64,000 nt of DNA. Source: Nitrospira sp. GTDB taxonomy: Bacteria > Nitrospirota > Nitrospiria > Nitrospirales > Nitrospiraceae. Positions 1 to 64,000 of this stretch are shown here, in pieces; the first letter of the stretch is position 1, and every line of letters starts with the position of its first letter. A model generated the notes under the pieces. The model saw nothing but the letters and a program-made list of their open reading frames with translations, had not been told where the DNA came from and made no database searches. The DNA is taken from assembly GCA_024998565.1 (NCBI GenBank), contig JACOEM010000006.1, positions 124,001 to 188,000 of the forward strand, given 5' to 3'. A program made the position numbers and the translations under genes.

Positions 1-647
1 CGGGGTCGGTGCGTCTCACCTCGAAGGCCGCGGTCGGTGGCAGGCTGAGGTACTGGGGTGAAGCGGCCCCCTCCATCGATGAAGAGGCGACGGTTCGGGG
101 CCCGATTACGCAACGGCCGTTGCCCGAAGGGTGGAGCATTGAACGGGCGCGCCAGGGGCTCGTCGGCATCCGGCTCATGGCTGCATTCATCGGATTCGTC
201 TCGACGTTGATCTTGGGATTGGTGCTCTTACGGGTCTACCCGCTGTTTGCCAGGCGGGCCACCGCGATGATTCGTGAACGTCCGACAGCCGCTCTCGGTT
301 GGGGCACGGCCGCTCTGGTCGCGACGCCGGTGATAGCGCTGAGTTTCGTTGTTACCTTGTTTGCGCTTCCGATCGGCTTGTTTCTGCTCGCCCTGTATGG
401 CGCGACGGTCTATCTGGCGAGAGTCTACGCCATCACCTATGTGGGACAAATGCTGATTCGCCGGCAGGATGATTCGTCGTCGCTTGCCTGGCCCTTCGTG
501 GCGGGGCTGGTCCTGTATTCGGTGCTGTCGCTCATTCCGGTGGTCGGAGGGCTGTTGACGTTGTTGACGGTGCTGTTCGGGCTGGGTGCGCTGCTGGTCA
601 GTAAAAAAGAACTCATTACGGCGTTGCGCGAACAGAATCAGGTCTAA
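1..647 (+). CDS. Membrane protein, C-terminal part (cut by window edge)
   Basis: The frame is already open at the left edge, so the GTG at position 9 is probably internal and the true start lies outside. About 50 polar residues (with GRLRYWGEA and VRGPITQ, a pattern that recalls polymer-forming, bactofilin-like repeats) precede four or five hydrophobic segments, with a lysine-containing C-terminal tail. The arrangement fits a surface or cytoskeletal repeat domain tied to an integral membrane domain. The function is unknown. It lies 39 bases upstream of the Mla-type permease, so co-transcription is possible. Confidence 0.6.
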   Translation, partial: GSVRLTSKAAVGGRLRYWGEAAPSIDEEATVRGPITQRPLPEGWSIERARQGLVGIRLMAAFIGFVSTLILGLVLLRVYPLFARRATAMIRERPTAALGWGTAALVATPVIALSFVVTLFALPIGLFLLALYGATVYLARVYAITYVGQMLIRRQDDSSSLAWPFVAGLVLYSVLSLIPVVGGLLTLLTVLFGLGALLVSKKELITALREQNQV

Positions 648-686
648 GGCGCGAGTCGAAGCGGCGAATGAAGCGCGGTCAACCAA

Positions 687-1808
687 ATGGCTAACCAGCA
701 GCAGCCGGCGGGTGTGACGTGGCTGGAGGGCCGGACGCTCCGTTGTCGGGGAGCCTGGACCATGCCCGATGTGGCGCCGGTTGAACGTGCGCTCAGAGGA
801 ATGGCTTGGCCCGCTCGAAACCCGCTGGTCTTTGAGACGAGCGGCATTGAGGCCTTCGATACCGGCGGGGCGGTCGTGTTGTATCGCGCATTGATGGACG
901 CCAGGCGGCAGGGGTGCGAGGTCTCGATCGAAGGCCTGCGGCCTGATTATGCGCAGCTGATGAGTCTGGTGTCGTCCCATTGGGCCGCGATGGTGGCTGA
1001 GGTCGCCCCGCGGTCGAACGGGAGTGAACGGTTTCGGGTGTCGATCCGGAATCGTGTCGCCCAGGGCGCCCGGGCGCTGGAGTTTCTCGGGGAGAGTGCG
1101 ACGGCGCTGGTGCGATTGGTGGCGTCGCCCGGTCGCATGCGTTGGCGCAGTTGCCTGAATAGCCTTCGACTGGACGGGGTCAATGCGTTGCCGATCACCG
1201 GACTGCTGACGTTTCTCATTGGTGTGGTGATTGCCTACCAGGGCGCCGAGCAGCTACGGAAGTTCGGAACGAATATTTTTATCGTGGATCTGGTGGGCAT
1301 CTCGCTGTTGCGGGAAATCGCCCCGCTGATTGCCGCGATTCTGATCGCCGGGCGGTCCGGGTCGGCCTATGCGGCGCAGATCGGCACGATGAAGGTGACC
1401 GAGGAGCTGGATGCGCTGCAAACCTTCGGCCTGTCGCCGATCGAGCTGTTGGTGTTGCCGCGGGTCCTGGCATTGGTCGTGGCGCTGCCGCTTCTGACGG
1501 CCTATGCCGATGTGCTGGGTGTCTTCGGCGGCATGTTGATCGCGTCGAATCAGCTCAACGTGAGTTTCACCGCCTTTCTTTCGCGCTTTGAGGAGGCCGT
1601 GGCGCTACGACATATGCTCATCGGTCTCGGCAAGGCGCCCTTCTTTGCTGTCATCATCGCGCTGGTCGGCTGTTATCAGGGGTTCCAGATTCGCGGCGGG
1701 GTGGATGATGTGGGCCGGCATACGACGATCAGTGTGGTGCAAAGTATTTTTCTCGTCATCATCTTCGATGCGATTTGCAGCATCTTGCTCAACTGGTGGG
1801 ACCTATAG
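687..1808 (+). CDS. mlaE: MlaE-family lipid ABC transporter permease with N-terminal STAS domain
   Basis: This is the inner-membrane permease of an MCE-type transporter that moves phospholipid between the inner and outer membranes. Residues 1-105 look like a STAS domain, the role that separate MlaB plays in Escherichia coli. Residues 135-373 are the MlaE domain with several membrane helices and the family's glycine-rich stretch LLREIAPLIAAILIAGRSGS. At 373 residues it is longer than plain MlaE (about 260) because of the fused STAS part. The ATPase, MCE protein and lipoprotein follow on the same strand. The TAG stop lies inside the terminal arm of an inverted repeat. Confidence 0.92.
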   Translation: MANQQQPAGVTWLEGRTLRCRGAWTMPDVAPVERALRGMAWPARNPLVFETSGIEAFDTGGAVVLYRALMDARRQGCEVSIEGLRPDYAQLMSLVSSHWAAMVAEVAPRSNGSERFRVSIRNRVAQGARALEFLGESATALVRLVASPGRMRWRSCLNSLRLDGVNALPITGLLTFLIGVVIAYQGAEQLRKFGTNIFIVDLVGISLLREIAPLIAAILIAGRSGSAYAAQIGTMKVTEELDALQTFGLSPIELLVLPRVLALVVALPLLTAYADVLGVFGGMLIASNQLNVSFTAFLSRFEEAVALRHMLIGLGKAPFFAVIIALVGCYQGFQIRGGVDDVGRHTTISVVQSIFLVIIFDAICSILLNWWDL

Positions 1809-1984
1809 CCCGGACCACTCATGAATACCTGCTGCGTCATCCGATACTTTCGTCCGGCAGGGCGTTTCTCGTTCGGCCTCCTCAACGTATCGCGGATACG
1901 CCTGCGTCGGCCTCGCTTGCGAGACGCCCTGGCGGACTTCGGTCTCGGATGCCTCGCGACGGCATTCATGAGTAATCCGGGCTA
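1806..1984. repeat. 179-bp imperfect inverted-repeat element between mlaE and mlaF
   Basis: The two ends are near-perfect inverted copies: TAGCCCGG at the left, CCGGGCTA at the right, followed inward by CACTCATGAAT and ATTCATGAGTA. Similarity continues for about 65 bases (CAGGGCGTTTCTCG against CGAGACGCCCTGG), and a smaller hairpin CGTATC-GCG-GATACG lies near the centre. The whole element could fold as one long hairpin. It resembles REP or MITE-type non-autonomous elements. It carries no gene, and its first three bases are the stop codon of mlaE. Confidence 0.75.
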
Positions 1985-2042
1985 CCAAGATGTTTGAAAT
2001 CCGTTCTCCGGCCCGACCTAATCTTGGGGAGTGACAGGTGTC

Positions 2043-2849
2043 ATGTCTGTAGCTGTGCAAACTGAGACTCCCGTGATCGAGGTCAGCCATGTCTCCACGC
2101 GGTTCGGCACGGCGGTCGTGCATCGGGATGTGAGCCTTACGGTCGTGCGTGGCGAGGTGTTCGCCATTGCAGGCGGCAACGGTTGCGGAAAATCGACCTT
2201 GTTGCGGGAAATCATCGGATTGCTGACTCCGACGACGGGGACGATTCGTCTGTTGGGCACAGACAGTCGTCAACTGACACATTCGAACGGAAGCCCGCTG
2301 CATCGCCGGTTCGGCGTGATGTTCCAGCATGGCGCCCTGTTCAGTTCCATGACCCTGGCGGAAAACGTGGCGGTGCCGCTTCGTGAGCATACGCCGTTGA
2401 GCGCTGAAGCGATTCGGGATATCGTGGCGCTCAAAATCGCCCTGGTCGGATTGCCTCCGGACAGCGCGATCAAATTCCCGAGTGAGCTCAGCGGCGGGAT
2501 GAGGAGACGCGCGGCGCTGGCCCGTGCGATCGTCATGGATCCGGAGCTGCTGTTTCTCGACGAACCGACGGCCGGACTCGACCCGATGATTGCCGCAGGA
2601 TTCGACGATCTGGTCCTGGAGTTGAAACGATTGTTGGGTCTGACCGTCGTGATGGTGACGCACGATCTGGATTCGTTGTGGCGCATTGCAGATCGGGTGG
2701 CGGTCCTGGGCGAAGGGCAGGTGCTTGGGTTGGGAACGATGGACGCGCTGGCCCGTTCGGACGATCCGGTGATCCGGAGCTATTTCCACGGTCCCCGCGG
2801 GCGTGCGGCCCATCTGAATCATTCCGGAACGGGGCTGCACCGGGATTGA
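2043..2849 (+). CDS. mlaF: MlaF-type ABC transporter ATP-binding protein
   Basis: Cytoplasmic ATPase that drives the lipid transporter formed with the preceding permease and the following MCE protein. It has Walker A GGNGCGKSTLL, a Q-loop in MFQHGALFSSM, the signature LSGGMRRRAALARA, Walker B ELLFLDEPTAGLDP and the switch histidine in VTHD, in the usual order. The length of about 268 residues is normal. I chose the ATG at 2043 because GGGGAG lies 11 bases upstream; an in-frame GTG at 2031 is the alternative. It is separated from mlaE by the inverted-repeat element, so the operon may still be transcribed through it. Confidence 0.92.
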   Translation: MSVAVQTETPVIEVSHVSTRFGTAVVHRDVSLTVVRGEVFAIAGGNGCGKSTLLREIIGLLTPTTGTIRLLGTDSRQLTHSNGSPLHRRFGVMFQHGALFSSMTLAENVAVPLREHTPLSAEAIRDIVALKIALVGLPPDSAIKFPSELSGGMRRRAALARAIVMDPELLFLDEPTAGLDPMIAAGFDDLVLELKRLLGLTVVMVTHDLDSLWRIADRVAVLGEGQVLGLGTMDALARSDDPVIRSYFHGPRGRAAHLNHSGTGLHRD

Positions 2850-2859
2850 GAGGTGGCGG

Positions 2860-3822
2860 ATGGAACCGAAGGTCAACTATATCCTGGTCGGCGCGTTCGT
2901 CGTCCTGCTGGGCGCCACGATCCTCGGTGCGATTTTCTGGTTGGGTAAAACCGATTATCGCGGGATCTACGATCGGTATTATGTCTATACGCGTGAATCC
3001 GTCGCCGGACTCAGCGTCGATTCGACCGTGAAGTATCGCGGGGTGGATGTCGGGCGGGTGAAACAAGTCATTCTCAACCCTGAGAATGCCGAAGAGGTGC
3101 GAGTGATGCTGGACATCGTCGTCGGGACACCCATCAAGACCGATACGCAGGCTGTGCTGGTCACGCAAGGGCTCACGGGATTGGTCACGCTCAATTTGAC
3201 CGGTGGTTCCCGGGAGGCGCCTCTCCTGACGTCGATTGCCGGGCAAGACTATCCGGTCATCAAGAGCGTGCCCTCGTTATTCGGTCGTCTGGACGGGACG
3301 CTGGCGAAACTGTTGTCGGATCAAGGCCTGTCGACCCTCGTGGCCAATCTGAACGGGCTCGCCCAAAATGCTTCTTCTGCGCTGGATGAAGACAATCGGA
3401 CGGCCCTGAAGCAGATCCTGAAAGATCTGTCGGAGGTCACAAAAGTGCTGGCGGAGCGCAGCGGCCAGATGGACCGCGGAGTTCAGCAGGCGGTGCAGGC
3501 GGCCGATCAGTCGGCGCGTATGACGGAGCAACTCGGTAAACAGCTTCCCGCGCTGGTGGAGCGTCTGAGCAGGAGCGCGGCCGGATTGCAGCAGATGACG
3601 GAAGACTTATCGCGGACAAGCCGCTCGGTCGGAGAGATGGTCGGCGCCAGTCGGCCCGGCATCGAACAGTTTTCGCGGCAGACGCTGGCCGATACGGGGC
3701 TGCTCGTCACGGAGCTCCGGCAACTGACCGCCACCTTGAATCGTGTGGCGCAGCAGGTCGAACGGCAACCGAATGTGTTGGTCCTTGGCCGATCCGCTCA
3801 AACGAAGGGACCCGGCGAGTGA
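2860..3822 (+). CDS. mlaD: MlaD-type MCE protein
   Basis: Membrane-anchored substrate-binding component of the Mla-type transporter. One N-terminal helix (about residues 7-28) is followed by an MCE domain (about 38-115) with the family pattern VAGLSVDSTVKYRGVDVG. The remaining 200 residues are polar and helix-rich, with heptad-like stretches, as in long MCE proteins whose helices form a periplasmic channel. It begins 10 bases after mlaF and has a GGTGG ribosome-binding site. At 320 residues it is longer than E. coli MlaD (about 180). Confidence 0.9.
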   Translation: MEPKVNYILVGAFVVLLGATILGAIFWLGKTDYRGIYDRYYVYTRESVAGLSVDSTVKYRGVDVGRVKQVILNPENAEEVRVMLDIVVGTPIKTDTQAVLVTQGLTGLVTLNLTGGSREAPLLTSIAGQDYPVIKSVPSLFGRLDGTLAKLLSDQGLSTLVANLNGLAQNASSALDEDNRTALKQILKDLSEVTKVLAERSGQMDRGVQQAVQAADQSARMTEQLGKQLPALVERLSRSAAGLQQMTEDLSRTSRSVGEMVGASRPGIEQFSRQTLADTGLLVTELRQLTATLNRVAQQVERQPNVLVLGRSAQTKGPGE

Positions 3823-3835
3823 GGGGCATGTGGGT

Positions 3836-4480
3836 GTGAACCGGCGCGTCATGAACTGGGTCGGAGTCCTGCTGTGGTCCTGCGCGCTGACGGCCTGTGT
3901 CGTGCCGCGATCGGGAGACAACCCAGTCCATACGTTCGTGCTGGCGATCGACGAGGCTGTTTCGTCGGCGAGCTCTCGAATGGGGCCGCCGGGAGTCCAT
4001 GGCGTTCTGGTCGTGGGAGTGCCGCAGGCGGAAGCCGGATTCGAACAGCCGCGTATGGCCTATCTCCAGCGGCCGTATGAAGTGAACTACTACGCCACCC
4101 ATGTGTGGGTCGATACCCCGCCACGGATGTTGGCGCCCTTGCTGTTGCAGTCGCTGGCGCGCGCGAGCGTCTGGCGTGTGGTGGTACCGATGCCGACGGC
4201 GGCCCGGGGAGATTACCGGCTGGACATTTCCGGCCTGGTGGTGCAACAGGAGTTTCTGCAGCGCCCGAGCGGCACCAGGATACGGTTGCGCGCCCAACTG
4301 ACGGAAACGAAAGAGCAACGCATCATGGGCGCCAGGAGTCTTGAATCGTTCGAGTCGGCTCCGAGTGAGGATGCCTATGGAGGCGTGCTGGCGGCCAATC
4401 GGGCGGTGACCCGGGTGCTTGAATCGCTGAATGACTGGATCTCATCCTGTCTGAGAGGAGCGGGGAAGGACGCCTGTTGA
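3836..4480 (+). CDS. ABC-type transport auxiliary lipoprotein (PqiC-like)
   Basis: Predicted outer-membrane-facing lipoprotein partner of MCE transporters. A short signal peptide ends in the lipobox LTAC, and the mature part has the alternating strand and helix pattern of the PqiC/LprI-like ABC_trans_aux family, including a YATHVWVDTPPRML segment where PqiC has its conserved Y-x-x-x-x-W-x-x-P region. I start at GTG 3836, which has GAGGGG eight bases upstream; ATG 3851 would also keep the signal peptide. It follows the MCE gene by 13 bases, completing an E-F-D-lipoprotein operon. Confidence 0.78.
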   Translation: MNRRVMNWVGVLLWSCALTACVVPRSGDNPVHTFVLAIDEAVSSASSRMGPPGVHGVLVVGVPQAEAGFEQPRMAYLQRPYEVNYYATHVWVDTPPRMLAPLLLQSLARASVWRVVVPMPTAARGDYRLDISGLVVQQEFLQRPSGTRIRLRAQLTETKEQRIMGARSLESFESAPSEDAYGGVLAANRAVTRVLESLNDWISSCLRGAGKDAC

Positions 4481-4541
4481 TCCTCGACTCCGACATCCTG
4501 CTCCCTCTGAGACGGTCTGCCGCGATGACAAGGTATGGGGT

Positions 4542-5018
4542 ATGCGCACCGCGTTTAAGATCGGGTTCAGTTTCGGGCTTACCTCCGGCGTGATTACCAC
4601 GTTGGGGTTGATGGTGGGACTGCATGCGGGCACCCATTCGAAGTCCGTGGTCCTGGGCGGGCTGCTCACCATTGCGGTCGCCGACGCCATGTCCGATGCG
4701 TTGGGCATCCACATCGCGGAGGAATCCAAGAATCACGGGAATACGAATGAGATTTGGGAGTCGACTCTGGCGACCTTCACGGCGAAATTCGTGATCGCCG
4801 CAACCTTTGCGGTTCCGGTGTTGTTCATGCCGTTGGATCTGGCTGTAGCGGCCAGCCTCGTCTGGGGGTTGTCGCTGTTGGCGGTGCTCAGTTATGCGTT
4901 GGCGCGTGCGCAGCGGGTCCCGCCTTGGAAGGTGATCGGGGAGCATGTCGTGATCGGACTCTGTGTGGTCGCGATCACGCACTACCTTGGTGATTGGGTT
5001 CGCGTGACGTTCGGGTAG
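4542..5018 (+). CDS. VIT1/CCC1-like integral membrane protein
   Basis: A 158-residue protein with four or five membrane helices. The N-terminus (FGLTSGVITTLGLMVGLHAGT) and the acidic stretch DAMSDALGIHIAEES resemble the VIT1/CCC1 family of vacuolar iron and manganese transporters, in which a DNxSD-like motif in helix 1 and acidic residues line the path. Family length is usually 200 or more, so this is a short relative. Transport of ferrous iron or manganese is a reasonable guess but not shown. It stands alone between the Mla operon and treT. Confidence 0.6.
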   Translation: MRTAFKIGFSFGLTSGVITTLGLMVGLHAGTHSKSVVLGGLLTIAVADAMSDALGIHIAEESKNHGNTNEIWESTLATFTAKFVIAATFAVPVLFMPLDLAVAASLVWGLSLLAVLSYALARAQRVPPWKVIGEHVVIGLCVVAITHYLGDWVRVTFG

Positions 5019-5070
5019 AAGAGCAGCGATAGAAGTTCGGAGACGGATTCATGAGGGAGATTCAGGGACA

Positions 5071-6345
5071 ATGGAATTGAAGACGCAGTTGCCGAAAGTC
5101 GGCATCGGACGACGATGCGGATCGATACAAGCCAATCTGGATGGGTACCGAAAACTGATGAGCGAGGAGGCCTATGAGGAGCTGAGGACGCTCGCGAAAG
5201 AACTGCAGGGCGTCAAAGTCTGTCATGTGAACTCTACGGCGGCCGGCGGGGGCGTGGCGGAACTATTGGCGCGGTATGTGCCGATGTTACAGGCGCTCGG
5301 TGTGCAGGCGGACTGGCGCTTGATCCATGGCGAACCGGATTTTTTTGCCATCACCAAGGCGTTCCATAACGCACTGCAAGGCGGGCACTACGGCTTAGGG
5401 AAAGCGGCGCAGGACCTGTACCTCAAGGTCAATGAACGCAGCGCCAAGGCGCTCGGCAATGACTACGATGTGTATATCGTGCACGACCCGCAGCCGGCGG
5501 CCATTCGACATTTTGCCGGGCCCCGTGATGCCAAATGGATCTGGCGGTGCCATATCGACAGCTCGGCGCCTGATAAAGAGGTCAGTCAGTTTTTGCGGCC
5601 GTTGCTTGAAGAGTATGAGGCGGTCGTCTTTACCCTGAGCCAGTTCGTCCTACCTCAGTTGGCGGCGAAGCGGGTGGCCTTCATTGCCCCGGCCATCGAT
5701 CCCCTGGCCACGAAGAACATGGACTTGCCTGAAGACTTGTGTCGGCGCGCGATCGCGGACTCCGGGGTGGATCCGGCGAGGCCGTTGCTGTTGCAGGTTT
5801 CGCGGTTCGATCCCTGGAAGGATCCGCTCGGGGTCGTCCGGGCCTACCGCCTGGTGAAAGAGGCCATTCCAACCGTTCAACTGGTACTCATCGGTGCGAT
5901 GGCGGGCGACGATCCGGAGGGCTGGGAGATTCTGGATCGAGTTGAAGAAGAAGCCGCGAAGGACCCGGACCTATTCGTCTTCACGAATCTCGCCGGGGTG
6001 GGGAGCATGGAGGTCAATGCGTTCCAGCGTGGCTGTGATGTGGTGATCCAGAAGTCCTTGCGGGAGGGATTCGGGTTGGTCGTGTCCGAAGCGTTATGGA
6101 AGGAGAAGCCGGTGGTTGCCGGGAACACCGGAGGCATTCCCATGCAATTCCCCGAGCCCTTTCAGAAGAATCTGGTCGACAGTGTGGACGCCTGCGCGGA
6201 GCGGCTGCTCCATCTGCTGCAGCGACCGGGCGAACGTGGAGAGTTCGGCCGGGCCGGGCGTGAACATGTGCGCCGGCATTTTCTCATGCCGCGGCTGGTG
6301 CGCGATGAGCTTCGGCTGATCAAGCAGGTGCTGGAGGCCTCATGA
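5071..6345 (+). CDS. treT: Trehalose synthase TreT (GT4 glycosyltransferase)
   Basis: Transfers glucose from ADP- or UDP-glucose to glucose to give trehalose. The 424-residue protein has the GT-B fold. Its N-terminal half contains the TreT-typical [15 protein letters not shown] stretch and [10 protein letters not shown], and its C-terminal half has the nucleotide-sugar site with the E-x7-E pattern in [13 protein letters not shown] followed by GNTGGIP. The upstream AGGGA matches a ribosome-binding site. It overlaps the next gene by four bases (ATGA), so the two are translationally coupled and link trehalose to glucan use. Confidence 0.88.
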
Positions 6346-8063
6346 CCCAGCAGAACAGCCACACCCTCGTGGCGTATTTTTCCATGGAGATCGGCCTAAA
6401 TCCGTTGATGCCGACCTACTCGGGAGGACTCGGGGTGCTGGCCGGCGACACCATTCGTTCCGCGGCCGATCTGGGCGTGCCGATGGTCGGTGTCACGCTG
6501 CTCCACCGGCGGGGTTATTTTTATCAGCGACTCGATCAGAAGGGGTGGCAGTCGGAGGAGCCGGTGGCCTGGGCGGTCGACGATTTCGCCGAACCGATGG
6601 AGCCGCGAGTCTCTGTCGAAATCGAGGGCCGGGCCGTGCACGTGCGTGCCTGGCAGCATCACGTTACCGGCATGTCGGGCCATACCGTGCCGGTGTATCT
6701 GCTCGATACCGATCTGCCCGAAAACAGTCCCTGGGATCGGACCATCACGGATACGCTCTACGGCGGAGACTCGCATTACCGCTTGTGCCAGGAAATGATC
6801 CTGGGGTTCGGGGGGTTCGCTCTCCTGCGCGCGTTGGGGTACGGAAACATCTTTCGCTACCACCTCAACGAAGGGCATGCGGCGCTGCTGGTCCTGGCGT
6901 TGATCGAGGCGGCCATCGGGACGGAACTGCGGAACGGAGATGTGCCGCCGGAGGTGATCGAGCAGGTGCGGGAACAGTGCGTGTTCACCACGCACACTCC
7001 GGTGCCGGCGGGGCACGACCAGTTTCCCGTGGAACTCGCGCATCGGGTGTTGGGGAGTCGGCGATGCGATCTCGTGCAGGCCTGCCAGCACCAGGGCGCG
7101 TTGAACATGACCTTGCTGGCCTTGCGAGGATCCCGGTTCGTCAACGGGGTCGCCATGCGGCACGGAGAGGTGTCCCACTCGTTGTATCCCGGCTATCCGA
7201 TCCATTCCATTACCAACGGCGTGCATGCCGTGACCTGGACCGCGCCTTCGTTTCAAAATCTCTATGACCGTCATTTGCCCGACTGGCGCTACGATCAATT
7301 GTCGCTTCGTTATGCCATCAGTATTCCCGGCGCTGAAGTCTGGAGGGCCCATCAGGACGCCAAGTTGGCCTTGGTGGACGAAGTGAACCGTCAGACCAAC
7401 GCGGGATTCGATCGCGATGTCCTCACCATCGGTTTCGCCCGCCGCGCGACTGCGTATAAGCGGGGGACCCTGGTGTTTCACGATGTCGAACGGTTGCGGC
7501 GGCTCCTGAAAGAGGCAGGCCCGATTCAATTCGTCTTTGCGGGAAAGGCGCACCCGCAGGATCAGGCGGGCAAAGACATGATCCATCGCATTTACGGCAT
7601 GCGCGGGCAGCTGTCGGTGGCCTATCTCGCCAATTACGACATGACGCTGGCACGTCTCCTCTGCGCCGGCGTCGATGTGTGGTTGAATACGCCGCTTCCG
7701 CCTATGGAAGCCTCCGGTACGAGCGGCATGAAGGCGGCGATGAACGGGGTTCCGAGTTTCAGCGTGTTGGACGGCTGGTGGGTCGAGGGCCATATCGAAG
7801 GGGTCACGGGCTGGTCGATCGGTGAGAAGATCGAGGCCTGCGGTTCGCCCGCGGAGGACATGGAGGCCTGCCATGCCCGGGCTCTGTACGACAAGCTTGA
7901 GCAGCGGGTCATGCCCTGTTTCTACAAAGACCGGGAGGGGTTCATCGAGATCATGAAGCATGCCATTGCCGTGAACGGGGCGTTCTTCAACACGCAGCGC
8001 ATGGTGGGGCAGTATCTGCGCAATGCGTATCGGCTGGTCGGACAGGACGTCAATGGAGCGTAA
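6342..8063 (+). CDS. glgP: Alpha-glucan (glycogen) phosphorylase, GT35
   Basis: Releases glucose-1-phosphate from alpha-1,4-glucan. The PLP-binding lysine is K464 in [14 protein letters not shown], which corresponds to EASGTGNMKF in classical phosphorylases. HLNEGHAAL and [11 protein letters not shown] are typical of the alpha-glucan phosphorylase subfamily. At 573 residues it is the compact bacterial form rather than the 800-residue form. Coupled to treT by an ATGA overlap. Glucose-1-phosphate could be activated to ADP-glucose and feed TreT, so the pair may recycle storage glucan into trehalose. Confidence 0.93.
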
Positions 8064-8064
8064 G

Positions 8065-8607
8065 ATGATGGCCCAGGAGCAAGATGGGTTACGATCCGAT
8101 TACGCCCATCTGCTGACGTTGTGGACGTCCGGCGTGCGGGACTATCACACGATGCTGTCGGACTATCTGACCGCCAATTCGATTTTTGTCGCAGTGATCG
8201 GATTGCTGGTGTCACGAGAATCACTGGCGCTTCCCTTTACCCTCATCATCGTATTGTTCAGTGTCATCGGGATCCTCATGAGTGTGCAGATGGCGATCGT
8301 GCTCGGGCGGTTCTCCGGGCAAAATGCGCTCTGGGAGTGGCAGCTACGGGGTATCGAGACTATGCCTGAATGGCGCGAACGAAAGCCGGTGAGCAGTCTC
8401 TATCGACTCCGCGAACATCGTGAGACGATCGTCGAGGACACGAATGAGCCGCGCTCCTTCGAGCCCTCCTGGGCATTCAGGCAACATCGTCAATGGTGGG
8501 CGCATCGTGCGATCAGCTTCCCCTGGTTCTTCGGTACGGTCTATGGGCTTTTTCTGCTCTGGGGGCTGACCCAGGTTCTGCGCGCGAGCACGTTGTCGTG
8601 GGGATAA
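8065..8607 (+). CDS. Membrane protein of unknown function
   Basis: About 180 residues. Two hydrophobic segments lie close together in the first half (TANSIFVAVIGLLVS and LIIVLFSVIGILMSVQMAIV), then comes a charged cytoplasmic stretch rich in Arg and Glu, and a third segment near the C-terminus. I do not recognise the family; small octameric membrane proteins of the RipA type have a similar plan. ATG 8065 is preferred because GGAG lies six bases upstream; ATG 8053 and 8068 are alternatives. It starts right after the phosphorylase stop and is probably in that operon. Confidence 0.65.
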   Translation: MMAQEQDGLRSDYAHLLTLWTSGVRDYHTMLSDYLTANSIFVAVIGLLVSRESLALPFTLIIVLFSVIGILMSVQMAIVLGRFSGQNALWEWQLRGIETMPEWRERKPVSSLYRLREHRETIVEDTNEPRSFEPSWAFRQHRQWWAHRAISFPWFFGTVYGLFLLWGLTQVLRASTLSWG

Positions 8608-8902
8608 CAGGCCCTGCCTGATCGAAGGTCTCTGCATCACCATGAGCACCAGCCGTAGGGATTGAGAGCGGTACCGTCAACAACGACCGCCGCCTGTCGC
8701 AGCCCCCTTCCAAGTGCCTCGCCTTCCGACGCTTGATACCAGACGAATCTCACGTGCGAATGGAGCCTCCATGAAACAATATTCATGGAGGAATTCTTCA
8801 TGCTCTGTTCATCGGCGATTCATGTTCTGCGGCTACAGTGACATCGTGACGGGGCGGGGCGACGAGGATCCCGTCTCGGGCGGATCATGAAAGGTGAACG
8901 AG
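8608..8902. other. Intergenic region without recognised gene
   Basis: No open frame here has a family signature. The only clear structure is the CCTCCATGAA inverted repeat described separately. The region ends the treT-glgP operon and probably contains the promoter for the small membrane proteins that follow. Confidence 0.4.
8766..8791. promoter_or_regulatory. Perfect 10-bp inverted repeat, possible operator or hairpin
   Basis: CCTCCATGAA and TTCATGGAGG are separated by six bases (ACAATA). The arms are perfect. There is no T-run, so a rho-independent terminator is unlikely; a dimeric regulator site upstream of the small membrane proteins is the simplest reading. Nothing else in the window shares this sequence. 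Confidence 0.4.
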
Positions 8903-9013
8903 ATGAACAAACAGACTACCATCGTGCCGGTCACGCTGCTGCTGTTGTTGGTCGTTGGCGCAATGGGGGTGATGGTCTTCTGGGGTTTGTCTCTGCTGAA
9001 TCTGTCTCAGTAA
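8903..9013 (+). CDS. 36-residue single-helix membrane protein
   Basis: ATG 8903 opens a 36-codon frame ending at TAA. The product has a short polar start (MNKQTT) and one hydrophobic helix of about 24 residues, then LNLSQ. A GAACGAG sequence lies just upstream. Proteins of this plan are often small subunits of membrane complexes such as transporters or oxidases, but I cannot name a partner. A second small membrane protein follows 48 bases later on the same strand, which supports both being real. Confidence 0.5.
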   Translation: MNKQTTIVPVTLLLLLVVGAMGVMVFWGLSLLNLSQ

Positions 9014-9061
9014 GAGCCCCCTCGGCCTATATCGAGCGGCCGAGCGAGAAGGGGTGACGAC

Positions 9062-9232
9062 ATGCTTGTGCTGTTGGCAGTGGGAGGGATCACCTGTGTT
9101 GTGTGGGGGACAATGCTGTGGCTGTCCTTCCTCGACGAAAAACAGGTCCGATTACTGAGGCGGCCCGTGAAGCTCAGCAAGACGCCGTTCAAGACGGCGG
9201 AGGCCGAGCACCGGTCGACGGAGATATCGTAA
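9062..9232 (+). CDS. 56-residue small membrane protein
   Basis: ATG 9062 has a good ribosome-binding site (AGAAGGGG, nine bases upstream). One helix (about residues 2-24, containing GGITCVVWGTMLWLSF) is followed by a basic and polar tail ending in TEIS. The family is not recognised. It forms a pair with the 36-residue protein upstream and may be an accessory subunit of an unlinked membrane complex. Confidence 0.5.
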   Translation: MLVLLAVGGITCVVWGTMLWLSFLDEKQVRLLRRPVKLSKTPFKTAEAEHRSTEIS

Positions 9233-9610
9233 GGAAGAGGATGAAACGCATGTCGTGTAGATCGGAATCGCACGCACCGGCACAATGCGACCAGGTGATG
9301 CAATCTCGTCGTGGCGGGGTGTATTGCCTCATGGTGCGAAGGGCCTCTGCTGCAAATGGCAACAGTGGGGGATTGGAATCGGGGCCCTCTGCCTGCTACC
9401 TGCCCAGAAAATAAGCAAGAGACCAAGCGCGCAAACGGGAGCGTCGCTGGCACTTGTCTTGCTCGTGAAGGGCGCTATCAGCCGTTGATCGTCGGCGTTC
9501 CGATTGCCACCACTCACGCGCACCGCTCCTTGATCGACCCGCCGTCGCCGCTTGCCGGAGACCGGTCGCCTCCACGGGAACAGTCGCCCAACCGTTTCAG
9601 GGGAGCTATC
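9233..9610. other. Intergenic region without recognised gene
   Basis: Several open frames cross this stretch, including an upstream extension of the universal stress protein frame, but none has a ribosome-binding site plus a recognisable sequence. The stretch likely carries the promoter of the stress-protein/rnk operon. I see no clear -35/-10 pair or operator. Confidence 0.4.
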
Positions 9611-10588
9611 ATGACTAAGCCACTGATGACACGGATCCTTCTGGCGACCGATTTTTCTGATGGCGCAGTCTGTGCGCAGGACTATGCCGTCTATCTTGCC
9701 TCCCGCTGGGGAGCCAGGTTGGAGGTTCTGCATGTGATCGAGGCACCCCACCGGTTGAGTGCCGAGGCGGAATCCCTGGTCGCGGTTGTGCAGGCGCGGG
9801 CTGAGGCTGCGCGGCAGTTGGAGCAGGTGCGTGACGATCTGGCGCGGTGTGGCGTCTCCGCCAAGGTGCGGCTGGTTCTGGGGAATCCGGCAGAGCACAT
9901 TAGTGTGGCTGCAAAGAACGAGGGGGCAGAGCTTATCGTGTTGGGCGTCCAGGGACGTACCAACTTGCTGTATGGGCTGATCGGCAGCACAGTAGAACAG
10001 GTGGTAACAGAAGGGCCCTGTCCGGTGCTCGCGGTACCAGGGCTGCGTGAAGAAGGAGGCAAGCCCTCTGCGGCAATCGGAGAGACGTCGATCCGGCACA
10101 TCCTGGCGCCGGTGGATTTTTCAAGTCCCTCGCTGGATGCCGTCGAATATGCCATTCAACTTGCGAACGGCCTCGGCGCCACCGTTACGCTGATGCATGT
10201 GTTGGAACCGGTCTGCTACGACTTGGATTGCGGCCTGGGTGTAGTCGAACAGGAGGCGCGAAAACGAGACCATTGGAACAGGCAACTGGCGGAACTCCAG
10301 ACCCTCGTGACCTCGTTCGGATTGGCAGCCGACGTCGAGATTTCAGGGGGTATGGCTTCCGATGCGATTCTTGCCTCCGCGTTGCGCCATCGCTCCGATC
10401 TGATCGTGATGGGGACCCATGGCCGCCGCGGCATCTCCGCGCAACGGTTCGGAAGCGTGGCGGAGGCGGTGTTGCGCCGGGCAACCTGTCCGATCTTAAC
10501 GGTGAAGACGCCGAAATTCGCCGCGGGCCACCGTCGGATCGTGCCGCAAGCGATGAGTGCGGCGGACATTAAGGGAGTAGAGCCATGA
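9611..10588 (+). CDS. Tandem-domain universal stress protein
   Basis: Two UspA domains in 325 residues. Each has the ATP-binding pattern G-x2-G-x9-G-S/T: GVQGRTNLLYGLIGST in the first domain and GTHGRRGISAQRFGS in the second. Each domain starts with a strand ending in an aspartate (LLATDFS, LAPVDFS), as in nucleotide-binding members. I start at ATG 9611, which has AGGGGAG upstream; the frame runs further back without a start that has a ribosome-binding site. The stop overlaps the rnk start (ATGA), so the two are coupled. Two other tandem USP genes lie elsewhere in the window. Confidence 0.9.
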   Translation: MTKPLMTRILLATDFSDGAVCAQDYAVYLASRWGARLEVLHVIEAPHRLSAEAESLVAVVQARAEAARQLEQVRDDLARCGVSAKVRLVLGNPAEHISVAAKNEGAELIVLGVQGRTNLLYGLIGSTVEQVVTEGPCPVLAVPGLREEGGKPSAAIGETSIRHILAPVDFSSPSLDAVEYAIQLANGLGATVTLMHVLEPVCYDLDCGLGVVEQEARKRDHWNRQLAELQTLVTSFGLAADVEISGGMASDAILASALRHRSDLIVMGTHGRRGISAQRFGSVAEAVLRRATCPILTVKTPKFAAGHRRIVPQAMSAADIKGVEP

Positions 10589-11001
10589 ACCAGCGCGATA
10601 TTTATATTACCGAAGTTGACTTGAGCCGACTCAGAGACGTCCTGAAGGCTCGCATCAGTATCGAGGCGCGCGACCGGGATCATCTGGAGAGCTTGGAGAA
10701 TGAGCTCGATCGCGCCCATGTCGTGGACCCGTCCGCCGTTCCCCATGATGTGGTCACGATGAATTCCCAAGTCCGGATCGAAGACGTCGAGACCGGCATG
10801 GAAACGGTCTACACGCTCGTATTTCCTTCTGATGCCGGGATCCAGGAGAAGAAGCTGTCCATCCTTGCGCCGATCGGGACCGCTCTGTTGGGGGCCCGCG
10901 CGGGTGAGACGGTGGACTGGTCCGTGCCGGCGGGGGTGCGAACCGTGCGTATCAAGGAAGTCTTGTACCAGCCGGAAGCTGCAGGGGATTTTCACCTATA
11001 G
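10585..11001 (+). CDS. rnk: Rnk-like nucleoside diphosphate kinase regulator (GreA/B C-terminal fold)
   Basis: 138 residues: a short N-terminal coiled segment and a GreA/GreB C-terminal FKBP-like domain, with VVTMNSQVRIEDVETG and the run LGARAGETVDW typical of the family (L-G-x-x-x-G-D/E-x-V/I-x-W). Rnk binds RNA polymerase near the secondary channel and influences nucleotide pools in E. coli. It overlaps the universal stress protein gene by four bases and probably belongs to a stress-response operon. Confidence 0.87.
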   Translation: MNQRDIYITEVDLSRLRDVLKARISIEARDRDHLESLENELDRAHVVDPSAVPHDVVTMNSQVRIEDVETGMETVYTLVFPSDAGIQEKKLSILAPIGTALLGARAGETVDWSVPAGVRTVRIKEVLYQPEAAGDFHL

Positions 11002-11167
11002 GCCAGGCGGTAATGAAGGCATTCGCATGAGGTGCGGGTGAGGGGGCCGGCGATCAACGATTGCCGGGCCTGGTGCGCCAAAAATATCTGGCCGTCCGAT
11101 CGATCGCAGGGGCGGTGATGCGGTGGTAGGCTGTGGTCCCACATCATAAACCATACCGGAGGGAACG

Positions 11168-11602
11168 ATGGAAGTTCGCAGTAAGGTCTATACGTATCGA
11201 ACGGCCGTGAAATGGACGGAACAGAAAAAAGGAACGATTACCTGCGAAGGAAAACCGGATATCCAGGTGGCGACACCTCCGGAGTTCAAAGGACATGAGG
11301 GGATCTGGTCGCCGGAGGACTTGTATGTGGCGTCGGCCAATATCTGCCTGATGACGACGTTTCTGGCGGTCGCCGAACGGGCCGGATTGACCTTCACGTC
11401 GTACCACTGTGAGGCGGAAGGACGATTGGAACTCGTAGAGGGAAAGTTTCAGGTCACCGTGATTACGTTGCGTCCGCAGATTGCGCTTCAGTCGGGAAGC
11501 GATGCGGCGAAAGCCAAGGAGCTCATCGAGAAGGCGGAAGCCAACTGCCTGATCTCGAATTCGATGAAAACACGCATCACCCTTGAACCGACCATCGCCT
11601 GA
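11168..11602 (+). CDS. OsmC family protein
   Basis: 144 residues with the OsmC fold. Two conserved cysteines lie in ASANICLMTTFLAVA and AEANCLISNSM, the pair used for peroxide reduction in OsmC/Ohr proteins. A GGAGGG site lies just upstream of ATG 11168. It probably reduces organic hydroperoxides or acts on persulfides. It is monocistronic or the tail of the USP/rnk group; a second OsmC gene lies in the sulfur region, and the two are only distantly alike. Confidence 0.85.
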   Translation: MEVRSKVYTYRTAVKWTEQKKGTITCEGKPDIQVATPPEFKGHEGIWSPEDLYVASANICLMTTFLAVAERAGLTFTSYHCEAEGRLELVEGKFQVTVITLRPQIALQSGSDAAKAKELIEKAEANCLISNSMKTRITLEPTIA

Positions 11603-11827
11603 CGTTCCGGATTGTGGCATCCTGCGCCAGCCGGGATCGGGTGGTGGGGTGATTCTCTCCACGGCCCGCCCGGCTGGGCGTCGAGTTCTTCCGCGAATCG
11701 GTTACTCTCACCCTGTTTCTCTTATTTCCCTTGGTTGTCCCTTCCTGTTCAACTGGCACGAGGATCGCATTCTCATCGTCGTATGTGGGGTGCCACGGGT
11801 GTGCGGCAGCTCCTTGCAAAGGAGAAG

Positions 11828-12196
11828 ATGATGAACGCCAGAGTCACCGGTCCGGTTCTCCTGTCGATGCTCCTCATTGCGGCGGTCGGCAGCGGTTCGT
11901 ATGCGGCCGGGGGGAATGTGGCCAAAGGCAAAGTGCTTTTTACCAATCTCTGTATCCGTTGCCATGGAGTCGATGGGAAGGGCGATGCCTACATGAAGTT
12001 TAATCCGCCGGTCGCCGATCTCAGCGCTCCGGCCGTGCAGAGCAAGCTGGATGGATCTCTCATGAAAGCCATTCACGACGGACGGAAAGATACTGCCATG
12101 GGAGCCTGGAAATTCGTCCTCTCCGACGAGGAGATCCGTGACGTGACGGCCTACGTACGAGTGCTCGGGAGTAACGCCAATCGCACACTACCGTAA
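11828..12196 (+). CDS. Monoheme class I cytochrome c
   Basis: About 122 residues with a Sec signal peptide and one heme motif, CIRCH. The distal ligand is probably the Met in DTAMGAWKF. The ending DEEIRDVTAYVRVLG is the usual C-terminal helix of small cytochromes c. It is periplasmic. ATG 11828 (or 11831) follows AAAGGAGAAG. It heads a row of cytochrome genes in front of the Rieske/cytochrome b complex and may carry electrons to or from it. Confidence 0.88.
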   Translation: MMNARVTGPVLLSMLLIAAVGSGSYAAGGNVAKGKVLFTNLCIRCHGVDGKGDAYMKFNPPVADLSAPAVQSKLDGSLMKAIHDGRKDTAMGAWKFVLSDEEIRDVTAYVRVLGSNANRTLP

Positions 12197-12217
12197 CCGA
12201 ATGGAAGGGATTGTCTG

Positions 12218-12688
12218 ATGAACTGGCGCGTGCTTGGGCTGGGAACCGCAGTGTTATGGATGGTCACGGTGGGCGTGATTGTGGCGTTGTTCGTACAGGG
12301 GCATACCAGGCCGGGGGCCGACGGGCGCACGGAAATTCTCCTGGCGCCGGCGGAGCGGGATCTGATCCTGGCGGAGATGCGGCAATTGCTCAAGTCGGTG
12401 CATGGGGTGGTGACGGTATTGGGAAGCCCGGACCAAAACCTCAAGGCCGCAGAAGCCGCAGCCCGCTCGGCAGGCATGGCGATGGCGGCAGACGTCAATC
12501 CCGCCGTCATGTTGAAACTCCCTCTGCCGTTTAAACAAATGGGCATGTCCATTCATAAGGATATGGATCATCTGGCTGACGGCATTGCGCAGGGGGAATC
12601 CTCCGTACAAATTCTCAATCGTCTGTCGAGTATGACGGCGCGCTGCACCACCTGCCATGACATGTATCGGTTTGCGACAACGAAGTAG
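12218..12688 (+). CDS. Membrane-anchored cytochrome c'-like (class II) protein
   Basis: 156 residues. An N-terminal helix (about 7-27) anchors a mostly helical periplasmic domain, and the single heme motif CTTCH sits at residues 143-147, close to the C-terminus, as in cytochromes c'. Two stretches in the middle (ERDLILAEMRQLL, IHKDMDHLADGI) fit the four-helix bundle. Class II proteins of this type bind NO or carry electrons. It lies 21 bases after the previous cytochrome. Confidence 0.8.
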   Translation: MNWRVLGLGTAVLWMVTVGVIVALFVQGHTRPGADGRTEILLAPAERDLILAEMRQLLKSVHGVVTVLGSPDQNLKAAEAAARSAGMAMAADVNPAVMLKLPLPFKQMGMSIHKDMDHLADGIAQGESSVQILNRLSSMTARCTTCHDMYRFATTK

Positions 12689-12885
12689 CGGTCCGCGATC
12701 AGGCGTCGGCATCGGGGGGAGATTTGGAGCGTCGAGAGCAGGTCGGTTGAGTGAACACTGAATCCATTTCTTCTGCGATGACTCATACCCATCGAGATAG
12801 CGAGTAACCGGCAGTCTGTGAATCCGAATGCGCATGGTCGAAAGCCGGCGGCCGAGAGCGTGATCGCAACCAAGGAGGTGCTGTG

Positions 12886-13104
12886 ATGTCATGCAATGTA
12901 GGTGGTATTGAACGGCCGGTCCGGATTGTGCTCGGCATCCTGTTGATCGGCATCGGTGTTTTCGCCGGGCTACCGCCGGTCGGTATGGGGATTGCGCTGG
13001 CAATGGGAACGATTGCGCTGGTCACAGGCGCGCTGGGGTTCTGCCCGGTATGGACGTTGTTGGGGATTAATACCTGTCCGCTCAATGCGGGGAAAAAGTC
13101 GTAA
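12886..13104 (+). CDS. DUF2892 small membrane protein
   Basis: 72 residues with two membrane helices and the DUF2892 signature: an N-terminal NVGGIERPVRIVLGILLI and a C-terminal LGFCPVWTLLGINTC. Many DUF2892 proteins accompany rhodanese or sulfur-handling genes, which fits the sulfur-oxidising genes downstream. AAGGAGG lies seven bases before ATG 12886; the GTG three bases earlier is less likely. The two conserved cysteines near the C-terminus may be redox-active. Confidence 0.82.
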   Translation: MSCNVGGIERPVRIVLGILLIGIGVFAGLPPVGMGIALAMGTIALVTGALGFCPVWTLLGINTCPLNAGKKS

Positions 13105-13140
13105 GCAGTAAGGCGATCGAGCGGCAGGCAGGAATGACTT

Positions 13141-13692
13141 GTGAGCCATCAAGAAGAGCCTGATCACCGGCCGGAGGGAGGATTTTCCACTCCGGTCGGG
13201 TCACGGCGGACATTTTTTCACTGGGTGACGGTTGCCGCGGCTGCTGTGGTCGGGGTGGGGTTGGCTGTTCCGCTGCTCGGCTCGCTGATCTCTCCGGCCT
13301 TCATACGCCGCCGACGGGCGTGGGTGGATGTCGGTCCTGTCGATGCATTGCCGGCGGGGCGCCCCACACAATTGGATCATGTCACGACTGTGCGTGACGG
13401 TTGGCTGGAAGCCACGTCGCATAAAGCGGTGTGGGCCGTGAAGCAACCGCAAGGCGAGGTGACGGTGTTTTCGCCGATCTGCACCCATTTGGGATGCGGG
13501 TATCGCTGGGACGACGCAGAAAAGAAGTTTCTGTGCCCCTGCCACGGCAGTTCGTTTGATGTGAACGGCCAGGTGTTAGGGGGGCCTGCTCCGCGCCCGC
13601 TGGACAGGCTTCCTGCAAAGGTGGAGGGCGGCCGGCTCCTCGTGATGTACCAAGACTTCAAATCCGGTCTTCCACAGAGTGTGGAGTTATAA
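13141..13692 (+). CDS. petC: Rieske iron-sulfur subunit of bc-type complex
   Basis: 183 residues. A twin-arginine type start (GSRRTFFHW) and one membrane helix (about 27-50) are followed by a Rieske domain. The [2Fe-2S] ligands are in CTHLGC (114-119) and CPCHG (132-136). The start is GTG 13141. It donates electrons from quinol to the cytochrome c part of the complex. The cytochrome b gene follows after 19 bases, so they form one operon. Confidence 0.93.
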   Translation: MSHQEEPDHRPEGGFSTPVGSRRTFFHWVTVAAAAVVGVGLAVPLLGSLISPAFIRRRRAWVDVGPVDALPAGRPTQLDHVTTVRDGWLEATSHKAVWAVKQPQGEVTVFSPICTHLGCGYRWDDAEKKFLCPCHGSSFDVNGQVLGGPAPRPLDRLPAKVEGGRLLVMYQDFKSGLPQSVEL

Positions 13693-13711
13693 CCCGCGTC
13701 CCACGAGGAAT

Positions 13712-15037
13712 ATGCCGTCTCGCCTGTACGATTGGCTCGACCGTCGGTTGAACCTGAAGCCGGTGCAACGTACGCTGCTCGATGAGCCGATCCCCGGTGG
13801 AGCCAGTTGGATTTACGTCTTCGGTTCCGTGACGCTGTTTCTGTTCGTCCTCCAGGCGGCCACCGGTATGTTCCTCGCGCTCTATTATGCCCCCACGCCG
13901 GACCACGCCTACGACAGCGTCAGATTCATTGAAACCGACATCACGTTCGGCTGGTTCGTGCGCGGGCTTCACCACTGGGGCGCGTCGTCGATGGTCGTGG
14001 CGATCGGCCTCCACATGCTCCAGACGTTTCTCTATGGCGCCTACAAAAAACCTCGTGAAGTGATGTGGATGGTCGGGGTGGTGCTGTTCCTCGTCGTGAT
14101 GACCTTTGCGTTTACCGGCTACCTGCTGCCCTGGGACCAAACTGCCTATTGGGCGACGCAGATCGGCATCAACATGGTGGGCACGGTTCCGCTCATCGGT
14201 GATTTCTTTTCACGGGTCTTGCGAGGAGGAGAAATCCTCGGGGCATTGACGCTCTCGCGGTTTTTTGCGATCCACGTGTTGTTTCTCCCCGCCATCCTGA
14301 TCGGCGGGATCGCGCTGCATCTCTTTGTGCTGCGGCGGGTGGGGCCGGCCGGACCCTGGACCGACGATCGGGCCTCGCTGAGCAGCGAGACCTTCGCTCC
14401 CAGGCAGGTCTACATGGATGCGGTAGTGATCGCCGCGGTGTTTCTCGTGGTTGCTACGCTGGCGTTCAGCATCCCCCTGCCCCTGACGGATAAAGCCAAC
14501 CCGTCCGATACGAACTTCGTGCCGGTGCCCGAATGGTACTTTCTCTTCTACTACGAGTTGCTCAAATACGTACACGGGCCGCTTGAGCCGCTTGCGACTT
14601 GGGTCCTGCCTCTTTGCGTGATTTTGATCATGTTGTGCTGGCCGTTCATCGATCGCAATCCGGTTCGCAACCCCATCCGGCGTCCGGTAGCGCTGGGCAG
14701 CGGCCTGCTCTTTCTGTTCGTCGTGTTCGGCCTCTTAGGCATCTCGCTCAAGAATCTGTACGCCGTGCCGAGAACCGATCCGGCCATCGCTCAGGGGCGG
14801 GCGATGTATGCCCAGCTCGGTTGTGTCGGCTGTCATCGCATTCACGGTGAAGGAGGCGCCGTCGCCCCCGACCTGTCCACGATCGGGGACACCAGGCCGG
14901 ACCGGGCGTGGCATCTGAAGCATTTCCGCGATCCGCAATCCGTATCGCCGGGATCGTTCATGCCGAAGTTCCCGCTCACCGATCAACAGCTCAATGACTT
15001 GACCAGCTACATGTTGAGTTTGAAGCGGGCGACGTAA
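13712..15037 (+). CDS. Cytochrome b with fused subunit IV and C-terminal cytochrome c domain
   Basis: A 441-residue fusion. Residues 1-215 are a b6-type cytochrome b with two histidine pairs for the two b hemes (H87 or H88 and H101; H188 and H203). Residues 230-350 match subunit IV and include the quinol-site PEWY (273-276). Residues 355-441 are a monoheme cytochrome c domain with CVGCH (371-375) and a candidate Met ligand in GSFMPKFP. The usual separate cytochrome c1 or f is therefore replaced by a fused domain. ATG 13712 follows CACGAGGA. Confidence 0.92.
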   Translation: MPSRLYDWLDRRLNLKPVQRTLLDEPIPGGASWIYVFGSVTLFLFVLQAATGMFLALYYAPTPDHAYDSVRFIETDITFGWFVRGLHHWGASSMVVAIGLHMLQTFLYGAYKKPREVMWMVGVVLFLVVMTFAFTGYLLPWDQTAYWATQIGINMVGTVPLIGDFFSRVLRGGEILGALTLSRFFAIHVLFLPAILIGGIALHLFVLRRVGPAGPWTDDRASLSSETFAPRQVYMDAVVIAAVFLVVATLAFSIPLPLTDKANPSDTNFVPVPEWYFLFYYELLKYVHGPLEPLATWVLPLCVILIMLCWPFIDRNPVRNPIRRPVALGSGLLFLFVVFGLLGISLKNLYAVPRTDPAIAQGRAMYAQLGCVGCHRIHGEGGAVAPDLSTIGDTRPDRAWHLKHFRDPQSVSPGSFMPKFPLTDQQLNDLTSYMLSLKRAT

Positions 15038-15087
15038 GGCGGGAGCAGATGAGTCTATTCCTGGAAACCTTTTGGGGGAGAATCGTC

Positions 15088-15438
15088 ATGCGAACTACAG
15101 TTAGTTTGAGCCTCACGCTGCTGTGTGCGCTGGGAACGATTCCGATCAGTTTGGCCGCCTCCGGAAAGGGGAATCCCGAGGCCGGTCAGAAGTTGTATCG
15201 CGAGAGTTGCCAGAATTGTCATGGGCCGGCTGGAAAAGGTGACAGCGACATGGCGGCCTACCTGGCGCCGCCCCCCGCCAATCTCACGGCCAAGGCGACG
15301 CAGGAGAAGACCGATGCGCAGTTGCGCAAGGTGATTGAGGAGGGGCGTCCCGGCACAGCCATGATCGGCTATGCGGCCGCCTTCAATGAGGAGAAGTTGG
15401 CCGATGTGATTGCCTACATTCGCTCGCTCAAACCCTGA
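15088..15438 (+). CDS. Monoheme cytochrome c, partner of bc complex
   Basis: 116 residues with a signal peptide cleaved after SLAAS, the heme motif CQNCH and a candidate Met ligand in GTAMIGYAAAF. The C-terminus DVIAYIRSLKP is the usual last helix. It starts 50 bases after the cytochrome b/c gene with GGGGGAG before the ATG. By position it is the likely soluble electron acceptor of the complex. Confidence 0.87.
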   Translation: MRTTVSLSLTLLCALGTIPISLAASGKGNPEAGQKLYRESCQNCHGPAGKGDSDMAAYLAPPPANLTAKATQEKTDAQLRKVIEEGRPGTAMIGYAAAFNEEKLADVIAYIRSLKP

Positions 15439-15682
15439 TCTGGCAGTGGATCCGCGAGACTGATTATTTCCCGAATCCTTTTCCACAAACCTGTCCCTAA
15501 TCACCACATTCAAGACGGTGGTGTCTGAGTTCTCTGTAGCACGATGCCGCAGGCGGGCGGGAGGGACTGTGGCTTTTGTCGCCAAGTATGCCGGTACGCA
15601 TGCCCCGTAGGGCAAGTCGAAAGCTAATTCTCGTAGGTGAGCTCCTGTCGACGTGGTATGTAGTTTGCGAGACTATCTACGT

Positions 15683-16528
15683 ATGAAACACATATTGTTC
15701 AGCGCCATCATGATCGTCGCGTTCATGGCAGGTTGCGTCGACTCGAAGGAAACACGCAGCGGCGCACAGTCTGCCATGAGTCAAGCCGAGCCGGACAGGC
15801 TTGATGCCCTCTTCAGCCATCCCTCCCCCGATTCCATCCCCGGCGGCCAGCGCGGGGAGCAGATCCGGCTGGGGTATGAGCTCGTCGTTCATACGCAGGA
15901 ATTCGCCGCACCCTACGTAGGGAATCGGCTCACGTGCGCCAATTGTCATTTGGACGCAGGGCTCGATCCCAATTCGGCGTCCTATGTCGGGCTCTCGCGG
16001 GCCTATCCGGAATATCGCGCGCGGACCGGTCGTGTTGTGACCTTGGCCGACCGTATCAATGAATGTTTTGAACGCAGCTTGAACGGCAAGCCGATTCCGT
16101 CGGACAGCCACAAGCTCCGGGCCATCGTGGACTACATCGAATGGTTGTCGAAAGATGTTCCGGCCGGAAGCCGGATGGCCTGGCGCGGCATCCCGCGGAT
16201 TCAAGCGCCCAAGCCGCCGGATGTGGCGAACGGCGCCAAGGTGTTCACGTCCCGTTGCGCATTTTGTCATGGAGCGGACGGGCAGGGCACCATGGCGGCT
16301 CCTCCCGTGTGGGGGCCTCAGTCTTACAACATCGGCGCGGAGATGGCGCGCATTCCGGTGGCCGCTGCCTTCATCAAATCCAACATGCCTCGCACCAGAG
16401 GATGGGCCCTGTCGGATCAGGATGCCTATGACGTCGCGGCGTATATCAACTCCCAGCCACGCCCGGATTTTCCCGACAAGGGCAATGACTGGCCGAAGGG
16501 AGGGAAACCGGCGGATGCACCCTATTGA
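15683..16528 (+). CDS. Diheme lipoprotein of the TsdA (thiosulfate dehydrogenase) family
   Basis: 281 residues with a lipobox (MAGC, Cys18). Two heme motifs, CANCH (85-89) and CAFCH (192-196), belong to TsdA-like domains. The stretch LADRINECFERSLNGKP places a cysteine (C128) where TsdA uses Cys as the axial ligand of the active-site heme. FIKSNMP near 231-236 matches the Lys/Met ligand region of heme 2, and GPQSYNIGAEM is typical. TsdA oxidises thiosulfate to tetrathionate or works in reverse. It is lipid-anchored instead of soluble. A short repeat follows before the OsmC gene. Confidence 0.8.
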   Translation: MKHILFSAIMIVAFMAGCVDSKETRSGAQSAMSQAEPDRLDALFSHPSPDSIPGGQRGEQIRLGYELVVHTQEFAAPYVGNRLTCANCHLDAGLDPNSASYVGLSRAYPEYRARTGRVVTLADRINECFERSLNGKPIPSDSHKLRAIVDYIEWLSKDVPAGSRMAWRGIPRIQAPKPPDVANGAKVFTSRCAFCHGADGQGTMAAPPVWGPQSYNIGAEMARIPVAAAFIKSNMPRTRGWALSDQDAYDVAAYINSQPRPDFPDKGNDWPKGGKPADAPY

Positions 16529-16612
16529 ACGAGTGAAACGCTCTTCGTGGCGCGTATCTCGTGGCACACCCCTCTTGGGAAAGAACAACGAGATGCGACG
16601 TATGAGATGCGA
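16528..16612. repeat. Dispersed GTGAAACG / CGTATCTCGT repeat, family A
   Basis: The spacer contains GAGTGAAACG, GCGTATCTCGTGG and, after a loop, ACGAGATGCGACG, a degenerate inverted arrangement also seen at 20331, 25636, 41643, 48347, 49409 and 55082. The copy begins at the stop of the TsdA-like gene. Confidence 0.55.
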
Positions 16613-16627
16613 GCGGAGGAGGACGAA

Positions 16628-17062
16628 ATGAAACTCAGTGTGGCGTATCAGGGGGGAGCGCGGTACGACATCCTGAGCGACCGGCATCGCGTGGTCACGG
16701 ATCAGCCGGTTGAAGATGGGGGGGCCGATGCCGGCATGAGTCCCGTGGAATTATTTGTCGGTTCGGTGGCGAGTTGTGTCGGGTACTTTGTCGGCCAGTT
16801 CTGCGCGCGACACGATATCTCTCGCGAGGGACTGAAGGTAGAAGCGGAGTGGACGATAGCCGAAGCGCCGCATCGAGTCGGGCAGATCCAACTCGCCATT
16901 CGCCTGCCCCATCGAATTACGCCCGAGCTGAGAGAACGGCTGCTGAAGGTGGCGCACGGGTGTACGGTCCATCAATCGATCGTGGTCCCTGCCGCTATCG
17001 CCATCGAGCTGAATCCGCACGGGCATCCGGCGACGGTATCTGATCTTACGGAGGAACAGTGA
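16628..17062 (+). CDS. OsmC family protein in sulfur cluster
   Basis: 144 residues with OsmC-type cysteines in GSVASCVGYFVG and AHGCTVHQSI. GAGGACGAA precedes ATG 16628. OsmC-like proteins in sulfur-oxidation loci have been proposed to handle organic or persulfide sulfur. Its stop overlaps the ATG of the sulfite-dehydrogenase gene, so translation is coupled and a role in the same pathway is likely. The sequence differs clearly from the other OsmC protein of the window. Confidence 0.83.
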   Translation: MKLSVAYQGGARYDILSDRHRVVTDQPVEDGGADAGMSPVELFVGSVASCVGYFVGQFCARHDISREGLKVEAEWTIAEAPHRVGQIQLAIRLPHRITPELRERLLKVAHGCTVHQSIVVPAAIAIELNPHGHPATVSDLTEEQ

Positions 17063-18243
17063 TGACAGTGTCCCGACGGGAATGGTTGCGAACGGTGCTG
17101 CAAGGAATCGGCATCGGAATGGCGGCCGGGTCAGGGGTTTCCTCGATCGCCACCGCGCAGGGGAGTGAGGCGGGGCAGGGAACCGGGCCTCTGACCGTGC
17201 GAGTGACCAGGCCGTTCGACGCAGAAACACCGGTCCGGGAATTTGCCTCCTGGCTCACACCCAATGAGCGATTTTTCACGCGCAGTCACTTCGGCCCTCC
17301 CCCGGCCGACTCGGTGAAGCCGGACGCCTGGCAACTGACGGTCAAGGGGCTGGTCAAAGAGGAGCTGACGCTCAACCTCAAAGACTTACAACAACTCGAA
17401 GCCGTCACCCTGACCGCCGTCCTGCAATGCAGCGGAAACGGACGCGCGCACCATCGTCCCAAAGTGCCCGGGGTGCAGTGGGAGCGCGGGGCGGTCGGCA
17501 ATGCGCAATGGACCGGCGTGCGGCTTCGCGATGTGCTGCAGCGAGCCGGCGTGAAACCGCAGGGAGTCCACGTGCAATTGCAGGGGGCGGACCGGCCGGC
17601 GCTGGCGACGGTGCCGCTGTTCACCCGAAGTATTCCCCTCGCAAAGGCCCTCCATCCCGATACACTTCTGGCCTATGAGATGAACGGCCGTCCGCTGCCC
17701 CTGCTGCATGGCGCGCCGCTGCGGGTGATTACCCCCGGCTGGATGGCGGAGTCCTGCATGAAGTGGCTGACCGAGATTACGGTTCGGTCTGATGAAACGC
17801 CCGGCTACTACATGCAGCAGGCCTATCGTATTCCGGAAACGGCCGTTCGCCTATCATCCGGGTTGCCGGGAAGCGCAATGGTTCCGGTCGAGCAGATGCC
17901 CGTTAAGTCGCTCATCGCCGCTCCGGCGGAGGGAGACACGGTACGGATCGGGCCGGTCACGGTTCAAGGTGTCGCCTGGGCCGGCGAGGCGCCGGTGGTG
18001 AAGGTCGAAGTGTCCTGCGACGACGGAAAGACCTGGGAGCAGGCCCGGTTATTGGGAGAGGGGCAGCCCTATGCCTGGCGACAATGGCAGGTTGTGTGGA
18101 ACGCCCGCACGCCAGGGCCCACTGCGATTCTCTGCCGCGCCACCGATGCGCAGGGGCAGGAACAACCGGCCACCAGCCCTTGGAATCCCGGTGGATTTTT
18201 ATGGAACGGATGGGATCGCCTGTCTGTCACGGTGGCGGCATGA
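17062..18243 (+). CDS. SorA-like molybdopterin sulfite dehydrogenase
   Basis: 393 residues with a twin-arginine start (SRREWL), so exported folded with cofactor. Residues about 45-260 are the oxidoreductase molybdopterin domain; the molybdenum-binding cysteine is C123 in LQCSGNGR. Residues 280-393 form the Mo-co dimerisation domain with VEVSCDDGKTWEQA. This is the sulfite oxidase/SorA plan, which oxidises sulfite to sulfate in the periplasm. The diheme cytochrome gene overlaps its stop (ATGA), matching the SorAB arrangement. Confidence 0.88.
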   Translation: MTVSRREWLRTVLQGIGIGMAAGSGVSSIATAQGSEAGQGTGPLTVRVTRPFDAETPVREFASWLTPNERFFTRSHFGPPPADSVKPDAWQLTVKGLVKEELTLNLKDLQQLEAVTLTAVLQCSGNGRAHHRPKVPGVQWERGAVGNAQWTGVRLRDVLQRAGVKPQGVHVQLQGADRPALATVPLFTRSIPLAKALHPDTLLAYEMNGRPLPLLHGAPLRVITPGWMAESCMKWLTEITVRSDETPGYYMQQAYRIPETAVRLSSGLPGSAMVPVEQMPVKSLIAAPAEGDTVRIGPVTVQGVAWAGEAPVVKVEVSCDDGKTWEQARLLGEGQPYAWRQWQVVWNARTPGPTAILCRATDAQGQEQPATSPWNPGGFLWNGWDRLSVTVAA

Positions 18244-18875
18244 CCCTGAGAACGGCGAAAAAGACCTCCGGGTTCGTGCTCGCTGCAGGGCTCTGTACGC
18301 TGCTTGGATGGGTGGTGATCACGGCGGCTCAGGAAGAGGACCGCGGAACGATTCAGCCGGCCCAGGCTCGTCAAGCCCTGACATTGATTCATGCCCGGTG
18401 CGCCGTCTGTCACACGACCGACCTGATCGTGCAGCAACGGCTGCCGGCCGACCGATGGAACGTGACGGTTGAAAAGATGATGCATTGGGGAGCGGATCTG
18501 TCCAAGGACGAGGCGGCCGCGGTCTTGCAATTCGTGACGGCACGGTATCATTCCGGTGCGCCGGACCATCTGCCGTCGATCGAAGAAGAGTTGGCCATGA
18601 TGGCGCCTGCGGGAGGCCCACGTCAGGGATCTGAGGGGCCGGTGACCGGAGTGGCATCGAGAGGCGCGGGGCTCTACGCGCACAATTGCCAGGCCTGCCA
18701 TGGCGAAGGAGCGGCCGGTGGCGCCGGACCGAAACTCGCGCGCAATACGATTCTGAAAAATGACGGTGCCTTTTGGGAAACGGTGCTCCACGGGCGGGGG
18801 CCGATGCCGGCCTGGGGCGCAGTGCTGAGTCATCAGGAGATCGCGGATATTCATGCCTGGTTGGCAACTCGCTGA
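18240..18875 (+). CDS. Diheme cytochrome c, SorB-like electron acceptor
   Basis: 211 residues with a signal peptide and two heme motifs, CAVCH (54-58) and CQACH (150-154). The first half resembles the SorB subunit, a small cytochrome with an R-C-x-x-C-H-x-x-D start and a WNVTVEKMMHWGA helix; the second half is an added class I cytochrome c domain. SorB normally has one heme, so this is a longer, fused form. It overlaps the sulfite dehydrogenase gene by four bases. Confidence 0.83.
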   Translation: MTLRTAKKTSGFVLAAGLCTLLGWVVITAAQEEDRGTIQPAQARQALTLIHARCAVCHTTDLIVQQRLPADRWNVTVEKMMHWGADLSKDEAAAVLQFVTARYHSGAPDHLPSIEEELAMMAPAGGPRQGSEGPVTGVASRGAGLYAHNCQACHGEGAAGGAGPKLARNTILKNDGAFWETVLHGRGPMPAWGAVLSHQEIADIHAWLATR

Positions 18876-18912
18876 TCGGGACAGCAGTGGGAGCGAAAGA
18901 AAGGGGTGTTTC

Positions 18913-20322
18913 ATGGGTGGAAGACGGACGGTAATTGTCGGATGCGCGTTGGTCATATTGGTGGGGTTGTTCTCCTTCCCCCGCTTGCTGTTAGGCAGTG
19001 ATCAGACTCGCGTCAAGGAGCTGATTCAGAACAATTGCGCCGGTTGTCACCGCCTGGAAGGAAAAGCGGATTCGCGTTTCAATTTGAAGGCGCCTGATCT
19101 GATTTGGGCCGGGAGCAAATATCAGCGCTCGTGGCTGCTTCGTTACCTGACGGGGAAAGAGGCGCCGCTGTATCCAAAGGGATATCGCTGGGATTTGCCT
19201 GAGGGGCCGACGCGGCATCCGGTGGTCAGCGAAGACGACGCCCTGGGTATTGCCGAGTATTTCGAACAGCACAACAAAGACCCGCGGGTAAAAGTCGGGG
19301 CCTTCGATCTCTCGAAGGTCAGCAAGTTCGATGCGACGTTCGGCGGCATGGCGTACAAGGCCCACGCCTGTCTCGGCTGTCACCTGATCGAAGAGAACGG
19401 CAAACTCATCGGCGGGCCGCAGAGTGCCTCGCTCGTGGCGGCCGGTCAACGGTACGACAAGGATTGGCTGTTCCGGTTCGGGTTGAATCCGCAGGACTTT
19501 GTCCCGCACAGCGGCGAGTTTCTGGCCGATGCGACGGAACCGCAACTCCGTGCCGTCATCGGGTTCCTGATGGTGCAGGGCGTCAAGGACTTCAAGTATT
19601 ACGAGCCCTGGACGGCGCCTGAGTTTGGAATGGCGAGTGCCGATCGCGGGAAGGTCTTGTACAAGGAATATTGCTCGCAATGTCATGGCGCGACCGGAAA
19701 GGGCGATGGGCCCGCCGCATCCGGCCTGGAGCCGAAGCCGGCGATCCATGCGAACATTCCGTTCGACAAGGTGCCGACGGACTATCTCTACAATGTGATC
19801 AATCACGGCGGTGCGGCGATGGGTAAATCGCCGAATATGCCCTACTGGGGTTTGACCATCGGACAACAGGGTGTCGCGGATGTGATGGCCTATTTGCGAG
19901 TTACGTTCAAAGGGGGAGCCGACGTGGCGCAGGCGGGCAGTGCTGAAGGCCCGAGCGGTGTGTGCCCGCAGCCGAGGAAAACGGCGAAGGCGCCGGCTGA
20001 CTTCCTGTCCAAAACCAATCCGTTGCCGCATTCGGACGCGACCGTTCAGGCGGGCAAAACGCTGTTTCTCCAGACGGCCCAGCCGGTGGCGTGCGCGATG
20101 TGTCATGGGGAGAAGGGCAATGGACAGGGCTTCATGGGGGCGGCGCTGATTCCACCGCCCCGAAACTTTACGTGCGGCTCGATGATGAAAGATCTTCCGG
20201 ACGGGCAACTGTTCTGGATCATCAAGAACGGGTCTCCAGGAACCGGCATGATGTCATTCGCCGGATTGCCGGATGAGCAGGTCTGGCAATTGATTGCCTA
20301 TGTAAGAAGTTTGGCGAAGTAA
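18913..20322 (+). CDS. Tetraheme multidomain cytochrome c
   Basis: 469 residues with an N-terminal signal or anchor and four heme motifs: CAGCH (42-46), CLGCH (153-157), CSQCH (254-258) and CAMCH (394-398). The spacing of 100-140 residues suggests four class I cytochrome domains in series. The last domain (GQLFWIIKNGSPGTGM) closely resembles the cytochrome encoded at 21858. AAAGGGG lies before ATG 18913. It probably relays electrons from the sulfite and thiosulfate enzymes toward the bc complex or an oxidase. Confidence 0.88.
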   Translation: MGGRRTVIVGCALVILVGLFSFPRLLLGSDQTRVKELIQNNCAGCHRLEGKADSRFNLKAPDLIWAGSKYQRSWLLRYLTGKEAPLYPKGYRWDLPEGPTRHPVVSEDDALGIAEYFEQHNKDPRVKVGAFDLSKVSKFDATFGGMAYKAHACLGCHLIEENGKLIGGPQSASLVAAGQRYDKDWLFRFGLNPQDFVPHSGEFLADATEPQLRAVIGFLMVQGVKDFKYYEPWTAPEFGMASADRGKVLYKEYCSQCHGATGKGDGPAASGLEPKPAIHANIPFDKVPTDYLYNVINHGGAAMGKSPNMPYWGLTIGQQGVADVMAYLRVTFKGGADVAQAGSAEGPSGVCPQPRKTAKAPADFLSKTNPLPHSDATVQAGKTLFLQTAQPVACAMCHGEKGNGQGFMGAALIPPPRNFTCGSMMKDLPDGQLFWIIKNGSPGTGMMSFAGLPDEQVWQLIAYVRSLAK

Positions 20323-20330
20323 GAACGGGA

Positions 20331-20387
20331 AGCGTGAAACGTATCTCGTGAAACGTTCCGGACGAACGACGAGATACGAACGACGAA
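20331..20387. repeat. Dispersed repeat, family A (clear inverted copy)
   Basis: The best-preserved copy: GCGTGAAACGTATCTCGTG, then AAACGTTCCG, then GACGAACGACGAGATACGAA. CGTATCTCGT at 20340 and ACGAGATACG at 20369 form a perfect 10-bp stem. It lies between the tetraheme gene and dsrE-like gene. Confidence 0.65.
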
Positions 20388-20409
20388 TGGCAGACGAAGG
20401 AGGTTGCTA

Positions 20410-20769
20410 GTGGCGACGTTTATCATTTCCGGGAGTCGGGGCACAGACGATCCGACCATGGCGACCCTTCCCTTTATGGCGGCCAAGACCGCCAAGGAGC
20501 AGGGCCACGACGTGGTGTTGTGGTTGTGGAACGAGGCGGTGACTTCAGCGCGTAAGGGCTCGGCGGATCATGTCGTCGGGGTGAATTTGACGCCGCTGAA
20601 AGACCTGTTGGCAGCCGTTCAGGCTGCCAACATTCCCATCTGGGTCTGCGGGGCCTGTGCCGTTGCCAGGCAGATCGGGCAGGGTGATCTCGTAGCCGGA
20701 GCTGTTATCAAAGGCATGCCGGACTACATCAAGGCTGTGGCTGAGCGCGACCGGACCGTGGCGTTCTAA
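20410..20769 (+). CDS. DsrE family protein
   Basis: 119 residues with the DsrE/DsrF-like fold: FIISGSRGTDDPTMATLPFMAA at the start and IPIWVCGACAVARQIG, in which the two cysteines sit where sulfur-carrier DsrE proteins have their active Cys. GTG 20410 has AAGGAGG seven bases upstream; the TTG two codons earlier is unlikely. DsrE proteins bind sulfur as persulfide and pass it between enzymes. Position after the sulfite and thiosulfate genes supports a sulfur-trafficking role. Confidence 0.85.
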   Translation: MATFIISGSRGTDDPTMATLPFMAAKTAKEQGHDVVLWLWNEAVTSARKGSADHVVGVNLTPLKDLLAAVQAANIPIWVCGACAVARQIGQGDLVAGAVIKGMPDYIKAVAERDRTVAF

Positions 20770-20796
20770 TTCAGCAGGAAGGGGACGGGTGTTCGC

Positions 20797-21858
20797 ATGG
20801 CGGCCGACGGACAACCGAGTGGGAAAGTGAAAATTCGGAAAGATCGCGCAGGGGCAGCAGCGACGGACGCGGTCGTGCGGGGCAACGGGCAACTTGAGAC
20901 CGATGACCTGGAGATCATTCCGACGGCTGTGCCGAAGGAAGGGGATGGTTACCATCCTCCTGCTCAAGCCGGTGGGGAAGTGACGGCCGGACTGATCGGC
21001 GAGGTCGGTCGATCGCTGACCGAAGATGATCTACGGCGCGTCAACACGCGGCGCGGGTTGCTGCAGTTGATCAAGAGCAAGAACATCGACCTTGAAGACG
21101 TGCGGAAGACGCTGCTGTATGAACAGGAATTGCAGCAGCTGCAGGTCGAGCTGGTCCGCCTTCAACGCTGGGTGCAGGCGGATGGGCAGCGTATTGCGAT
21201 TCTTGTCGAAGGACGGGATGCGGCCGGAAAGGGCGGCACGATCCGCCGGTTTACCGAGCATTTGAATCCGCGCGCCATGCGGGTGGTGGCGTTACCGAAG
21301 CCGACGGACGATGAGCGGGGCCAGTGGTATTTCCAGCGCTACATCCGGCAACTGCCCAACAAGGGGGAGATCGTCTTTTTCGACCGCAGTTGGTACAACC
21401 GTGCGGTCGTCGAGCCGGTGATGGGATTTTGCAGCAAGAAGGAACATCAGCGGTTCTTGCAACAGGTGACGGAATTTGAGCACATGCTCTACGAGGACGG
21501 CGTGACGATCATCAAGTTCTGGTTCTCGATTTCCAAAGAGGAGCAGGCCAGTCGATTCGAAGCGCGCCGGCAGAATCCCCTCAAGCAGTGGAAGCTCAGT
21601 CCTGTCGATGAAAAGGCGCAGGAGCTGTGGGATTCGTACACGCGATACAAAGAAGAAATGTTCAGCAAAACCCATACGACCTTCAGCCCCTGGATCATCG
21701 TCAAGGCGAACGACAAGCAGGCCGCGCGATTGGAAAGTTTGCGCCACGTGCTCAACCTCCTGGCGTACAAGGGGAAAGATGAGGCGCAGATCCGTCTGAC
21801 GCCGGATCCCAACGTCATCACTCGGTTCCATCGCAAGATGGTGGAATTGGATTTCTGA
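20797..21858 (+). CDS. ppk2: Polyphosphate kinase 2 (PPK2 family)
   Basis: 353 residues. The PPK2 domain covers about 110-350, with Walker A GRDAAGKGG from residue 139, the lid RRQNP-region and Walker B FDRSWYNR. It transfers phosphate between polyphosphate and nucleoside diphosphates. The N-terminal 80 residues are charged and not conserved in the family. Its stop overlaps the next ATG, coupling it to a cytochrome c gene, an unusual partner. Confidence 0.92.
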   Translation: MAADGQPSGKVKIRKDRAGAAATDAVVRGNGQLETDDLEIIPTAVPKEGDGYHPPAQAGGEVTAGLIGEVGRSLTEDDLRRVNTRRGLLQLIKSKNIDLEDVRKTLLYEQELQQLQVELVRLQRWVQADGQRIAILVEGRDAAGKGGTIRRFTEHLNPRAMRVVALPKPTDDERGQWYFQRYIRQLPNKGEIVFFDRSWYNRAVVEPVMGFCSKKEHQRFLQQVTEFEHMLYEDGVTIIKFWFSISKEEQASRFEARRQNPLKQWKLSPVDEKAQELWDSYTRYKEEMFSKTHTTFSPWIIVKANDKQAARLESLRHVLNLLAYKGKDEAQIRLTPDPNVITRFHRKMVELDF

Positions 21859-22418
21859 TGCAGAAGCTGCTGGGTGTCACATTGGCGATCATGGCGGCGG
21901 CCGTGGTGACGGGTGTCCCTGCAGTCGCCCAACATATGCAGCCGCCCCGCGTCCCGATCGAGCACCTCGAGGAGGCGCGTGCGCTCAAGAGTCCATTGCC
22001 TGATTCGCCTGAAGTGGTCGAAAAGGGCAAGGCCCTCTATCACGGGAAAGGGACATGCGCCAACTGTCATGGACCGGAGGGAGCGGGCGATGGTCCTGTG
22101 GCGTCGCAGCTGAATCCATCCCCCCGCAATTTTCAGCATCACGGATTCTGGCGGCATCGGACCGACGGCGAACTGTTCTGGGTGATTAAGAACGGGTCGC
22201 CCGGAACCAGCATGGTCGGATTTGCGGGGCAGCTGACGGATGAAGAAATGTGGGCCGTGATCCAGTATGAACGCACCTTCGCTGAGGGCCATGGTCACGG
22301 GAGAGGAATGGGGCCTGCTGGGGGGATGGGGCATAAGGGGGGGCGGGAAGGTATGGGCGGTATGGGGCATCGAGGAGCCGGAAGCGGTGGCTGTGAAGGA
22401 GAACATTGCGATCGGTAA
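21858..22418 (+). CDS. Monoheme cytochrome c with Gly/His-rich tail
   Basis: 186 residues: signal peptide, one heme motif CANCH and the segment GELFWVIKNGSPGTSMVGFAG, which provides the Met ligand and nearly repeats the last domain of the tetraheme cytochrome. The final 45 residues are low-complexity Gly, Met and His (for example HGHGRGMG), ending in C-x3-H-C, and could bind metal. It starts within the ppk2 stop codon and is followed by a thioredoxin. Confidence 0.86.
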   Translation: MQKLLGVTLAIMAAAVVTGVPAVAQHMQPPRVPIEHLEEARALKSPLPDSPEVVEKGKALYHGKGTCANCHGPEGAGDGPVASQLNPSPRNFQHHGFWRHRTDGELFWVIKNGSPGTSMVGFAGQLTDEEMWAVIQYERTFAEGHGHGRGMGPAGGMGHKGGREGMGGMGHRGAGSGGCEGEHCDR

Positions 22419-22451
22419 TGGGGCTGGATGTCGCATGGACCAGGTGAAGCG

Positions 22452-22886
22452 GTGACGGAGAAACTCCATCTGGTCTGTCCGCATTGCCGGAGTATCAATC
22501 GTGTTCCGGCGGCTCGTCTGGCGGAACAGCCCAATTGCGGTCAGTGCCATGCTCCCTTGTTTGCCGGTCACCCGATCGCGTTGACGGCGGCGGATTTCGA
22601 TCTCCATGCGCAGCGAGCGGAGATTCCCCTGGTGGTGGATTTCTGGGCCCCCTGGTGCGGACCCTGCCGCATGATGGCCCCGGCCTATGAACAGGCGGCG
22701 CAGATGCTGGAACCTCAGGTTCGCCTGGCCAAGGTGAATACGGAAGAGGAACAGTCCCTGGCCGCGAGGTTCGGCATCTCCAGCATCCCCACGCTGGTGC
22801 TGTTGCGAGGAGGGCGCGAATTGGCGCGTCAGCCGGGGGCGCTGGGGCTTCAAGATATTGTGCGGTGGGTTCGCAGCAAGATCTGA
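22452..22886 (+). CDS. trxC: Zinc-ribbon thioredoxin (TrxC-like)
   Basis: 144 residues. An N-terminal zinc ribbon with CPHC and CGQC (residues 9-12 and 30-33 region) is followed by a thioredoxin domain with WCGPC. This is the thioredoxin-2 plan (E. coli TrxC has 139 residues). GTG 22452 with GTGAAG upstream gives the same N-terminus as family members; an ATG eight codons earlier is also in frame. It may reduce protein disulfides or persulfides of the neighbouring sulfur enzymes. Confidence 0.87.
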   Translation: MTEKLHLVCPHCRSINRVPAARLAEQPNCGQCHAPLFAGHPIALTAADFDLHAQRAEIPLVVDFWAPWCGPCRMMAPAYEQAAQMLEPQVRLAKVNTEEEQSLAARFGISSIPTLVLLRGGRELARQPGALGLQDIVRWVRSKI

Positions 22887-23207
22887 CCGGTCCCTTCTTG
22901 CGTTCGCGCTTCGTTCGCATCCGTTCTCCTTTTCCTCGGTGCAACCTTCAGCCCTCCGGATTCTGAGAGATCCTGATAGCTGGCGCGTTTTGCGCCAGTG
23001 CCGAGTCCGGGCCGGTTCTGGAATTCCCCAATCGACATCCCCCTCCGTTGTTGCGGTGTGCTGGTCCCTGAAAACCCTTGCCAAAGCGGGTATTTTGTTG
23101 TTGCGCCGGCATCCTTGCCTGGCACGTCCTCTGCTTTCTTCCAAGAGGGGTATCGAGGGATAGGCTGAATTCCTGAGCAATCAATAGAGCAGGGAGGAAA
23201 CATCATC
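22887..23207. other. Intergenic region with a hairpin and promoter candidate
   Basis: No gene is supported. CTGGCGC-GTTTT-GCGCCAG at 22980-22998 forms a seven-pair hairpin without a T-run. A sigma-54-like sequence at 23120 is listed separately. The rest is unstructured spacer before the YtxH/oxidoreductase genes. Confidence 0.45.
23120..23135 (+). promoter_or_regulatory. Candidate sigma-54 (-24/-12) promoter
   Basis: TGGCACGTCCTCTGCT matches the consensus TGGCAC-N5-TTGC with one mismatch and keeps the invariant GG and GC ten bases apart. It lies 72 bases before the YtxH start and could drive YtxH and the oxidoreductase. No sigma-54 activator gene is in the window. Confidence 0.4.
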
Positions 23208-23516
23208 ATGGCGGACCATCATGACAGCTGTTCGGGACTGGGGGTGTCGATCGCGTTTTTGAGCGGGGCGATGCTGGGTGCGATGGCGGCGATACTGTAT
23301 GCGCCCAGTTCCGGCGAGGAAACCCGTCGGGCGATCAAAGGCTATGCGCGTCGGACGGAGGACGAGGTCTTGGAAAGGGCCAAAGAGATCCGAGCGGATC
23401 TTTCCCACACCGTTGATGAGGCCAAGCGGTATCTGAAGGAGACCGAGGCGACGATTGCCGCGGCTTTGGCGGCGGGAAAGGAAGCGTTCAAGAAAGAAAA
23501 GACGGATCGGGCCTGA
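23208..23516 (+). CDS. YtxH domain protein
   Basis: 102 residues: a glycine-rich hydrophobic segment (LGVSIAFLSGAMLGAMAAILYAPSSGEE, here given only as its outline) followed by a charged helix with heptad-like repeats and a Lys-rich end. The YAPSSGEETRR motif is the YtxH signature. These are membrane-tethered stress or structural proteins of unknown mechanism. A GGGAGG site precedes the ATG. One base separates its stop from the oxidoreductase start. Confidence 0.8.
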   Translation: MADHHDSCSGLGVSIAFLSGAMLGAMAAILYAPSSGEETRRAIKGYARRTEDEVLERAKEIRADLSHTVDEAKRYLKETEATIAAALAAGKEAFKKEKTDRA

Positions 23517-23517
23517 A

Positions 23518-24435
23518 ATGTATGCCGTGCGATTTCACGGGCGCGGGGGGCAGGGCGCCAAGACGGCGAGCCGGATTCTCGGCACGGCGGCGTTTCTGAG
23601 CGGGTACCAGGCTCAGGATTCCCCGATCTATGGAGCCGAGCGCCGCGGGGCGCCGGTCGCGGCATTCACGCGGTTCGGCCGGGAGCCGATCCGCGAACGA
23701 GGGGTCATTGCCCATCCCGATCTGGTGGTGGTGGCCGATGCATCGCTGCTGAAGGATCCTGCAGCTCGTGTGTCGGACGGCATCACCGACCAGACCATCC
23801 TGTTCGTCAATTCGCCGCTGCATGCAGAGCAGATTCGCACGCAGAGCGGGTTGCCCGGTCGCATCACGACGTTGGGGGTGACGGAGATTGCCCTGCAGCA
23901 TTTCGGCCAGCGGGAGGCGATCAGCGCATTGCTCGGTGCCGTCGCCGCTCGGTTGTCCGACTTGCAACAGGAGCCGCTCCGGCAGGCCATTGCGCGGGAG
24001 TTGGGAGACCTCGGAGTAGCCCCGCTGATCATTGAGCGGAATCAAACCGTCGCGCTCACGTGTTATGAGTCGGTGCAGGTGATGGAGCGGGAGTCTGTGG
24101 CAGAGTCGGCGACTATCGCGACGACTTTCCACATACCGGTCTATGAATCGCCGAGCAGGGGGACGGCCAGGATCAGCGCCACCGGGAATTCCGTGCTGCG
24201 TGAAACCGGCGGGTGGCGGACGTTTAGGCCTGTGCTGGTCGCCGGCAAGTGTAACGGCTGCTGGCTTTGTTTCGTCTATTGCCCCGACGGGGTGATTTCG
24301 ATGAACAAGGATGACCGGCCAATGATCGATTATGCCCATTGCAAAGGCTGTCAGATCTGCGTGCACGAGTGCCCCACGCATGCCCTCGTCGCGGAGCGGG
24401 AACAGGAAGGCGGAGTGGCATGGACAGCCAAATGA
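23518..24435 (+). CDS. 2-oxoacid:ferredoxin oxidoreductase, gamma-delta fusion
   Basis: 305 residues. Residues 1-185 are the gamma domain, starting with RFHGRGGQGAKTASRIL and containing the typical YGAERRGAPV. Residues 235-295 are the ferredoxin-like delta domain with two [4Fe-4S] sites, CNGCWLCFVYCP and CKGCQICVHECP. The fusion with alpha and beta genes next to it gives a complete PorABCD-type enzyme that interconverts a 2-oxoacid (probably pyruvate) and acyl-CoA with ferredoxin. Its 3' end overlaps the alpha gene by 16 bases. Confidence 0.92.
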   Translation: MYAVRFHGRGGQGAKTASRILGTAAFLSGYQAQDSPIYGAERRGAPVAAFTRFGREPIRERGVIAHPDLVVVADASLLKDPAARVSDGITDQTILFVNSPLHAEQIRTQSGLPGRITTLGVTEIALQHFGQREAISALLGAVAARLSDLQQEPLRQAIARELGDLGVAPLIIERNQTVALTCYESVQVMERESVAESATIATTFHIPVYESPSRGTARISATGNSVLRETGGWRTFRPVLVAGKCNGCWLCFVYCPDGVISMNKDDRPMIDYAHCKGCQICVHECPTHALVAEREQEGGVAWTAK

Positions 24436-25658
24436 TGACCGGCAACCTGGCGGCGGCCTGGGGAGCGAGGCTGGCCGACGTGGATTACATTCCTGCGTTT
24501 CCCATCACGCCGCAAACGGAAATTGTGGAAGCGCTGGCCAAATGGTGTGAAGGCGGTGAACTGGCGGCGCGGTTCGTCACGATGGACTCTGAGCATTCGA
24601 TGATGACGGCGGCGGGCGCGGCAGAGGCCACGGGGGCACGGGTCTTCACCGCCACATCCAGCCAGGGATTGCTCTATGCCTTCGAAGTGCTCTACTCGAT
24701 CTCGGGCTGGCGTGCCCCGCTCGTGCTGGTCAACGTATCGCGGGCACTGGCTGCGCCCATTACGTTGGAGTCGGATCATAACGATGTGTTGGCGGCGCGT
24801 GATTCCGGTTTTCTGCAGATCCATGCCGAGACCTGCCAGGAGGTGTTGGATTCGATTTTGATGGCCTATCGGATCGCAGAGGATGAGCGGGTGATGTTGC
24901 CGGTCATTGTGAATCTGGACGGCTTTTCGCTCTCGTTCACGCGTGAGCCTGTTAGCATCCCGGATGCGGAGCAAGTGCGGACGTTTCTGCCACCGTTCCG
25001 TCCCGCTCACCTCGGGTTCAGCGCGTCTGTGCCCCACTCGTTAGGGGTGGCGGTGATCGGCGGGACGCCCTATGCCTATTTCCGGCATCAAATGCATCTG
25101 GCCTCGATCAATGCCCTAGAGGTGCACGGTGAAGCCGCTGCGTCCTTCGAGCAGGTATTCGGTCGGCGCTACGATGTGGTCGAGGGATATCGGCTGGACG
25201 ATGCGGAGGATGTGCTCGTGATGACGAATTCCTGTGCCGGTACAGGCAAGGCGGCGGTCGATGCTGCCAGGGCAGAGGGGAAACGGGTGGGCCTGTTGCG
25301 GCTCCGGATGATTCGGCCCTGGCCGGCGGATGCCATCCGTGATGCATTGCGAGGGCGTCGCGCTGTGGCTGTGTTGGATCAGAATCTCGCGCCGGGGCAG
25401 GGTGGCATTCTGTTTCAGGAGATTGCCGCTTCCCTGTACCATGAAGTGGAACGGCCGCGGGCACTCTGTTCCTTCATCGGAGGGCTCGGGGGCCAGAATT
25501 TGTCGGTGGAGGAGTTGCGCGCGATCTTCGAGCAAACAGCGAAAGCCGGAGTCAGCAGAAAAGGAATCGGTCCGGTTCTCCTCTACACTCAAGCCGAACA
25601 TCGGGAGATGACTCAGCTCCAGATGGTAGCGGCAGGAAGCGTGAAACGTGAAACGTGA
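24420..25658 (+). CDS. porA: 2-oxoacid:ferredoxin oxidoreductase, alpha subunit
   Basis: 412 residues with the alpha-subunit core: FPITPQTEIVEAL near residue 25, TMDSEHSMMTAAGAAEATGARVFTATSSQGL and, in the C-terminal part, VLDQNLAPGQGG. FPITPQT favours pyruvate over 2-oxoglutarate as substrate, but this is only indicative. ATG 24420 has GGCGGAG upstream. The last codons (GSVKRET) are encoded by a family-A repeat, so the C-terminus has been rewritten by the element. Confidence 0.9.
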   Translation: MDSQMMTGNLAAAWGARLADVDYIPAFPITPQTEIVEALAKWCEGGELAARFVTMDSEHSMMTAAGAAEATGARVFTATSSQGLLYAFEVLYSISGWRAPLVLVNVSRALAAPITLESDHNDVLAARDSGFLQIHAETCQEVLDSILMAYRIAEDERVMLPVIVNLDGFSLSFTREPVSIPDAEQVRTFLPPFRPAHLGFSASVPHSLGVAVIGGTPYAYFRHQMHLASINALEVHGEAAASFEQVFGRRYDVVEGYRLDDAEDVLVMTNSCAGTGKAAVDAARAEGKRVGLLRLRMIRPWPADAIRDALRGRRAVAVLDQNLAPGQGGILFQEIAASLYHEVERPRALCSFIGGLGGQNLSVEELRAIFEQTAKAGVSRKGIGPVLLYTQAEHREMTQLQMVAAGSVKRET

Positions 25659-25720
25659 AGAAGAAATCCTGCTGACCGTTCGGACGCGGCGAGATACGAA
25701 CCGCGAGATACGAGAGACGC
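25636..25720. repeat. Dispersed repeat, family A, at the porA 3' end
   Basis: GAAGCGTGAAACGTGAAACG at the left overlaps the last codons of the alpha subunit; the right part GCGGCGAGATACGAACC and GCGAGATACGAGAGACGC fills the spacer up to the beta ATG. Confidence 0.6.
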
Positions 25721-25721
25721 C

Positions 25722-26651
25722 ATGTGGCAACGAGAGACGTTTAAGAAGATCAAGCAGGTTCCAGGTGAGGAGCATGTGCTTCCGGGAAGCGCGCTCTGCG
25801 CAGGGTGCGGCGGGTTGGAGTCGTTGCGACTTGCGGCGAAGGTGCTCGGCGACGAGGTCGTGTATGTCAACGCGGCCGGTTGCTTCACCATGTTGGCGGC
25901 CTATCCCTATACGTCATTCAAGGGCTCATGGCTCTATACGACGATGGGCTCCGCGCCTGCCGGTGCGCAGGGCGTACGTGATGCGTTGGACGTATTGATC
26001 GCCAAGGGTCGGTTACCGAAGAGCGACAACCTGAAAGTCGTGGTGCTGGGGGGCGACGGTTCAACCTACGATATGGCGCTGTCGTCCACCTCGGGCGCGA
26101 TGAATCGCGGACTCGATTTCTATTACATCTGTTACGACAACGAGGCGTACGGGAACACCGGCATGCAGCTGTCCCCGGCGACTCCTTATGGGGCGCGGAC
26201 GGCGACGTCGCCCTGCAGCCTGCAGCATCCGAACGGGGCATCTCAAGAGAAGAAAGACATCTTTGAAATCTGGCGCGCGCACAAGCCGCCGTACATCGCG
26301 ACCGTCGCGCCGCGCTATCCGCTCGATTTGGAGGAGAAATTCGCGCGGGCGGCTGCGTACACGGGACCGAAGATGTTTCTCGCCTTAGCGGCCTGTCCGA
26401 CTGGCTGGCTCTACGATCCCGGGGAAACGCCGGAAGTCGCGAAGCTGGCGGTCGAGACCGGGCTCTGGCCGCTGAAGGAAGCCATCAATGGAGTGGTCAC
26501 CCACACTTACATTCCGAAGCGCAGGCCGGTCGAGGCCTATCTCAAGTTGCAAGGGCGTTTTCGGCACCTCTTCGAACCGACCGTGCAGACGGAGGCGATT
26601 CAGCACATTCAAGGGCGCGTGGACGCCTATTGGCTACAGGTGAAGGGCTAA
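25722..26651 (+). CDS. porB: 2-oxoacid:ferredoxin oxidoreductase, beta subunit
   Basis: 309 residues. It binds thiamine diphosphate: LGGDGSTYDMALSSTSGAM with NEAYGNTGMQ forms the GDG-x(26-28)-N pattern. Cysteines in ALCAGCGG and elsewhere ligate a [4Fe-4S] cluster. Length and motif order match PorB. It follows alpha after a repeat-filled spacer of 63 bases, and ends 28 bases before the broken HdrA-like gene. Confidence 0.92.
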   Translation: MWQRETFKKIKQVPGEEHVLPGSALCAGCGGLESLRLAAKVLGDEVVYVNAAGCFTMLAAYPYTSFKGSWLYTTMGSAPAGAQGVRDALDVLIAKGRLPKSDNLKVVVLGGDGSTYDMALSSTSGAMNRGLDFYYICYDNEAYGNTGMQLSPATPYGARTATSPCSLQHPNGASQEKKDIFEIWRAHKPPYIATVAPRYPLDLEEKFARAAAYTGPKMFLALAACPTGWLYDPGETPEVAKLAVETGLWPLKEAINGVVTHTYIPKRRPVEAYLKLQGRFRHLFEPTVQTEAIQHIQGRVDAYWLQVKG

Positions 26652-26679
26652 CAAATTAATCCCCGAAGGAGAGCGCATC

Positions 26680-27070
26680 ATGGAAATTAAAGTATTGCTG
26701 TGTAATTGCAAAGGCCTTTGTGATTCATTCAAAGATTCTGACATGAATAAGCTCCCTTTAAGGTCGAATCGGACCTGGACGTCAAGTACACCGTCCTCAG
26801 CCCGCAGTTATGTGGTCAGGGGGGGAACGCCATTTTGGAGGAGGCAATGAAGACGTCCAAGCCTGACGGTTACTTGCTCGTGGGCGCCTGCCCCCGAAGG
26901 CTCAGGAGAAGCTGTTCAAGAAACTCATTCGCGCGACCGGCTTCAATGAGAAGCATTTCGTTCCAGTCGATATCCGGGGCACGGACAACGCGGGAATTTT
27001 GGAGCGGTTGCGCGAATCTGTGGAAGGGATTTTCAAGGAGGAGAAACCCACACCCAATCCTACGACATAA
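26680..27070 (+). pseudogene. HdrA N-terminal-like small protein, broken by two frameshifts
   Basis: ATG 26680 has AAGGAGAG upstream. The frame begins MEIKVLLCNCKGLCDSF, shifts near 26760 (CTCCCTTTAAGG) to KVESDLDVKYTVLSPQLCGQ and LLVGAC, shifts again near 26891 (CCTGCCCCCGAAGG) to AQEKLFKKLIRATGFNEKHF and VDIRGTDNAGILERL, and stops at TAA 27068. The joined product of about 129 residues resembles the first module of heterodisulfide reductase A-like proteins (VCxCG, LCSxxG, VVGACSP, IRGT patterns). Both shifts lie in short homopolymers, so one missing base at each would restore it. It may be a true pseudogene or a sequencing artefact. Confidence 0.75.
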
Positions 27071-27215
27071 GGAACGTGACCTGTGTTGCGGAATCGGTCG
27101 CTCAGCCGCCCTGCCTGCCTATCCGCGGGATGTGAACGTGTGCGCTTCGTATCTGTACCCCGGTTGATCCCACGCATCGTCTTCTCCCCGCGTGTTCGAC
27201 GCCTGTAAAGTCCCT

Positions 27216-27244
27216 CTTGATATATCAAGAAATCTTGTTATGAT
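27216..27244 (+). promoter_or_regulatory. Promoter of arsM cluster with ArsR-like palindrome
   Basis: CTTGATATATCAAG (27216-27229) is a perfect 14-bp palindrome of the AT-rich kind bound by ArsR/SmtB repressors. A -35 TTGATA (27217) and a -10 TATGAT (27239) are 16 bases apart, so the palindrome covers the -35 box. Repression relieved by arsenite is the likely mode. No arsR gene is in the window. Confidence 0.65.
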
Positions 27245-27335
27245 GTTGAAGCCTGGCCACAGGGCTTCGTGCCGAGGTTGTGCTGGGTTTGGCGCCGATG
27301 GTTCACTATTCGATGATGGCAAGAGGGAATGCGTG

Positions 27336-28166
27336 ATGAACAGCGAGGAGATCAAGGAGTGTGTGAAGGCAGAGTACGGGCAAGCGGCGCGGCAAGCGAA
27401 GCGCGGCGGGAGTTCCTGTTGTGGATCGCTTCCCGAGCGGGTCGACTTCATCACCTCGAATCTTTACGGGGAGAACGAAAGGGAATCGCTCCCGACGGAG
27501 GCGGTGCTGGCTTCGCTCGGGTGCGGGAATCCGACGGCATTGACTCAGATAAATCCCGGCGAGACGGTTCTCGATCTCGGCTCAGGCGGTGGGATCGATG
27601 TCCTGCTTTCCGCTCGTCGGGTCGGACCGGCTGGCAAGGTGTATGGACTCGATATGACCGACGAGATGCTCACGTTAGCGCGGGAGAATCAGCAGAAAGC
27701 CGGAGTCCGGAATGTGGAGTTTCTCAAGGGCGAGATCGAGGACATTCCATTGGGAGATCAGGTGGTCGATGTGATCATCTCCAACTGTGTCATCAACCTT
27801 TCCTCCGACAAAGATCGCGTGCTGGCCGAGGCGTTCCGGGTCTTGAGGCCGGGCGGTCGGCTCGCCGTTTCCGATGTCGTCGTGCGCGGCGACGTCCCGG
27901 CGGAGATTCGCCACAGCGTCGAACTGTGGATGGGCTGTGTCGCGGGTGCCTTAGAAGAGTCCGCTTACCGGGACAAGCTCGCGAAAGCGGGGTTTTGCGA
28001 CATTGAGATTGTCCCCACTCGCATCTATCGCGCCGAGGATGCGAAAGACTTCTTGGCCGGTGCAGGGCTCGATGTGGAGACGCTCGGGCCGCAGATGGAT
28101 GGCAAGTTCATGAGTGCCTTCATCCGCGCAACGAAGCCAGGGGAATCTGCGCAGAGGGCTCTCTAG
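27336..28166 (+). CDS. arsM: Arsenite S-adenosylmethionine methyltransferase
   Basis: 276 residues. Class I methyltransferase with SAM motif I VLDLGSGGGID (78-88). Three cysteines match the As(III)-binding set of characterised ArsM: C63 in LGCGNP, C151 in SNCVINLS and C201 in WMGCVAGA, the last two 50 apart as in the algal enzyme; a C28-C29 pair lies in GSSCCG. It makes methylated, partly volatile arsenicals. ATG 27336 has AAGAGGGAAT upstream. The frame is open further back but without a better start. Confidence 0.92.
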   Translation: MNSEEIKECVKAEYGQAARQAKRGGSSCCGSLPERVDFITSNLYGENERESLPTEAVLASLGCGNPTALTQINPGETVLDLGSGGGIDVLLSARRVGPAGKVYGLDMTDEMLTLARENQQKAGVRNVEFLKGEIEDIPLGDQVVDVIISNCVINLSSDKDRVLAEAFRVLRPGGRLAVSDVVVRGDVPAEIRHSVELWMGCVAGALEESAYRDKLAKAGFCDIEIVPTRIYRAEDAKDFLAGAGLDVETLGPQMDGKFMSAFIRATKPGESAQRAL

Positions 28167-28219
28167 CGGCTCCCCGGTGACCGTGCGAGGCTTGGCTGTT
28201 TCCCGCAGGAGATGCGATT

Positions 28220-28696
28220 GTGAATATTCTCTTTCTCTGTACCGGCAACTCCTGCCGCTCTGTGTTGGCCGAGGCCACGTTCAACGCTCTGGCAGGCCCT
28301 GAATGGCGCGCGATGAGTGCGGGGAGTCAACCGACCGGTACGGTCCATCCACGGTCCCTGGCGCTCCTGCGGCGTGAAGGCATTTCGACGGAGGGCTTAT
28401 ACAGTAAATCGTGGACTGACCTTCCGGCCATTCCGGATATCGTCATCACGGTGTGCGGCAACGCAGCGGGTGAAACCTGCCCGGCCTACCTTGGCCAGGT
28501 GTTGCGTGCCCATTGGGGTGTGGAAGATCCGGCCAAAGCGATCGGAAGCGACGCCGAAATTGAGGCGAAGTTTGAGCAGGCGTATCGCATCTTGCGCACC
28601 CGCATCGAAGCATTCTTGAAATTGCCGCTCGACCGGCTCCGGACGGATCGGGAGCAGTTCACGGTTGAACTCGACCGCATTGCACAGCTCCCGTAA
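28220..28696 (+). CDS. arsC: Arsenate reductase, low-molecular-weight phosphatase type
   Basis: 158 residues. P-loop C-T-G-N-S-C-R at residues 7-13 (CX5R). Resolving cysteines C79 and C87 match the redox cascade of thioredoxin-coupled ArsC. It reduces arsenate to arsenite for ArsM and ArsA. It starts at GTG 28220 and lies 53 bases after arsM on the same strand. It is longer than the usual 130-140 residues by a C-terminal helix. Confidence 0.9.
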   Translation: MNILFLCTGNSCRSVLAEATFNALAGPEWRAMSAGSQPTGTVHPRSLALLRREGISTEGLYSKSWTDLPAIPDIVITVCGNAAGETCPAYLGQVLRAHWGVEDPAKAIGSDAEIEAKFEQAYRILRTRIEAFLKLPLDRLRTDREQFTVELDRIAQLP

Positions 28697-28743
28697 CAGG
28701 GATTGGTGTTCATTCTTCTTTCACGATTTCATGGAGGTTCAAC

Positions 28744-29106
28744 ATGACGACGATTGAGGTGTACGATGGAGCCATGTGCTGCAGTACGGGTGTGTGCGGA
28801 GTCGATGTGGATCAGGCGTTGGTAACCTTTGCGGCCGATGTTGAGTGGGTGAAGCAGCAGGGTGTCATGATCGAACGCTTTAACCTGGGACAACAACCGT
28901 TGCAGTTCGCGAACAATCCCAGGGTCAAAAGCTTTTTAGAGCGCTCGGGTGAGGGTTCACTCCCGCTGATACTCGTGGACGGTGAAGTGGCCCTGGCCGG
29001 GCGGTATCCCAGCCGGGCTGAGCTGACCCGTTGGGCTCGTTTAGTCGCTGTCCCCACGGTGAGCCAGGTAGAAGGCAGCTGCTGTAGTGGCAACTCCTGT
29101 TGCTGA
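28744..29106 (+). CDS. arsD: Arsenic metallochaperone ArsD
   Basis: 120 residues. The metal-binding cysteines C12, C13 and C18 lie in MCCSTGVCG, and vicinal pairs C113-C114 and C119-C120 end the protein, the same layout as E. coli ArsD. ArsD hands As(III) to ArsA. ATG 28744 has GGAGG upstream, and arsA starts 25 bases after the stop, so they are one unit. Confidence 0.93.
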   Translation: MTTIEVYDGAMCCSTGVCGVDVDQALVTFAADVEWVKQQGVMIERFNLGQQPLQFANNPRVKSFLERSGEGSLPLILVDGEVALAGRYPSRAELTRWARLVAVPTVSQVEGSCCSGNSCC

Positions 29107-29131
29107 GGTCATCCTGGTAAAGACGTACATC

Positions 29132-30925
29132 ATGCGGTTTCTAGACCATGCCCCCACCTTCCTGTTTTTCACCGGCAAGGGTGGCGTGGGGAAAACATCG
29201 CTTTCCTGCGCCACGGCCATTCGTCTGGCTCAACAAGGGAAGAACGTCCTCCTGGTCAGTACTGATCCGGCCTCTAACGTTGGGCAGGTGTTCAGTCAGA
29301 CCATCGGCAACAGCATCACCGCGATTGCCAACGTCGCCGGCCTCTCCGCTCTGGAAATCGATCCGCAACTGGCGGCACAGCAGTATCGCGAACGTATCGT
29401 CGGCCCGGTTCGTGGACAGTTACCGGACTCCGTGGTCAGGAGCATTGAGGAGCAGCTTTCCGGAGCCTGCACCACGGAGATTGCCGCCTTCGACGAATTT
29501 ACTGCGCTGTTGACCGATGAGGCGCTGATCAGCTCATACGACCATATTATCTTCGACACGGCACCGACTGGCCATACCATCCGACTGCTGCAACTGCCTG
29601 GCGCCTGGAGCGGCTTTATCGAAACCAACCCGGGGGGCGCTTCCTGTCTCGGTCCCTTGTCAGGACTGGAAAAGCAGCGGCAGCGCTACGCGGACGCAGT
29701 CACGGCGCTGTCCGATCCCGACCGTACCCGGTTGATCCTCGTGGCTCGCGCACAGAAGGGCACGTTGGACGAGGTGGCCCGCACGCATCAGGAATTAGCC
29801 GCCATCGGCCTGGCCAGGCAGCATCTCGTCATCAATGGAGTCTTGCCGGAACGCGAAGCGGCGCAGGACGCACTGGCCTCCGCCATCCGTCGCCATGAGC
29901 AAGAGGCGCTCGCCGCAATGCCTGCCGCCCTGCAAGCACTGCCGACCGATTATCTCCCGCTCAAGGCCGCCAATCTCGTCGGAGTCGAGGCGCTGAGCAG
30001 CCTCTTCTCTGATCGAAACGAAGCCATTCCGGTGACCACTGGTCCGGCCAATCAATCCTTTGATCTGACGCGGTTATCGACCCTGGTCGATGAGATCGCG
30101 AAAACCGGCCACGGCCTCGTCCTGATGATGGGCAAAGGCGGGGTCGGCAAAACCACACTTGCCGCGGCGGTGGCGGTAGCACTGGCCCAACGCGGACTGC
30201 CCGTCCATTTGACCACGTCCGATCCCGCCGCCCACTTGGCCGACACGTTGTCCGGATCCTTGGACAACCTGGAAGTCAGCCGAATCGACCCGCACGCGGA
30301 GATCATGCGTTATCGGCAACATGTCCTCGATACCAAGGGCAAGGATCTCGATGACCAGGGCCGTGCCATGCTGGAAGAGGATCTGCGCTCGCCCTGCACC
30401 GAAGAAATCGCGGTGTTTCAGGCGTTCTCCCGAATCATTCGCGAGGCCGGCAAGAAATTCGTCGTCATGGACACGGCGCCGACCGGGCACACGCTGCTGT
30501 TGCTTGATGCCACTGGGGCCTATCACCGCGAGGCCACCCGTCATATCGATCCACTTCTGCATCACACCACGCCGATGATGCGGTTACAGGACCCTGAACG
30601 GACGAAGGTCATGATTGTGACCTTGGCGGAAACCACGCCGGTTTTGGAGGCCGCAGGGCTGCAAGACGAGCTGCGCCGAGCCGGTATTGAACCCTGGGCC
30701 TGGCTCATCAACAACAGCCTGTCCGCAGCGCTTACCTCGTCGCCCCTGCTGAAGCAGCGAGCCGCGTTCGAGCTCGCCCAGATTGAGGCGGTGCGGACCA
30801 GGTACGCCGCCCGCGTCGCGCTGGTGCCGATGCAAACCGAAGAGCCGATCGGCATCGAACGGCTGCTCCGGCTCGTCAAACCGCAGCCTGCGCCGGACTA
30901 TACCGGCGCAACTCACGACTCATAG
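29132..30925 (+). CDS. arsA: Arsenite-transporting ATPase ArsA (two-domain)
   Basis: 597 residues in two homologous halves. Each has a P-loop (GKGGVGKTS at 15-23, GKGGVGKTT at about 334-342) and the signal sequence DTAPTGHT. ArsA energises the ArsB or Acr3 arsenite pump, but no pump gene follows within the window. I prefer ATG 29132; a GTG 45 bases earlier would overlap arsD. The stop is followed by a 486-base non-coding stretch. Confidence 0.93.
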   Translation: MRFLDHAPTFLFFTGKGGVGKTSLSCATAIRLAQQGKNVLLVSTDPASNVGQVFSQTIGNSITAIANVAGLSALEIDPQLAAQQYRERIVGPVRGQLPDSVVRSIEEQLSGACTTEIAAFDEFTALLTDEALISSYDHIIFDTAPTGHTIRLLQLPGAWSGFIETNPGGASCLGPLSGLEKQRQRYADAVTALSDPDRTRLILVARAQKGTLDEVARTHQELAAIGLARQHLVINGVLPEREAAQDALASAIRRHEQEALAAMPAALQALPTDYLPLKAANLVGVEALSSLFSDRNEAIPVTTGPANQSFDLTRLSTLVDEIAKTGHGLVLMMGKGGVGKTTLAAAVAVALAQRGLPVHLTTSDPAAHLADTLSGSLDNLEVSRIDPHAEIMRYRQHVLDTKGKDLDDQGRAMLEEDLRSPCTEEIAVFQAFSRIIREAGKKFVVMDTAPTGHTLLLLDATGAYHREATRHIDPLLHHTTPMMRLQDPERTKVMIVTLAETTPVLEAAGLQDELRRAGIEPWAWLINNSLSAALTSSPLLKQRAAFELAQIEAVRTRYAARVALVPMQTEEPIGIERLLRLVKPQPAPDYTGATHDS

Positions 30926-31411
30926 ACGCTCTCCCCTCAGAATCCACTCTCGCTGAAGCTCGAAGCGGCGCTGACTTGTGTCTCCGGTGCCGGGCATCCG
31001 GCTGTGGCGTCTCGCAACAGCGAAGGTTCCGAAAGTGGGTCATTCCTCCTCGCCTCACCGGATGTCATGGTAGATTGGCGGTCTCTTATTTCCGTTTCTT
31101 TTCACGCTCTTGGAGGAGGCGTCCCCCGGTCATTCCTCCCTGACCCCTTGGCATCATACCTGTAATATGAGAGAGCGTGGAGGAGGGTCGCTCGGATGTA
31201 CGGGACGGCAGGAGCGTCTAGTGCGTGAACGAACAGGAGGTAGCGTGGGAAGCAAGCACTGTCCTCAATAGGTTGAGCCGAAGGGCGGTGTGCCGCCAGC
31301 GGAATAGCACATGAGGTCTGTATGATGTTTCGATACCTATCTGTTCACGAGATCCGGACAGGATGGAATCAAGCTGGTTGTCGCTTCCCATCGACGAATA
31401 GGACCATGCGA
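30926..31411. other. Intergenic region without supported gene
   Basis: No family signature in any frame. Short GGAGGAGG and GGAGGAGGG stretches occur at about 31113 and 31183 but the frames behind them are short and not conserved-looking. It probably holds the arsA terminator and the promoter of the heme cluster, neither of which I can place exactly. Confidence 0.4.
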
Positions 31412-31891
31412 ATGTGGCTGAATGGAGGCGCCTGGATCTTGACCCTGGCGGCGATCATACCGATCGGAGGCTGTGTGGACCATGGTGTCGGATCGCAGAG
31501 GCGTGATCCTCCTCCCGTTCACCTCCCGGATGTGCGCACGCCGGTCCGACTCGATGCCGAGGCCCGACAGGAACATCGCGCCGTCATGCTGCAACATTTG
31601 GAGACGGTTCAAGCCATCGTTGCCGCGTTGGTCGACGAGGACTACCGGCTCGCTCAAGGCTTGACCGAAACGCACTTGGGCTTTTTCATGCACCGGCACG
31701 CGATGGCTCGCCAGCAGCCGGAGAACTTTCCCCCGGCCTATCATGACCTGGCGATGGCGCATCATGCCGCCGCGGAGAAGTTGGCCGATGCGATGCCGTC
31801 GCGGGATCTAAAGCAGATCCTGCCCGAGTTCAACAAGGTGTTGAAAGCCTGCGTTGCCTGTCACCTGGAGTACAAACTGCGTAGTTCATAA
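31412..31891 (+). CDS. Cytochrome c'-like lipoprotein
   Basis: 159 residues. The signal peptide ends in the lipobox PIGGC (Cys21). The rest is helical, with the single heme motif CVACH at 147-151 near the C-terminus, as in class II cytochromes. Histidines in HLGFFMHRHAM and HHAAAEKL could be further ligands. ATG 31412 has AGGA eight bases upstream; ATG 31406 is two codons earlier. It opens a five-gene heme and hemerythrin cluster. Confidence 0.78.
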   Translation: MWLNGGAWILTLAAIIPIGGCVDHGVGSQRRDPPPVHLPDVRTPVRLDAEARQEHRAVMLQHLETVQAIVAALVDEDYRLAQGLTETHLGFFMHRHAMARQQPENFPPAYHDLAMAHHAAAEKLADAMPSRDLKQILPEFNKVLKACVACHLEYKLRSS

Positions 31892-31905
31892 CCAAGGAGA
31901 GCCGC

Positions 31906-32388
31906 ATGTCCGACGGAAAGATCAGCGTCACGTTCGAGCAGGATCACGACCGACTCGATGCCCTGTTCACCACGTTTCAGGAGCAGAAGCGAAAGGATTT
32001 CGCCAAGGCCAAAGAGGCGTTCGCCGCCTTCAAGTTCGGTCTGCAACGCCACATCGTCTGGGAGGAAGACGTGCTGTTTCCCAAATGGGAGGAGAACTCC
32101 GGTATGGCGGAAGGCGGTCCGACGCAGGTCATGCGAACCGAGCATCGGATGATCGGCGATTGCCTGGAAGCGATTCACCAGAAGGTCCAGGCGCAGGATC
32201 CGGAGAGCGATCGGGACGAGCAGCGGTTGTTGGATATTCTGAAATCGCACAACATGAAGGAGGAACGGATTCTCTATCCGTCGATCGATCAGGTGATCAG
32301 CGATCAAGAACGGGCAGAGCTGTATCAAGCGATGAAAGACATCCCTGAAGAGCGATACCGGACCTGTTGCGGGAGCGGGCACTCATGA
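31906..32388 (+). CDS. Hemerythrin-domain protein
   Basis: 160 residues. A hemerythrin HHE fold with the iron-ligand pattern: H in FEQDHDRLD, H in LQRHIVWEED, H in RTEHRMI, and H in LKSHNMKEERILYP, with acidic ligands at WEED and EERI. These proteins bind oxygen, NO or iron. The C-terminal RTCCGSGHS is a further possible metal site. AAGGAGAG lies before the ATG. The stop overlaps the ATG of the next cytochrome. Confidence 0.87.
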   Translation: MSDGKISVTFEQDHDRLDALFTTFQEQKRKDFAKAKEAFAAFKFGLQRHIVWEEDVLFPKWEENSGMAEGGPTQVMRTEHRMIGDCLEAIHQKVQAQDPESDRDEQRLLDILKSHNMKEERILYPSIDQVISDQERAELYQAMKDIPEERYRTCCGSGHS

Positions 32389-32771
32389 GCCGCCCGGGCC
32401 TGGGTGCTGCGTTGTGCCTCCTGGGATTGCTGATCGTTGCCACTGTGCCGCGATGGACCTATGCGGTGCCGTACAATGGTGTGATTGCGTCGGAGGCGGA
32501 AGGGTCGTCGATTGAGTGGACGATAGCTGACGCCGGTGGCATGGTGGCCAATCCGCACAGCGATTTGATCTTTCGGGCGACGGGCGCCACCACCTGCCTG
32601 GATTGTCACCGAGCAGGCAAAGAGGGGGCGGTGAGTCCGCACGTGCAGGATAATGCCTTGGTCCAAGAACTCAAAGCCAAGGCCAAGGGGGTTCATGGCC
32701 CCGGGCGATTCGCAGACTGTCTGCGGTGCCATGCCGGCGGCAATAAAGGCGTGGAAAAGTACCGGAAGTAA
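32385..32771 (+). CDS. Diheme cytochrome c
   Basis: 128 residues with a signal peptide (cleavage after TYA) and two heme motifs, CLDCH (71-75) and CLRCH (112-116). The stretch ANPHSDLIFRATGATT followed by GVHGPGRFADCLRC is repeated, with changes, in the pentaheme protein of this cluster. Coupled to the hemerythrin gene by ATGA. The function is unknown; it is probably a periplasmic electron carrier. Confidence 0.82.
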   Translation: MSRPGLGAALCLLGLLIVATVPRWTYAVPYNGVIASEAEGSSIEWTIADAGGMVANPHSDLIFRATGATTCLDCHRAGKEGAVSPHVQDNALVQELKAKAKGVHGPGRFADCLRCHAGGNKGVEKYRK

Positions 32772-32786
32772 GTGAGGGAGCGAATG

Positions 32787-32837
32787 GCGTATGGCCGATG
32801 ATGGCTTGCGTTGAGTTACTTACTATAAGCCATACGC
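32787..32837. repeat. Dispersed repeat, family B
   Basis: GCGTATGGC (32787-32795) and GCCATACGC (32829-32837) form perfect nine-base arms around a 33-base loop. The sequence TATAAGCCATACGCTATCAG has a relative at about 41737-41775. Confidence 0.5.
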
Positions 32838-32871
32838 TATCAGCTCTCCTCTTGTTCTGAGCGAGCGAGGT

Positions 32872-33459
32872 ATGACGTCTGTGCGGCTGCGTGTCCTTGT
32901 CGTGACTGTCGTCGTGGTCGTGGCGGTGTCGAGCGCCCTGATGTTCGAGGCCCTGCTCAGTCTCGGGGAGACCACCCCCTTCGGGCATACGCGGTATGGC
33001 CATGCAGCCGGCTGGGTCGGCCTCGCCGTGACCCTGCTGGTATTTGTGTATCCGTTGCGCAAGCGAATCAGCCCGGCCCGCCGCTGGCCGCGAGGCTGGT
33101 TTCGAGTTCATATGGTGGCGGGGGTGGTGGGCCCGTTGCTGATTTTTCTGCACTCCGGCGCACATTATCACGCGTTGGTGCCGATTCTCGCGATGCTGTC
33201 CATGGTGATCGTGGTCGTCAGCGGGATCGTCGGGCAGGCGGTACATGCATTCAGCCTGAGAGCGCTCAACGATCAACGCCGCCGACTCCAGCACGAAGGA
33301 TTATCCGACAGCGATATAGACGCGCAGTTGCATGGCATGGCGTCCCAAGAGGAAGCGTTCCGCATGTGGCAAGCGATCCACGCGCCGATGACGTTGATGT
33401 TTCTCGTGTTCACGCTGTTGCATGTGGCGGGGGCGTTGTTCTTCGCAGGAATCTCGTGA
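32872..33459 (+). CDS. b-type cytochrome-like membrane protein
   Basis: 195 residues with four or five helices. Histidines lie within or at the ends of helices (GHAAGW, VHMVAG, HSGAHYH, AIHAPMTL, LLHVAGALF), the pattern of bis-histidine b-heme proteins of the cytochrome b561 or ferric-reductase type. It follows the diheme and precedes the pentaheme gene, so it may link the quinone pool to the periplasmic hemes. Confidence 0.72.
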   Translation: MTSVRLRVLVVTVVVVVAVSSALMFEALLSLGETTPFGHTRYGHAAGWVGLAVTLLVFVYPLRKRISPARRWPRGWFRVHMVAGVVGPLLIFLHSGAHYHALVPILAMLSMVIVVVSGIVGQAVHAFSLRALNDQRRRLQHEGLSDSDIDAQLHGMASQEEAFRMWQAIHAPMTLMFLVFTLLHVAGALFFAGIS

Positions 33460-33462
33460 CGG

Positions 33463-34017
33463 ATGCGATACCATCCGCTGCCAAGAACTGCGGTGCCGGT
33501 GGTGGCTCTCACGACGCTTGTGCTCCTCGTCTGGATCGGCTGGGGATCGGTGAGAAGTCCCGCCTCATTCTGGGCGCCGGGAGATCTGAGTCGGTACCAC
33601 GTCGATCAGGCCGGGTGCCTCCACTGCCACGAACCATTCCGCGGGCCCAATCCGGCCCGCTGTGTGAGTTGCCATTCGGATCGGTATTTCGCGGATCGAG
33701 CGACGCCTGCCGTGACGACCTGGCATCGTGACCTGGTGGCGCAACGGACGGCCTGCACGGCCTGCCACACGGAACATCGCGGGGCGCTTGCTCAAATTAC
33801 CGAGCGCACGAGGACCAACCCTCACGGGGAATTTGTCTTCCGTGCAACCGGCACCGGTTCCTGCACGGCCTGTCACGAGTTCGGCGCGAGGGTTGCGACC
33901 AGGCCGACGCTGAGAGATGAGCCGATCGTGCGGCAGTTGTATGAACACGGGCGTGGCGCGCATCAGCCTGGTCGTATCGCCGAGTGCTTGGCTTGTCATG
34001 GCAGGGGAGCATCCTGA
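33463..34017 (+). CDS. Pentaheme cytochrome c
   Basis: 184 residues with an N-terminal anchor or signal and five heme motifs: CLHCH (52), CVSCH (67), CTACH (98), CTACH (134) and CLACH (175). The last 65 residues repeat the diheme protein pattern: NPHGEFVFRATGTGSC and AHQPGRIAECLAC. It starts three bases after the membrane b-type protein stop, so the two form one unit. It is probably an extracytoplasmic electron relay. Confidence 0.85.
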   Translation: MRYHPLPRTAVPVVALTTLVLLVWIGWGSVRSPASFWAPGDLSRYHVDQAGCLHCHEPFRGPNPARCVSCHSDRYFADRATPAVTTWHRDLVAQRTACTACHTEHRGALAQITERTRTNPHGEFVFRATGTGSCTACHEFGARVATRPTLRDEPIVRQLYEHGRGAHQPGRIAECLACHGRGAS

Positions 34018-34038
34018 AGGGAGTATGATGGAGTGGCG

Positions 34039-34572
34039 ATGCGATTGAATCTCGAACAAGCCTTTCCCACCGAACAAGCCCTGCGCGATATGATCGTGAC
34101 GCGCAGAGTCTGTTTCGATCACGACCCGTTCTATGTGAAGACCGGTGCCGGTCATGTGGTCCAGATCGGATTCCAACTGAATCTCTATGCGGCGTTTCGC
34201 GATCCGACCCAGTTGCCGCTCAATGATGATGCCGAGCATCGTGAAATTCTTATCGACCTGCAACGGCTTTGCCGGGTGTTCTTTCAGACGCTGGATCTTC
34301 TGAAGCCCTGCGAGCATCCGCAGCCTCCCGCGCATCGCATCGTCTTCTCCCCGGAGCGAAACAATCGCGCGGAGGTCTGCCTCCAGATCCCGATCTTCGA
34401 TCTGGCGCATTATGCCGACCGCTCGGCTCGCCAGGTGCAGGATCTTCTTGCGACGGCGGAATGCCTGCTGACCCATGTCGGAGCAAGACGGCGGGTGTGG
34501 GATGAAGAGGGGCGCAAACCGGAATCTTCCACCACTGGTTGTGAAGGCCGTGCGGCTGCAGAAGGAGGCTAG
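34039..34572 (+). CDS. Protein of unknown function in heme cluster
   Basis: About 177 residues, soluble, with no signal peptide or known motif. It has scattered Cys and His (RRVCFDHDPF, LKPCEHP, AHRIVF, RAEVCLQ). The first half is rich in charged residues; a helical stretch lies near residue 80-100. ATG 34039 has GGAG six bases upstream; GTG 34033 is an alternative. It starts 21 bases after the pentaheme gene and may be a cytoplasmic regulatory or accessory protein of the cluster. Confidence 0.6.
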   Translation: MRLNLEQAFPTEQALRDMIVTRRVCFDHDPFYVKTGAGHVVQIGFQLNLYAAFRDPTQLPLNDDAEHREILIDLQRLCRVFFQTLDLLKPCEHPQPPAHRIVFSPERNNRAEVCLQIPIFDLAHYADRSARQVQDLLATAECLLTHVGARRRVWDEEGRKPESSTTGCEGRAAAEGG

Positions 34573-34622
34573 GTTTGCGCACGCGTGCAAAGCCGGATTG
34601 AGGTGGAATCTCTTCCCAAATC

Positions 34623-34640
34623 GCCATATGGTCATATGGC
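34623..34640. promoter_or_regulatory. Candidate BrnA operator palindrome
   Basis: GCCATATG-GT-CATATGGC is a perfect inverted repeat with eight-base arms, followed by a half-site GCCTTATGG at 34651. It lies 38 bases before the brnT start. BrnA is a ribbon-helix-helix protein, and autoregulation of such operons through short palindromes is the rule. Confidence 0.6.
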
Positions 34641-34677
34641 AGGAAATATTGCCTTATGGTAGTCTCTGCGGAAGGCA

Positions 34678-34968
34678 ATGGCTAAGACACGTTTTGAGTG
34701 GGATCAGGCCAAAGACGCGACGAACCAGGAAAAGCATGGGGTGTCATTTCAGTTAGCTCAATATGCTTTTGCTGACTCACGACGTGTCATCGCCAAAGAT
34801 GTCACCCATAGCAGGTCAGAGGACCGCTTCTACTGCTTCGGGGAGGTCGAGGGCGGCATTATGACCGTCCGGTTTACCTATCGAGCTTCGGTTATTCGAA
34901 TCATCGGCGCCGGCTATTGGCGAAAGGGAAAGGCAGTCTATGAGCACGAAAATAAGATATCGCGATGA
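34678..34968 (+). CDS. brnT: BrnT-like toxin (ribonuclease fold)
   Basis: 96 residues with the BrnT pattern: FEWDQAKDATNQEKHGVSF at the start (Asp, Lys, His positions used by the RelE-like toxin), then EDRFYCFGEV and RASVIRIIGAGYW. BrnT arrests growth by RNA cleavage until neutralised by BrnA. GGAAGG precedes the ATG. It overlaps the antitoxin gene by 29 bases. Confidence 0.85.
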   Translation: MAKTRFEWDQAKDATNQEKHGVSFQLAQYAFADSRRVIAKDVTHSRSEDRFYCFGEVEGGIMTVRFTYRASVIRIIGAGYWRKGKAVYEHENKISR

Positions 34969-35236
34969 GCCCATGGGCGAGATTCGTGTCGTTCCAGACT
35001 TTCTCCCTTCTCCCGCCGAATTAGCGTTTCGCGATGAGGGGGTTAAAGTGACGTTGGCCCTGAGCAGGAAGAGCGTGGACTTCTTCAAGGCTGAGGCATC
35101 CCGGCATCACACCCAATACCAGCGCATGATTCGCCGCTTGCTCGATGCCTATGTCGAGAGGCAGCCTCAGGACCGTCCCTCAGGTTCACCGCGGGCCGCA
35201 CGCGGACGAGCGGCTCGCAAGCGCACTGCTGCGTAA
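34940..35236 (+). CDS. brnA: BrnA-like antitoxin
   Basis: 98 residues. The middle (KVTLALSRKSVDFFK, QYQRMIRRLLDAYV) is a ribbon-helix-helix DNA-binding fold. The end is basic and disordered (AARGRAARKRTAA). Position and overlap with brnT fit the antitoxin. It probably binds the palindrome upstream of brnT. Confidence 0.8.
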   Translation: MSTKIRYRDEPMGEIRVVPDFLPSPAELAFRDEGVKVTLALSRKSVDFFKAEASRHHTQYQRMIRRLLDAYVERQPQDRPSGSPRAARGRAARKRTAA

Positions 35237-35349
35237 CTCACGAATCACAACGGGCGATCGCCCAAGATCATTCGTTGAGCAACTTCAACCCTAGAATGAG
35301 AGAGCCTCATCTAGAGGCAAGCGGAAGACCTCGTAGGTCTACCTCTGCA

Positions 35350-36348
35350 ATGACGTGGTGTGATGTGTTCAACGAAGTACAACAGCCAGGGGTGGGAAAC
35401 CGCCATGTTGTCATTTTAGGTGCCGGTTGCAGCAGAGCTGCTTTACCTGATGGGGATGCTAATGGTCTGTGCTTGCCGTTGATGCAAGATTTTGTTCAAA
35501 CGGTTACCCCCTTGAGAGATCTGCTTGAGAAAAACGGGATCAGCTTTGAAAAACTGAACTTTGAAGAAATCTATTCGGATTTGGCCGAAACTGATTCTCG
35601 TGAAGTTCTTGACGCCGCCAAGACTATTATTTATGACTATTTTTCGTCCTTGGTTCTTCCTGCCCAACCTACCCTGTATGATCATCTACTGGTTAGCCTA
35701 AGAAAAAATGATGTGGTAGCCACCTTCAATTGGGATCCTTTCTTGATCCAGGCGGTTAACCGAAACCCAATCTTATATACATCCGGACCTCAGTTAATTT
35801 TTCTGCATGGGAATGTCATGGCTGGTTTCTGTGCTAAGCATTCGAATCAGGGGCCGGTAGGAAACTCCTGTCTTGTATGCGGTGATGCTCTCAAGAAATC
35901 AAAACTACTCTATCCGATTAGGAGGAAGAACTATGACGACGACCCTCTGATAGCAGCCTCCTGGAAACAGTTACGCTCAGACTTAGCAGAATCTTTTATG
36001 ATCACAATATTTGGCTATGGTGCTCCAGCTTCGGATTTTGCAGCAGTCGAATTGTTGAAGGAAGGCTTAGGAGCGCATCGAGAACTTAATACTATCGAGA
36101 TTATAGATACGAAGCCTCGCGAGCAGCTCTACGACACATGGGAGCCTTTTATCCAGGTTCATAACCATCACTATAAGATTCATGCGAACTTCGAACAATC
36201 GTGGATTGCCAGACATCCAGGAAGAACTAGGGAGGCCTATATCAGACAGTATCTCAATGGAGAGTGGCTTTCAGACGAGAGAATCCCTGCTGGCGCAGGG
36301 TTTAGTGACCTTCAGAGGTGGGCATCAAGACTTATTGAAAGTGAATGA
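35350..36348 (+). CDS. SIR2-like NAD-binding domain protein
   Basis: 332 residues from ATG 35350 (TTG 35275 and ATG 35296 are alternatives). It has SIR2-like marks: VVILGAGCSRAALP (G-A-G-x-S, residues 20-33), VATFNWDP (123-130, T-x-N-x-D), a histidine in FLHGN (151-155), and a possible zinc site C161/H164/C174/C177. FGYGAPASD matches the IGYS-x-P-x-D of SIR2_2-type proteins. Stand-alone SIR2 proteins often deplete NAD in phage defence. Base composition is near 45% GC, far below the 60% of its neighbours, which indicates transfer. Confidence 0.72.
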   Translation: MTWCDVFNEVQQPGVGNRHVVILGAGCSRAALPDGDANGLCLPLMQDFVQTVTPLRDLLEKNGISFEKLNFEEIYSDLAETDSREVLDAAKTIIYDYFSSLVLPAQPTLYDHLLVSLRKNDVVATFNWDPFLIQAVNRNPILYTSGPQLIFLHGNVMAGFCAKHSNQGPVGNSCLVCGDALKKSKLLYPIRRKNYDDDPLIAASWKQLRSDLAESFMITIFGYGAPASDFAAVELLKEGLGAHRELNTIEIIDTKPREQLYDTWEPFIQVHNHHYKIHANFEQSWIARHPGRTREAYIRQYLNGEWLSDERIPAGAGFSDLQRWASRLIESE

Positions 36349-36356
36349 CCGGGCAT

Positions 36357-39092
36357 TTATCTCTTCCCCGCTACCCTGATCCTCGCATCCACGATGCGAC
36401 AACCCTGGCCGGGCGGCAGGATGAAGATGGGATTCAAATCGAGTTCCACGATCTCCGGCACCTCTTCGACCAGCCGTGACAACCTGAGCAAGAGCTCTTG
36501 AACCGCATCGACATCGCCCGGTGGATGGCCGCGATAGCCTTGCAGTAGACGATACCCCTTGATGCTGCGGATCAGATCGGCGGCGTCCAGTTCCGTCAAC
36601 GGCGTGATGCGGAAGCGCACGTCCCCCAGAATTTCGACGTGAATCCCGCCCAGCCCGAATCCGATCAGGGGACCGAACGAGGGATCCTGGACCATGCCCG
36701 CCATCACCTCGATGCCGCCGGTCACCATCGGTTGGATCAGGACCCCTTCCATGGCGTCAAGGCTCTGATCCTGCGCGAGTCGTGCGGCGATCTGTTCAAA
36801 CGCGCGGCGAACCTCAGTCTTCGTGTTGAGGTTCAAATGTACACCGCCGATCTCCGTTTTATGGACGAGGGTATGGGAGGCCAGTTTGACGGCGACCGGA
36901 AATCCGATCTGCTCGGCAAGCAGGGCAGCCTCCTCAGCGCCGGTCGCGACGCCGCCAGGCGGCAGTGATATGGACATTGCGCTCAACAGGGCCCGCGTTT
37001 CGGCAGTCGTCAGCCAGCCCTCTCCGCGTGCGGCCAGGGCGTCATGACAGATGCGGCTCACGGTCGGGAGGTCCAGATCATCGAAATCCGGCACCATGCC
37101 GGCGGGGCGTTCTCGCCACTGCACATAGCCGGAGATTTTTCCCAGGGCGCGCGCGGGGAGTTCCGGCAGTGCAAAGGTGGGGATGGTGTCACCCGTGAAG
37201 GAGAATCTCCGCTCGCGATCCGTTTCCACCATCCACCCGATGTAGATCGGCTTCTTGATGGATGCCGTGGCTCGCGCGTCGAGGATGCCCTTCTTGATGC
37301 CTTCGGCAATCGGGTCCACGTCGGTGGCCGTGACGGCAATGTAGAGAATGATGAGGGCATCGATATCGTCGGATTTCAAGAGCGCGGCTATGGCCTGGGC
37401 GTATTGTTCGGGATCGGCCGAGGCGATCAGGTCCACCGGGTTGCGCAAGGCCGCAGCCGGCGGCAGAAACGAGGCCAGGTGAGTCATGGTCGCTTGCGAC
37501 AATTCAGGAACATCCAGGCCGCTCGCCTCGCAGGCATCGGCGCAGAGGATGGCCGGTCCGCCGGCGTTCGTGATGATCCCGACGCGGTTGCCCTTCGGCA
37601 GCGGCTGATCCGAGAGGCCTGCCGCCAATGCGAACATGTCTTCGAGGGTCTCGGCGCGCAGGATCCCGGTCTGCTGAAACAGGGCCTCCACCGCGACATC
37701 ATTGGCGGCCAGCGCGGCTGTGTGGGATCCCGCGGCGCGTTTGCCCGAAGAGGTACGGCCTGCTTTCAGGACGACGATCGGTTTGTTGCGGCTGACCCGG
37801 CGGGCGATCTGCGCAAACCGTCTCGGATTGCCGAACGATTCCACATACAGCAGGATGACGTTCGTCGCGGGATCGTTCTCCCAGTATTGCAGCAGGTCGT
37901 TGACCGACACATCCGCCTTGTTGCCGACGCTGACGAAGGTGGAAAGACCGAGCTGCAATCGTTCGGATGCGGCGAGCAGGGCCAACCCCAGGGCGCCGCT
38001 TTGTGACGACATGGCAATGGAGCCGGTGAGGGGAAACGTGGAGGTGAACGTGGCATTGAGCCGCACGGCCGGATCGGTGTTCAAGATCCCGAAGCAATTG
38101 GGGCCGACCATGCGCAGGCCCTGTTGCCGAACCTTTGCGAGAAGCTGGTCTTGCAGACGGCGTCCCTCTGCTCCGACTTCGGCGAATCCCGCGGTGATGA
38201 CCACCAGCGCACGGACACCGGTCGCCGCACAGTCGTCTACGACAGAGAGGACGGCGTCTTTGGGGACGGCGATGACGGCCAGATCGACCGGCTCCGGCAA
38301 TGCCCGGAGCGACGGATAGGTCTGCATGCCGGCGATGGTGGCGGCATGCGGGTTGATTGCGTAACAGCGGCCACAAAAGCCATTGCTGCTCAGCGCATCG
38401 AGCAACCGGTAGCCGATACTCTGGGGAGCGCGCGAGGCGCCGATCACGGCGACGGCCTGAGGATGGAAGAGCGGCCGGAGCGAAGCCGTGGTGGCGACCC
38501 GTTCACGCCACTCGGATTGACGTACGCTATGGTCGGTCGGTGTCAGCGAGAGCTCGACCTCCATGTCGCCGCCTTCGACATGTTCTTCCATGGGAAGTCC
38601 GGAGGAGGCGAACACCTCGCGCATGGCCACATTGTCTGCGTGGGTGATGGCCCAGAGCCTCGTGAAGCCATGGCGGATCGCCAGCAGCGCCAGTCGCTCC
38701 AGGAGCAGCGTGCCCAAGCCATGCCCATGGAGCCGGTCGTCCACGGCCATGGCCACTTCTGCCTGGTGCGAGTCCCGCGCATGATACGAACCGGATGCGA
38801 TGACACGGAGGGCGCCGTCCTGCCGGCGAAGGGCAATCACGGTGAGGCTACGCCGCGGGTCGGATGGGTCGCAGAGTTTGCGGATTACCTCGGCGGGTGG
38901 CGCAGTTTCGGAGAAAAACCGGTGGCGTCTGGCTTCCGGCGACAGGCGTTCGACGAAGTGCTGCAATTCATCCGCGTCGGATGGCTGCGCAATACGCAGA
39001 AGCGCCGTCGTGCCGTCGCTCAAGACGACATGACCGGCGTCAGGACCCTCGTCACGGGAGGGCGGCATGTGGAGTGGGCGGATACGTTGCAT
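36357..39092 (-). CDS. GNAT/ADP-forming acyl-CoA synthetase fusion
   Basis: 911 residues. Residues 20-185 are a GNAT acetyltransferase with the CoA-binding RLHGHGLGTLLLE. Residues 200-680 match the alpha part of ADP-forming acetyl-CoA synthetase (CoA-binding VIGASRAPQSIGYRLL; SSQSGALG; histidine at about 455 in GSHTAAL, the phosphorylated residue), and 690-911 the ATP-grasp beta part. Related Pat enzymes acetylate AMP-forming acetyl-CoA synthetase and have lost the synthetase activity, but here the phosphohistidine is kept, so both roles are possible. It is four bases downstream of the thiol membrane protein. Confidence 0.87.
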   Translation of the reverse strand: MQRIRPLHMPPSRDEGPDAGHVVLSDGTTALLRIAQPSDADELQHFVERLSPEARRHRFFSETAPPAEVIRKLCDPSDPRRSLTVIALRRQDGALRVIASGSYHARDSHQAEVAMAVDDRLHGHGLGTLLLERLALLAIRHGFTRLWAITHADNVAMREVFASSGLPMEEHVEGGDMEVELSLTPTDHSVRQSEWRERVATTASLRPLFHPQAVAVIGASRAPQSIGYRLLDALSSNGFCGRCYAINPHAATIAGMQTYPSLRALPEPVDLAVIAVPKDAVLSVVDDCAATGVRALVVITAGFAEVGAEGRRLQDQLLAKVRQQGLRMVGPNCFGILNTDPAVRLNATFTSTFPLTGSIAMSSQSGALGLALLAASERLQLGLSTFVSVGNKADVSVNDLLQYWENDPATNVILLYVESFGNPRRFAQIARRVSRNKPIVVLKAGRTSSGKRAAGSHTAALAANDVAVEALFQQTGILRAETLEDMFALAAGLSDQPLPKGNRVGIITNAGGPAILCADACEASGLDVPELSQATMTHLASFLPPAAALRNPVDLIASADPEQYAQAIAALLKSDDIDALIILYIAVTATDVDPIAEGIKKGILDARATASIKKPIYIGWMVETDRERRFSFTGDTIPTFALPELPARALGKISGYVQWRERPAGMVPDFDDLDLPTVSRICHDALAARGEGWLTTAETRALLSAMSISLPPGGVATGAEEAALLAEQIGFPVAVKLASHTLVHKTEIGGVHLNLNTKTEVRRAFEQIAARLAQDQSLDAMEGVLIQPMVTGGIEVMAGMVQDPSFGPLIGFGLGGIHVEILGDVRFRITPLTELDAADLIRSIKGYRLLQGYRGHPPGDVDAVQELLLRLSRLVEEVPEIVELDLNPIFILPPGQGCRIVDARIRVAGKR

Positions 39093-39095
39093 GAA

Positions 39096-40298
39096 TTACC
39101 CCGAGAGCAGGTCCGGTTTCACGAGCAGCAGCAGGCCGAGCCCGATCATGACTGCCCCGCTGATCAGTTTCAACCACCGCCCTTCGCGTTCCTCCAGCTT
39201 GTGGCGGCTCAGGGTGATCACCGCGATCGTCACCATCAACGCGTCATCGAAAATGTAGGCCGCGTTGTAGAGGGCAAGGTAGCCATAATATTGCCAGGTG
39301 GCGAGCGCCTGCGTGCTGAGAATGTGCGTGTAGAGTGCGGGAAATCCGGCGGTACACAGCAGCTCGACCACGTTCACCAGCCCGGCCAGGATCACGATCC
39401 CGATCAGGGCGCCGGTGAGATTTTCCGCCTGAACGATCCGGCGCAGCCGCGCATAGAGCCCCGGTTTGGCCGCGGCCGGAATACTCAACGACAACCCCTG
39501 CCGGAAGGCGAAGAAATCTTTCACGTTGACCGCGCCGATTAGGATCGCCACGCCGCCCAGCGTGAGTTGGACCGTACGGGAGAGGCCCACGATGAGAAAC
39601 ATATTCAGCCAGGCGGCCATGAAGATAAAATACAGCAACCCGCTCATCAGGACGAAGGTGCCGGCCACGAGCGACATCTTGACGCGGTCCTGCAATGAGA
39701 CCAGGAGCGACAGGAGAAACAACAGCACCCACATCGCGCAGGGATTGAAGCCGTCGAGAAGCCCGATGGCCAGCGTGAAGAGGGGGAGGCCGATGTCCGG
39801 ATAACTGAGGCGGCCGAACCAGGGGAGCAGGATGCTGTCTTCTCCGGCGGAGGTGTGATCTGCAGGCGTGCTGCAGGCCGGTTGTGTCGGGCGGCAGGCG
39901 GACAACGGTTCGGAATCCAGGGAGGGAGCCGCCCGATCAAGGAGTGCAAGCAGGCGGGTGCCGGTGGTCCCGGCATCTTGATAGCCGATGATCAATTCGC
40001 CTTGCAGATAAAAAGCCGGAACGCCGATCAGCGTCACCGCCTGCCGCCTTGCCAACGTCTCTAAACGGGTGAGCGCGGTCTGATCCTGACCGACATCCCG
40101 AACCAGAATGTGCAGGGCGGGGCGACGTTGCCGAAGCTCGCGAAGAAATGCCTTGGCGGCTTCGCAATGCGGACAGCCGGCGCGGACGAAGACTTCCACG
40201 TCCGCAGTCGGTTCGGAGGCGTGAACAGACACCTCTGAACCGAGGAGCCACAGGCAGACGAACACGAGGCCTGCGTAAAGAATCCTCCGCCGACGCAT
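39096..40298 (-). CDS. Glutaredoxin-like and CcdA/DsbD-like membrane fusion
   Basis: 400 residues. A signal or anchor and a thioredoxin-like domain with CPHC (42-45) and the cis-proline IGVPAFYL are joined by a linker with three more cysteines to a membrane domain of about six helices from residue 165. Cysteines C187 (FNPCAMW) and C315 (ELLCTAGFP) occupy the positions of the CcdA/DsbD membrane pair. It likely moves reducing power across the membrane to periplasmic cysteines, for example in cytochrome c maturation. Confidence 0.8.
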   Translation of the reverse strand: MRRRRILYAGLVFVCLWLLGSEVSVHASEPTADVEVFVRAGCPHCEAAKAFLRELRQRRPALHILVRDVGQDQTALTRLETLARRQAVTLIGVPAFYLQGELIIGYQDAGTTGTRLLALLDRAAPSLDSEPLSACRPTQPACSTPADHTSAGEDSILLPWFGRLSYPDIGLPLFTLAIGLLDGFNPCAMWVLLFLLSLLVSLQDRVKMSLVAGTFVLMSGLLYFIFMAAWLNMFLIVGLSRTVQLTLGGVAILIGAVNVKDFFAFRQGLSLSIPAAAKPGLYARLRRIVQAENLTGALIGIVILAGLVNVVELLCTAGFPALYTHILSTQALATWQYYGYLALYNAAYIFDDALMVTIAVITLSRHKLEEREGRWLKLISGAVMIGLGLLLLVKPDLLSG

Positions 40299-40322
40299 CG
40301 CTGTGCCTGTGGCGCCTATCGG

Positions 40323-40685
40323 CTAGCTGACGAAGTCCGGTGTTGCGACCGATCGGATATAGGACAAGACGTCCAGCATCTGTTGGTCGGTCAGTTTGCC
40401 TCGATACCCATGCATGGGGCTGAAGAGCGCTCCGTTCGCGATCGTGATCAGCAGTTCCCAATCGGTTTTGGCGCGCGAGTTGACGGATTGAAAATTCGCG
40501 GGCCTCACAATCAGGTATTGGCCGTCGGGCCCGGCCCCGTCCAGTTTGTCTCCGTGGCAACGCAGACATTGTTTTTCATAAATGGCCTGTCCGTCGCGCG
40601 GATTGCCCCGGTTGGTTTGTGCGGTGGCCCAGGTGCTGCCCAGGATGACGAGGCAAACGGCAGAAAGAATGCTGAACGTTTTCAT
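40323..40685 (-). CDS. Monoheme cytochrome c
   Basis: 120 residues: signal peptide ending in WATAQ, heme motif CLRCH, Met ligand candidate in LFSPMHGYRG and the C-terminal helix QMLDVLSYIRSV. It is a small class I cytochrome. It lies between the thiol membrane protein and a universal stress protein gene, 24 bases upstream of the former. AAGGAG lies upstream of the ATG. Confidence 0.86.
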   Translation of the reverse strand: MKTFSILSAVCLVILGSTWATAQTNRGNPRDGQAIYEKQCLRCHGDKLDGAGPDGQYLIVRPANFQSVNSRAKTDWELLITIANGALFSPMHGYRGKLTDQQMLDVLSYIRSVATPDFVS

Positions 40686-40734
40686 GCGCAGGCTCCTTTA
40701 TGGTTCGGCGCAGTGCGCCGGATTGGTCACAGAC

Positions 40735-41592
40735 TCATCGGACGATCAAGACCGGACAGGGCACGTGGTGCAGGAGGGCGTGGGAGATGCTTCCCAGGAG
40801 AAATCGCTCCAGCCCCTTGCGTCCATGGGAACCGATGACCAGAAGATCCGCCGACTTGGCGCGCTCCGTCAGGATGTCGGTCGGATCGCCGACGGTCACC
40901 TGGGTGCCGACCGTATAGCGGTGATTCATGACCGAGGCGGCCAAATTCTTCACCAGGTCTTCGGCCGAGCGTACGGCGATCCCGGTCCAATCCTGCAGCG
41001 GAAACAGGCTGAATGGATCGGTGGACGGAATCTGCCGTACGACGCTCACGATAGTGAGATCGACCGGATTCTTGAACGGATGGCTGAGGAGCCAGGCCTT
41101 GATCCGGGCGCCATCCTCATGTCCTTCGACGGCGACCGTCACGCGCTTGACCGGCCCCTCGCGCTCCTTCACGATCAAGGTCGTGCAGTCTGCATGGAGT
41201 GCGACGCGATGGGAGACGCTGCCGAGGACGAATTCGCCGACGCGTCCCCGCCCGCGCGCACCGATCACGATCAGGTCTGCATGCGTTTCCCGCGCCTTGT
41301 CTAGAATCAGCGAGGCCGGTTTGCCGAATTCGCACACCCGTGTGACGGCGAGGCCCTCGGAGGGCAGCAGGGTGGAGGTGTGGTCGAGCAACTGTTCTCC
41401 CGCTTTCTCCATGGCCTTCCGGAATTCGTCGTACCCCTGCATGTTGCTCACTTCTGCGACGATCGGATACTGAAACATGCCCAAGTCGATCCCATGCACC
41501 AGGATGACCTCGTGCAGATCGTACAGATAGGAAACTTCACGAACGGCTGCGAACGCCTGTTCCGACCAGTCGAGTGCGATCAGGGCACGCAT
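40735..41592 (-). CDS. Tandem-domain universal stress protein
   Basis: 285 residues, two UspA domains. ATP-binding loops are GARGRGRVGEFVLGS and GSHGRKGLERFLLGS. ATG 41592 has AAAGGAG six bases upstream; the frame reaches further back to 41673 but that part is repeat sequence. It is the second of three tandem USP genes in the window, most similar in plan to the one at 61309. Confidence 0.9.
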   Translation of the reverse strand: MRALIALDWSEQAFAAVREVSYLYDLHEVILVHGIDLGMFQYPIVAEVSNMQGYDEFRKAMEKAGEQLLDHTSTLLPSEGLAVTRVCEFGKPASLILDKARETHADLIVIGARGRGRVGEFVLGSVSHRVALHADCTTLIVKEREGPVKRVTVAVEGHEDGARIKAWLLSHPFKNPVDLTIVSVVRQIPSTDPFSLFPLQDWTGIAVRSAEDLVKNLAASVMNHRYTVGTQVTVGDPTDILTERAKSADLLVIGSHGRKGLERFLLGSISHALLHHVPCPVLIVR

Positions 41593-41918
41593 AAGACTCC
41601 TTTCGCCGGCAGGATGCTGAAACAGTCCTCCACCCTCGCTCCCGTCACTCGTGAAGCGTGAAGCGTATCTCATCGGAGTCGGAGCCTATGGCTCGTGGCC
41701 TAGAGCTGAGAGTTGCGACGCCCACACTCGATTTCCGGCTATAGGCTATGAGCTGGATACCATACGCCCTTTTCCGCGGACAAGAGGCGAACGACCTTTC
41801 ACGAACGACGGACGAAGCCGGCGGAATGCTTGAGCCCCCTGCGAAGAGATTCATCAGTCTTCCCCTACGCCGTGCTCTTGGATCACGCAGGATCTATGCA
41901 CAGCTGTTCTGCAGCCGC
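41593..41918. other. Spacer composed of repeat elements
   Basis: A gene-free region between the USP gene and the SnoaL-like gene, filled by family-A half elements at both ends and a family-B piece in the middle. No coding signature was found on either strand. Confidence 0.5.
41643..41820. repeat. Composite repeat: family A halves enclosing family B
   Basis: GTGAAGCGTGAAGCGTATCTC at the left (given here in outline) and GACCTTTCACGAACGACGG at about 41792 are the two ends of family A. Between them lie AGCCTATGGCTCGTGGCC and GGCTATAGGCTATGAGCTGG, family B. This looks like one element inserted in another. Confidence 0.5.
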
Positions 41919-42470
41919 CTAGAACAACGGGTGCGGTGACGTGCCGAATGGCATGAACCGCGGGGAATCGCCGACGTTGCCGCGAATGCGCCACTGCCCG
42001 TCATCGAGCGTCATGTAGTGCACTTCTTCATACCAACTGTCGATCGGCACACGTAACCCGCCGGTTTTCGACAGGCCCGACAAACTACCTGTACAGGTGA
42101 CCTCGATGATGGTCTTGGAGCCGGATCCGACTCTGATCATCCGGGAAAAGTGATGGGTATCGGACAGTTCCCGGAATTCGTCGAACAGGTTGATCCAGAC
42201 CTTCCGCATGTCGGCCTTCTTCAGTCCGTGATAATTGTACTGCTCCGAATACAGGGCCATGATGCCGTCCACGTCGCCGGCACGAAGCGCCTGTTCGGCT
42301 TGCCTGAAGGTTGCCAGCACGTGATCGACGGTGGCCTGATCGAGGTCTGCTGCCGCTCCGGGAAGGAGCTGCATCTCGGCGGTTGCCGGAGACCATGTCA
42401 GGGTGACCATCAGAAGTCCGCCGATGAGAAACCTGCTCCATCGATCCCACGTCCGTTCCCCTCCACCCAT
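41919..42470 (-). CDS. SnoaL/NTF2-like exported protein
   Basis: 183 residues. A signal peptide (cleavage after ATAE) precedes an NTF2-like fold: FRQAEQALRAGDVDGIMALYSE is the first helix-turn of SnoaL-like proteins, and the C-terminal strands include VHYMTLDDGQWRIRG. Such folds serve as enzymes or binding proteins; no catalytic pair is obvious. ATG 42470 with AGGAG upstream is the start. Confidence 0.72.
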   Translation of the reverse strand: MGGGERTWDRWSRFLIGGLLMVTLTWSPATAEMQLLPGAAADLDQATVDHVLATFRQAEQALRAGDVDGIMALYSEQYNYHGLKKADMRKVWINLFDEFRELSDTHHFSRMIRVGSGSKTIIEVTCTGSLSGLSKTGGLRVPIDSWYEEVHYMTLDDGQWRIRGNVGDSPRFMPFGTSPHPLF

Positions 42471-42501
42471 GACCACTCCTTCTTGCCGATGGTGCGGTTG
42501 C

Positions 42502-42996
42502 CTACCCGACCCAGGTGACGCGGATAAAATCTTCATCCTTATCGTATTGCAGTTCCAATTCGCCGTGATGCGCATGTTTCAGCGCTTCGCCGATTCGTCT
42601 CGGTAAGTGGGTATCGGTCGTGAGAACGACAAGCCCCTCTGCCCGGTTCTCGATCGTCATGATGCGGGCCAGCGGGTATTCCTTTTTTTCCTGCGCCTCG
42701 GCGTTATGGATCAGGCCCATGACTTGGTCCCGGTGCTGGTCTTTGTAGGCTCCCTTGAGCGTGACGAACCCTTTCGGGTTTTTGTCTTCGATGCGCAGAC
42801 AAGCCGGACAGACGATCTCATCGGCCCCCGCCGGTTTGGGTCCCCAGGTCCAGCGCCCCTTATGGAACAGCGCCCCGCAGGTCTTGCAGACCGTGGGCTC
42901 CTTCAACTTCCCCGGCATCTTGTAGGTGTCGTGTTGACCTTCCTGCACGAATCGATCGCGGCGCGCGGCGTGGCCGCCTTCAGTTTGTTTGTTCAT
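42502..42996 (-). CDS. BCAM0308 family zinc-binding protein
   Basis: 164 residues. A treble-clef-like zinc site is formed by CKTCGALFHKGRW and VCPACLRI. The rest (KGFVTLKG, HNAEAQEKKEYP) matches the BCAM0308 family, related to the N-terminal part of NMD3. Members are found in stress or heat-shock neighbourhoods, as here with Hsp20 and a phosphoribosyltransferase. ATG 42996 follows GGAATCG. Confidence 0.78.
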   Translation of the reverse strand: MNKQTEGGHAARRDRFVQEGQHDTYKMPGKLKEPTVCKTCGALFHKGRWTWGPKPAGADEIVCPACLRIEDKNPKGFVTLKGAYKDQHRDQVMGLIHNAEAQEKKEYPLARIMTIENRAEGLVVLTTDTHLPRRIGEALKHAHHGELELQYDKDEDFIRVTWVG

Positions 42997-43051
42997 CGGT
43001 GCGATTCCTTTTCTGTGCCGGGTCATCCGCTCTGTGGCCCGCACTGTGATG

Positions 43052-43705
43052 TTACGATCGGTTGATAGACGCTTCTTCCGCCAGGTTGAGATATTGCAGC
43101 ACCTCACGGTCTTCGACCTGTTCGAAGTCCCGATAGAAGTTACCGACGGCATAAAACGGATCCGGTACCCGCAGCACGATCAATTGGTCGACCAGTTTTC
43201 GCGCCTCCTCCACGGTCGAGTGCGGGCCCACCGGAATGGCCCCGATCACGCGACGCGGGTTTCCCTGGCGGGCGGTCGCAACGGAGGCAAAGAACGTCGC
43301 GCCTGTAGCGAGACCGTCATCGACGAGAATCACGGTCCGGTCCTTCAGGTCGGGGAACGGGCGTCCCTGCCGGTACAGGGCGACACGCCTGGTGACTTCC
43401 TTTTGCTGCGCCTGCACGGCGGCTGAAAGTTGTCGTTCTGTGAGCGACAAGCCGACGAGCGCCTCTCGATTCCAATAGACGGCGCCTGTTTCGCTGACGG
43501 CTCCCAGGGCATATTCAGGATTACCGGGCGCGCCGATTTTTCGCGTAATGAGCACATCAAGCGGCAGATGCAGGGCCAGGCTCAATTGATAGGCCACTGC
43601 CACTCCTCCGCGCGGCAACGCGAGGAGAATGGCGGTGGGATCGCTGCGAAAGGGGATCAATTCCTGTGCGAGGAGTTCTCCGGCTTCTTCACGGTTCTTG
43701 AACAT
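43052..43705 (-). CDS. Phosphoribosyltransferase-like protein
   Basis: 217 residues with the PRPP-binding loop VILVDDGLATGAT and a PRTase fold (ILLALPRGGVAVAYQL at the start). Proteins of this kind often lie beside Hsp20 and USP genes and may act in stress-linked nucleotide metabolism; the substrate is unknown. It lies upstream of the BCAM0308 gene on the same strand. Confidence 0.85.
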   Translation of the reverse strand: MFKNREEAGELLAQELIPFRSDPTAILLALPRGGVAVAYQLSLALHLPLDVLITRKIGAPGNPEYALGAVSETGAVYWNREALVGLSLTERQLSAAVQAQQKEVTRRVALYRQGRPFPDLKDRTVILVDDGLATGATFFASVATARQGNPRRVIGAIPVGPHSTVEEARKLVDQLIVLRVPDPFYAVGNFYRDFEQVEDREVLQYLNLAEEASINRS

Positions 43706-43756
43706 GACCCTCTACTCCCACTGCCGTTTGCCCTGCATGCTGTGGCCCGAACGGGG

Positions 43757-43906
43757 CTACCACAGTCCGCCCGTGACCCCTACGCCGATCAGGAACAGTG
43801 CCACGACGATCACCAGGACGATCAGCCACCGGTGATGGTGTGTTGCACCCTCGGGATGCCAATGGATTTCCCAGGGGATGTCCAGGTATCGAGGATGTCG
43901 GAACAT
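43757..43906 (-). CDS. 49-residue membrane protein
   Basis: ATG 43906 has GGAAGGAG upstream and opens 49 codons to a TAG stop. A His-rich cytoplasmic start (HPRYLDIPWEIHWHPEG, HHHR) is followed by one helix (WLIVLVIVVALFLIGVGV) and GGLW. It lies 16 bases after the hsp20 stop, so it is probably part of that operon. The function is unknown; a metal- or heme-binding role for the histidines is only a guess. Confidence 0.6.
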   Translation of the reverse strand: MFRHPRYLDIPWEIHWHPEGATHHHRWLIVLVIVVALFLIGVGVTGGLW

Positions 43907-43922
43907 GGCAGGCTCCTTCCGT

Positions 43923-44396
43923 TTAGGACACCTTCACGTCGATCGATTTCGGCTTGGCTTTCTCCGATTTCGGGAGATGCACTTTGAGGACGCCGTCTTT
44001 GTATTCCGCCGCGACCTTGCTGCCGTCGGCATCTTCCGGCAGGGTGAAGCTGCGCAAGAAGCTGCCGTACGCGCGTTCTACGCGATGATATTTCTTGTCT
44101 TTTTCTTCCTTCTCGTATTTGCGCTCGCCGGAGATCGCGAGCACATTGTCCTGCACCGTGAGTTTCACGTCTTCCTTCTTGACCTCGGGCAGTTCCGCCT
44201 TGATCAGATATTCCTTGTCGTCTTCGGTGATGTCGACCAAGGGAGACCATTCCGCGACCGAAATCGACTCCTTCTGGCCTTCCGCTTTGGTCGGTGTCCG
44301 ACCCCAGAGGGCGGACAAGCGCTGTTCCATGTCCTCAAGTTCCCGCCATGGATTCAACTGTCTCCGAAATGGTTCCCAACGGGTGAGTCCACTCAT
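43923..44396 (-). CDS. Hsp20/alpha-crystallin small heat-shock protein
   Basis: 157 residues. The alpha-crystallin domain (about 50-145) contains the family core EEDKEYLIKAELPEVKKED in outline and the conserved A-x-x-x-G-V-L motif as YKDGVLKVHLPK. ATG 44396 has AAAGGAG upstream. It is an ATP-independent holdase. It heads a minus-strand stress group with the small membrane protein, phosphoribosyltransferase and zinc protein. Confidence 0.92.
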   Translation of the reverse strand: MSGLTRWEPFRRQLNPWRELEDMEQRLSALWGRTPTKAEGQKESISVAEWSPLVDITEDDKEYLIKAELPEVKKEDVKLTVQDNVLAISGERKYEKEEKDKKYHRVERAYGSFLRSFTLPEDADGSKVAAEYKDGVLKVHLPKSEKAKPKSIDVKVS

Positions 44397-45545
44397 GGTC
44401 AGGTCTCCTTTACGGTCTGGGTAGGTGGAGCGTGAACCCTGTCCTGTCATACGTTCAAGATGGTGTTCCGGAACCGTCATTCTGCATTGGCACTGTTGCA
44501 GACTCGATGCCAGCGGAATATGCGGTGGGTATTCAGGGGGGAGGTGCGAAAGTTCACTTGCTTAGGAGCATGGGCAGGCGGTTTCGATCGTCGACCATGC
44601 TGCGGGGTGGGGCGTTACGGGACAGCGGTCGGGGGCCGCAATGGTGCCAATTACCTCATTGATTTCAATCCGGCCATGGTTACCCAATGAATGAAGGGAA
44701 ATGAAGGGAGGTGGATCCAGGATAAGGTCGAAACCCCCGCTTCCGTGCCGCGTCAGTGGGTTCGGGGGTCGCTCCTGTCGCAATTTCGGGGTCCGGTCCG
44801 AAGGGACGCGCTTCCATCTCGGTGCCAGTAGGAGGCACGGCTCGCACAAGGAGCCCGATGAATGGGAAGCGCGGGACATCCAGGTTGTGTGACTCGCCGG
44901 GATGTCCGGAGGGATTCCGCTCAGTGGGCAGGCCTGATCTCCACACGGGAGCGGGTTTTTTAGCGGAAAGATGAAGGGAGCGGACAGGGGATCCGCTTGC
45001 GGGGCAGAGGGTTTTGAGGAGTGTTAAGCGGGTGTGGGAAGGAGAGCATGTGTTCTCCTCGTGGCGATTTACCATAGGTCATCAGAAGTCATGTCACGCG
45101 CATTGAAGTCGAGAGGGGCTCTGCGCTCTCCGTTTTCCCATCCGAGCTTCCGAACTGACCTTCAGCGCAGCGTGAAAGTCTTTCTCTCAGGAAAGTGACC
45201 CTTGTTTCGCGGGTGGTTGTCGCAAGGTTCTAGAGGGTGAGGTGCGGCATTGTGGTAGAGGGCCAGATGAGAAAGGGGATCGCTTTTTCATTCCTGGACG
45301 AGTCGTATGATCGGGCAACGTTGGTAGAGAATCAGAGCAATACTAAGCAGATGCCCTCAAGGGAGAGCGGAGGAAAAAGTTGCGATGTAGCATCCAGCTG
45401 CACGAGGAGGGAGGTATAGGCGCTGCGAATGAGAAAAGTGTGTGTTGCATCCGACTCAAGGGCAACTCATGGTGGCCGGATCATAGAGGAGTTCTCCAGG
45501 GTCGGCGGTGATAGTCGGGGTCACTACCAACCAGAGGAGGGTATT
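44397..45545. other. Long gene-free stretch
   Basis: About 1.15 kb between divergently oriented hsp20 and cupredoxin genes with no supported coding region. Frames of 60-130 codons occur on both strands but none has a ribosome-binding site with recognisable sequence. The stretch around 44815-44840 (TCTCGGTGCCAGTAGG) is echoed at about 60679. The stretch may hold a degraded gene or a non-coding RNA, but I see no evidence for either. Confidence 0.4.
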
Positions 45546-46022
45546 ATGAAACGGTCGGGTCACGCATGTCGTGGGTTTTTGGTTCCCTTCGCATTGAGTG
45601 TGGTGTCGCTCGCGGGAATAGCTCCCGGCATCCCGACACTCGCTCAAGCTGATGAAGGCAAGATAGAGGTTGTTATCAAGGACGATGGATATCATGTGAA
45701 AGGGCATACGACACCTGGCGCGCTGACGAGAATCATTCTTCGCAACGAAGGGTCTATGACGCACGGATTCAGCTCGCGAATTTTAAAAGATGTGCAGGTT
45801 CGCAAAGAAGGGGATACGAGGGAGGTCGTCGCCCACGGGGTAAAGTCATTCCACGTGGATGCGGGAAAAATCGCGACGCTGGTTTTCACCAAACCGGTCA
45901 AACATGATCCGTCGACCGGCATTAGTGAAACCGAACAGTATGCGTTCTGGTGTGATCTGCACCCGCAAATGAGGGGTGAGTTTCTGATCGTTGAGACCAG
46001 GGGGGAAGTGGGTGGCGGGTGA
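45546..46022 (+). CDS. Cupredoxin (type 1 copper protein)
   Basis: 158 residues. A signal peptide (to about residue 35) precedes a plastocyanin-like domain with the complete type 1 copper set: H73 in MTHGFSS, C136, H139 and M142 in WCDLHPQM. GAGGAGGG lies six bases before the ATG. It is a periplasmic electron carrier or copper-binding protein. A rho-independent terminator follows, so it is monocistronic. Confidence 0.85.
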   Translation: MKRSGHACRGFLVPFALSVVSLAGIAPGIPTLAQADEGKIEVVIKDDGYHVKGHTTPGALTRIILRNEGSMTHGFSSRILKDVQVRKEGDTREVVAHGVKSFHVDAGKIATLVFTKPVKHDPSTGISETEQYAFWCDLHPQMRGEFLIVETRGEVGGG

Positions 46023-46084
46023 GACGTTGAAGGATCAGTCGTGTCACAGTTTGCGAAGGACGGTGCTCGTGAATCGCAGGGGGA

Positions 46085-46119
46085 GAGAGGGCGTCTTGGG
46101 GCGCCCTCTCTTTTATTTT
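46085..46119 (+). terminator. Rho-independent terminator
   Basis: GAGAGGGCG and CGCCCTCTC form nine perfect pairs around an eight-base loop, followed by TTTTATTTT. It ends the cupredoxin transcript. Confidence 0.85.
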
Positions 46120-46231
46120 CGGCGTGAGAGGAGAACCGGATGTTCGGGGCCTGTCCCGTCGGAGAAAGAACGGGCGGGCAGCAGGTGAGGAGGCGCTGTT
46201 TTCATTCTGCCGCTCTGGACACAGACCTTCC

Positions 46232-46912
46232 CTATGTCAGAAAAGCCTTTCGAACCTTGAGGAGGAAGGCATCGGCCAGTTCCGGACGGGCCTGTTGGGA
46301 GCAGGTGCGGAGTCGCCGCGCCGCTTCTGCGGTCCAGTGTTCTCCCATGTCGATGACCTCGCCGGGGCGAAAGTGCCCGGCTTTGATCCTGGCCACGGCT
46401 TCACCCACCGGGGTTTCCGAAATTCTGATGCTGAACGTCCCCCGTTCCAACAATTCACAGAGGTTGAAGAGCACCCGCACATAGGCCGCCGCGTATTTGG
46501 CGGGCCGTCCATCCTTTTTCTCCAACATTTTCTTGCGCTGGTTGTCGCAGTAGTTGAGGAACGACTCATAGGCCGCCTGCGCCGACCAGAGACGCGGAAA
46601 GAGTTGGCGTAGCTCCGCGCCCCAATCATCCATCGTCACCACCGGCGCCACCAGTGTTTCGAGCACCAGGGGATGACCCTGCAGGGCCAATTGGAGAAAG
46701 TGCCCGATCTCCCAGGACGTTTCGTCCGCTTCCTCCTTCATCATCCTCGTGCCCTGATACTTAAACCCGACACGAAACAGTTCGGCGGTGGGCAGGACGA
46801 AGACACTGCGGTAGTCCTTGTCGCTTTCGGGACCGGCCAGGCCGTGGGCGTGCGAACCGACCACCACTTTCAAAATGCAGGCATCGGTCGACGACGTAGC
46901 TGCGTCTCTCAT
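46232..46912 (-). CDS. RlaP-like nucleotidyltransferase
   Basis: 226 residues. The N-terminus has the polymerase-beta type site GSHAHGLAGPESDKDYRS (G-S-x8-S-D-x-D), as in the RlaP/YcgL family (PF10127), linked by comparative genomics to RNA repair. The rest is helical. It is the last gene of the E1-E2-ACP unit and overlaps the acyl carrier gene by four bases, which is not its usual neighbourhood. Confidence 0.8.
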   Translation of the reverse strand: MRDAATSSTDACILKVVVGSHAHGLAGPESDKDYRSVFVLPTAELFRVGFKYQGTRMMKEEADETSWEIGHFLQLALQGHPLVLETLVAPVVTMDDWGAELRQLFPRLWSAQAAYESFLNYCDNQRKKMLEKKDGRPAKYAAAYVRVLFNLCELLERGTFSIRISETPVGEAVARIKAGHFRPGEVIDMGEHWTAEAARRLRTCSQQARPELADAFLLKVRKAFLT

Positions 46913-47166
46913 GATCGCGCGGCGGAGAGTTGGGTAAGACAGCCGTTCAAGGTCATGTATTTGGGGTAGTCGGCTTCAGGAATCTCGATATGGAACTCCT
47001 TGTGAAGCGCCACCACGAAGTTGAGGAAGTCCATCGAGTCGAGGTCGAGTTGGTCGCGGAAGCTGACATCCGGGCGTAGGGAGGTTGTATCCGCTTCCGG
47101 TGCGATCTCACCGAGAAGACGAAGGACCTGGCTGCGCGTTTCGTCTTCCGACGATGGCGTGCTCAT
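46909..47166 (-). CDS. Acyl carrier protein
   Basis: 85 residues, four-helix acyl carrier fold. The phosphopantetheine serine is S44 in [10 protein letters not shown]. It overlaps the E2 gene by four bases upstream and the nucleotidyltransferase downstream. An acyl carrier directly coupled to a dihydrolipoyl acyltransferase suggests that acyl groups made by the dehydrogenase can be passed to a carrier. Confidence 0.88.
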
Positions 47167-48335
47167 AATGATTGGGGCTCCTGTAACAAGCGATCGATCT
47201 CAGCCAGGAACAATCCTCCACGGTGGCCGTCCGTGACGCGGTGGTCGGCGGAGAGCGACGCCATGAGAACCGGCCTCGGCACAACCAGGCCATCGGCAAC
47301 CCAGGGGCGTTCGACGACTTTGCCGAATCCGACCAGCGCGACTTGGGGAGGATAAATGACTCCGAACACAGTTTCCACTCCCTGTTCCCCCAGACTCGTG
47401 ACGGTAATGGTCGGGTCGGACAGTTCCGAGCTCCGTAACGAACCGGCCCGGGCGCGCTTCACCAGGTCTTGAAAGTTCTGCATCAATTCGCTGAGGCTCA
47501 GCCGGTCGGCGTCGTGCAACGCCGGCGCGACCAGTCCACCCTGGCGGAGAGAAATGGCGGTGCCGATATGAATCCGTTCGCTTCGGCTGGCCTCGCCGTC
47601 CTTCCACAGCGCGTTGAGTTCGGGAACCCGACGCAGTGCGAAGGCGACCGCTTTGATCAGCAAGACACCGTAGAGAAGACGCTCTGTGACCGGACGCTGC
47701 TCGTTCGAGTCCTTCAGCCAGGTGATTGCCCGGCCCATGTCGATGGTGGTGCTGAGGTAATAGTGGGGGATCTCGCGTTTGGATCGGGCCATGGCTGCGG
47801 CGATGGTTTGCCGCATGCGTGCCTGGCGGTCGGCGGCACCGACCGGTTTGGCGATGTCCGCCGTCGCCGTGGTGGCTCGCTCAATATCGTCGAGGGTGAT
47901 GGCTCCTTCCGGGCCGGTTCCCTGCAACGTGTTTGCGTCGATGCCTCGCTCGGTGGCCAGTTTTTTCGCCGCTGGTGAAATCCGCAATCGCCCCGCCTGA
48001 GACGGCGCAACGGCTCCGCTCTCCGTTCGAGGGGCGGGCGGAGGGGGGGCCGGTGGAACGGCGACCGTCCGGGGAGAAGCGACACTTGCCGTCGGTCGTC
48101 CCTCTTCGCGAATGATCGCCATGACCGTGCCGACCGGGATCTTGTCGCCCGGTCTGGTGATGAGTCGCTCGATGATGCCTGTGAAATGGGATTCGACGTC
48201 GATGGCGGCCTTTTCCGTATCGACCTCCGCGATGATCTCGCCCTTGGTGATGCGGTCGCCTTCTTTCTTTTTCCACTGCACCAAGGTGCCGTCGGTCATG
48301 TCGGCGCCGAGTGTCGGCATCAGGAATTCAGCCAT
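47163..48335 (-). CDS. Dihydrolipoyl acetyltransferase (E2)
   Basis: 390 residues. Lipoyl domain 1-78 with the modified lysine K42 in VDTEKAAID; a proline-alanine linker; an E1/E3-binding domain at about 113-150 ([16 protein letters not shown]); the catalytic acyltransferase domain from 165, with H365-x3-D369-G370 in [11 protein letters not shown]. It transfers the acyl group from E1 to CoA. E1 genes are upstream on the same strand, separated by a short family-A repeat; no E3 gene is near. Confidence 0.93.
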
Positions 48336-48346
48336 GATGGAGACTC

Positions 48347-48380
48347 CGTGAAGCGCGAAAGGTGAAACGTGAAACGTAAA
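48347..48380. repeat. Dispersed repeat, family A (half copy)
   Basis: AGCGCGAAAGGTGAAACGTG followed by AAACGTAAAATGG fills the spacer between the E2 and E1-beta genes. Only the GTGAAACGT half is present. Confidence 0.5.
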
Positions 48381-48423
48381 ATGGAACGGGCCATGAGTGA
48401 CAGAGAAACAGCCAAGGCATCGG

Positions 48424-49398
48424 TTATCCCAGCAACCTGCGAACCGCCTTCACGATCTTGTCCGGCTGCGGCAGCGCCGCCTCTTCCAGATGTTTCGGAT
48501 AGGGAATTGGGACTTCTTCGCTGCAGACCCGTGCAACCGGGGCATCCAAATCGTAAAACGCACCCTCCATGATCTGCGCGGAGACTTCGGCGGCGAAGCT
48601 TCCCGTGCGCCAGGCCTCGTCGATAACCACCGCCCGGTGAGTTTTTCGAACGGAGGTGAGGATGGTGCCGATATCGAGAGGACGCAGGACACGCAGGTCC
48701 ACGACCTCCGCTTCGATGCCCTCTTGAGCCAATTGTGTGGCAGCGGCCAACGCCTTCCAGAGGCTACCCCCGAATGTGATGAGGCTCACGTCTTTTCCGG
48801 GTCGGCGCACCGCAGCGCGGGAAATATCGACTACCGGATGGCTTTCCTCCAATTCGCCTTCCATGGAATAGAGATACGCATGTTCGAAAATAAACACCGG
48901 GTCCGGCTCCTGGAGCGCGGTGAGCAACATCCCCCGCGCATCCGTCACAGTGGCGGGCGTCAGGACCGTGATGCCGGGAATGTGCGCATACCAGCCTTCC
49001 AGGCTGTGCGAATGTTGCGCCGCCACCTGGCGGCCGGCGCCGGTAGCCATTCGAACGACCAGCGGCACGTTGAACTGACCGCCGGACATGTGCCGGAGCG
49101 TTGCCGCGTTGTTAAGAATTTGATCGAGTGCCAGCAGGCTGAAATTCACCGTCATCACTTCCACAATCGGACGCATGCCGCCCAGGGCCGCGCCGATGCC
49201 GGCGCCCACGAAGGTGCTTTCCGATAGCGGCGTATCACGAATGCGTTCCGGGCCGAACTCGTCGAGCAATCCTTTGCTGCAGGCATAGGTGCCCCCGTAC
49301 TTTCCGACATCCTCCCCCATGAGGAACACACGAGGGTCGCGCTGGAGCGCTTCCCGCAATCCCGCCCGAACGGCTTCTCTGTAGGTGATTTTGGTCAT
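48424..49398 (-). CDS. Pyruvate (2-oxoacid) dehydrogenase E1, beta subunit
   Basis: 324 residues. It has the E1-beta marks [14 protein letters not shown] and [17 protein letters not shown], and a C-terminal [13 protein letters not shown]. With E1-alpha it forms the thiamine-dependent decarboxylase that feeds E2. I start at ATG 49398; a GTG three codons earlier is possible. It lies between the repeats flanking E2 and E1-alpha. Confidence 0.92.
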
Positions 49399-49408
49399 AG
49401 GTGCCACC

Positions 49409-49475
49409 GCGAAAGGTGAGACGCGAACCAGCTACGTAGATTCGCCTGACGTTTCACGTCGTACGTCTCACATCC
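49409..49475. repeat. Dispersed repeat, family A, at the E1-alpha 3' end
   Basis: GCGAAAGGTGAGACGCGAAC on one side and GACGTTTCACGTCGTACG on the other. The stop codon and the last codons of E1-alpha (DVRRTT) lie inside the right half. Confidence 0.55.
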
Positions 49476-50437
49476 GTGCACACATCCTTGTTGAGATCCT
49501 CAATCGGCTCCCAGGGGGCCGCTTCGGCGAAGGCCACGGCTTCCTCGATCTCAGTCGCGATCGCAACCTCTAACTGTTGGAGATCTTCGTCGCGCAGCAA
49601 TCGGGCCTGACGAAGGGCCTGTTCGAACGTCGCAATCGGGTCCCGACGCTTCCATTCGCTGACCTCGTCCTTGGTCCGATACAGCTCGGCGTCGTACATG
49701 GAATGGGCGCGAAAGCGATAGGTCCGGTATTCAAGGAAGTAGGGACCGTTGCCGCTTCTGATCAGCTCCACTGCGCGACCGGTCGCGGCCTCAACCGCCA
49801 GCACGTCCATACCGTCGACTGTGTCGGCGCCCATCGCATAGGCCTTCGCCTTGGCGGCAATATCGGGTTGCGATTGATGGCGGGCCAGGGCAGTACCCAT
49901 CGCATAGAGGTTATTTTCACAGAGAAACAACACCGGGAGTTTCCACAAGGCGGCCAGGTTGAGGGATTCGTGAAACTCGCCCTCCGCCACCGCGCCGTCG
50001 CCGAAGTAGCAGCCAGTGACACGCTTGCGACCTTGCATCTTGTCGGCGAGGGCCAGGCCGACGGCCACGGGTAATCCACCGGCCACGATGGCCAGGCCTC
50101 CGTAAAACCGCCGGGAGGCATCGAAGAAATGCATCGAGCCTCCGCGTCCGCGCGCGCAACCGGCGGCTTTCCCATACAGCTCTGCCATCAGCTGCCTCAT
50201 CGATGTGCCGCGGACCAGCGCATGGCCATGTTCCCGATAGGTGGCGACGATCGCGTCCTCGTTGGTGAACGACGGGATGGAGCCGGCAGCCACGGCCTCT
50301 TCACCGATGTACAGATGGAGAAAGCCGTGGATCTTTCCGAGCTGATACAGTTCCGCGGTCCGTTCCTCAAAGCGTCGGATCCGTATCATGTGTCGCAACA
50401 GCTCTAGGCCTCGTTCGCGTGTCAAGGAGGGTGTCAT
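49454..50437 (-). CDS. Pyruvate (2-oxoacid) dehydrogenase E1, alpha subunit
   Basis: 327 residues. Thiamine diphosphate motif [15 protein letters not shown] with ENNLYAMG; phosphorylation-loop-like [10 protein letters not shown]. It matches PDH/acetoin-dehydrogenase type E1-alpha; [13 protein letters not shown] near the N-terminus is typical. Its C-terminal six residues come from a repeat. It is the first gene of the unit E1-alpha, E1-beta, E2, acyl carrier protein, RlaP. Confidence 0.92.
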
Positions 50438-50524
50438 GTCGTCTCTCTTTTCCCCCAGCGCGCTGTCGGCAATCAGCGTTCAGCTTGAGACGAATTTCTC
50501 TTTCCGATGCTGACTGCTCCTCGC

Positions 50525-52285
<1,761 letters not shown>

Positions 52286-52461
52286 TGTGCGGTTCACACT
52301 CCTCGGACAGACTCCGAGCATGCGTTCTGCAAGGCATAGACCATCGACGCCCGTGAAGGCCGGATCGGAAAGCGAGGGAAATCACGGTGGTTAGTGAGCC
52401 GCAGGCGGGGACAGTCGATGGCCCACCTGTAGCATTATTCACCAGTGGTAAGAGGAGGGTC

Positions 52462-53808
52462 GTGGATAATCGCGCCAAGCAAGACGAGATCAGGGTGTTG
52501 ATCATGGGAGCCGCCGGGCGGGATTTCCATAACTTCAACGTGCTGTTTCGCGGCAATCCTGACTATCGGGTCGTAGGGTTCACCGCCGCGCAGATTCCCA
52601 ACATCGACGACCGGCTCTATCCCCCGGCGTTGGCCGGCGCCTTGTATCCTTCCGGTATCCCGATCCATGCGGAACAGGAGCTCGATTGCTTGATCAGGAC
52701 CCAGCACGTTGAGCGGGTCGTCTTTTCGTACAGTGATGTCTCCCATGAAGCGCTCATGCAGCATGCCTCCCGCGTGATGGCGGCAGGAGCGGACTTCTGG
52801 CTGGCGGGCCCGCAGTCCACGATGCTTCCGGCCAAGAAGCCGGTGGTGTCGATCTGCGCGACGCGCACGGGAGCGGGCAAGAGTCCTGTGGCCCGCCGGG
52901 TCGTCTCGATTCTGAAAGGGGAAGGGCTGCGGGTTGCCACGGTGCGGCATCCGATGCCCTACGGCAATCTTGAGCAACAGGCGGTACAGCGGTTTGCTGC
53001 TCTGGAGGACTTGGACGCGGCGGCCTGCACCATTGAAGAGCGGGAGGAGTACGAACCCCATCTCGCGCAGGGCGGGACGGTCTATGCGGGAGTGGATTAC
53101 GAACGGATTCTCCGGGAGGTCGAAGATCAGGCCGATGTCATTGTATGGGACGGGGGCAACAACGACTGGTCGTTTTTTGTGCCGGACCTCGAACTCGTAC
53201 TTGTCGATCCGCATCGGGCCGGGGAGCCGCCGTATTTCCCGGGGGAGGTGAATCTCATCCGGGCGGATGTGGTGGTGCTGACCAAGCTGGATACCGCGAC
53301 GCCCGAACAGGTGGATGCGGCGCGTCGATCCATTGAAACCGTGAATCCCCGGGCGGCGCTCGTGGAGACCGCCATGCCGCCCAAAGTCGATCATCCGGAC
53401 AGGATTACCGGCAGACGCGTGCTCGTTGTCGAAGACGGCCCTACATTGACGCATGGCGGTATGGCCTTCGGCGCCGGTGGTCTAGTGGCCCGGCGGTATG
53501 AAGCCGGTTGCCTGGTGGATCCGAGGCCCTACGCAGCGGGGAGTCTCAATCGCACCTTCCGGCAGTATCCGCATCTGGGGCCGCTCCTTCCCGCGATGGG
53601 GTACGGGCCTGAGCAGGTCCGCGAACTGGAGGAAACGATCGAACGGGTGGAGTGCGACCTCGTGGTCATCGCCACACCGATGGATTTACGGCGACTCATT
53701 CGGATTACGAAGCCGACGGTGCGGGTGAGTTATGACGTGGAGGACCGGGGCCGCCCGACGTTGACGGACGTGATGCAAGGTGTCATCGACAGGGCGAAAC
53801 AATCATGA
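52462..53808 (+). CDS. Cyclic 2,3-diphosphoglycerate synthetase-like GTPase
   Basis: 448 residues from GTG 52462 with AAGAGGAGGG upstream. A Rossmann-like N-terminal part (IRVLIMGAAGRDFHNFN) is followed by a P-loop domain, ATRTGAGKSPVAR at about 131-143, and DVIVWDGGNNDWSFF with LTKLDTA as the guanine-site-like NKxD analogue. This matches the archaeal cyclic 2,3-diphosphoglycerate synthetase family, which forms a thermoprotectant in methanogens; bacterial members have no proven role. A zinc-ribbon gene follows. Confidence 0.82.
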   Translation: MDNRAKQDEIRVLIMGAAGRDFHNFNVLFRGNPDYRVVGFTAAQIPNIDDRLYPPALAGALYPSGIPIHAEQELDCLIRTQHVERVVFSYSDVSHEALMQHASRVMAAGADFWLAGPQSTMLPAKKPVVSICATRTGAGKSPVARRVVSILKGEGLRVATVRHPMPYGNLEQQAVQRFAALEDLDAAACTIEEREEYEPHLAQGGTVYAGVDYERILREVEDQADVIVWDGGNNDWSFFVPDLELVLVDPHRAGEPPYFPGEVNLIRADVVVLTKLDTATPEQVDAARRSIETVNPRAALVETAMPPKVDHPDRITGRRVLVVEDGPTLTHGGMAFGAGGLVARRYEAGCLVDPRPYAAGSLNRTFRQYPHLGPLLPAMGYGPEQVRELEETIERVECDLVVIATPMDLRRLIRITKPTVRVSYDVEDRGRPTLTDVMQGVIDRAKQS

Positions 53809-53888
53809 ATCCTTTTCGCGGCGCCACACTCCAATAGGCAACAGGAGATGGAAGGCCGCTTCAACGAACAAACGAGAAGGAGAGATAT

Positions 53889-54107
53889 ATGGTGACGCAC
53901 CCGACACATATTGCTCAGGATCGATGCCATCGCTGCGGAGGCTTGATGGTTCGGGAGGAGATTCGCGAGGTGAACCAGGTCGGTTTGCGTTGCGTAATGT
54001 GCGGGGAACACATCGATCCGCTCATCCTCGAACATCGCCGGAAGATGCGCACACCCGAAGGGGCTCGCCAGCTGTTGGCCAAGGGCGAAAAAGCCGGGAT
54101 GAACTAG
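53889..54107 (+). CDS. Small zinc-ribbon protein
   Basis: 72 residues. Two pairs of cysteines, CHRCGG and CVMCGE, form a zinc ribbon; the rest is charged (LILEHRRKMRTPEGARQLL). GAAGGAGAG lies before the ATG. It follows the GTPase by 80 bases and could be its partner or a transcription or translation accessory factor. Its function is unknown. Confidence 0.72.
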   Translation: MVTHPTHIAQDRCHRCGGLMVREEIREVNQVGLRCVMCGEHIDPLILEHRRKMRTPEGARQLLAKGEKAGMN

Positions 54108-54120
54108 TCGATCCGCACCG

Positions 54121-55011
54121 TTATGAGGCCGGCCGCTTTCGTCGTCGATGGCGGCGAGTCGCGGAGACCAGGAGTTGCTTGATGCGATAGGCCGGCTCAA
54201 CCAGCCCGAGACCGAGAAAACTGGGCGTGAGCAGGGGTTCGGAGTTTTTCTTGCCTTCGACGTACAAGTCGACCTGTCTGCCCCCGGCCAGCAGGGGCAA
54301 GCTCTGAATCCTGGCCTGGGTCACGATGCCGAGCAGGGTGACCGCCCCTCCCGCAGTGAGATGCCCCTCCCGATCCATGGCGGTGGGAAGCCGGAAGACC
54401 GGTCCCCCGCTGTTGCCGGGAAACACGTGGCTATCGATAAGAAAGACCTCTGAGCCAGGGCGGGCGGGCGAGACCCAGGAGACGATGCCCTGGCGGACAA
54501 TTGCGCGCGGTGAATCGGGAATATCGAACGCCGCCGGATAGCCGAGCACCATGATGGGGACGCCCTCATAGAGGTCCGCTGTCGTGGCAATGTCCATCCA
54601 GGCGATGGAGGAGGGGCCGCTCGGTTTCGGTTGTCGCATGGTCAAGGGCAGCGGAAGGCAGGCGAGATCCACGGCCTTGTCCGGATGGGGATACCAGCAG
54701 CGCCGTCCGGCCTTGGTGAGTTGAATCGGAATCTCCACACCCTGTTTCAGGCCACGGCGATGAATGTGCGGAAAGACGATGCCCAGCGTGGAGGGTTTCC
54801 AGTTTTCGGTCGGGTCGAGAAACACATGCCTGGCGGTGACCAACCAGCAGTCCTGCCTGCGGGGTCCGTGCAACGAGAAGAGCACACCGGTGCCGACCAC
54901 GGCGAAGAATTTCTTGGTTGAAACCCGGCCGGTGCGAGACCGTACGTCGGCTTCTTGAATCGCCCCGATTGCCACCGTCGCAGCCCGCCAGCGATCGATC
55001 CATCCAGCCAT
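54121..55011 (-). CDS. Trypsin-like serine protease
   Basis: 296 residues. Catalytic triad candidates: H62 in VTARHVFL, D115 in DKAVDLACLP, S201 in PGNSGGPVF. No signal peptide is obvious, so the enzyme may be cytoplasmic, unlike HtrA, and there is no PDZ domain. The basic C-terminus (RRHRRRKRPAS) is unusual. ATG 55011 has GGAGGC upstream. It converges with the zinc-ribbon gene. Confidence 0.85.
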   Translation of the reverse strand: MAGWIDRWRAATVAIGAIQEADVRSRTGRVSTKKFFAVVGTGVLFSLHGPRRQDCWLVTARHVFLDPTENWKPSTLGIVFPHIHRRGLKQGVEIPIQLTKAGRRCWYPHPDKAVDLACLPLPLTMRQPKPSGPSSIAWMDIATTADLYEGVPIMVLGYPAAFDIPDSPRAIVRQGIVSWVSPARPGSEVFLIDSHVFPGNSGGPVFRLPTAMDREGHLTAGGAVTLLGIVTQARIQSLPLLAGGRQVDLYVEGKKNSEPLLTPSFLGLGLVEPAYRIKQLLVSATRRHRRRKRPAS

Positions 55012-55442
55012 CGTCTCTTGCCTCCGTGGATCCAGCGTTTCACAATACCCTTTCCTGTGATCAGCAAGCCTGGTGCCGCGCATTCGTCGTTCGTATCACG
55101 TCGCTCGTCTCCCGGTTGAAACCTGCGAGATGTGTTTCACGAACGACGCTTGAGGGATTTCAAGAGCTTGGGAGGACACCGTTCAGCCGACCGTGTTCAG
55201 CATCCTGTTCCGCTCGTAGGGTGCTTAGAAGGCATCCCCGCATGGAGGCGTTCTGCGCCAGCCTGCTCCGGCGACTGGGGTGGAACGCAACGGTGCCTGA
55301 TCTGAGGATCGAGATCATTGGGGCATGATCATTTGTGGCGTCCAGGATCCTCGCGGCTGTGCTCGGGCCCGCTCATTGCTTAATACAGATGGTCAGGCTC
55401 CATGGGGGCGGGAAATCTTGCAGGGGTTGCGGGGAGATTCTA
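55012..55442. other. Spacer with a repeat, no gene
   Basis: Between the divergent protease and polX genes. The left part carries a family-A repeat. The rest contains no supported frame; a 136-codon frame reading through it has no family match and no ribosome-binding site. Confidence 0.45.
55082..55150. repeat. Dispersed repeat, family A (inverse orientation)
   Basis: ATTCGTCGTTCGTATCACG at the left and GATGTGTTTCACGAACGACG at the right are the reverse complement of the copy at 20331. Confidence 0.6.
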
Positions 55443-57170
55443 ATGGTGCACAACGCCGACGTCGCGGCGGTTTTCGAGGAAATGGCTGACTTGCTGGAGA
55501 TCGAAGGCGCCAATCCCTTCCGGGTCCGGGCCTATCGGTTCGCCGCCAGAACGCTTCGCGATCTTCCTGCCGAGGTGGAGGAGATGGTGGCGAAGGGCGA
55601 AGATCTGACCAGCCTTCCCGGCATCGGCGACGATCTGGCGGGAAAGATCAAAGAAATTCTCTCAACAGGAACCGCGGCCGCCCTAGAGGCTCAGCGCAAG
55701 CGGGTGCCGGCGACGCTCGCGGAGTTGCTCCGCATTCCCGGGCTCGGGCCCAAGCGGGTGAAGCGGCTCGCGCACGAGTTGAAAATCCGTAGCCTGTCCG
55801 AATTGCAGACAGCGGCGAAGGAAGGCCGGGTCCGGACCCTGTCGGGGTTCGGGGAGAAAACCGAGCAACACATTCTCGACGCACTGGCCACGCGTCTTGC
55901 AGAAGCCCCACGGGTGCAGCGGGCCGTGGCGATTCCCTCTGCCGAGGCTCTGGTGGCGTACCTGGAACAATCGTCAGGAGTCAGCCGGGTCATCGCGGCA
56001 GGGAGTTATCGTCGTGGACTGGAAACCATCGGCGATCTGGACATTCTGGTGACGGCTCCTGCGGGGCGCACCGTCATGGATCGGTTTGTGGCCTATCAGG
56101 AAGTCCGCGACGTGTTGGCGCATGGCGCGACGAAGTCCAGTGTTCGCCTTCAGAGCGGTTTGCAAGTGGATCTCAGAGTCGTGCCACAAGAAAGCTACGG
56201 AGCGGCGCTGCTCTATTTCACCGGCAGTAAATCGCATAACGTCGTGCTCCGGCAACTGGCTCAACAGCGCGGCTTAAAGCTGAACGAATATGGCGTGTTT
56301 CGTGGAGACAAGCCTGTCGCCGGAGAGACGGAGGAATCGGTCTACGCCTCCCTCGGCCTGCCCTGGATTCCACCGGAATTGAGAGAGGGACGGGGAGAGA
56401 TCGACGCGGCGAAGGCCGGGCGACTGCCGCACCTCGTGGACCTGCAGGATCTGAAGGGCGATCTCCATGCCCATACGAAGGCGACCGACGGCCGGAATAG
56501 TCTGCCGGAAATGGCGGAGGCCGCCCGGCTGCGCGGATTGCGCTATTTCGCCATCACGGACCATTCCCGCCGGTTGACGATGGCCAAGGGGCTCGACTCC
56601 GCCAGGCTGCTGCAACAAATGGAAGACATTGACCAGCTGAATGCCACCCTGTCAGGGATCACGATTCTGAAGGGGATCGAAGTCGATATCCTGGAAGACG
56701 GGAGCCTGGATTTGCCGGATGAGGTGCTCGGCCGGTTGGATCTGGTGGTCGGCGCGGTGCACAGCCGCTTCAACCTCTCGAACCGCCGGCAGACCGAGCG
56801 CATCATGAAGGCGATGGACCATCCGCACTTCTCCATCCTGGCCCATCCCGGCGGGCGCCTGATCGGCCGGCGTGAGCCCTATGAGGTGGACATGCTTCGC
56901 ATCATCCGGAAGGCGCGCGAGCGCCGCTGTTTCCTCGAAATTAACGCCCATCCCGAACGACTGGATCTGACGGACATCCATTGCCGGATGGCGAGGGAGG
57001 AAGGCGTGTTGCTGGCGGTGAATACGGATGCGCACAGCATGCTGGATCTGGAGAATGCGCGCTTCGGGGTCGGCCAGGCCAGACGGGGATGGCTTGAGAA
57101 AACGGATGTACTGAACACAAGGCCGTACGCGGAGTTGAGGAAGTTGCTGAAGCCGACCATGGAAACCTGA
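55443..57170 (+). CDS. polX: DNA polymerase/3'-5' exonuclease PolX
   Basis: 575 residues, the usual length. N-terminal helix-hairpin-helix motifs (LPGIGDDLAGKI, IPGLGPKRVKRL), the polymerase beta-like palm with GSYRRGLETIGDLDILV as catalytic Asp motif, and a C-terminal PHP exonuclease domain beginning at D340-L-H-A-H344-T and ending near NTDAH. It fills gaps in base-excision repair. ATG 55443 follows GGGGAG. Confidence 0.95.
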   Translation: MVHNADVAAVFEEMADLLEIEGANPFRVRAYRFAARTLRDLPAEVEEMVAKGEDLTSLPGIGDDLAGKIKEILSTGTAAALEAQRKRVPATLAELLRIPGLGPKRVKRLAHELKIRSLSELQTAAKEGRVRTLSGFGEKTEQHILDALATRLAEAPRVQRAVAIPSAEALVAYLEQSSGVSRVIAAGSYRRGLETIGDLDILVTAPAGRTVMDRFVAYQEVRDVLAHGATKSSVRLQSGLQVDLRVVPQESYGAALLYFTGSKSHNVVLRQLAQQRGLKLNEYGVFRGDKPVAGETEESVYASLGLPWIPPELREGRGEIDAAKAGRLPHLVDLQDLKGDLHAHTKATDGRNSLPEMAEAARLRGLRYFAITDHSRRLTMAKGLDSARLLQQMEDIDQLNATLSGITILKGIEVDILEDGSLDLPDEVLGRLDLVVGAVHSRFNLSNRRQTERIMKAMDHPHFSILAHPGGRLIGRREPYEVDMLRIIRKARERRCFLEINAHPERLDLTDIHCRMAREEGVLLAVNTDAHSMLDLENARFGVGQARRGWLEKTDVLNTRPYAELRKLLKPTMET

Positions 57171-57239
57171 GGCCGGCAGGGGAGACGGGTTGATTGGTGC
57201 CGATCCTGTGATGCGTTCGATGTCGGATGGAGGACAACG

Positions 57240-58583
57240 ATGACGGACAAAGCCGAGTTGTTGGCAAAGGCCTCGAAGCCGGCGGAAGAGGCCTTGCGGC
57301 TGCATGCGTATTACAAGGGAAAGATGCAGACGTTGCCGAAGTGCGCGATCCGGAGTCTGGAGGATTTTTCGGTGTGGTACACGCCCGGCGTGGCGGCTCC
57401 CTGCAAAGCGATCCAGGCCGATCGCGAACTCGTGTACGACTATACGAACAAGGGGAACACGATCGCCATCGTGTCGGACGGCACCAGAGTGCTGGGGCTG
57501 GGCGACATCGGGCCTGAAGCGGGGCTTCCCGTGATGGAAGGGAAGGCGCTGCTCTTTAAATATATGGGCGGGGTGGACGCGGTTCCGATTTGCCTCAACA
57601 CAAAAGATCCGGACGAATTGATTCGAACGGTTCGGCTGCTGACCCCGTCCTTCGGCGCGATCAACCTCGAGGATATCGCGATGCCGAAGTGTTTCAGGAT
57701 TCTCCGCGAACTGCAGGACGACTGCCCGATCCCAGTCTGGCACGACGATCAGCAAGGAACCGGAACGGTGCTCCTGGCAGGTCTGATCAATGCGCTCCAC
57801 GTGGTCGGGAAACAGATGGGACAGGTTCGGATCGCGATGATCGGCATGGGCGCGGCGAACGTGCCGACCTATCGATTTCTCACGGTCTGCGGGGCCGATC
57901 CTTCGCGTATTGTGGCCTGCGACGCGGGAGGCATCCTTGGAACGCACCGGCGAGAATATGAGCAGGACCCTGCCTTCAGCGAACAGTGGAACGTGTGTTT
58001 GCACACCAATCCAGCCGGTTTGCGAGGCGGCATTGCCGAGGCCTTGCAGGGAGCGGATGTCTGTGTGGCCTTCTCGGCCGGCGGGATCATCAAACCTGAA
58101 TGGGTAAAGAGCATGGCGCGCGATGCCATCGTGTTCGCCTGCGCCAATCCCGTTCCGGAGATCTGGCCTTGGGACGCGAAAGACGCAGGCGCGCGGATCG
58201 TGGCCACAGGCCGCAGCGACTTCGCCAACCAGGTGAATAACTCTCTCGTGTTCCCCGGCATTTTTCGGGGCGTGCTCGACGTGCGGGCGCGGGCGATCAC
58301 CGATGAGATGGCGATCGCAGCGGCCCATGAACTGGCTCTGTGCGCCAGGGAGCGCGGGATCCATGAGGAGAGCATTCTGCCGACGATGGACGAATGGCAG
58401 GTGCCGATGCGTCTGGCGGTGGCGACGGCGACCAAGGCTCAGGAGCAGGGACTGGCGAGGGTGGCCAGGACACGCGACCAGGTCCACATTCTGGCGGAAT
58501 CAAAGATACGTGCCGCCCACGAAGCGATGCGCGTCTTGCTGAGAGAGGGGCTGATCGTCGCGCCGCCGGCAGCGAGGGAGTGA
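57240..58583 (+). CDS. NAD(P)-dependent malic enzyme
   Basis: 447 residues of the short bacterial malic enzyme type. Malate site VWYTPGVAAPCKAI, metal site DLEDI-type INLEDIAMP and HDDQQGTGT, and the nucleotide-binding IAMIGMGAANVPTYR. It decarboxylates malate to pyruvate, supplying the two pyruvate-using systems of the window. GGAGGACAACG lies before the ATG. Confidence 0.92.
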   Translation: MTDKAELLAKASKPAEEALRLHAYYKGKMQTLPKCAIRSLEDFSVWYTPGVAAPCKAIQADRELVYDYTNKGNTIAIVSDGTRVLGLGDIGPEAGLPVMEGKALLFKYMGGVDAVPICLNTKDPDELIRTVRLLTPSFGAINLEDIAMPKCFRILRELQDDCPIPVWHDDQQGTGTVLLAGLINALHVVGKQMGQVRIAMIGMGAANVPTYRFLTVCGADPSRIVACDAGGILGTHRREYEQDPAFSEQWNVCLHTNPAGLRGGIAEALQGADVCVAFSAGGIIKPEWVKSMARDAIVFACANPVPEIWPWDAKDAGARIVATGRSDFANQVNNSLVFPGIFRGVLDVRARAITDEMAIAAAHELALCARERGIHEESILPTMDEWQVPMRLAVATATKAQEQGLARVARTRDQVHILAESKIRAAHEAMRVLLREGLIVAPPAARE

Positions 58584-58719
58584 TGAGTGCAGTGGAGGCG
58601 GGAATCGCGATGGCCATGCAGGACTAGGCGCAGGGGTGAGTGGTAATAATCGGTATTCAATAGAACGGAAAACGTCCGATGAGCTAGGGCCTCGAAAGGT
58701 CGCTCCCGGCCAGGAGCGG

Positions 58720-58783
58720 AAGTTCGGCGCCGAGATCGCACCGACATAAAGCGGTCCTCAGCCCTGTAGCATTAACGACCCAA
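58720..58783. repeat. Direct repeat Q, copy 1 (cassette flank)
   Basis: GAAGTTCGGCGCCGAGATCG continuing through AAAGCGGTCCTCAGCCCTGT; about 85% identical to the copy at 59589. It ends inside the terminal core of the attC-like site. Confidence 0.65.
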
Positions 58784-58849
58784 ATGAGCCGCAGCGGCCA
58801 CATGATGGCAAGAGACGATAAGCGCGTCGGTTCCATTTGGATGTTAGGC
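58771..58849 (-). repeat. attC-like recombination site 1
   Basis: On the minus strand it starts with GCCTAAC (the RYYYAAC core), continues CATCCAAATGG, and after a 40-base middle reads CTCATTTGGGTCGTTAATGC. CCAAATG and CATTTGG pair perfectly. It sits 10 bases after the stop of the cassette gene. The terminal core GTTAATG deviates from GTTRRRY at one base. Confidence 0.65.
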
Positions 58850-58859
58850 AGGCGATACT

Positions 58860-59378
58860 TCAGAAGCCCGCTCTGGCAATGCACCTCCCGCAACGAAACG
58901 CCATCTTCATTCCCATGCGCGCGACGTTGGATCTCAGGCATTGACCGATCGCCCTGGCGCGCGCGCGAAACCACGACGCGTCGTTGCTCTCATTCTTGCA
59001 CTCGATAACTTGAGCAACGGTCGTACTGACACCAGAGCGGACGAGACATACGGTAATCGGGTCAACCGGAATGGCCCAGGCAGGGACTTTCTCAATTGCG
59101 TGCTCAATCCACGTGTCACCGTAAAGGTCGGCGAGTAGCACAGGTGGCAGTGCATACTCACCAATCTTGACGACGAGAATCGCCCGTTCCTTGTCGTCTC
59201 GCTGAACTGACACTGAGGCCCGCATCTCACGACGCATGGTCGGCGCACCAGTCGGCCATTGCGTCGCCAAAAGCTCAAGATTTATCTTGCCATCCATGAG
59301 CGCCTCGTCGTCCCATGACAGAGCAAGTTCATACTGATTGCCATTCGCTTCGAACTGCACAGTCTTCAGATCAGGCAT
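58860..59378 (-). CDS. Cassette-borne protein of unknown function 1
   Basis: 172 residues, no signal peptide or membrane helix. The N-terminal half alternates strands (VQFEANGNQYELALSWDDEA); the C-terminal part contains ASWFRARARAIGQC and an unusual cysteine-rich end (CGRCIARAGF). AGGA lies upstream of ATG 59378 beside a GTTAGGC core. I recognise no family. Together with its attC-like site it forms an integron cassette. Such genes often encode niche, toxin-immunity or resistance proteins. Confidence 0.65.
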   Translation of the reverse strand: MPDLKTVQFEANGNQYELALSWDDEALMDGKINLELLATQWPTGAPTMRREMRASVSVQRDDKERAILVVKIGEYALPPVLLADLYGDTWIEHAIEKVPAWAIPVDPITVCLVRSGVSTTVAQVIECKNESNDASWFRARARAIGQCLRSNVARMGMKMAFRCGRCIARAGF

Positions 59379-59394
59379 GGTGTTTTTTTCCTCC

Positions 59395-59510
59395 GCCTAA
59401 CAATGTTTGGGCGGATCCATATAAGAGCCGGATCTACCATTCTCTATTCGCGTAACACACCGTCATTGATCGTGAACAATATCCCATCATCGATGGTGGT
59501 GCAAATGTCT
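59395..59510. repeat. Direct repeat P, copy 1 (cassette 5' flank)
   Basis: About 115 bases similar to the copy at 60247, starting CCTAACAATGTTTGGGCGG and ending with CAATATCCCATCATCGATGG. It contains GTTAGGC on the minus strand and a hairpin GATCC...GGATC. The segment lies immediately upstream of cassette gene 1 and probably carries its promoter. Confidence 0.65.
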
Positions 59511-59588
59511 GCTTTTCAATTCTGTTATCAACCGGTTTAGGTTGTGATTCGCCTGCCATGGCATCAGGCAAGTGTCGGCCAAGTGCTG

Positions 59589-59654
59589 AAGTTCGGCACC
59601 GAGATCGCACCGCCGTAAAGCGGTTCTCAGCCCTGTCGCGTTAACGCTTCGGTT
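59589..59654. repeat. Direct repeat Q, copy 2 (cassette flank)
   Basis: GAAGTTCGGCACCGAGATCG through AAAGCGGTTCTCAGCCCTGT, overlapping the end of attC-like site 2. It lies on the other side of each attC-like site from the gene, as in the first unit. Confidence 0.65.
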
Positions 59655-59702
59655 AAGCGGCGGGCCGCGTAGCGGACCCAACGCTGCAGCGGTTGTTAGC
59701 CA
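59640..59702 (-). repeat. attC-like recombination site 2
   Basis: On the minus strand: GGCTAACAACCGCTGCAGCG, an inner stem GGGTCCGC-TAC-GCGGCCC, then GCTTAACCGAAGCGTTAACGC. The ending CTTAAC-N3-AAGCGTTA is the classical attC right part. It lies eight bases after the cassette gene 2 stop. Confidence 0.75.
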
Positions 59703-59709
59703 GCCTTCT

Positions 59710-60225
59710 TCAGTCATACCCTATGACTCCGATCGCGAGCTCCTCTCGGTCGGGGCTGACTGATGCGAACTCACGATACACGCACCACACGAAGTCCCAA
59801 TCGACTTTGGCTTCAGCCTGATCGGGAGCATCGAGCACAAATACATCGTCGCCACGCACCCTGGCAGCTGCAGCCCACCCTTCGACTGGTTCTCGCTGCT
59901 CGATATTGGGCGGAACAGTAAACTCAGGGTCGTCGAGCGCGGCCCGGATTTGCTCCTTGAGCTGATCGCAGGTAATCGGACGGAACCACTCTACGACAAG
60001 TCGGTCGCACAGGAACGGGCCATGGCGCTGGATGGACTCTCCCCATTGACCGGGATCGCAGAACGATCGTTGCGAGATCGGGTCGCGCAGGAACTCAGCA
60101 AGCACGTGATAGCAATCCCGCCGCTCGGCAGCGGGGCCATCGACCTTGAACTGCGTGAGGTCGAACCACCCGAAGTCCCACAGCGGAGTCATCGTCGTTT
60201 TGATCACGGAGAAGCTGAGTGCCAT
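59710..60225 (-). CDS. Cassette-borne protein of unknown function 2
   Basis: 171 residues, soluble and acidic, rich in Trp and Asp (WDFGWFDLTQF, WDFVWCVYREF). No family recognised. It is the second cassette gene, upstream of attC-like site 2 and downstream of a copy of repeat P. Its composition and isolation resemble proteins of gene cassettes and immunity genes, but no toxin gene is adjacent. Confidence 0.65.
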   Translation of the reverse strand: MALSFSVIKTTMTPLWDFGWFDLTQFKVDGPAAERRDCYHVLAEFLRDPISQRSFCDPGQWGESIQRHGPFLCDRLVVEWFRPITCDQLKEQIRAALDDPEFTVPPNIEQREPVEGWAAAARVRGDDVFVLDAPDQAEAKVDWDFVWCVYREFASVSPDREELAIGVIGYD

Positions 60226-60246
60226 TTAGTCTTGAACCTCGTATGA

Positions 60247-60361
60247 CTGCCTAACTATGTTTAGGCCGATCCGTATAAGAAACGGATCTGCCATGTTCTA
60301 TCCGCGTAATACGCCTTCAATGATTGCGGACAATATCCCATCATCGACGGCAGTGCAATGA
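60247..60361. repeat. Direct repeat P, copy 2 (cassette 5' flank)
   Basis: Related to the copy at 59395: CCTAACTATGTTTAGGCCG, then CGTATAAGAAACGGATCTG (hairpin GATCCGT...ACGGATC), ending GACAATATCCCATCATCG. It contains the palindrome GCCTAAACATAGTTAGGC. Confidence 0.65.
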
Positions 60362-61308
60362 GTGACGGCCCATCGATCATTTATCACGGGTTCTTATATG
60401 GATCGACGTAAGCCCCCTCTGATAGCGGTCAGTCGTGTGCTTTGGCTTTGGGTCGATAGCTGGCACTGACTGCCAGGTCGAGTCTGAAGTGCTACAGTTG
60501 ATTCCTGCTTTTCCGTGCTTACCTAACAAGTGAAGGAAAGGAGGCGCAAAGCTTCTTGAGGTCGGCAGCCTCGTTTGAGTTTGACTCGCCCTTGTGCAGC
60601 CAACGTGCAAAGGGCACCGCGTGTGCCTCGGTTGCGGGAGAGGGTTCATGGTGCGCGCATTGTTTCTCGGTGCCAGTAGGCACGGCCGTCGATGCGGTCC
60701 TTGTGAAGATCGATGCGCGGGATGATCAGCAAGTAATGCGACTGAAGGATCGTCGAACTCTTCCTGGCCAGTCGGCATCCCCGGTGTTCCACACAAGGGC
60801 GGGCCCTGTTTTTTTATCTCGCCTGCTGAATACTTCCAGTTCCTTGGTCGCCCTCTACTCAGCGCTGTGCAGCCGTTTGACGAAGATCCACGACGGATCT
60901 CAAGAGCGTCACGCCTCATCATTTTGGTACGGAATTGAGAACCTGAGAAGGGTAAAAAGCAGGGCGGAGGCAGGGTCAGAGAGCTTGTCAGCAACAGTGG
61001 AGATCTTGGAGAGGTTTCAGGCTTCCCGCTTGGCACCTGCGGGCCTGCTCACCACCTCTGCGCTCGACCTCGGTTCCCGTCTCTGTTCCTCTCACCGAAG
61101 CCTCCGCTCACTTATTGGATAATGCTGTTTTGGGCGAGGTCAATGGGGGCTCGTGCCCCAGTGGTCTGCCGGGCGTCTGTGGCAATTTAGGGCAGCGGCG
61201 AAATAGAGATTCAACCATCGCAGTGGTTTGTGCGTGGCATATCCTATGCTGCTTCGTAACACAGGCGGCGCGCTCTTGCGCCGGCGATCAGAGGGCTGAG
61301 GGGCAACG
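60362..61308. other. Gene-poor region after the cassettes
   Basis: Two overlapping frames of about 190-220 codons on opposite strands cross this region, but neither has a family match or convincing start. The minus-strand frame contains RGRPRNWKYSAGEIKKQG and LCGTPGMPTGQEEF, which looks protein-like but I cannot assign it. TTCTTATATGGATCG at 60390 resembles an inverted piece of repeat P. It may be a degraded cassette. Confidence 0.4.
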
Positions 61309-62190
61309 ATGCGATGGTTGGTTGCACTCGATGAATCGGAGTGTTCCGAGCGGATCATCGGATGGATGCGAGCTTTTCCCCATTCGAAGCAGACGGGGGT
61401 GACCGTGGTGCATGTGCTGGCTCCGTTGGAGGTGCCTGAGAGCATCGGCGTCAGCGGGCAACAGCTGCTGCTGCAGCAGCAGAGTGCGATGGTTGAGGCC
61501 CTGCTTGATCGCGTGCGCCGACTCCTGGAGGAGTCCTTTGCCGACGTGGAAGTGATTGTGCGGGAAGGCGTCCCGAGCAGCGAGATTCTGCAAGTCATTC
61601 AGGAGCGCCGACCGGACTTGGTCGTCTCAGGCATGCAGGGGCTCTACCGGTCCCCGGGTTTCACGATCGGTGGGGTCGCTCAGCGGCTCCTCTCCTATGC
61701 TCCCTGCAGTTTGATGCTGGTGCCCGGCAAGGCGCAGGCCGGCGGCGGGTTGCGAATCATGCTGGCCACGGATGGATCGGAGGATGCGCAGCGTGCGGCC
61801 TGTGTCGTGGCGGGTCTTCCCGGGATACGCGAGGTGACGATCGTGAGCGTCGTGCGTCCGCTGGGCGCGGAGAAAACGGTCCTCGAACGGTTTCAGCCCG
61901 ATGAGAGCCGTAAGATGGAGGCGGCGTTCCTGCGTCAACGGCGTGCCGGGGCGCGCAAGGCCATCGCCGGATGCGAACGCCTGTTGCGAGACGCATCGAT
62001 CACGGTGCGCCCCAGGGTGATTGCCGGCCATCCGGCCGAGGCCATCGTTCGAGCTGCCCGGCGTGATGCCGCGGACCTGCTGGTGGTCGGATCTCGCGGC
62101 CTGACCGGGATCAAGGCGGCCGCGCTCGGGAGCGTGTCCCAGGCGGTGGCGCAGTTGGCACCCTGTCCGGTCTTGATCGTGAAGGCGTAG
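61309..62190 (+). CDS. Tandem-domain universal stress protein
   Basis: 293 residues with two UspA domains. The second domain has the full loop GSRGLTGIKAAALGSVSQ; the first has GMQGLYRSPGFTIGGVAQ, slightly degenerate. WLVALDESECSE opens the protein. AGGGGCAACG precedes ATG 61309. It stands between the cassette region and the MlaC-type gene and is the third tandem USP gene in the window. Confidence 0.9.
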   Translation: MRWLVALDESECSERIIGWMRAFPHSKQTGVTVVHVLAPLEVPESIGVSGQQLLLQQQSAMVEALLDRVRRLLEESFADVEVIVREGVPSSEILQVIQERRPDLVVSGMQGLYRSPGFTIGGVAQRLLSYAPCSLMLVPGKAQAGGGLRIMLATDGSEDAQRAACVVAGLPGIREVTIVSVVRPLGAEKTVLERFQPDESRKMEAAFLRQRRAGARKAIAGCERLLRDASITVRPRVIAGHPAEAIVRAARRDAADLLVVGSRGLTGIKAAALGSVSQAVAQLAPCPVLIVKA

Positions 62191-62201
62191 TCGGAGGTCG
62201 A

Positions 62202-62315
62202 ATGGGGAGGAAGCAGGGGCGGGATGTGGAGCCGAGTCCGAAGGGCGTGGCAGGTGAAGCCGAGAGCGCCGACCGCAAGGCCCTGCTTCGGCAGTTCGGC
62301 TACAAATTGTCATGA
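62202..62315 (+). CDS. Possible 37-residue protein
   Basis: ATG 62202 with GGAGG four to five bases upstream opens 37 codons ending at TGA. The product is basic and polar and ends SADRKALLRQFGYKLS, a plausible amphipathic helix. It lies 11 bases after the USP gene. There is no homology I can name; it may be chance. Confidence 0.3.
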   Translation: MGRKQGRDVEPSPKGVAGEAESADRKALLRQFGYKLS

Positions 62316-62366
62316 CCCAGAGGAGACAGGCGCGACGACGAACCCTCACAAGGAAGGAGGGGAAAG

Positions 62367-62789
62367 ATGCGGATCTCATATGACATCACGCGAACGATGG
62401 CACGCGGCCTCGTGCTGACCTGCGTGCTCCTGTTATTGGCCGGGGGATGGAGTACGGTCGCTGCGATCGAGAAGGACTGGCTTGATGCGATGGTCCAGGC
62501 GGTCCTCGTGGAACAGGCGAAGGAAGGAGCGAGCGGTCACCTGTTCGCCCCCTATCTCGGACAACTCACGAGGGTACGCGCGCACCTCATCAACGGCGAG
62601 AGTGAGGCGGTGTATCGGGCCATGAATCGGTTCATGGAGATGCTCCAGGCACGCGAAGTGGGGATTTCCGACGAGGCCGCGGATCGGCTGTTCGACTATT
62701 GTTACCTCGTGACTCCGGCGCAGTATCACGATGTCTCTCGGCATCTGAACCGGCTTAGCAGGCAGGAGGTTGGTCCGCCGTCGGCCTGA
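62367..62789 (+). CDS. Exported protein of unknown function
   Basis: 140 residues with a signal peptide (about 1-33, ending VAAIE). The mature part is helical and includes AMVQAVLVEQAKEGA and MNRFMEMLQAREVGI, and a Tyr/Cys stretch RLFDYCYLVTPAQYHDVSRHL. No family recognised. AAGGAAGGAGGGG gives a strong ribosome-binding site for ATG 62367. It converges with the MlaC-type gene. Confidence 0.6.
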   Translation: MRISYDITRTMARGLVLTCVLLLLAGGWSTVAAIEKDWLDAMVQAVLVEQAKEGASGHLFAPYLGQLTRVRAHLINGESEAVYRAMNRFMEMLQAREVGISDEAADRLFDYCYLVTPAQYHDVSRHLNRLSRQEVGPPSA

Positions 62790-62963
62790 GTTGCCACACG
62801 CGAGGATGTATACGTCATATCCCACACTCCACTGGTTACGGTTCGAGGGGGTTGTGTGAAGGGAGTCCCCTGCAAGAATGAGTAGGTCGCATTGACCTAC
62901 CCGGAGGTCTCGGGATGGTTTGCCGTCTCGCTCGCGCGAATCCTCGAATTGGATCTCACGGTC

Positions 62964-63617
62964 TTACGTCTTCGCTTTCTCTTCGCTCACTCTCCGCGCT
63001 TTTAGTCGGCGCAAAAGTTCTTGGAACGACGACTCTCCGATGATCCTGCCGAATTGACTGCGATAGTTCATGACCAGGCTCACTCCATCGACAATCACGT
63101 CATAGGCATACCAGGTACCGCTCTTATTCGTCAGCCGATAATCCATCGGAAAGTCGAGCTTGTCGGATACCAGTCTGGTTCGGACTTCGGCATAGCCGTC
63201 GACGGTGCGCTCAGAGAGATAGACCACCCGTTCGCCTGCGTAGCCCTCGATCCTCGCCGCATATTGGTCCGAGAGAAACGTCTTGAACAGCTGTACGAAT
63301 TCCTGTCGTTCGGTTTGACTGAGCGGTTTCCAATGGGCGGCGAGCGTCCGTTTCGACATTTCTTCGTAGTCGAACCGCTCGGCGATGATGTTCTCCAGGA
63401 GATGCCGACGCTGTGTCAGGTGGCCGGGGCCCTTCAATTGTTGGTCGTCCAGAATGTGAAAGACCGCGTCGAGTGTCGCGCGAACGACGGCGGTCGGAGG
63501 GGCGTGCTCCGGCGCCGCCTGTCCGCTGCCGGCCGGTGCCCAGCCGATGATCAGGCTGATGAAGACCGCGTTGACGATGCCGGAGAGGCGTTTGGTGTCT
63601 CTTCTATGCGTCTGCAC
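62964..63617 (-). CDS. mlaC: MlaC-type phospholipid-binding protein
   Basis: 217 residues with a signal peptide (end near GQAAPEH). It matches the MlaC/Ttg2D family: RRHLLENIIAERFDYEEMSK, LAAHWKPLSQTERQEFVQLF and VDGVSLVMNYRSQF (phospholipid pocket region). It is the periplasmic shuttle of the Mla system, whose inner-membrane complex is encoded at the other end of the window. It is not in that operon. Confidence 0.9.
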   Translation of the reverse strand: MQTHRRDTKRLSGIVNAVFISLIIGWAPAGSGQAAPEHAPPTAVVRATLDAVFHILDDQQLKGPGHLTQRRHLLENIIAERFDYEEMSKRTLAAHWKPLSQTERQEFVQLFKTFLSDQYAARIEGYAGERVVYLSERTVDGYAEVRTRLVSDKLDFPMDYRLTNKSGTWYAYDVIVDGVSLVMNYRSQFGRIIGESSFQELLRRLKARRVSEEKAKT

Positions 63618-63645
63618 GCGTCACCTCCCGATAGGCATATTCCGG

Positions 63646-64000
63646 TTAGGTCAGAATCGCATGTGATGTTGCCGCATGATCGAGTACCTGCTGAATGTGC
63701 ACCTCGACCTGCCTGAGCACCGACGGAGAAACGGCATAGCCGTCGCTCTCGTAGGTCAGAATGGGCATACCCTGCTGGTTACTGAGCGGTTTTAGAATGG
63801 CCTCTGAAATCCGGAAGGGGAGGCAGTTGAACGGCCCGATGAGGATCAGTCCGTCATACCCTTCGCGGGCGGCATCGAGTCCCTTGCCGATGGTGGGCAG
63901 GAGTTCGCCCCAGATCGTGCGGGACACATGCTCGGCGCCCTTGTGAAAGACAGTGGCGGCGGCGTTCGGCCCTGCTACCAGGAGGCCGGTTTTCTGAAAC
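63646..64000 (-). CDS. CoA-dehydratase activase-related protein, C-terminal part (cut by window edge)
   Basis: The frame is open to the right edge; the GTG at 63927 is internal. The visible 118 residues include GPNAAATVFHKGAEHV and LIGPFNCLPFRISEAI followed by MPILTYESDGYAVSP. This resembles the C-terminal region of acyl-CoA dehydratase activase-like (DUF2229/HgdB-like) proteins, where GPFNC supplies a cluster-ligand cysteine. The bulk of the gene, and hence its function, lies outside the window. Confidence 0.65.
   Translation of the reverse strand, partial: FQKTGLLVAGPNAAATVFHKGAEHVSRTIWGELLPTIGKGLDAAREGYDGLILIGPFNCLPFRISEAILKPLSNQQGMPILTYESDGYAVSPSVLRQVEVHIQQVLDHAATSHAILT

Follow-up and report, generated by a model that had tools for sequence, protein, structure and literature searches.

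Di-iron protein and cytochrome genes at the distal end of a predicted POR operon in Nitrospira

Introduction

At low O2, N. marina strongly increases a POR of the Pyrococcus/Thermotoga type, an enzyme that is probably sensitive to O2 and that was stated to be missing from all other Nitrospira but N. alkalitolerans (PMC8115632). The shielding of such enzymes by di-iron proteins has a precedent in the microaerophile C. jejuni, where mutants showed that the hemerythrins HerA and HerB shield Por and Oor, which are O2-labile 2-oxoacid:acceptor oxidoreductases, from O2 (PMC4257069). A further type of HHE di-iron protein is formed by the RIC/YtfE/ScdA proteins, which repair iron centres and are represented here by YtfE, in which the ligand set is H84, H129, E133, H160, H204 and E208, with E159 (PMC9268430).

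Among membrane cytochromes, CbcL, MtoC and MtrH, which are quinone oxidoreductases of the inner membrane, consist of a transmembrane diheme b-type part, with two bis-His b hemes, and a periplasmic multiheme c-type part (PMC9129911, PMC6295460), fused in one polypeptide with six helices and nine c hemes. Here, we describe a locus in a 64,000-nt stretch of Nitrospira DNA (the window) in which genes for an HHE di-iron protein and for cytochromes that recall parts of these systems are found close together.

Gene content and conservation of the cluster

Six ORFs, designated P1 to P6, were confirmed at 31406–34572, all on the forward strand (Table 1), and the gene content, single strand and overlaps reported in an initial annotation were all found as described. 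The nine heme or di-iron sites counted there correspond to eight c-type heme motifs and one di-iron site in 3.2 kb, to which P4 adds two predicted b hemes. The start of P3 overlaps the end of P2 by 4 nt, and P4 and P5 are separate genes, 3 nt apart.

Table 1. Features of the P1–P6 cluster and its upstream region in the 64,000-nt window
Feature	Coordinates	Strand	Assignment and basis
YtxH-like small gene	23208–23510	+	Putative, named from sequence; stop 1 nt before porGD start
porGD	23512–24435	+	POR gamma fused to delta 2x[4Fe-4S] domain; TIGR02175, TIGR02179; two CxxCxxCxxxC motifs
porA	24420–25658	+	POR alpha; POR_N, PFOR_II; PorA_Arch below cut-off
porB	25722–26651	+	POR beta, TPP-binding; TPP_enzyme_C; PRK11865 PorB below cut-off
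ars segment	26633–31514	+	Small ORF, arsM, arsC, arsD, arsA and 5' end of P1 (signal peptide)
P1	31406–31891	+	Lipoprotein class II c-type cytochrome, one heme; PF01322 above cut-off and conservation
P2	31906–32388	+	Cytosolic HHE di-iron protein; RIC-type ligands H14, H49, E53, H80, H115, E119
P3	32385–32771	+	Diheme c-type cytochrome; paralog of P5 C-terminal domain
P4	32872–33459	+	Membrane b-type cytochrome, five predicted helices; His pairs H80/H170, H94/H184
P5	33463–34017	+	N-terminally anchored periplasmic pentaheme cytochrome; triheme part and P3-like diheme domain
P6	34033–34572	+	Soluble, no family assigned; optional member

The window belongs to a Nitrospira of the N. defluvii clade, its P4 being 93% identical to that of Ca. 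N. defluvii. The order P1–P6 is repeated in more than 20 Nitrospira genomes, and the block is retained down to 50–60% protein identity, in other genera. In a survey of 175 genomes of the family, P1 was found in 82, P2 in 133, P4 in 42 and P6 in 56. P1 and P2 lie at most 3 kb apart in 70 of 79 family genomes having both, and P4 and P2 in 36 of 38 (kinship ignored in both counts), while P5 directly follows P4 in loci read with enough flank. P1 is set apart from P2–P4 in three genomes. Judged by these comparisons, the P1–P6 order exceeds chance, and the co-occurrence check that the initial annotation had proposed, run across the family genomes, found that the gene set does recur together. One close relative is without P4 and most of P5 and has kept por-P1-P2-P3 and P6.

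P6 had no match in Pfam or NCBIfam, and its predicted model (pLDDT 74.5) had no PDB match below E 0.001. It was rejected as an obligate part of the cluster, as it is often located elsewhere in genomes. The P6 family is widespread in Nitrospirota (loci L146–L164), where RND efflux or metabolic genes are frequent neighbours, and at one locus (L160; coordinates 4078–6912) the homolog lies within a 944-aa ORF.

Directly downstream of P6, a BrnT-like toxin gene (79 bits) is followed by a BrnA-like partner that scored below cut-off (coordinates 34678–35236); a BrnT homolog also adjoins the cluster in several relatives. Elsewhere in the window, glucan synthase/phosphorylase-like, PPK2, ADP-forming acyl-CoA synthetase-GNAT, Usp, phosphoribosyltransferase and Hsp20 genes were found (coordinates 5071–8063, 20797–21858, 36357–44480 and 61309–62190), which, by their sequences, together resemble a low-O2/starvation island. 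A tRNA-Gly called by ARAGORN (61782–61861) lies inside a Usp gene on the same strand and is probably a false positive.

Linkage to a predicted POR operon

The initial annotation had treated the cluster as stand-alone, with a boundary (31412–34572) that leaves out its upstream partner, porGD-porA-porB. When the neighbouring genes were compared with those in the window, a porB gene on the same strand was found normally to precede P1 in relatives. It lies at most 700 nt from P1 or P2 in 33 of the 37 loci holding both (some genomes are counted twice, being present in two collections), and at 14 of 21 loci the start codon of P1 overlaps the porB stop by 4 nt; a 15th locus, with a doubtful start, would share this overlap. 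Such a stop/start overlap implies that these genes would form one transcript with translational coupling.

A porB gene of the window type was found in 55 of the 175 family genomes, and P1 or P2 is within 7 kb of it in 46 of these. The same 55 genomes include 54 with P2 (Fisher p 3e-7) and 47 with P1 (Fisher p 3e-12), kinship being ignored in both tests. P2 is also carried by 79 family genomes that have no POR of the window type and is not exclusive to it. The por-P1-P2 linkage is kept at three loci where P4–P5 were not found, and it survives in genomes with differing surroundings. On this comparative evidence, most relatives carry P1–P6 at the distal end, or tail, of a porGD-porA-porB operon. 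No FNR-type boxes were found upstream of por in relatives and matches inside the window were near chance. Promoter and terminator counts equalled those in shuffles.

In the window, an arsenic-resistance segment that is absent from close relatives and brings a different P1 signal peptide puts 4.8 kb between por and P1. Its breakpoints were placed by alignment with three other loci, and ArsM, ArsD and ArsA score above the NCBIfam cut-offs. As this segment splits the operon in the window, only the downstream half was seen in the initial annotation. The operon of N. defluvii is unbroken. A functional tie of the cluster to the ars genes was rejected in favour of an insertion or replacement, because in close relatives without the segment por is joined directly to P1. 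A similar ars order and spacing was seen at two loci of another Nitrospira genus, which suggests exchange between lineages.

Nature of the POR

porGD scored 130.7 bits against TIGR02175 (cut-off 81.1) and 91.3 bits against TIGR02179 (cut-off 60.05), porA scored 397 bits against PorA_Arch, under the cut-off of that model, and porB 263 bits against PRK11865 PorB, also under cut-off. Gamma, delta, alpha and beta subunits of the PorC/PorD/PorA/PorB kind are present, and the pyruvate equivalog cut-offs were not reached. The window POR is 26–31% identical to the other two OFORs of the genome, which share 44–49% with each other and look, by sequence, like the five-subunit type described in Nitrospira. 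It is assigned to the anaerobe (Thermotoga/archaeal) type as the third OFOR of this genome, is predicted to be a pyruvate enzyme and is probably oxygen-sensitive. It resembles the low-O2-induced POR of N. marina in its Pyrococcus/Thermotoga-type subunits and in being a third OFOR beside two five-subunit types, but SOD was proposed as the protector of the N. marina enzyme in a text that never mentions hemerythrin (PMC8115632).

P1 and P2

P1 has a lipobox (GGC), the only lipid anchor within the cluster, and a CVACH motif, the CxxCH near the C-terminus being a trait of class II cytochromes c (c'/c-556). It matched Pfam Cytochrom_C_2 with 28.1 bits (cut-off 26.5) in an alignment confined to the last 47 residues. 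The candidate sixth heme ligands, M61, H57 and H64, are all invariant and bear on the distinction between an open c' site and the Met of c-556.

P2 matched Pfam Hemerythrin HHE with 60.2 bits, and YtfE was the first match in a profile search of solved structures. All 55 sequences compared share H14, H49-x3-E53, H80 and H115-x3-E119, as well as E79 beside H80. These ligands match the YtfE set, in a pairwise alignment that is firm for the middle of the protein only, and E79 is the equivalent of E159, the Glu beside the third His in RIC/YtfE. However, E125 of the RIC/YtfE iron channel has no counterpart in P2, where Gly45 is found in 54 of the 55 sequences, and the ScdA_N domain with its DfCCgG motif is missing, the protein beginning at the HHE domain. 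A CC pair occurs at the C-terminus in 46 of the 55 sequences, a CCG-like ending that recalls the CCgG of RIC at the opposite end. The score against the NCBIfam RIC equivalog was 46.5 bits, far under its cut-off of 204.7. O2-carrier bacteriohemerythrins are defined by HxxxH in helix 3, and P2 was rejected as one of these as position 84 is never His in the 55 sequences. By its residues, P2 is a RIC-like HHE protein, outside RIC as tested. Its RIC/YtfE-type ligands, and the lack of any output domain beside its one HHE domain in the cytosol, argue against the oxygen or NO sensor suggested previously.

P2 and the window POR resemble the C. jejuni pairs in combining a di-iron hemerythrin fold with a 2-oxoacid:acceptor oxidoreductase. 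Unlike P2, however, herA is located upstream of iscS and nifU, outside any POR operon (PMC4257069), and HerA and HerB were described as ordinary hemerythrins, whereas P2 has RIC-type ligands and cytochrome companions; the precedent is therefore one of function only.

P3, P4 and P5

P3 contains two CxxCH motifs and P5 five, and P3 is ~40–50% identical to the C-terminal diheme domain of P5. P4 is b561-like, scoring 24 bits against PF01292, under the cut-off of 30.1, and its predicted model (pLDDT 81.4) had no PDB match below E 0.001. Among 29 relatives, distant paralogs included, the only invariant His residues are the four listed in Table 1, paired 14 residues apart, which predict two bis-His b hemes. 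The K/R-rich loop 62–78 is placed in the cytosol by loop charges; with five helices, loop 125–168 would then also be cytosolic and the C-terminus outside, such that H80/H170 would lie towards the cytosolic side and H94/H184 towards the periplasmic side, beside P5. P4 and P5 together share with CbcL, MtoC and MtrH the pairing of a transmembrane diheme b-type part, with two bis-His hemes predicted, and a periplasmic multiheme c-type part, but are encoded by separate genes and have five predicted helices and five c hemes.

P4–P5 was also found without por, P1 and P2 in Methylococcaceae, one Nitrosomonas genome and other Nitrospirales, and is a separable module. The proteobacterial copies sit among Nitrospirota copies in a midpoint-rooted tree with moderate support, suggesting transfer. 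P4 paralogs in other genomes have two kinds of partner, either a 21–27-heme protein or an FNR-like flavoprotein gene plus a 7-heme protein. At five loci of the first kind, a P4 paralog (~308 aa) precedes the 21–27-heme protein and another 21–23-heme protein is encoded close by; in other Nitrospira, this arrangement may serve as a long-range cytochrome conduit. At three loci of the second kind, genes for the FNR-like flavoprotein, P4-like b-type protein and 7-heme cytochrome are consecutive, and one of these adds a distant P6 relative. The P5 of Ca. N. defluvii (L038; coordinates 6990–7739, reverse strand) has seven CxxCH motifs via an in-frame repeat of ~66 residues.

Discussion

The linkage described above suggests that the six genes provide POR with its own guard and electron outlet, rather than forming a free-standing surface wire. 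The explanation that we favour, at about even chances, is that P1–P6 are the accessory redox half of a ytxH-porGD-porA-porB-P1-P6 operon, in which P2 shields the POR and P4–P5, P3 and P1 move electrons. It builds on gene content and order, the porB/P1 overlap in relatives, the ligand sets and the topology, all read from the sequences. An anaerobe-type POR would carry [4Fe-4S] clusters labile to O2 and NO, and the cytosolic, RIC-like P2 may shield or service these clusters when O2 or NO rises. P4 would place two stacked b hemes across the inner membrane. On the periplasmic side, P5 would carry electrons together with P3 and P1, linking the membrane to acceptors or donors there, such that electrons could exit the cytosol or the quinone pool at low O2. 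Co-transcription, protection of the POR and the direction of electron flow, together with any role for P1 and P6, are what we infer from that arrangement.

It is possible, but unlikely, that the por operon, a stress-type di-iron protein and the b/c pair only share a low-O2/starvation island, where they may be co-regulated and act independently. The modules do separate and recombine: P4–P5 occurs alone outside Nitrospira, many genomes have P6 at another site, and P2 is found by itself next to metal-efflux genes. The island genes for Usp, Hsp20, PPK2 and the ADP-forming acyl-CoA synthetase are present, and synteny reaches past the cluster. However, the 4-nt overlaps and spacings of 7–20 nt are tighter than regional synteny needs, and por-P1-P2 persists amid differing surroundings.

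A similarly doubtful reading makes P4-P5-P3-P1 the core of a CbcL-like relay from quinol to the periplasm, or further outward, with POR merely an electron source. The diheme b-type and multiheme c layout of P4–P5 is as in CbcL (PMC9129911, PMC6295460), and the pairing of a P4 paralog with 21–27-heme proteins in other genomes is consistent with it. Against this, the cluster has no outer-membrane conduit genes, and the broadest linkage is that of por-P1-P2, without P4–P5. The relay to the cell surface envisaged in the initial annotation is not supported, as the cluster contains no porin, beta-barrel or outer-surface decaheme gene and P1 is its only lipid-anchored product.

An NO/nitrite module, in which P2 and a cytochrome c'-like P1 handle nitrite-derived NO with electrons given by P3–P5, is improbable; a class II cytochrome and a RIC-like protein do occur together here in a nitrite oxidiser, and YtfE is reported to reduce nitrite to NO (PMC9052748), but P1 has three invariant candidate sixth ligands and the cluster showed no gene for an NO reductase. 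It is very unlikely that P2 acts in a dormancy island as a PA2171-like HHE protein of the persister or ribosome-binding kind, since the NF053874 model, although it spans P2 residues 11–146 and the neighbours are of dormancy type, scored 35.4 bits, well under its cut-off of 190 and below the 46.5 bits of the RIC model.

The explanation of P1–P6 as the accessory half of a POR operon can be taken further, though we regard the extension as rather unlikely: the operon would be a kit that equips an obligate aerobe, in one unit, with an anaerobe-type POR, a di-iron protein dedicated to guarding it and its own route for electrons across the membrane, adjacent to an acyl-CoA synthetase, for the conversion of pyruvate to acetate with ATP gain, or for CO2 fixation, at the oxic-anoxic edge. 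The ADP-forming acyl-CoA synthetase-GNAT gene is downstream on the other strand, and its part in forming acetate and ATP from pyruvate is a guess.

The component parts are of known kinds, and their combination at the operon level was not found described in the literature searched on Nitrospira, hemerythrin and cytochromes, which comprised titles and abstracts and few subscription papers. The earlier view that the genes belong to no named system holds for a conserved electron-transfer set with a membrane b/c-type relay, but not for a free-standing cluster, as in relatives it is the tail of the POR operon. Contrary to its published near-absence, the anaerobe-type POR is common in genomes of the Nitrospira family (55 of 175), a statement about the general type that does not imply orthology to the N. 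marina enzyme. The physical coupling of a POR operon, in Nitrospira, to genes for a di-iron protein and for a membrane cytochrome module means that only a few proteins would be needed to test directly by what means aerobic nitrite oxidisers carry out those steps of the reductive TCA cycle that are sensitive to O2.
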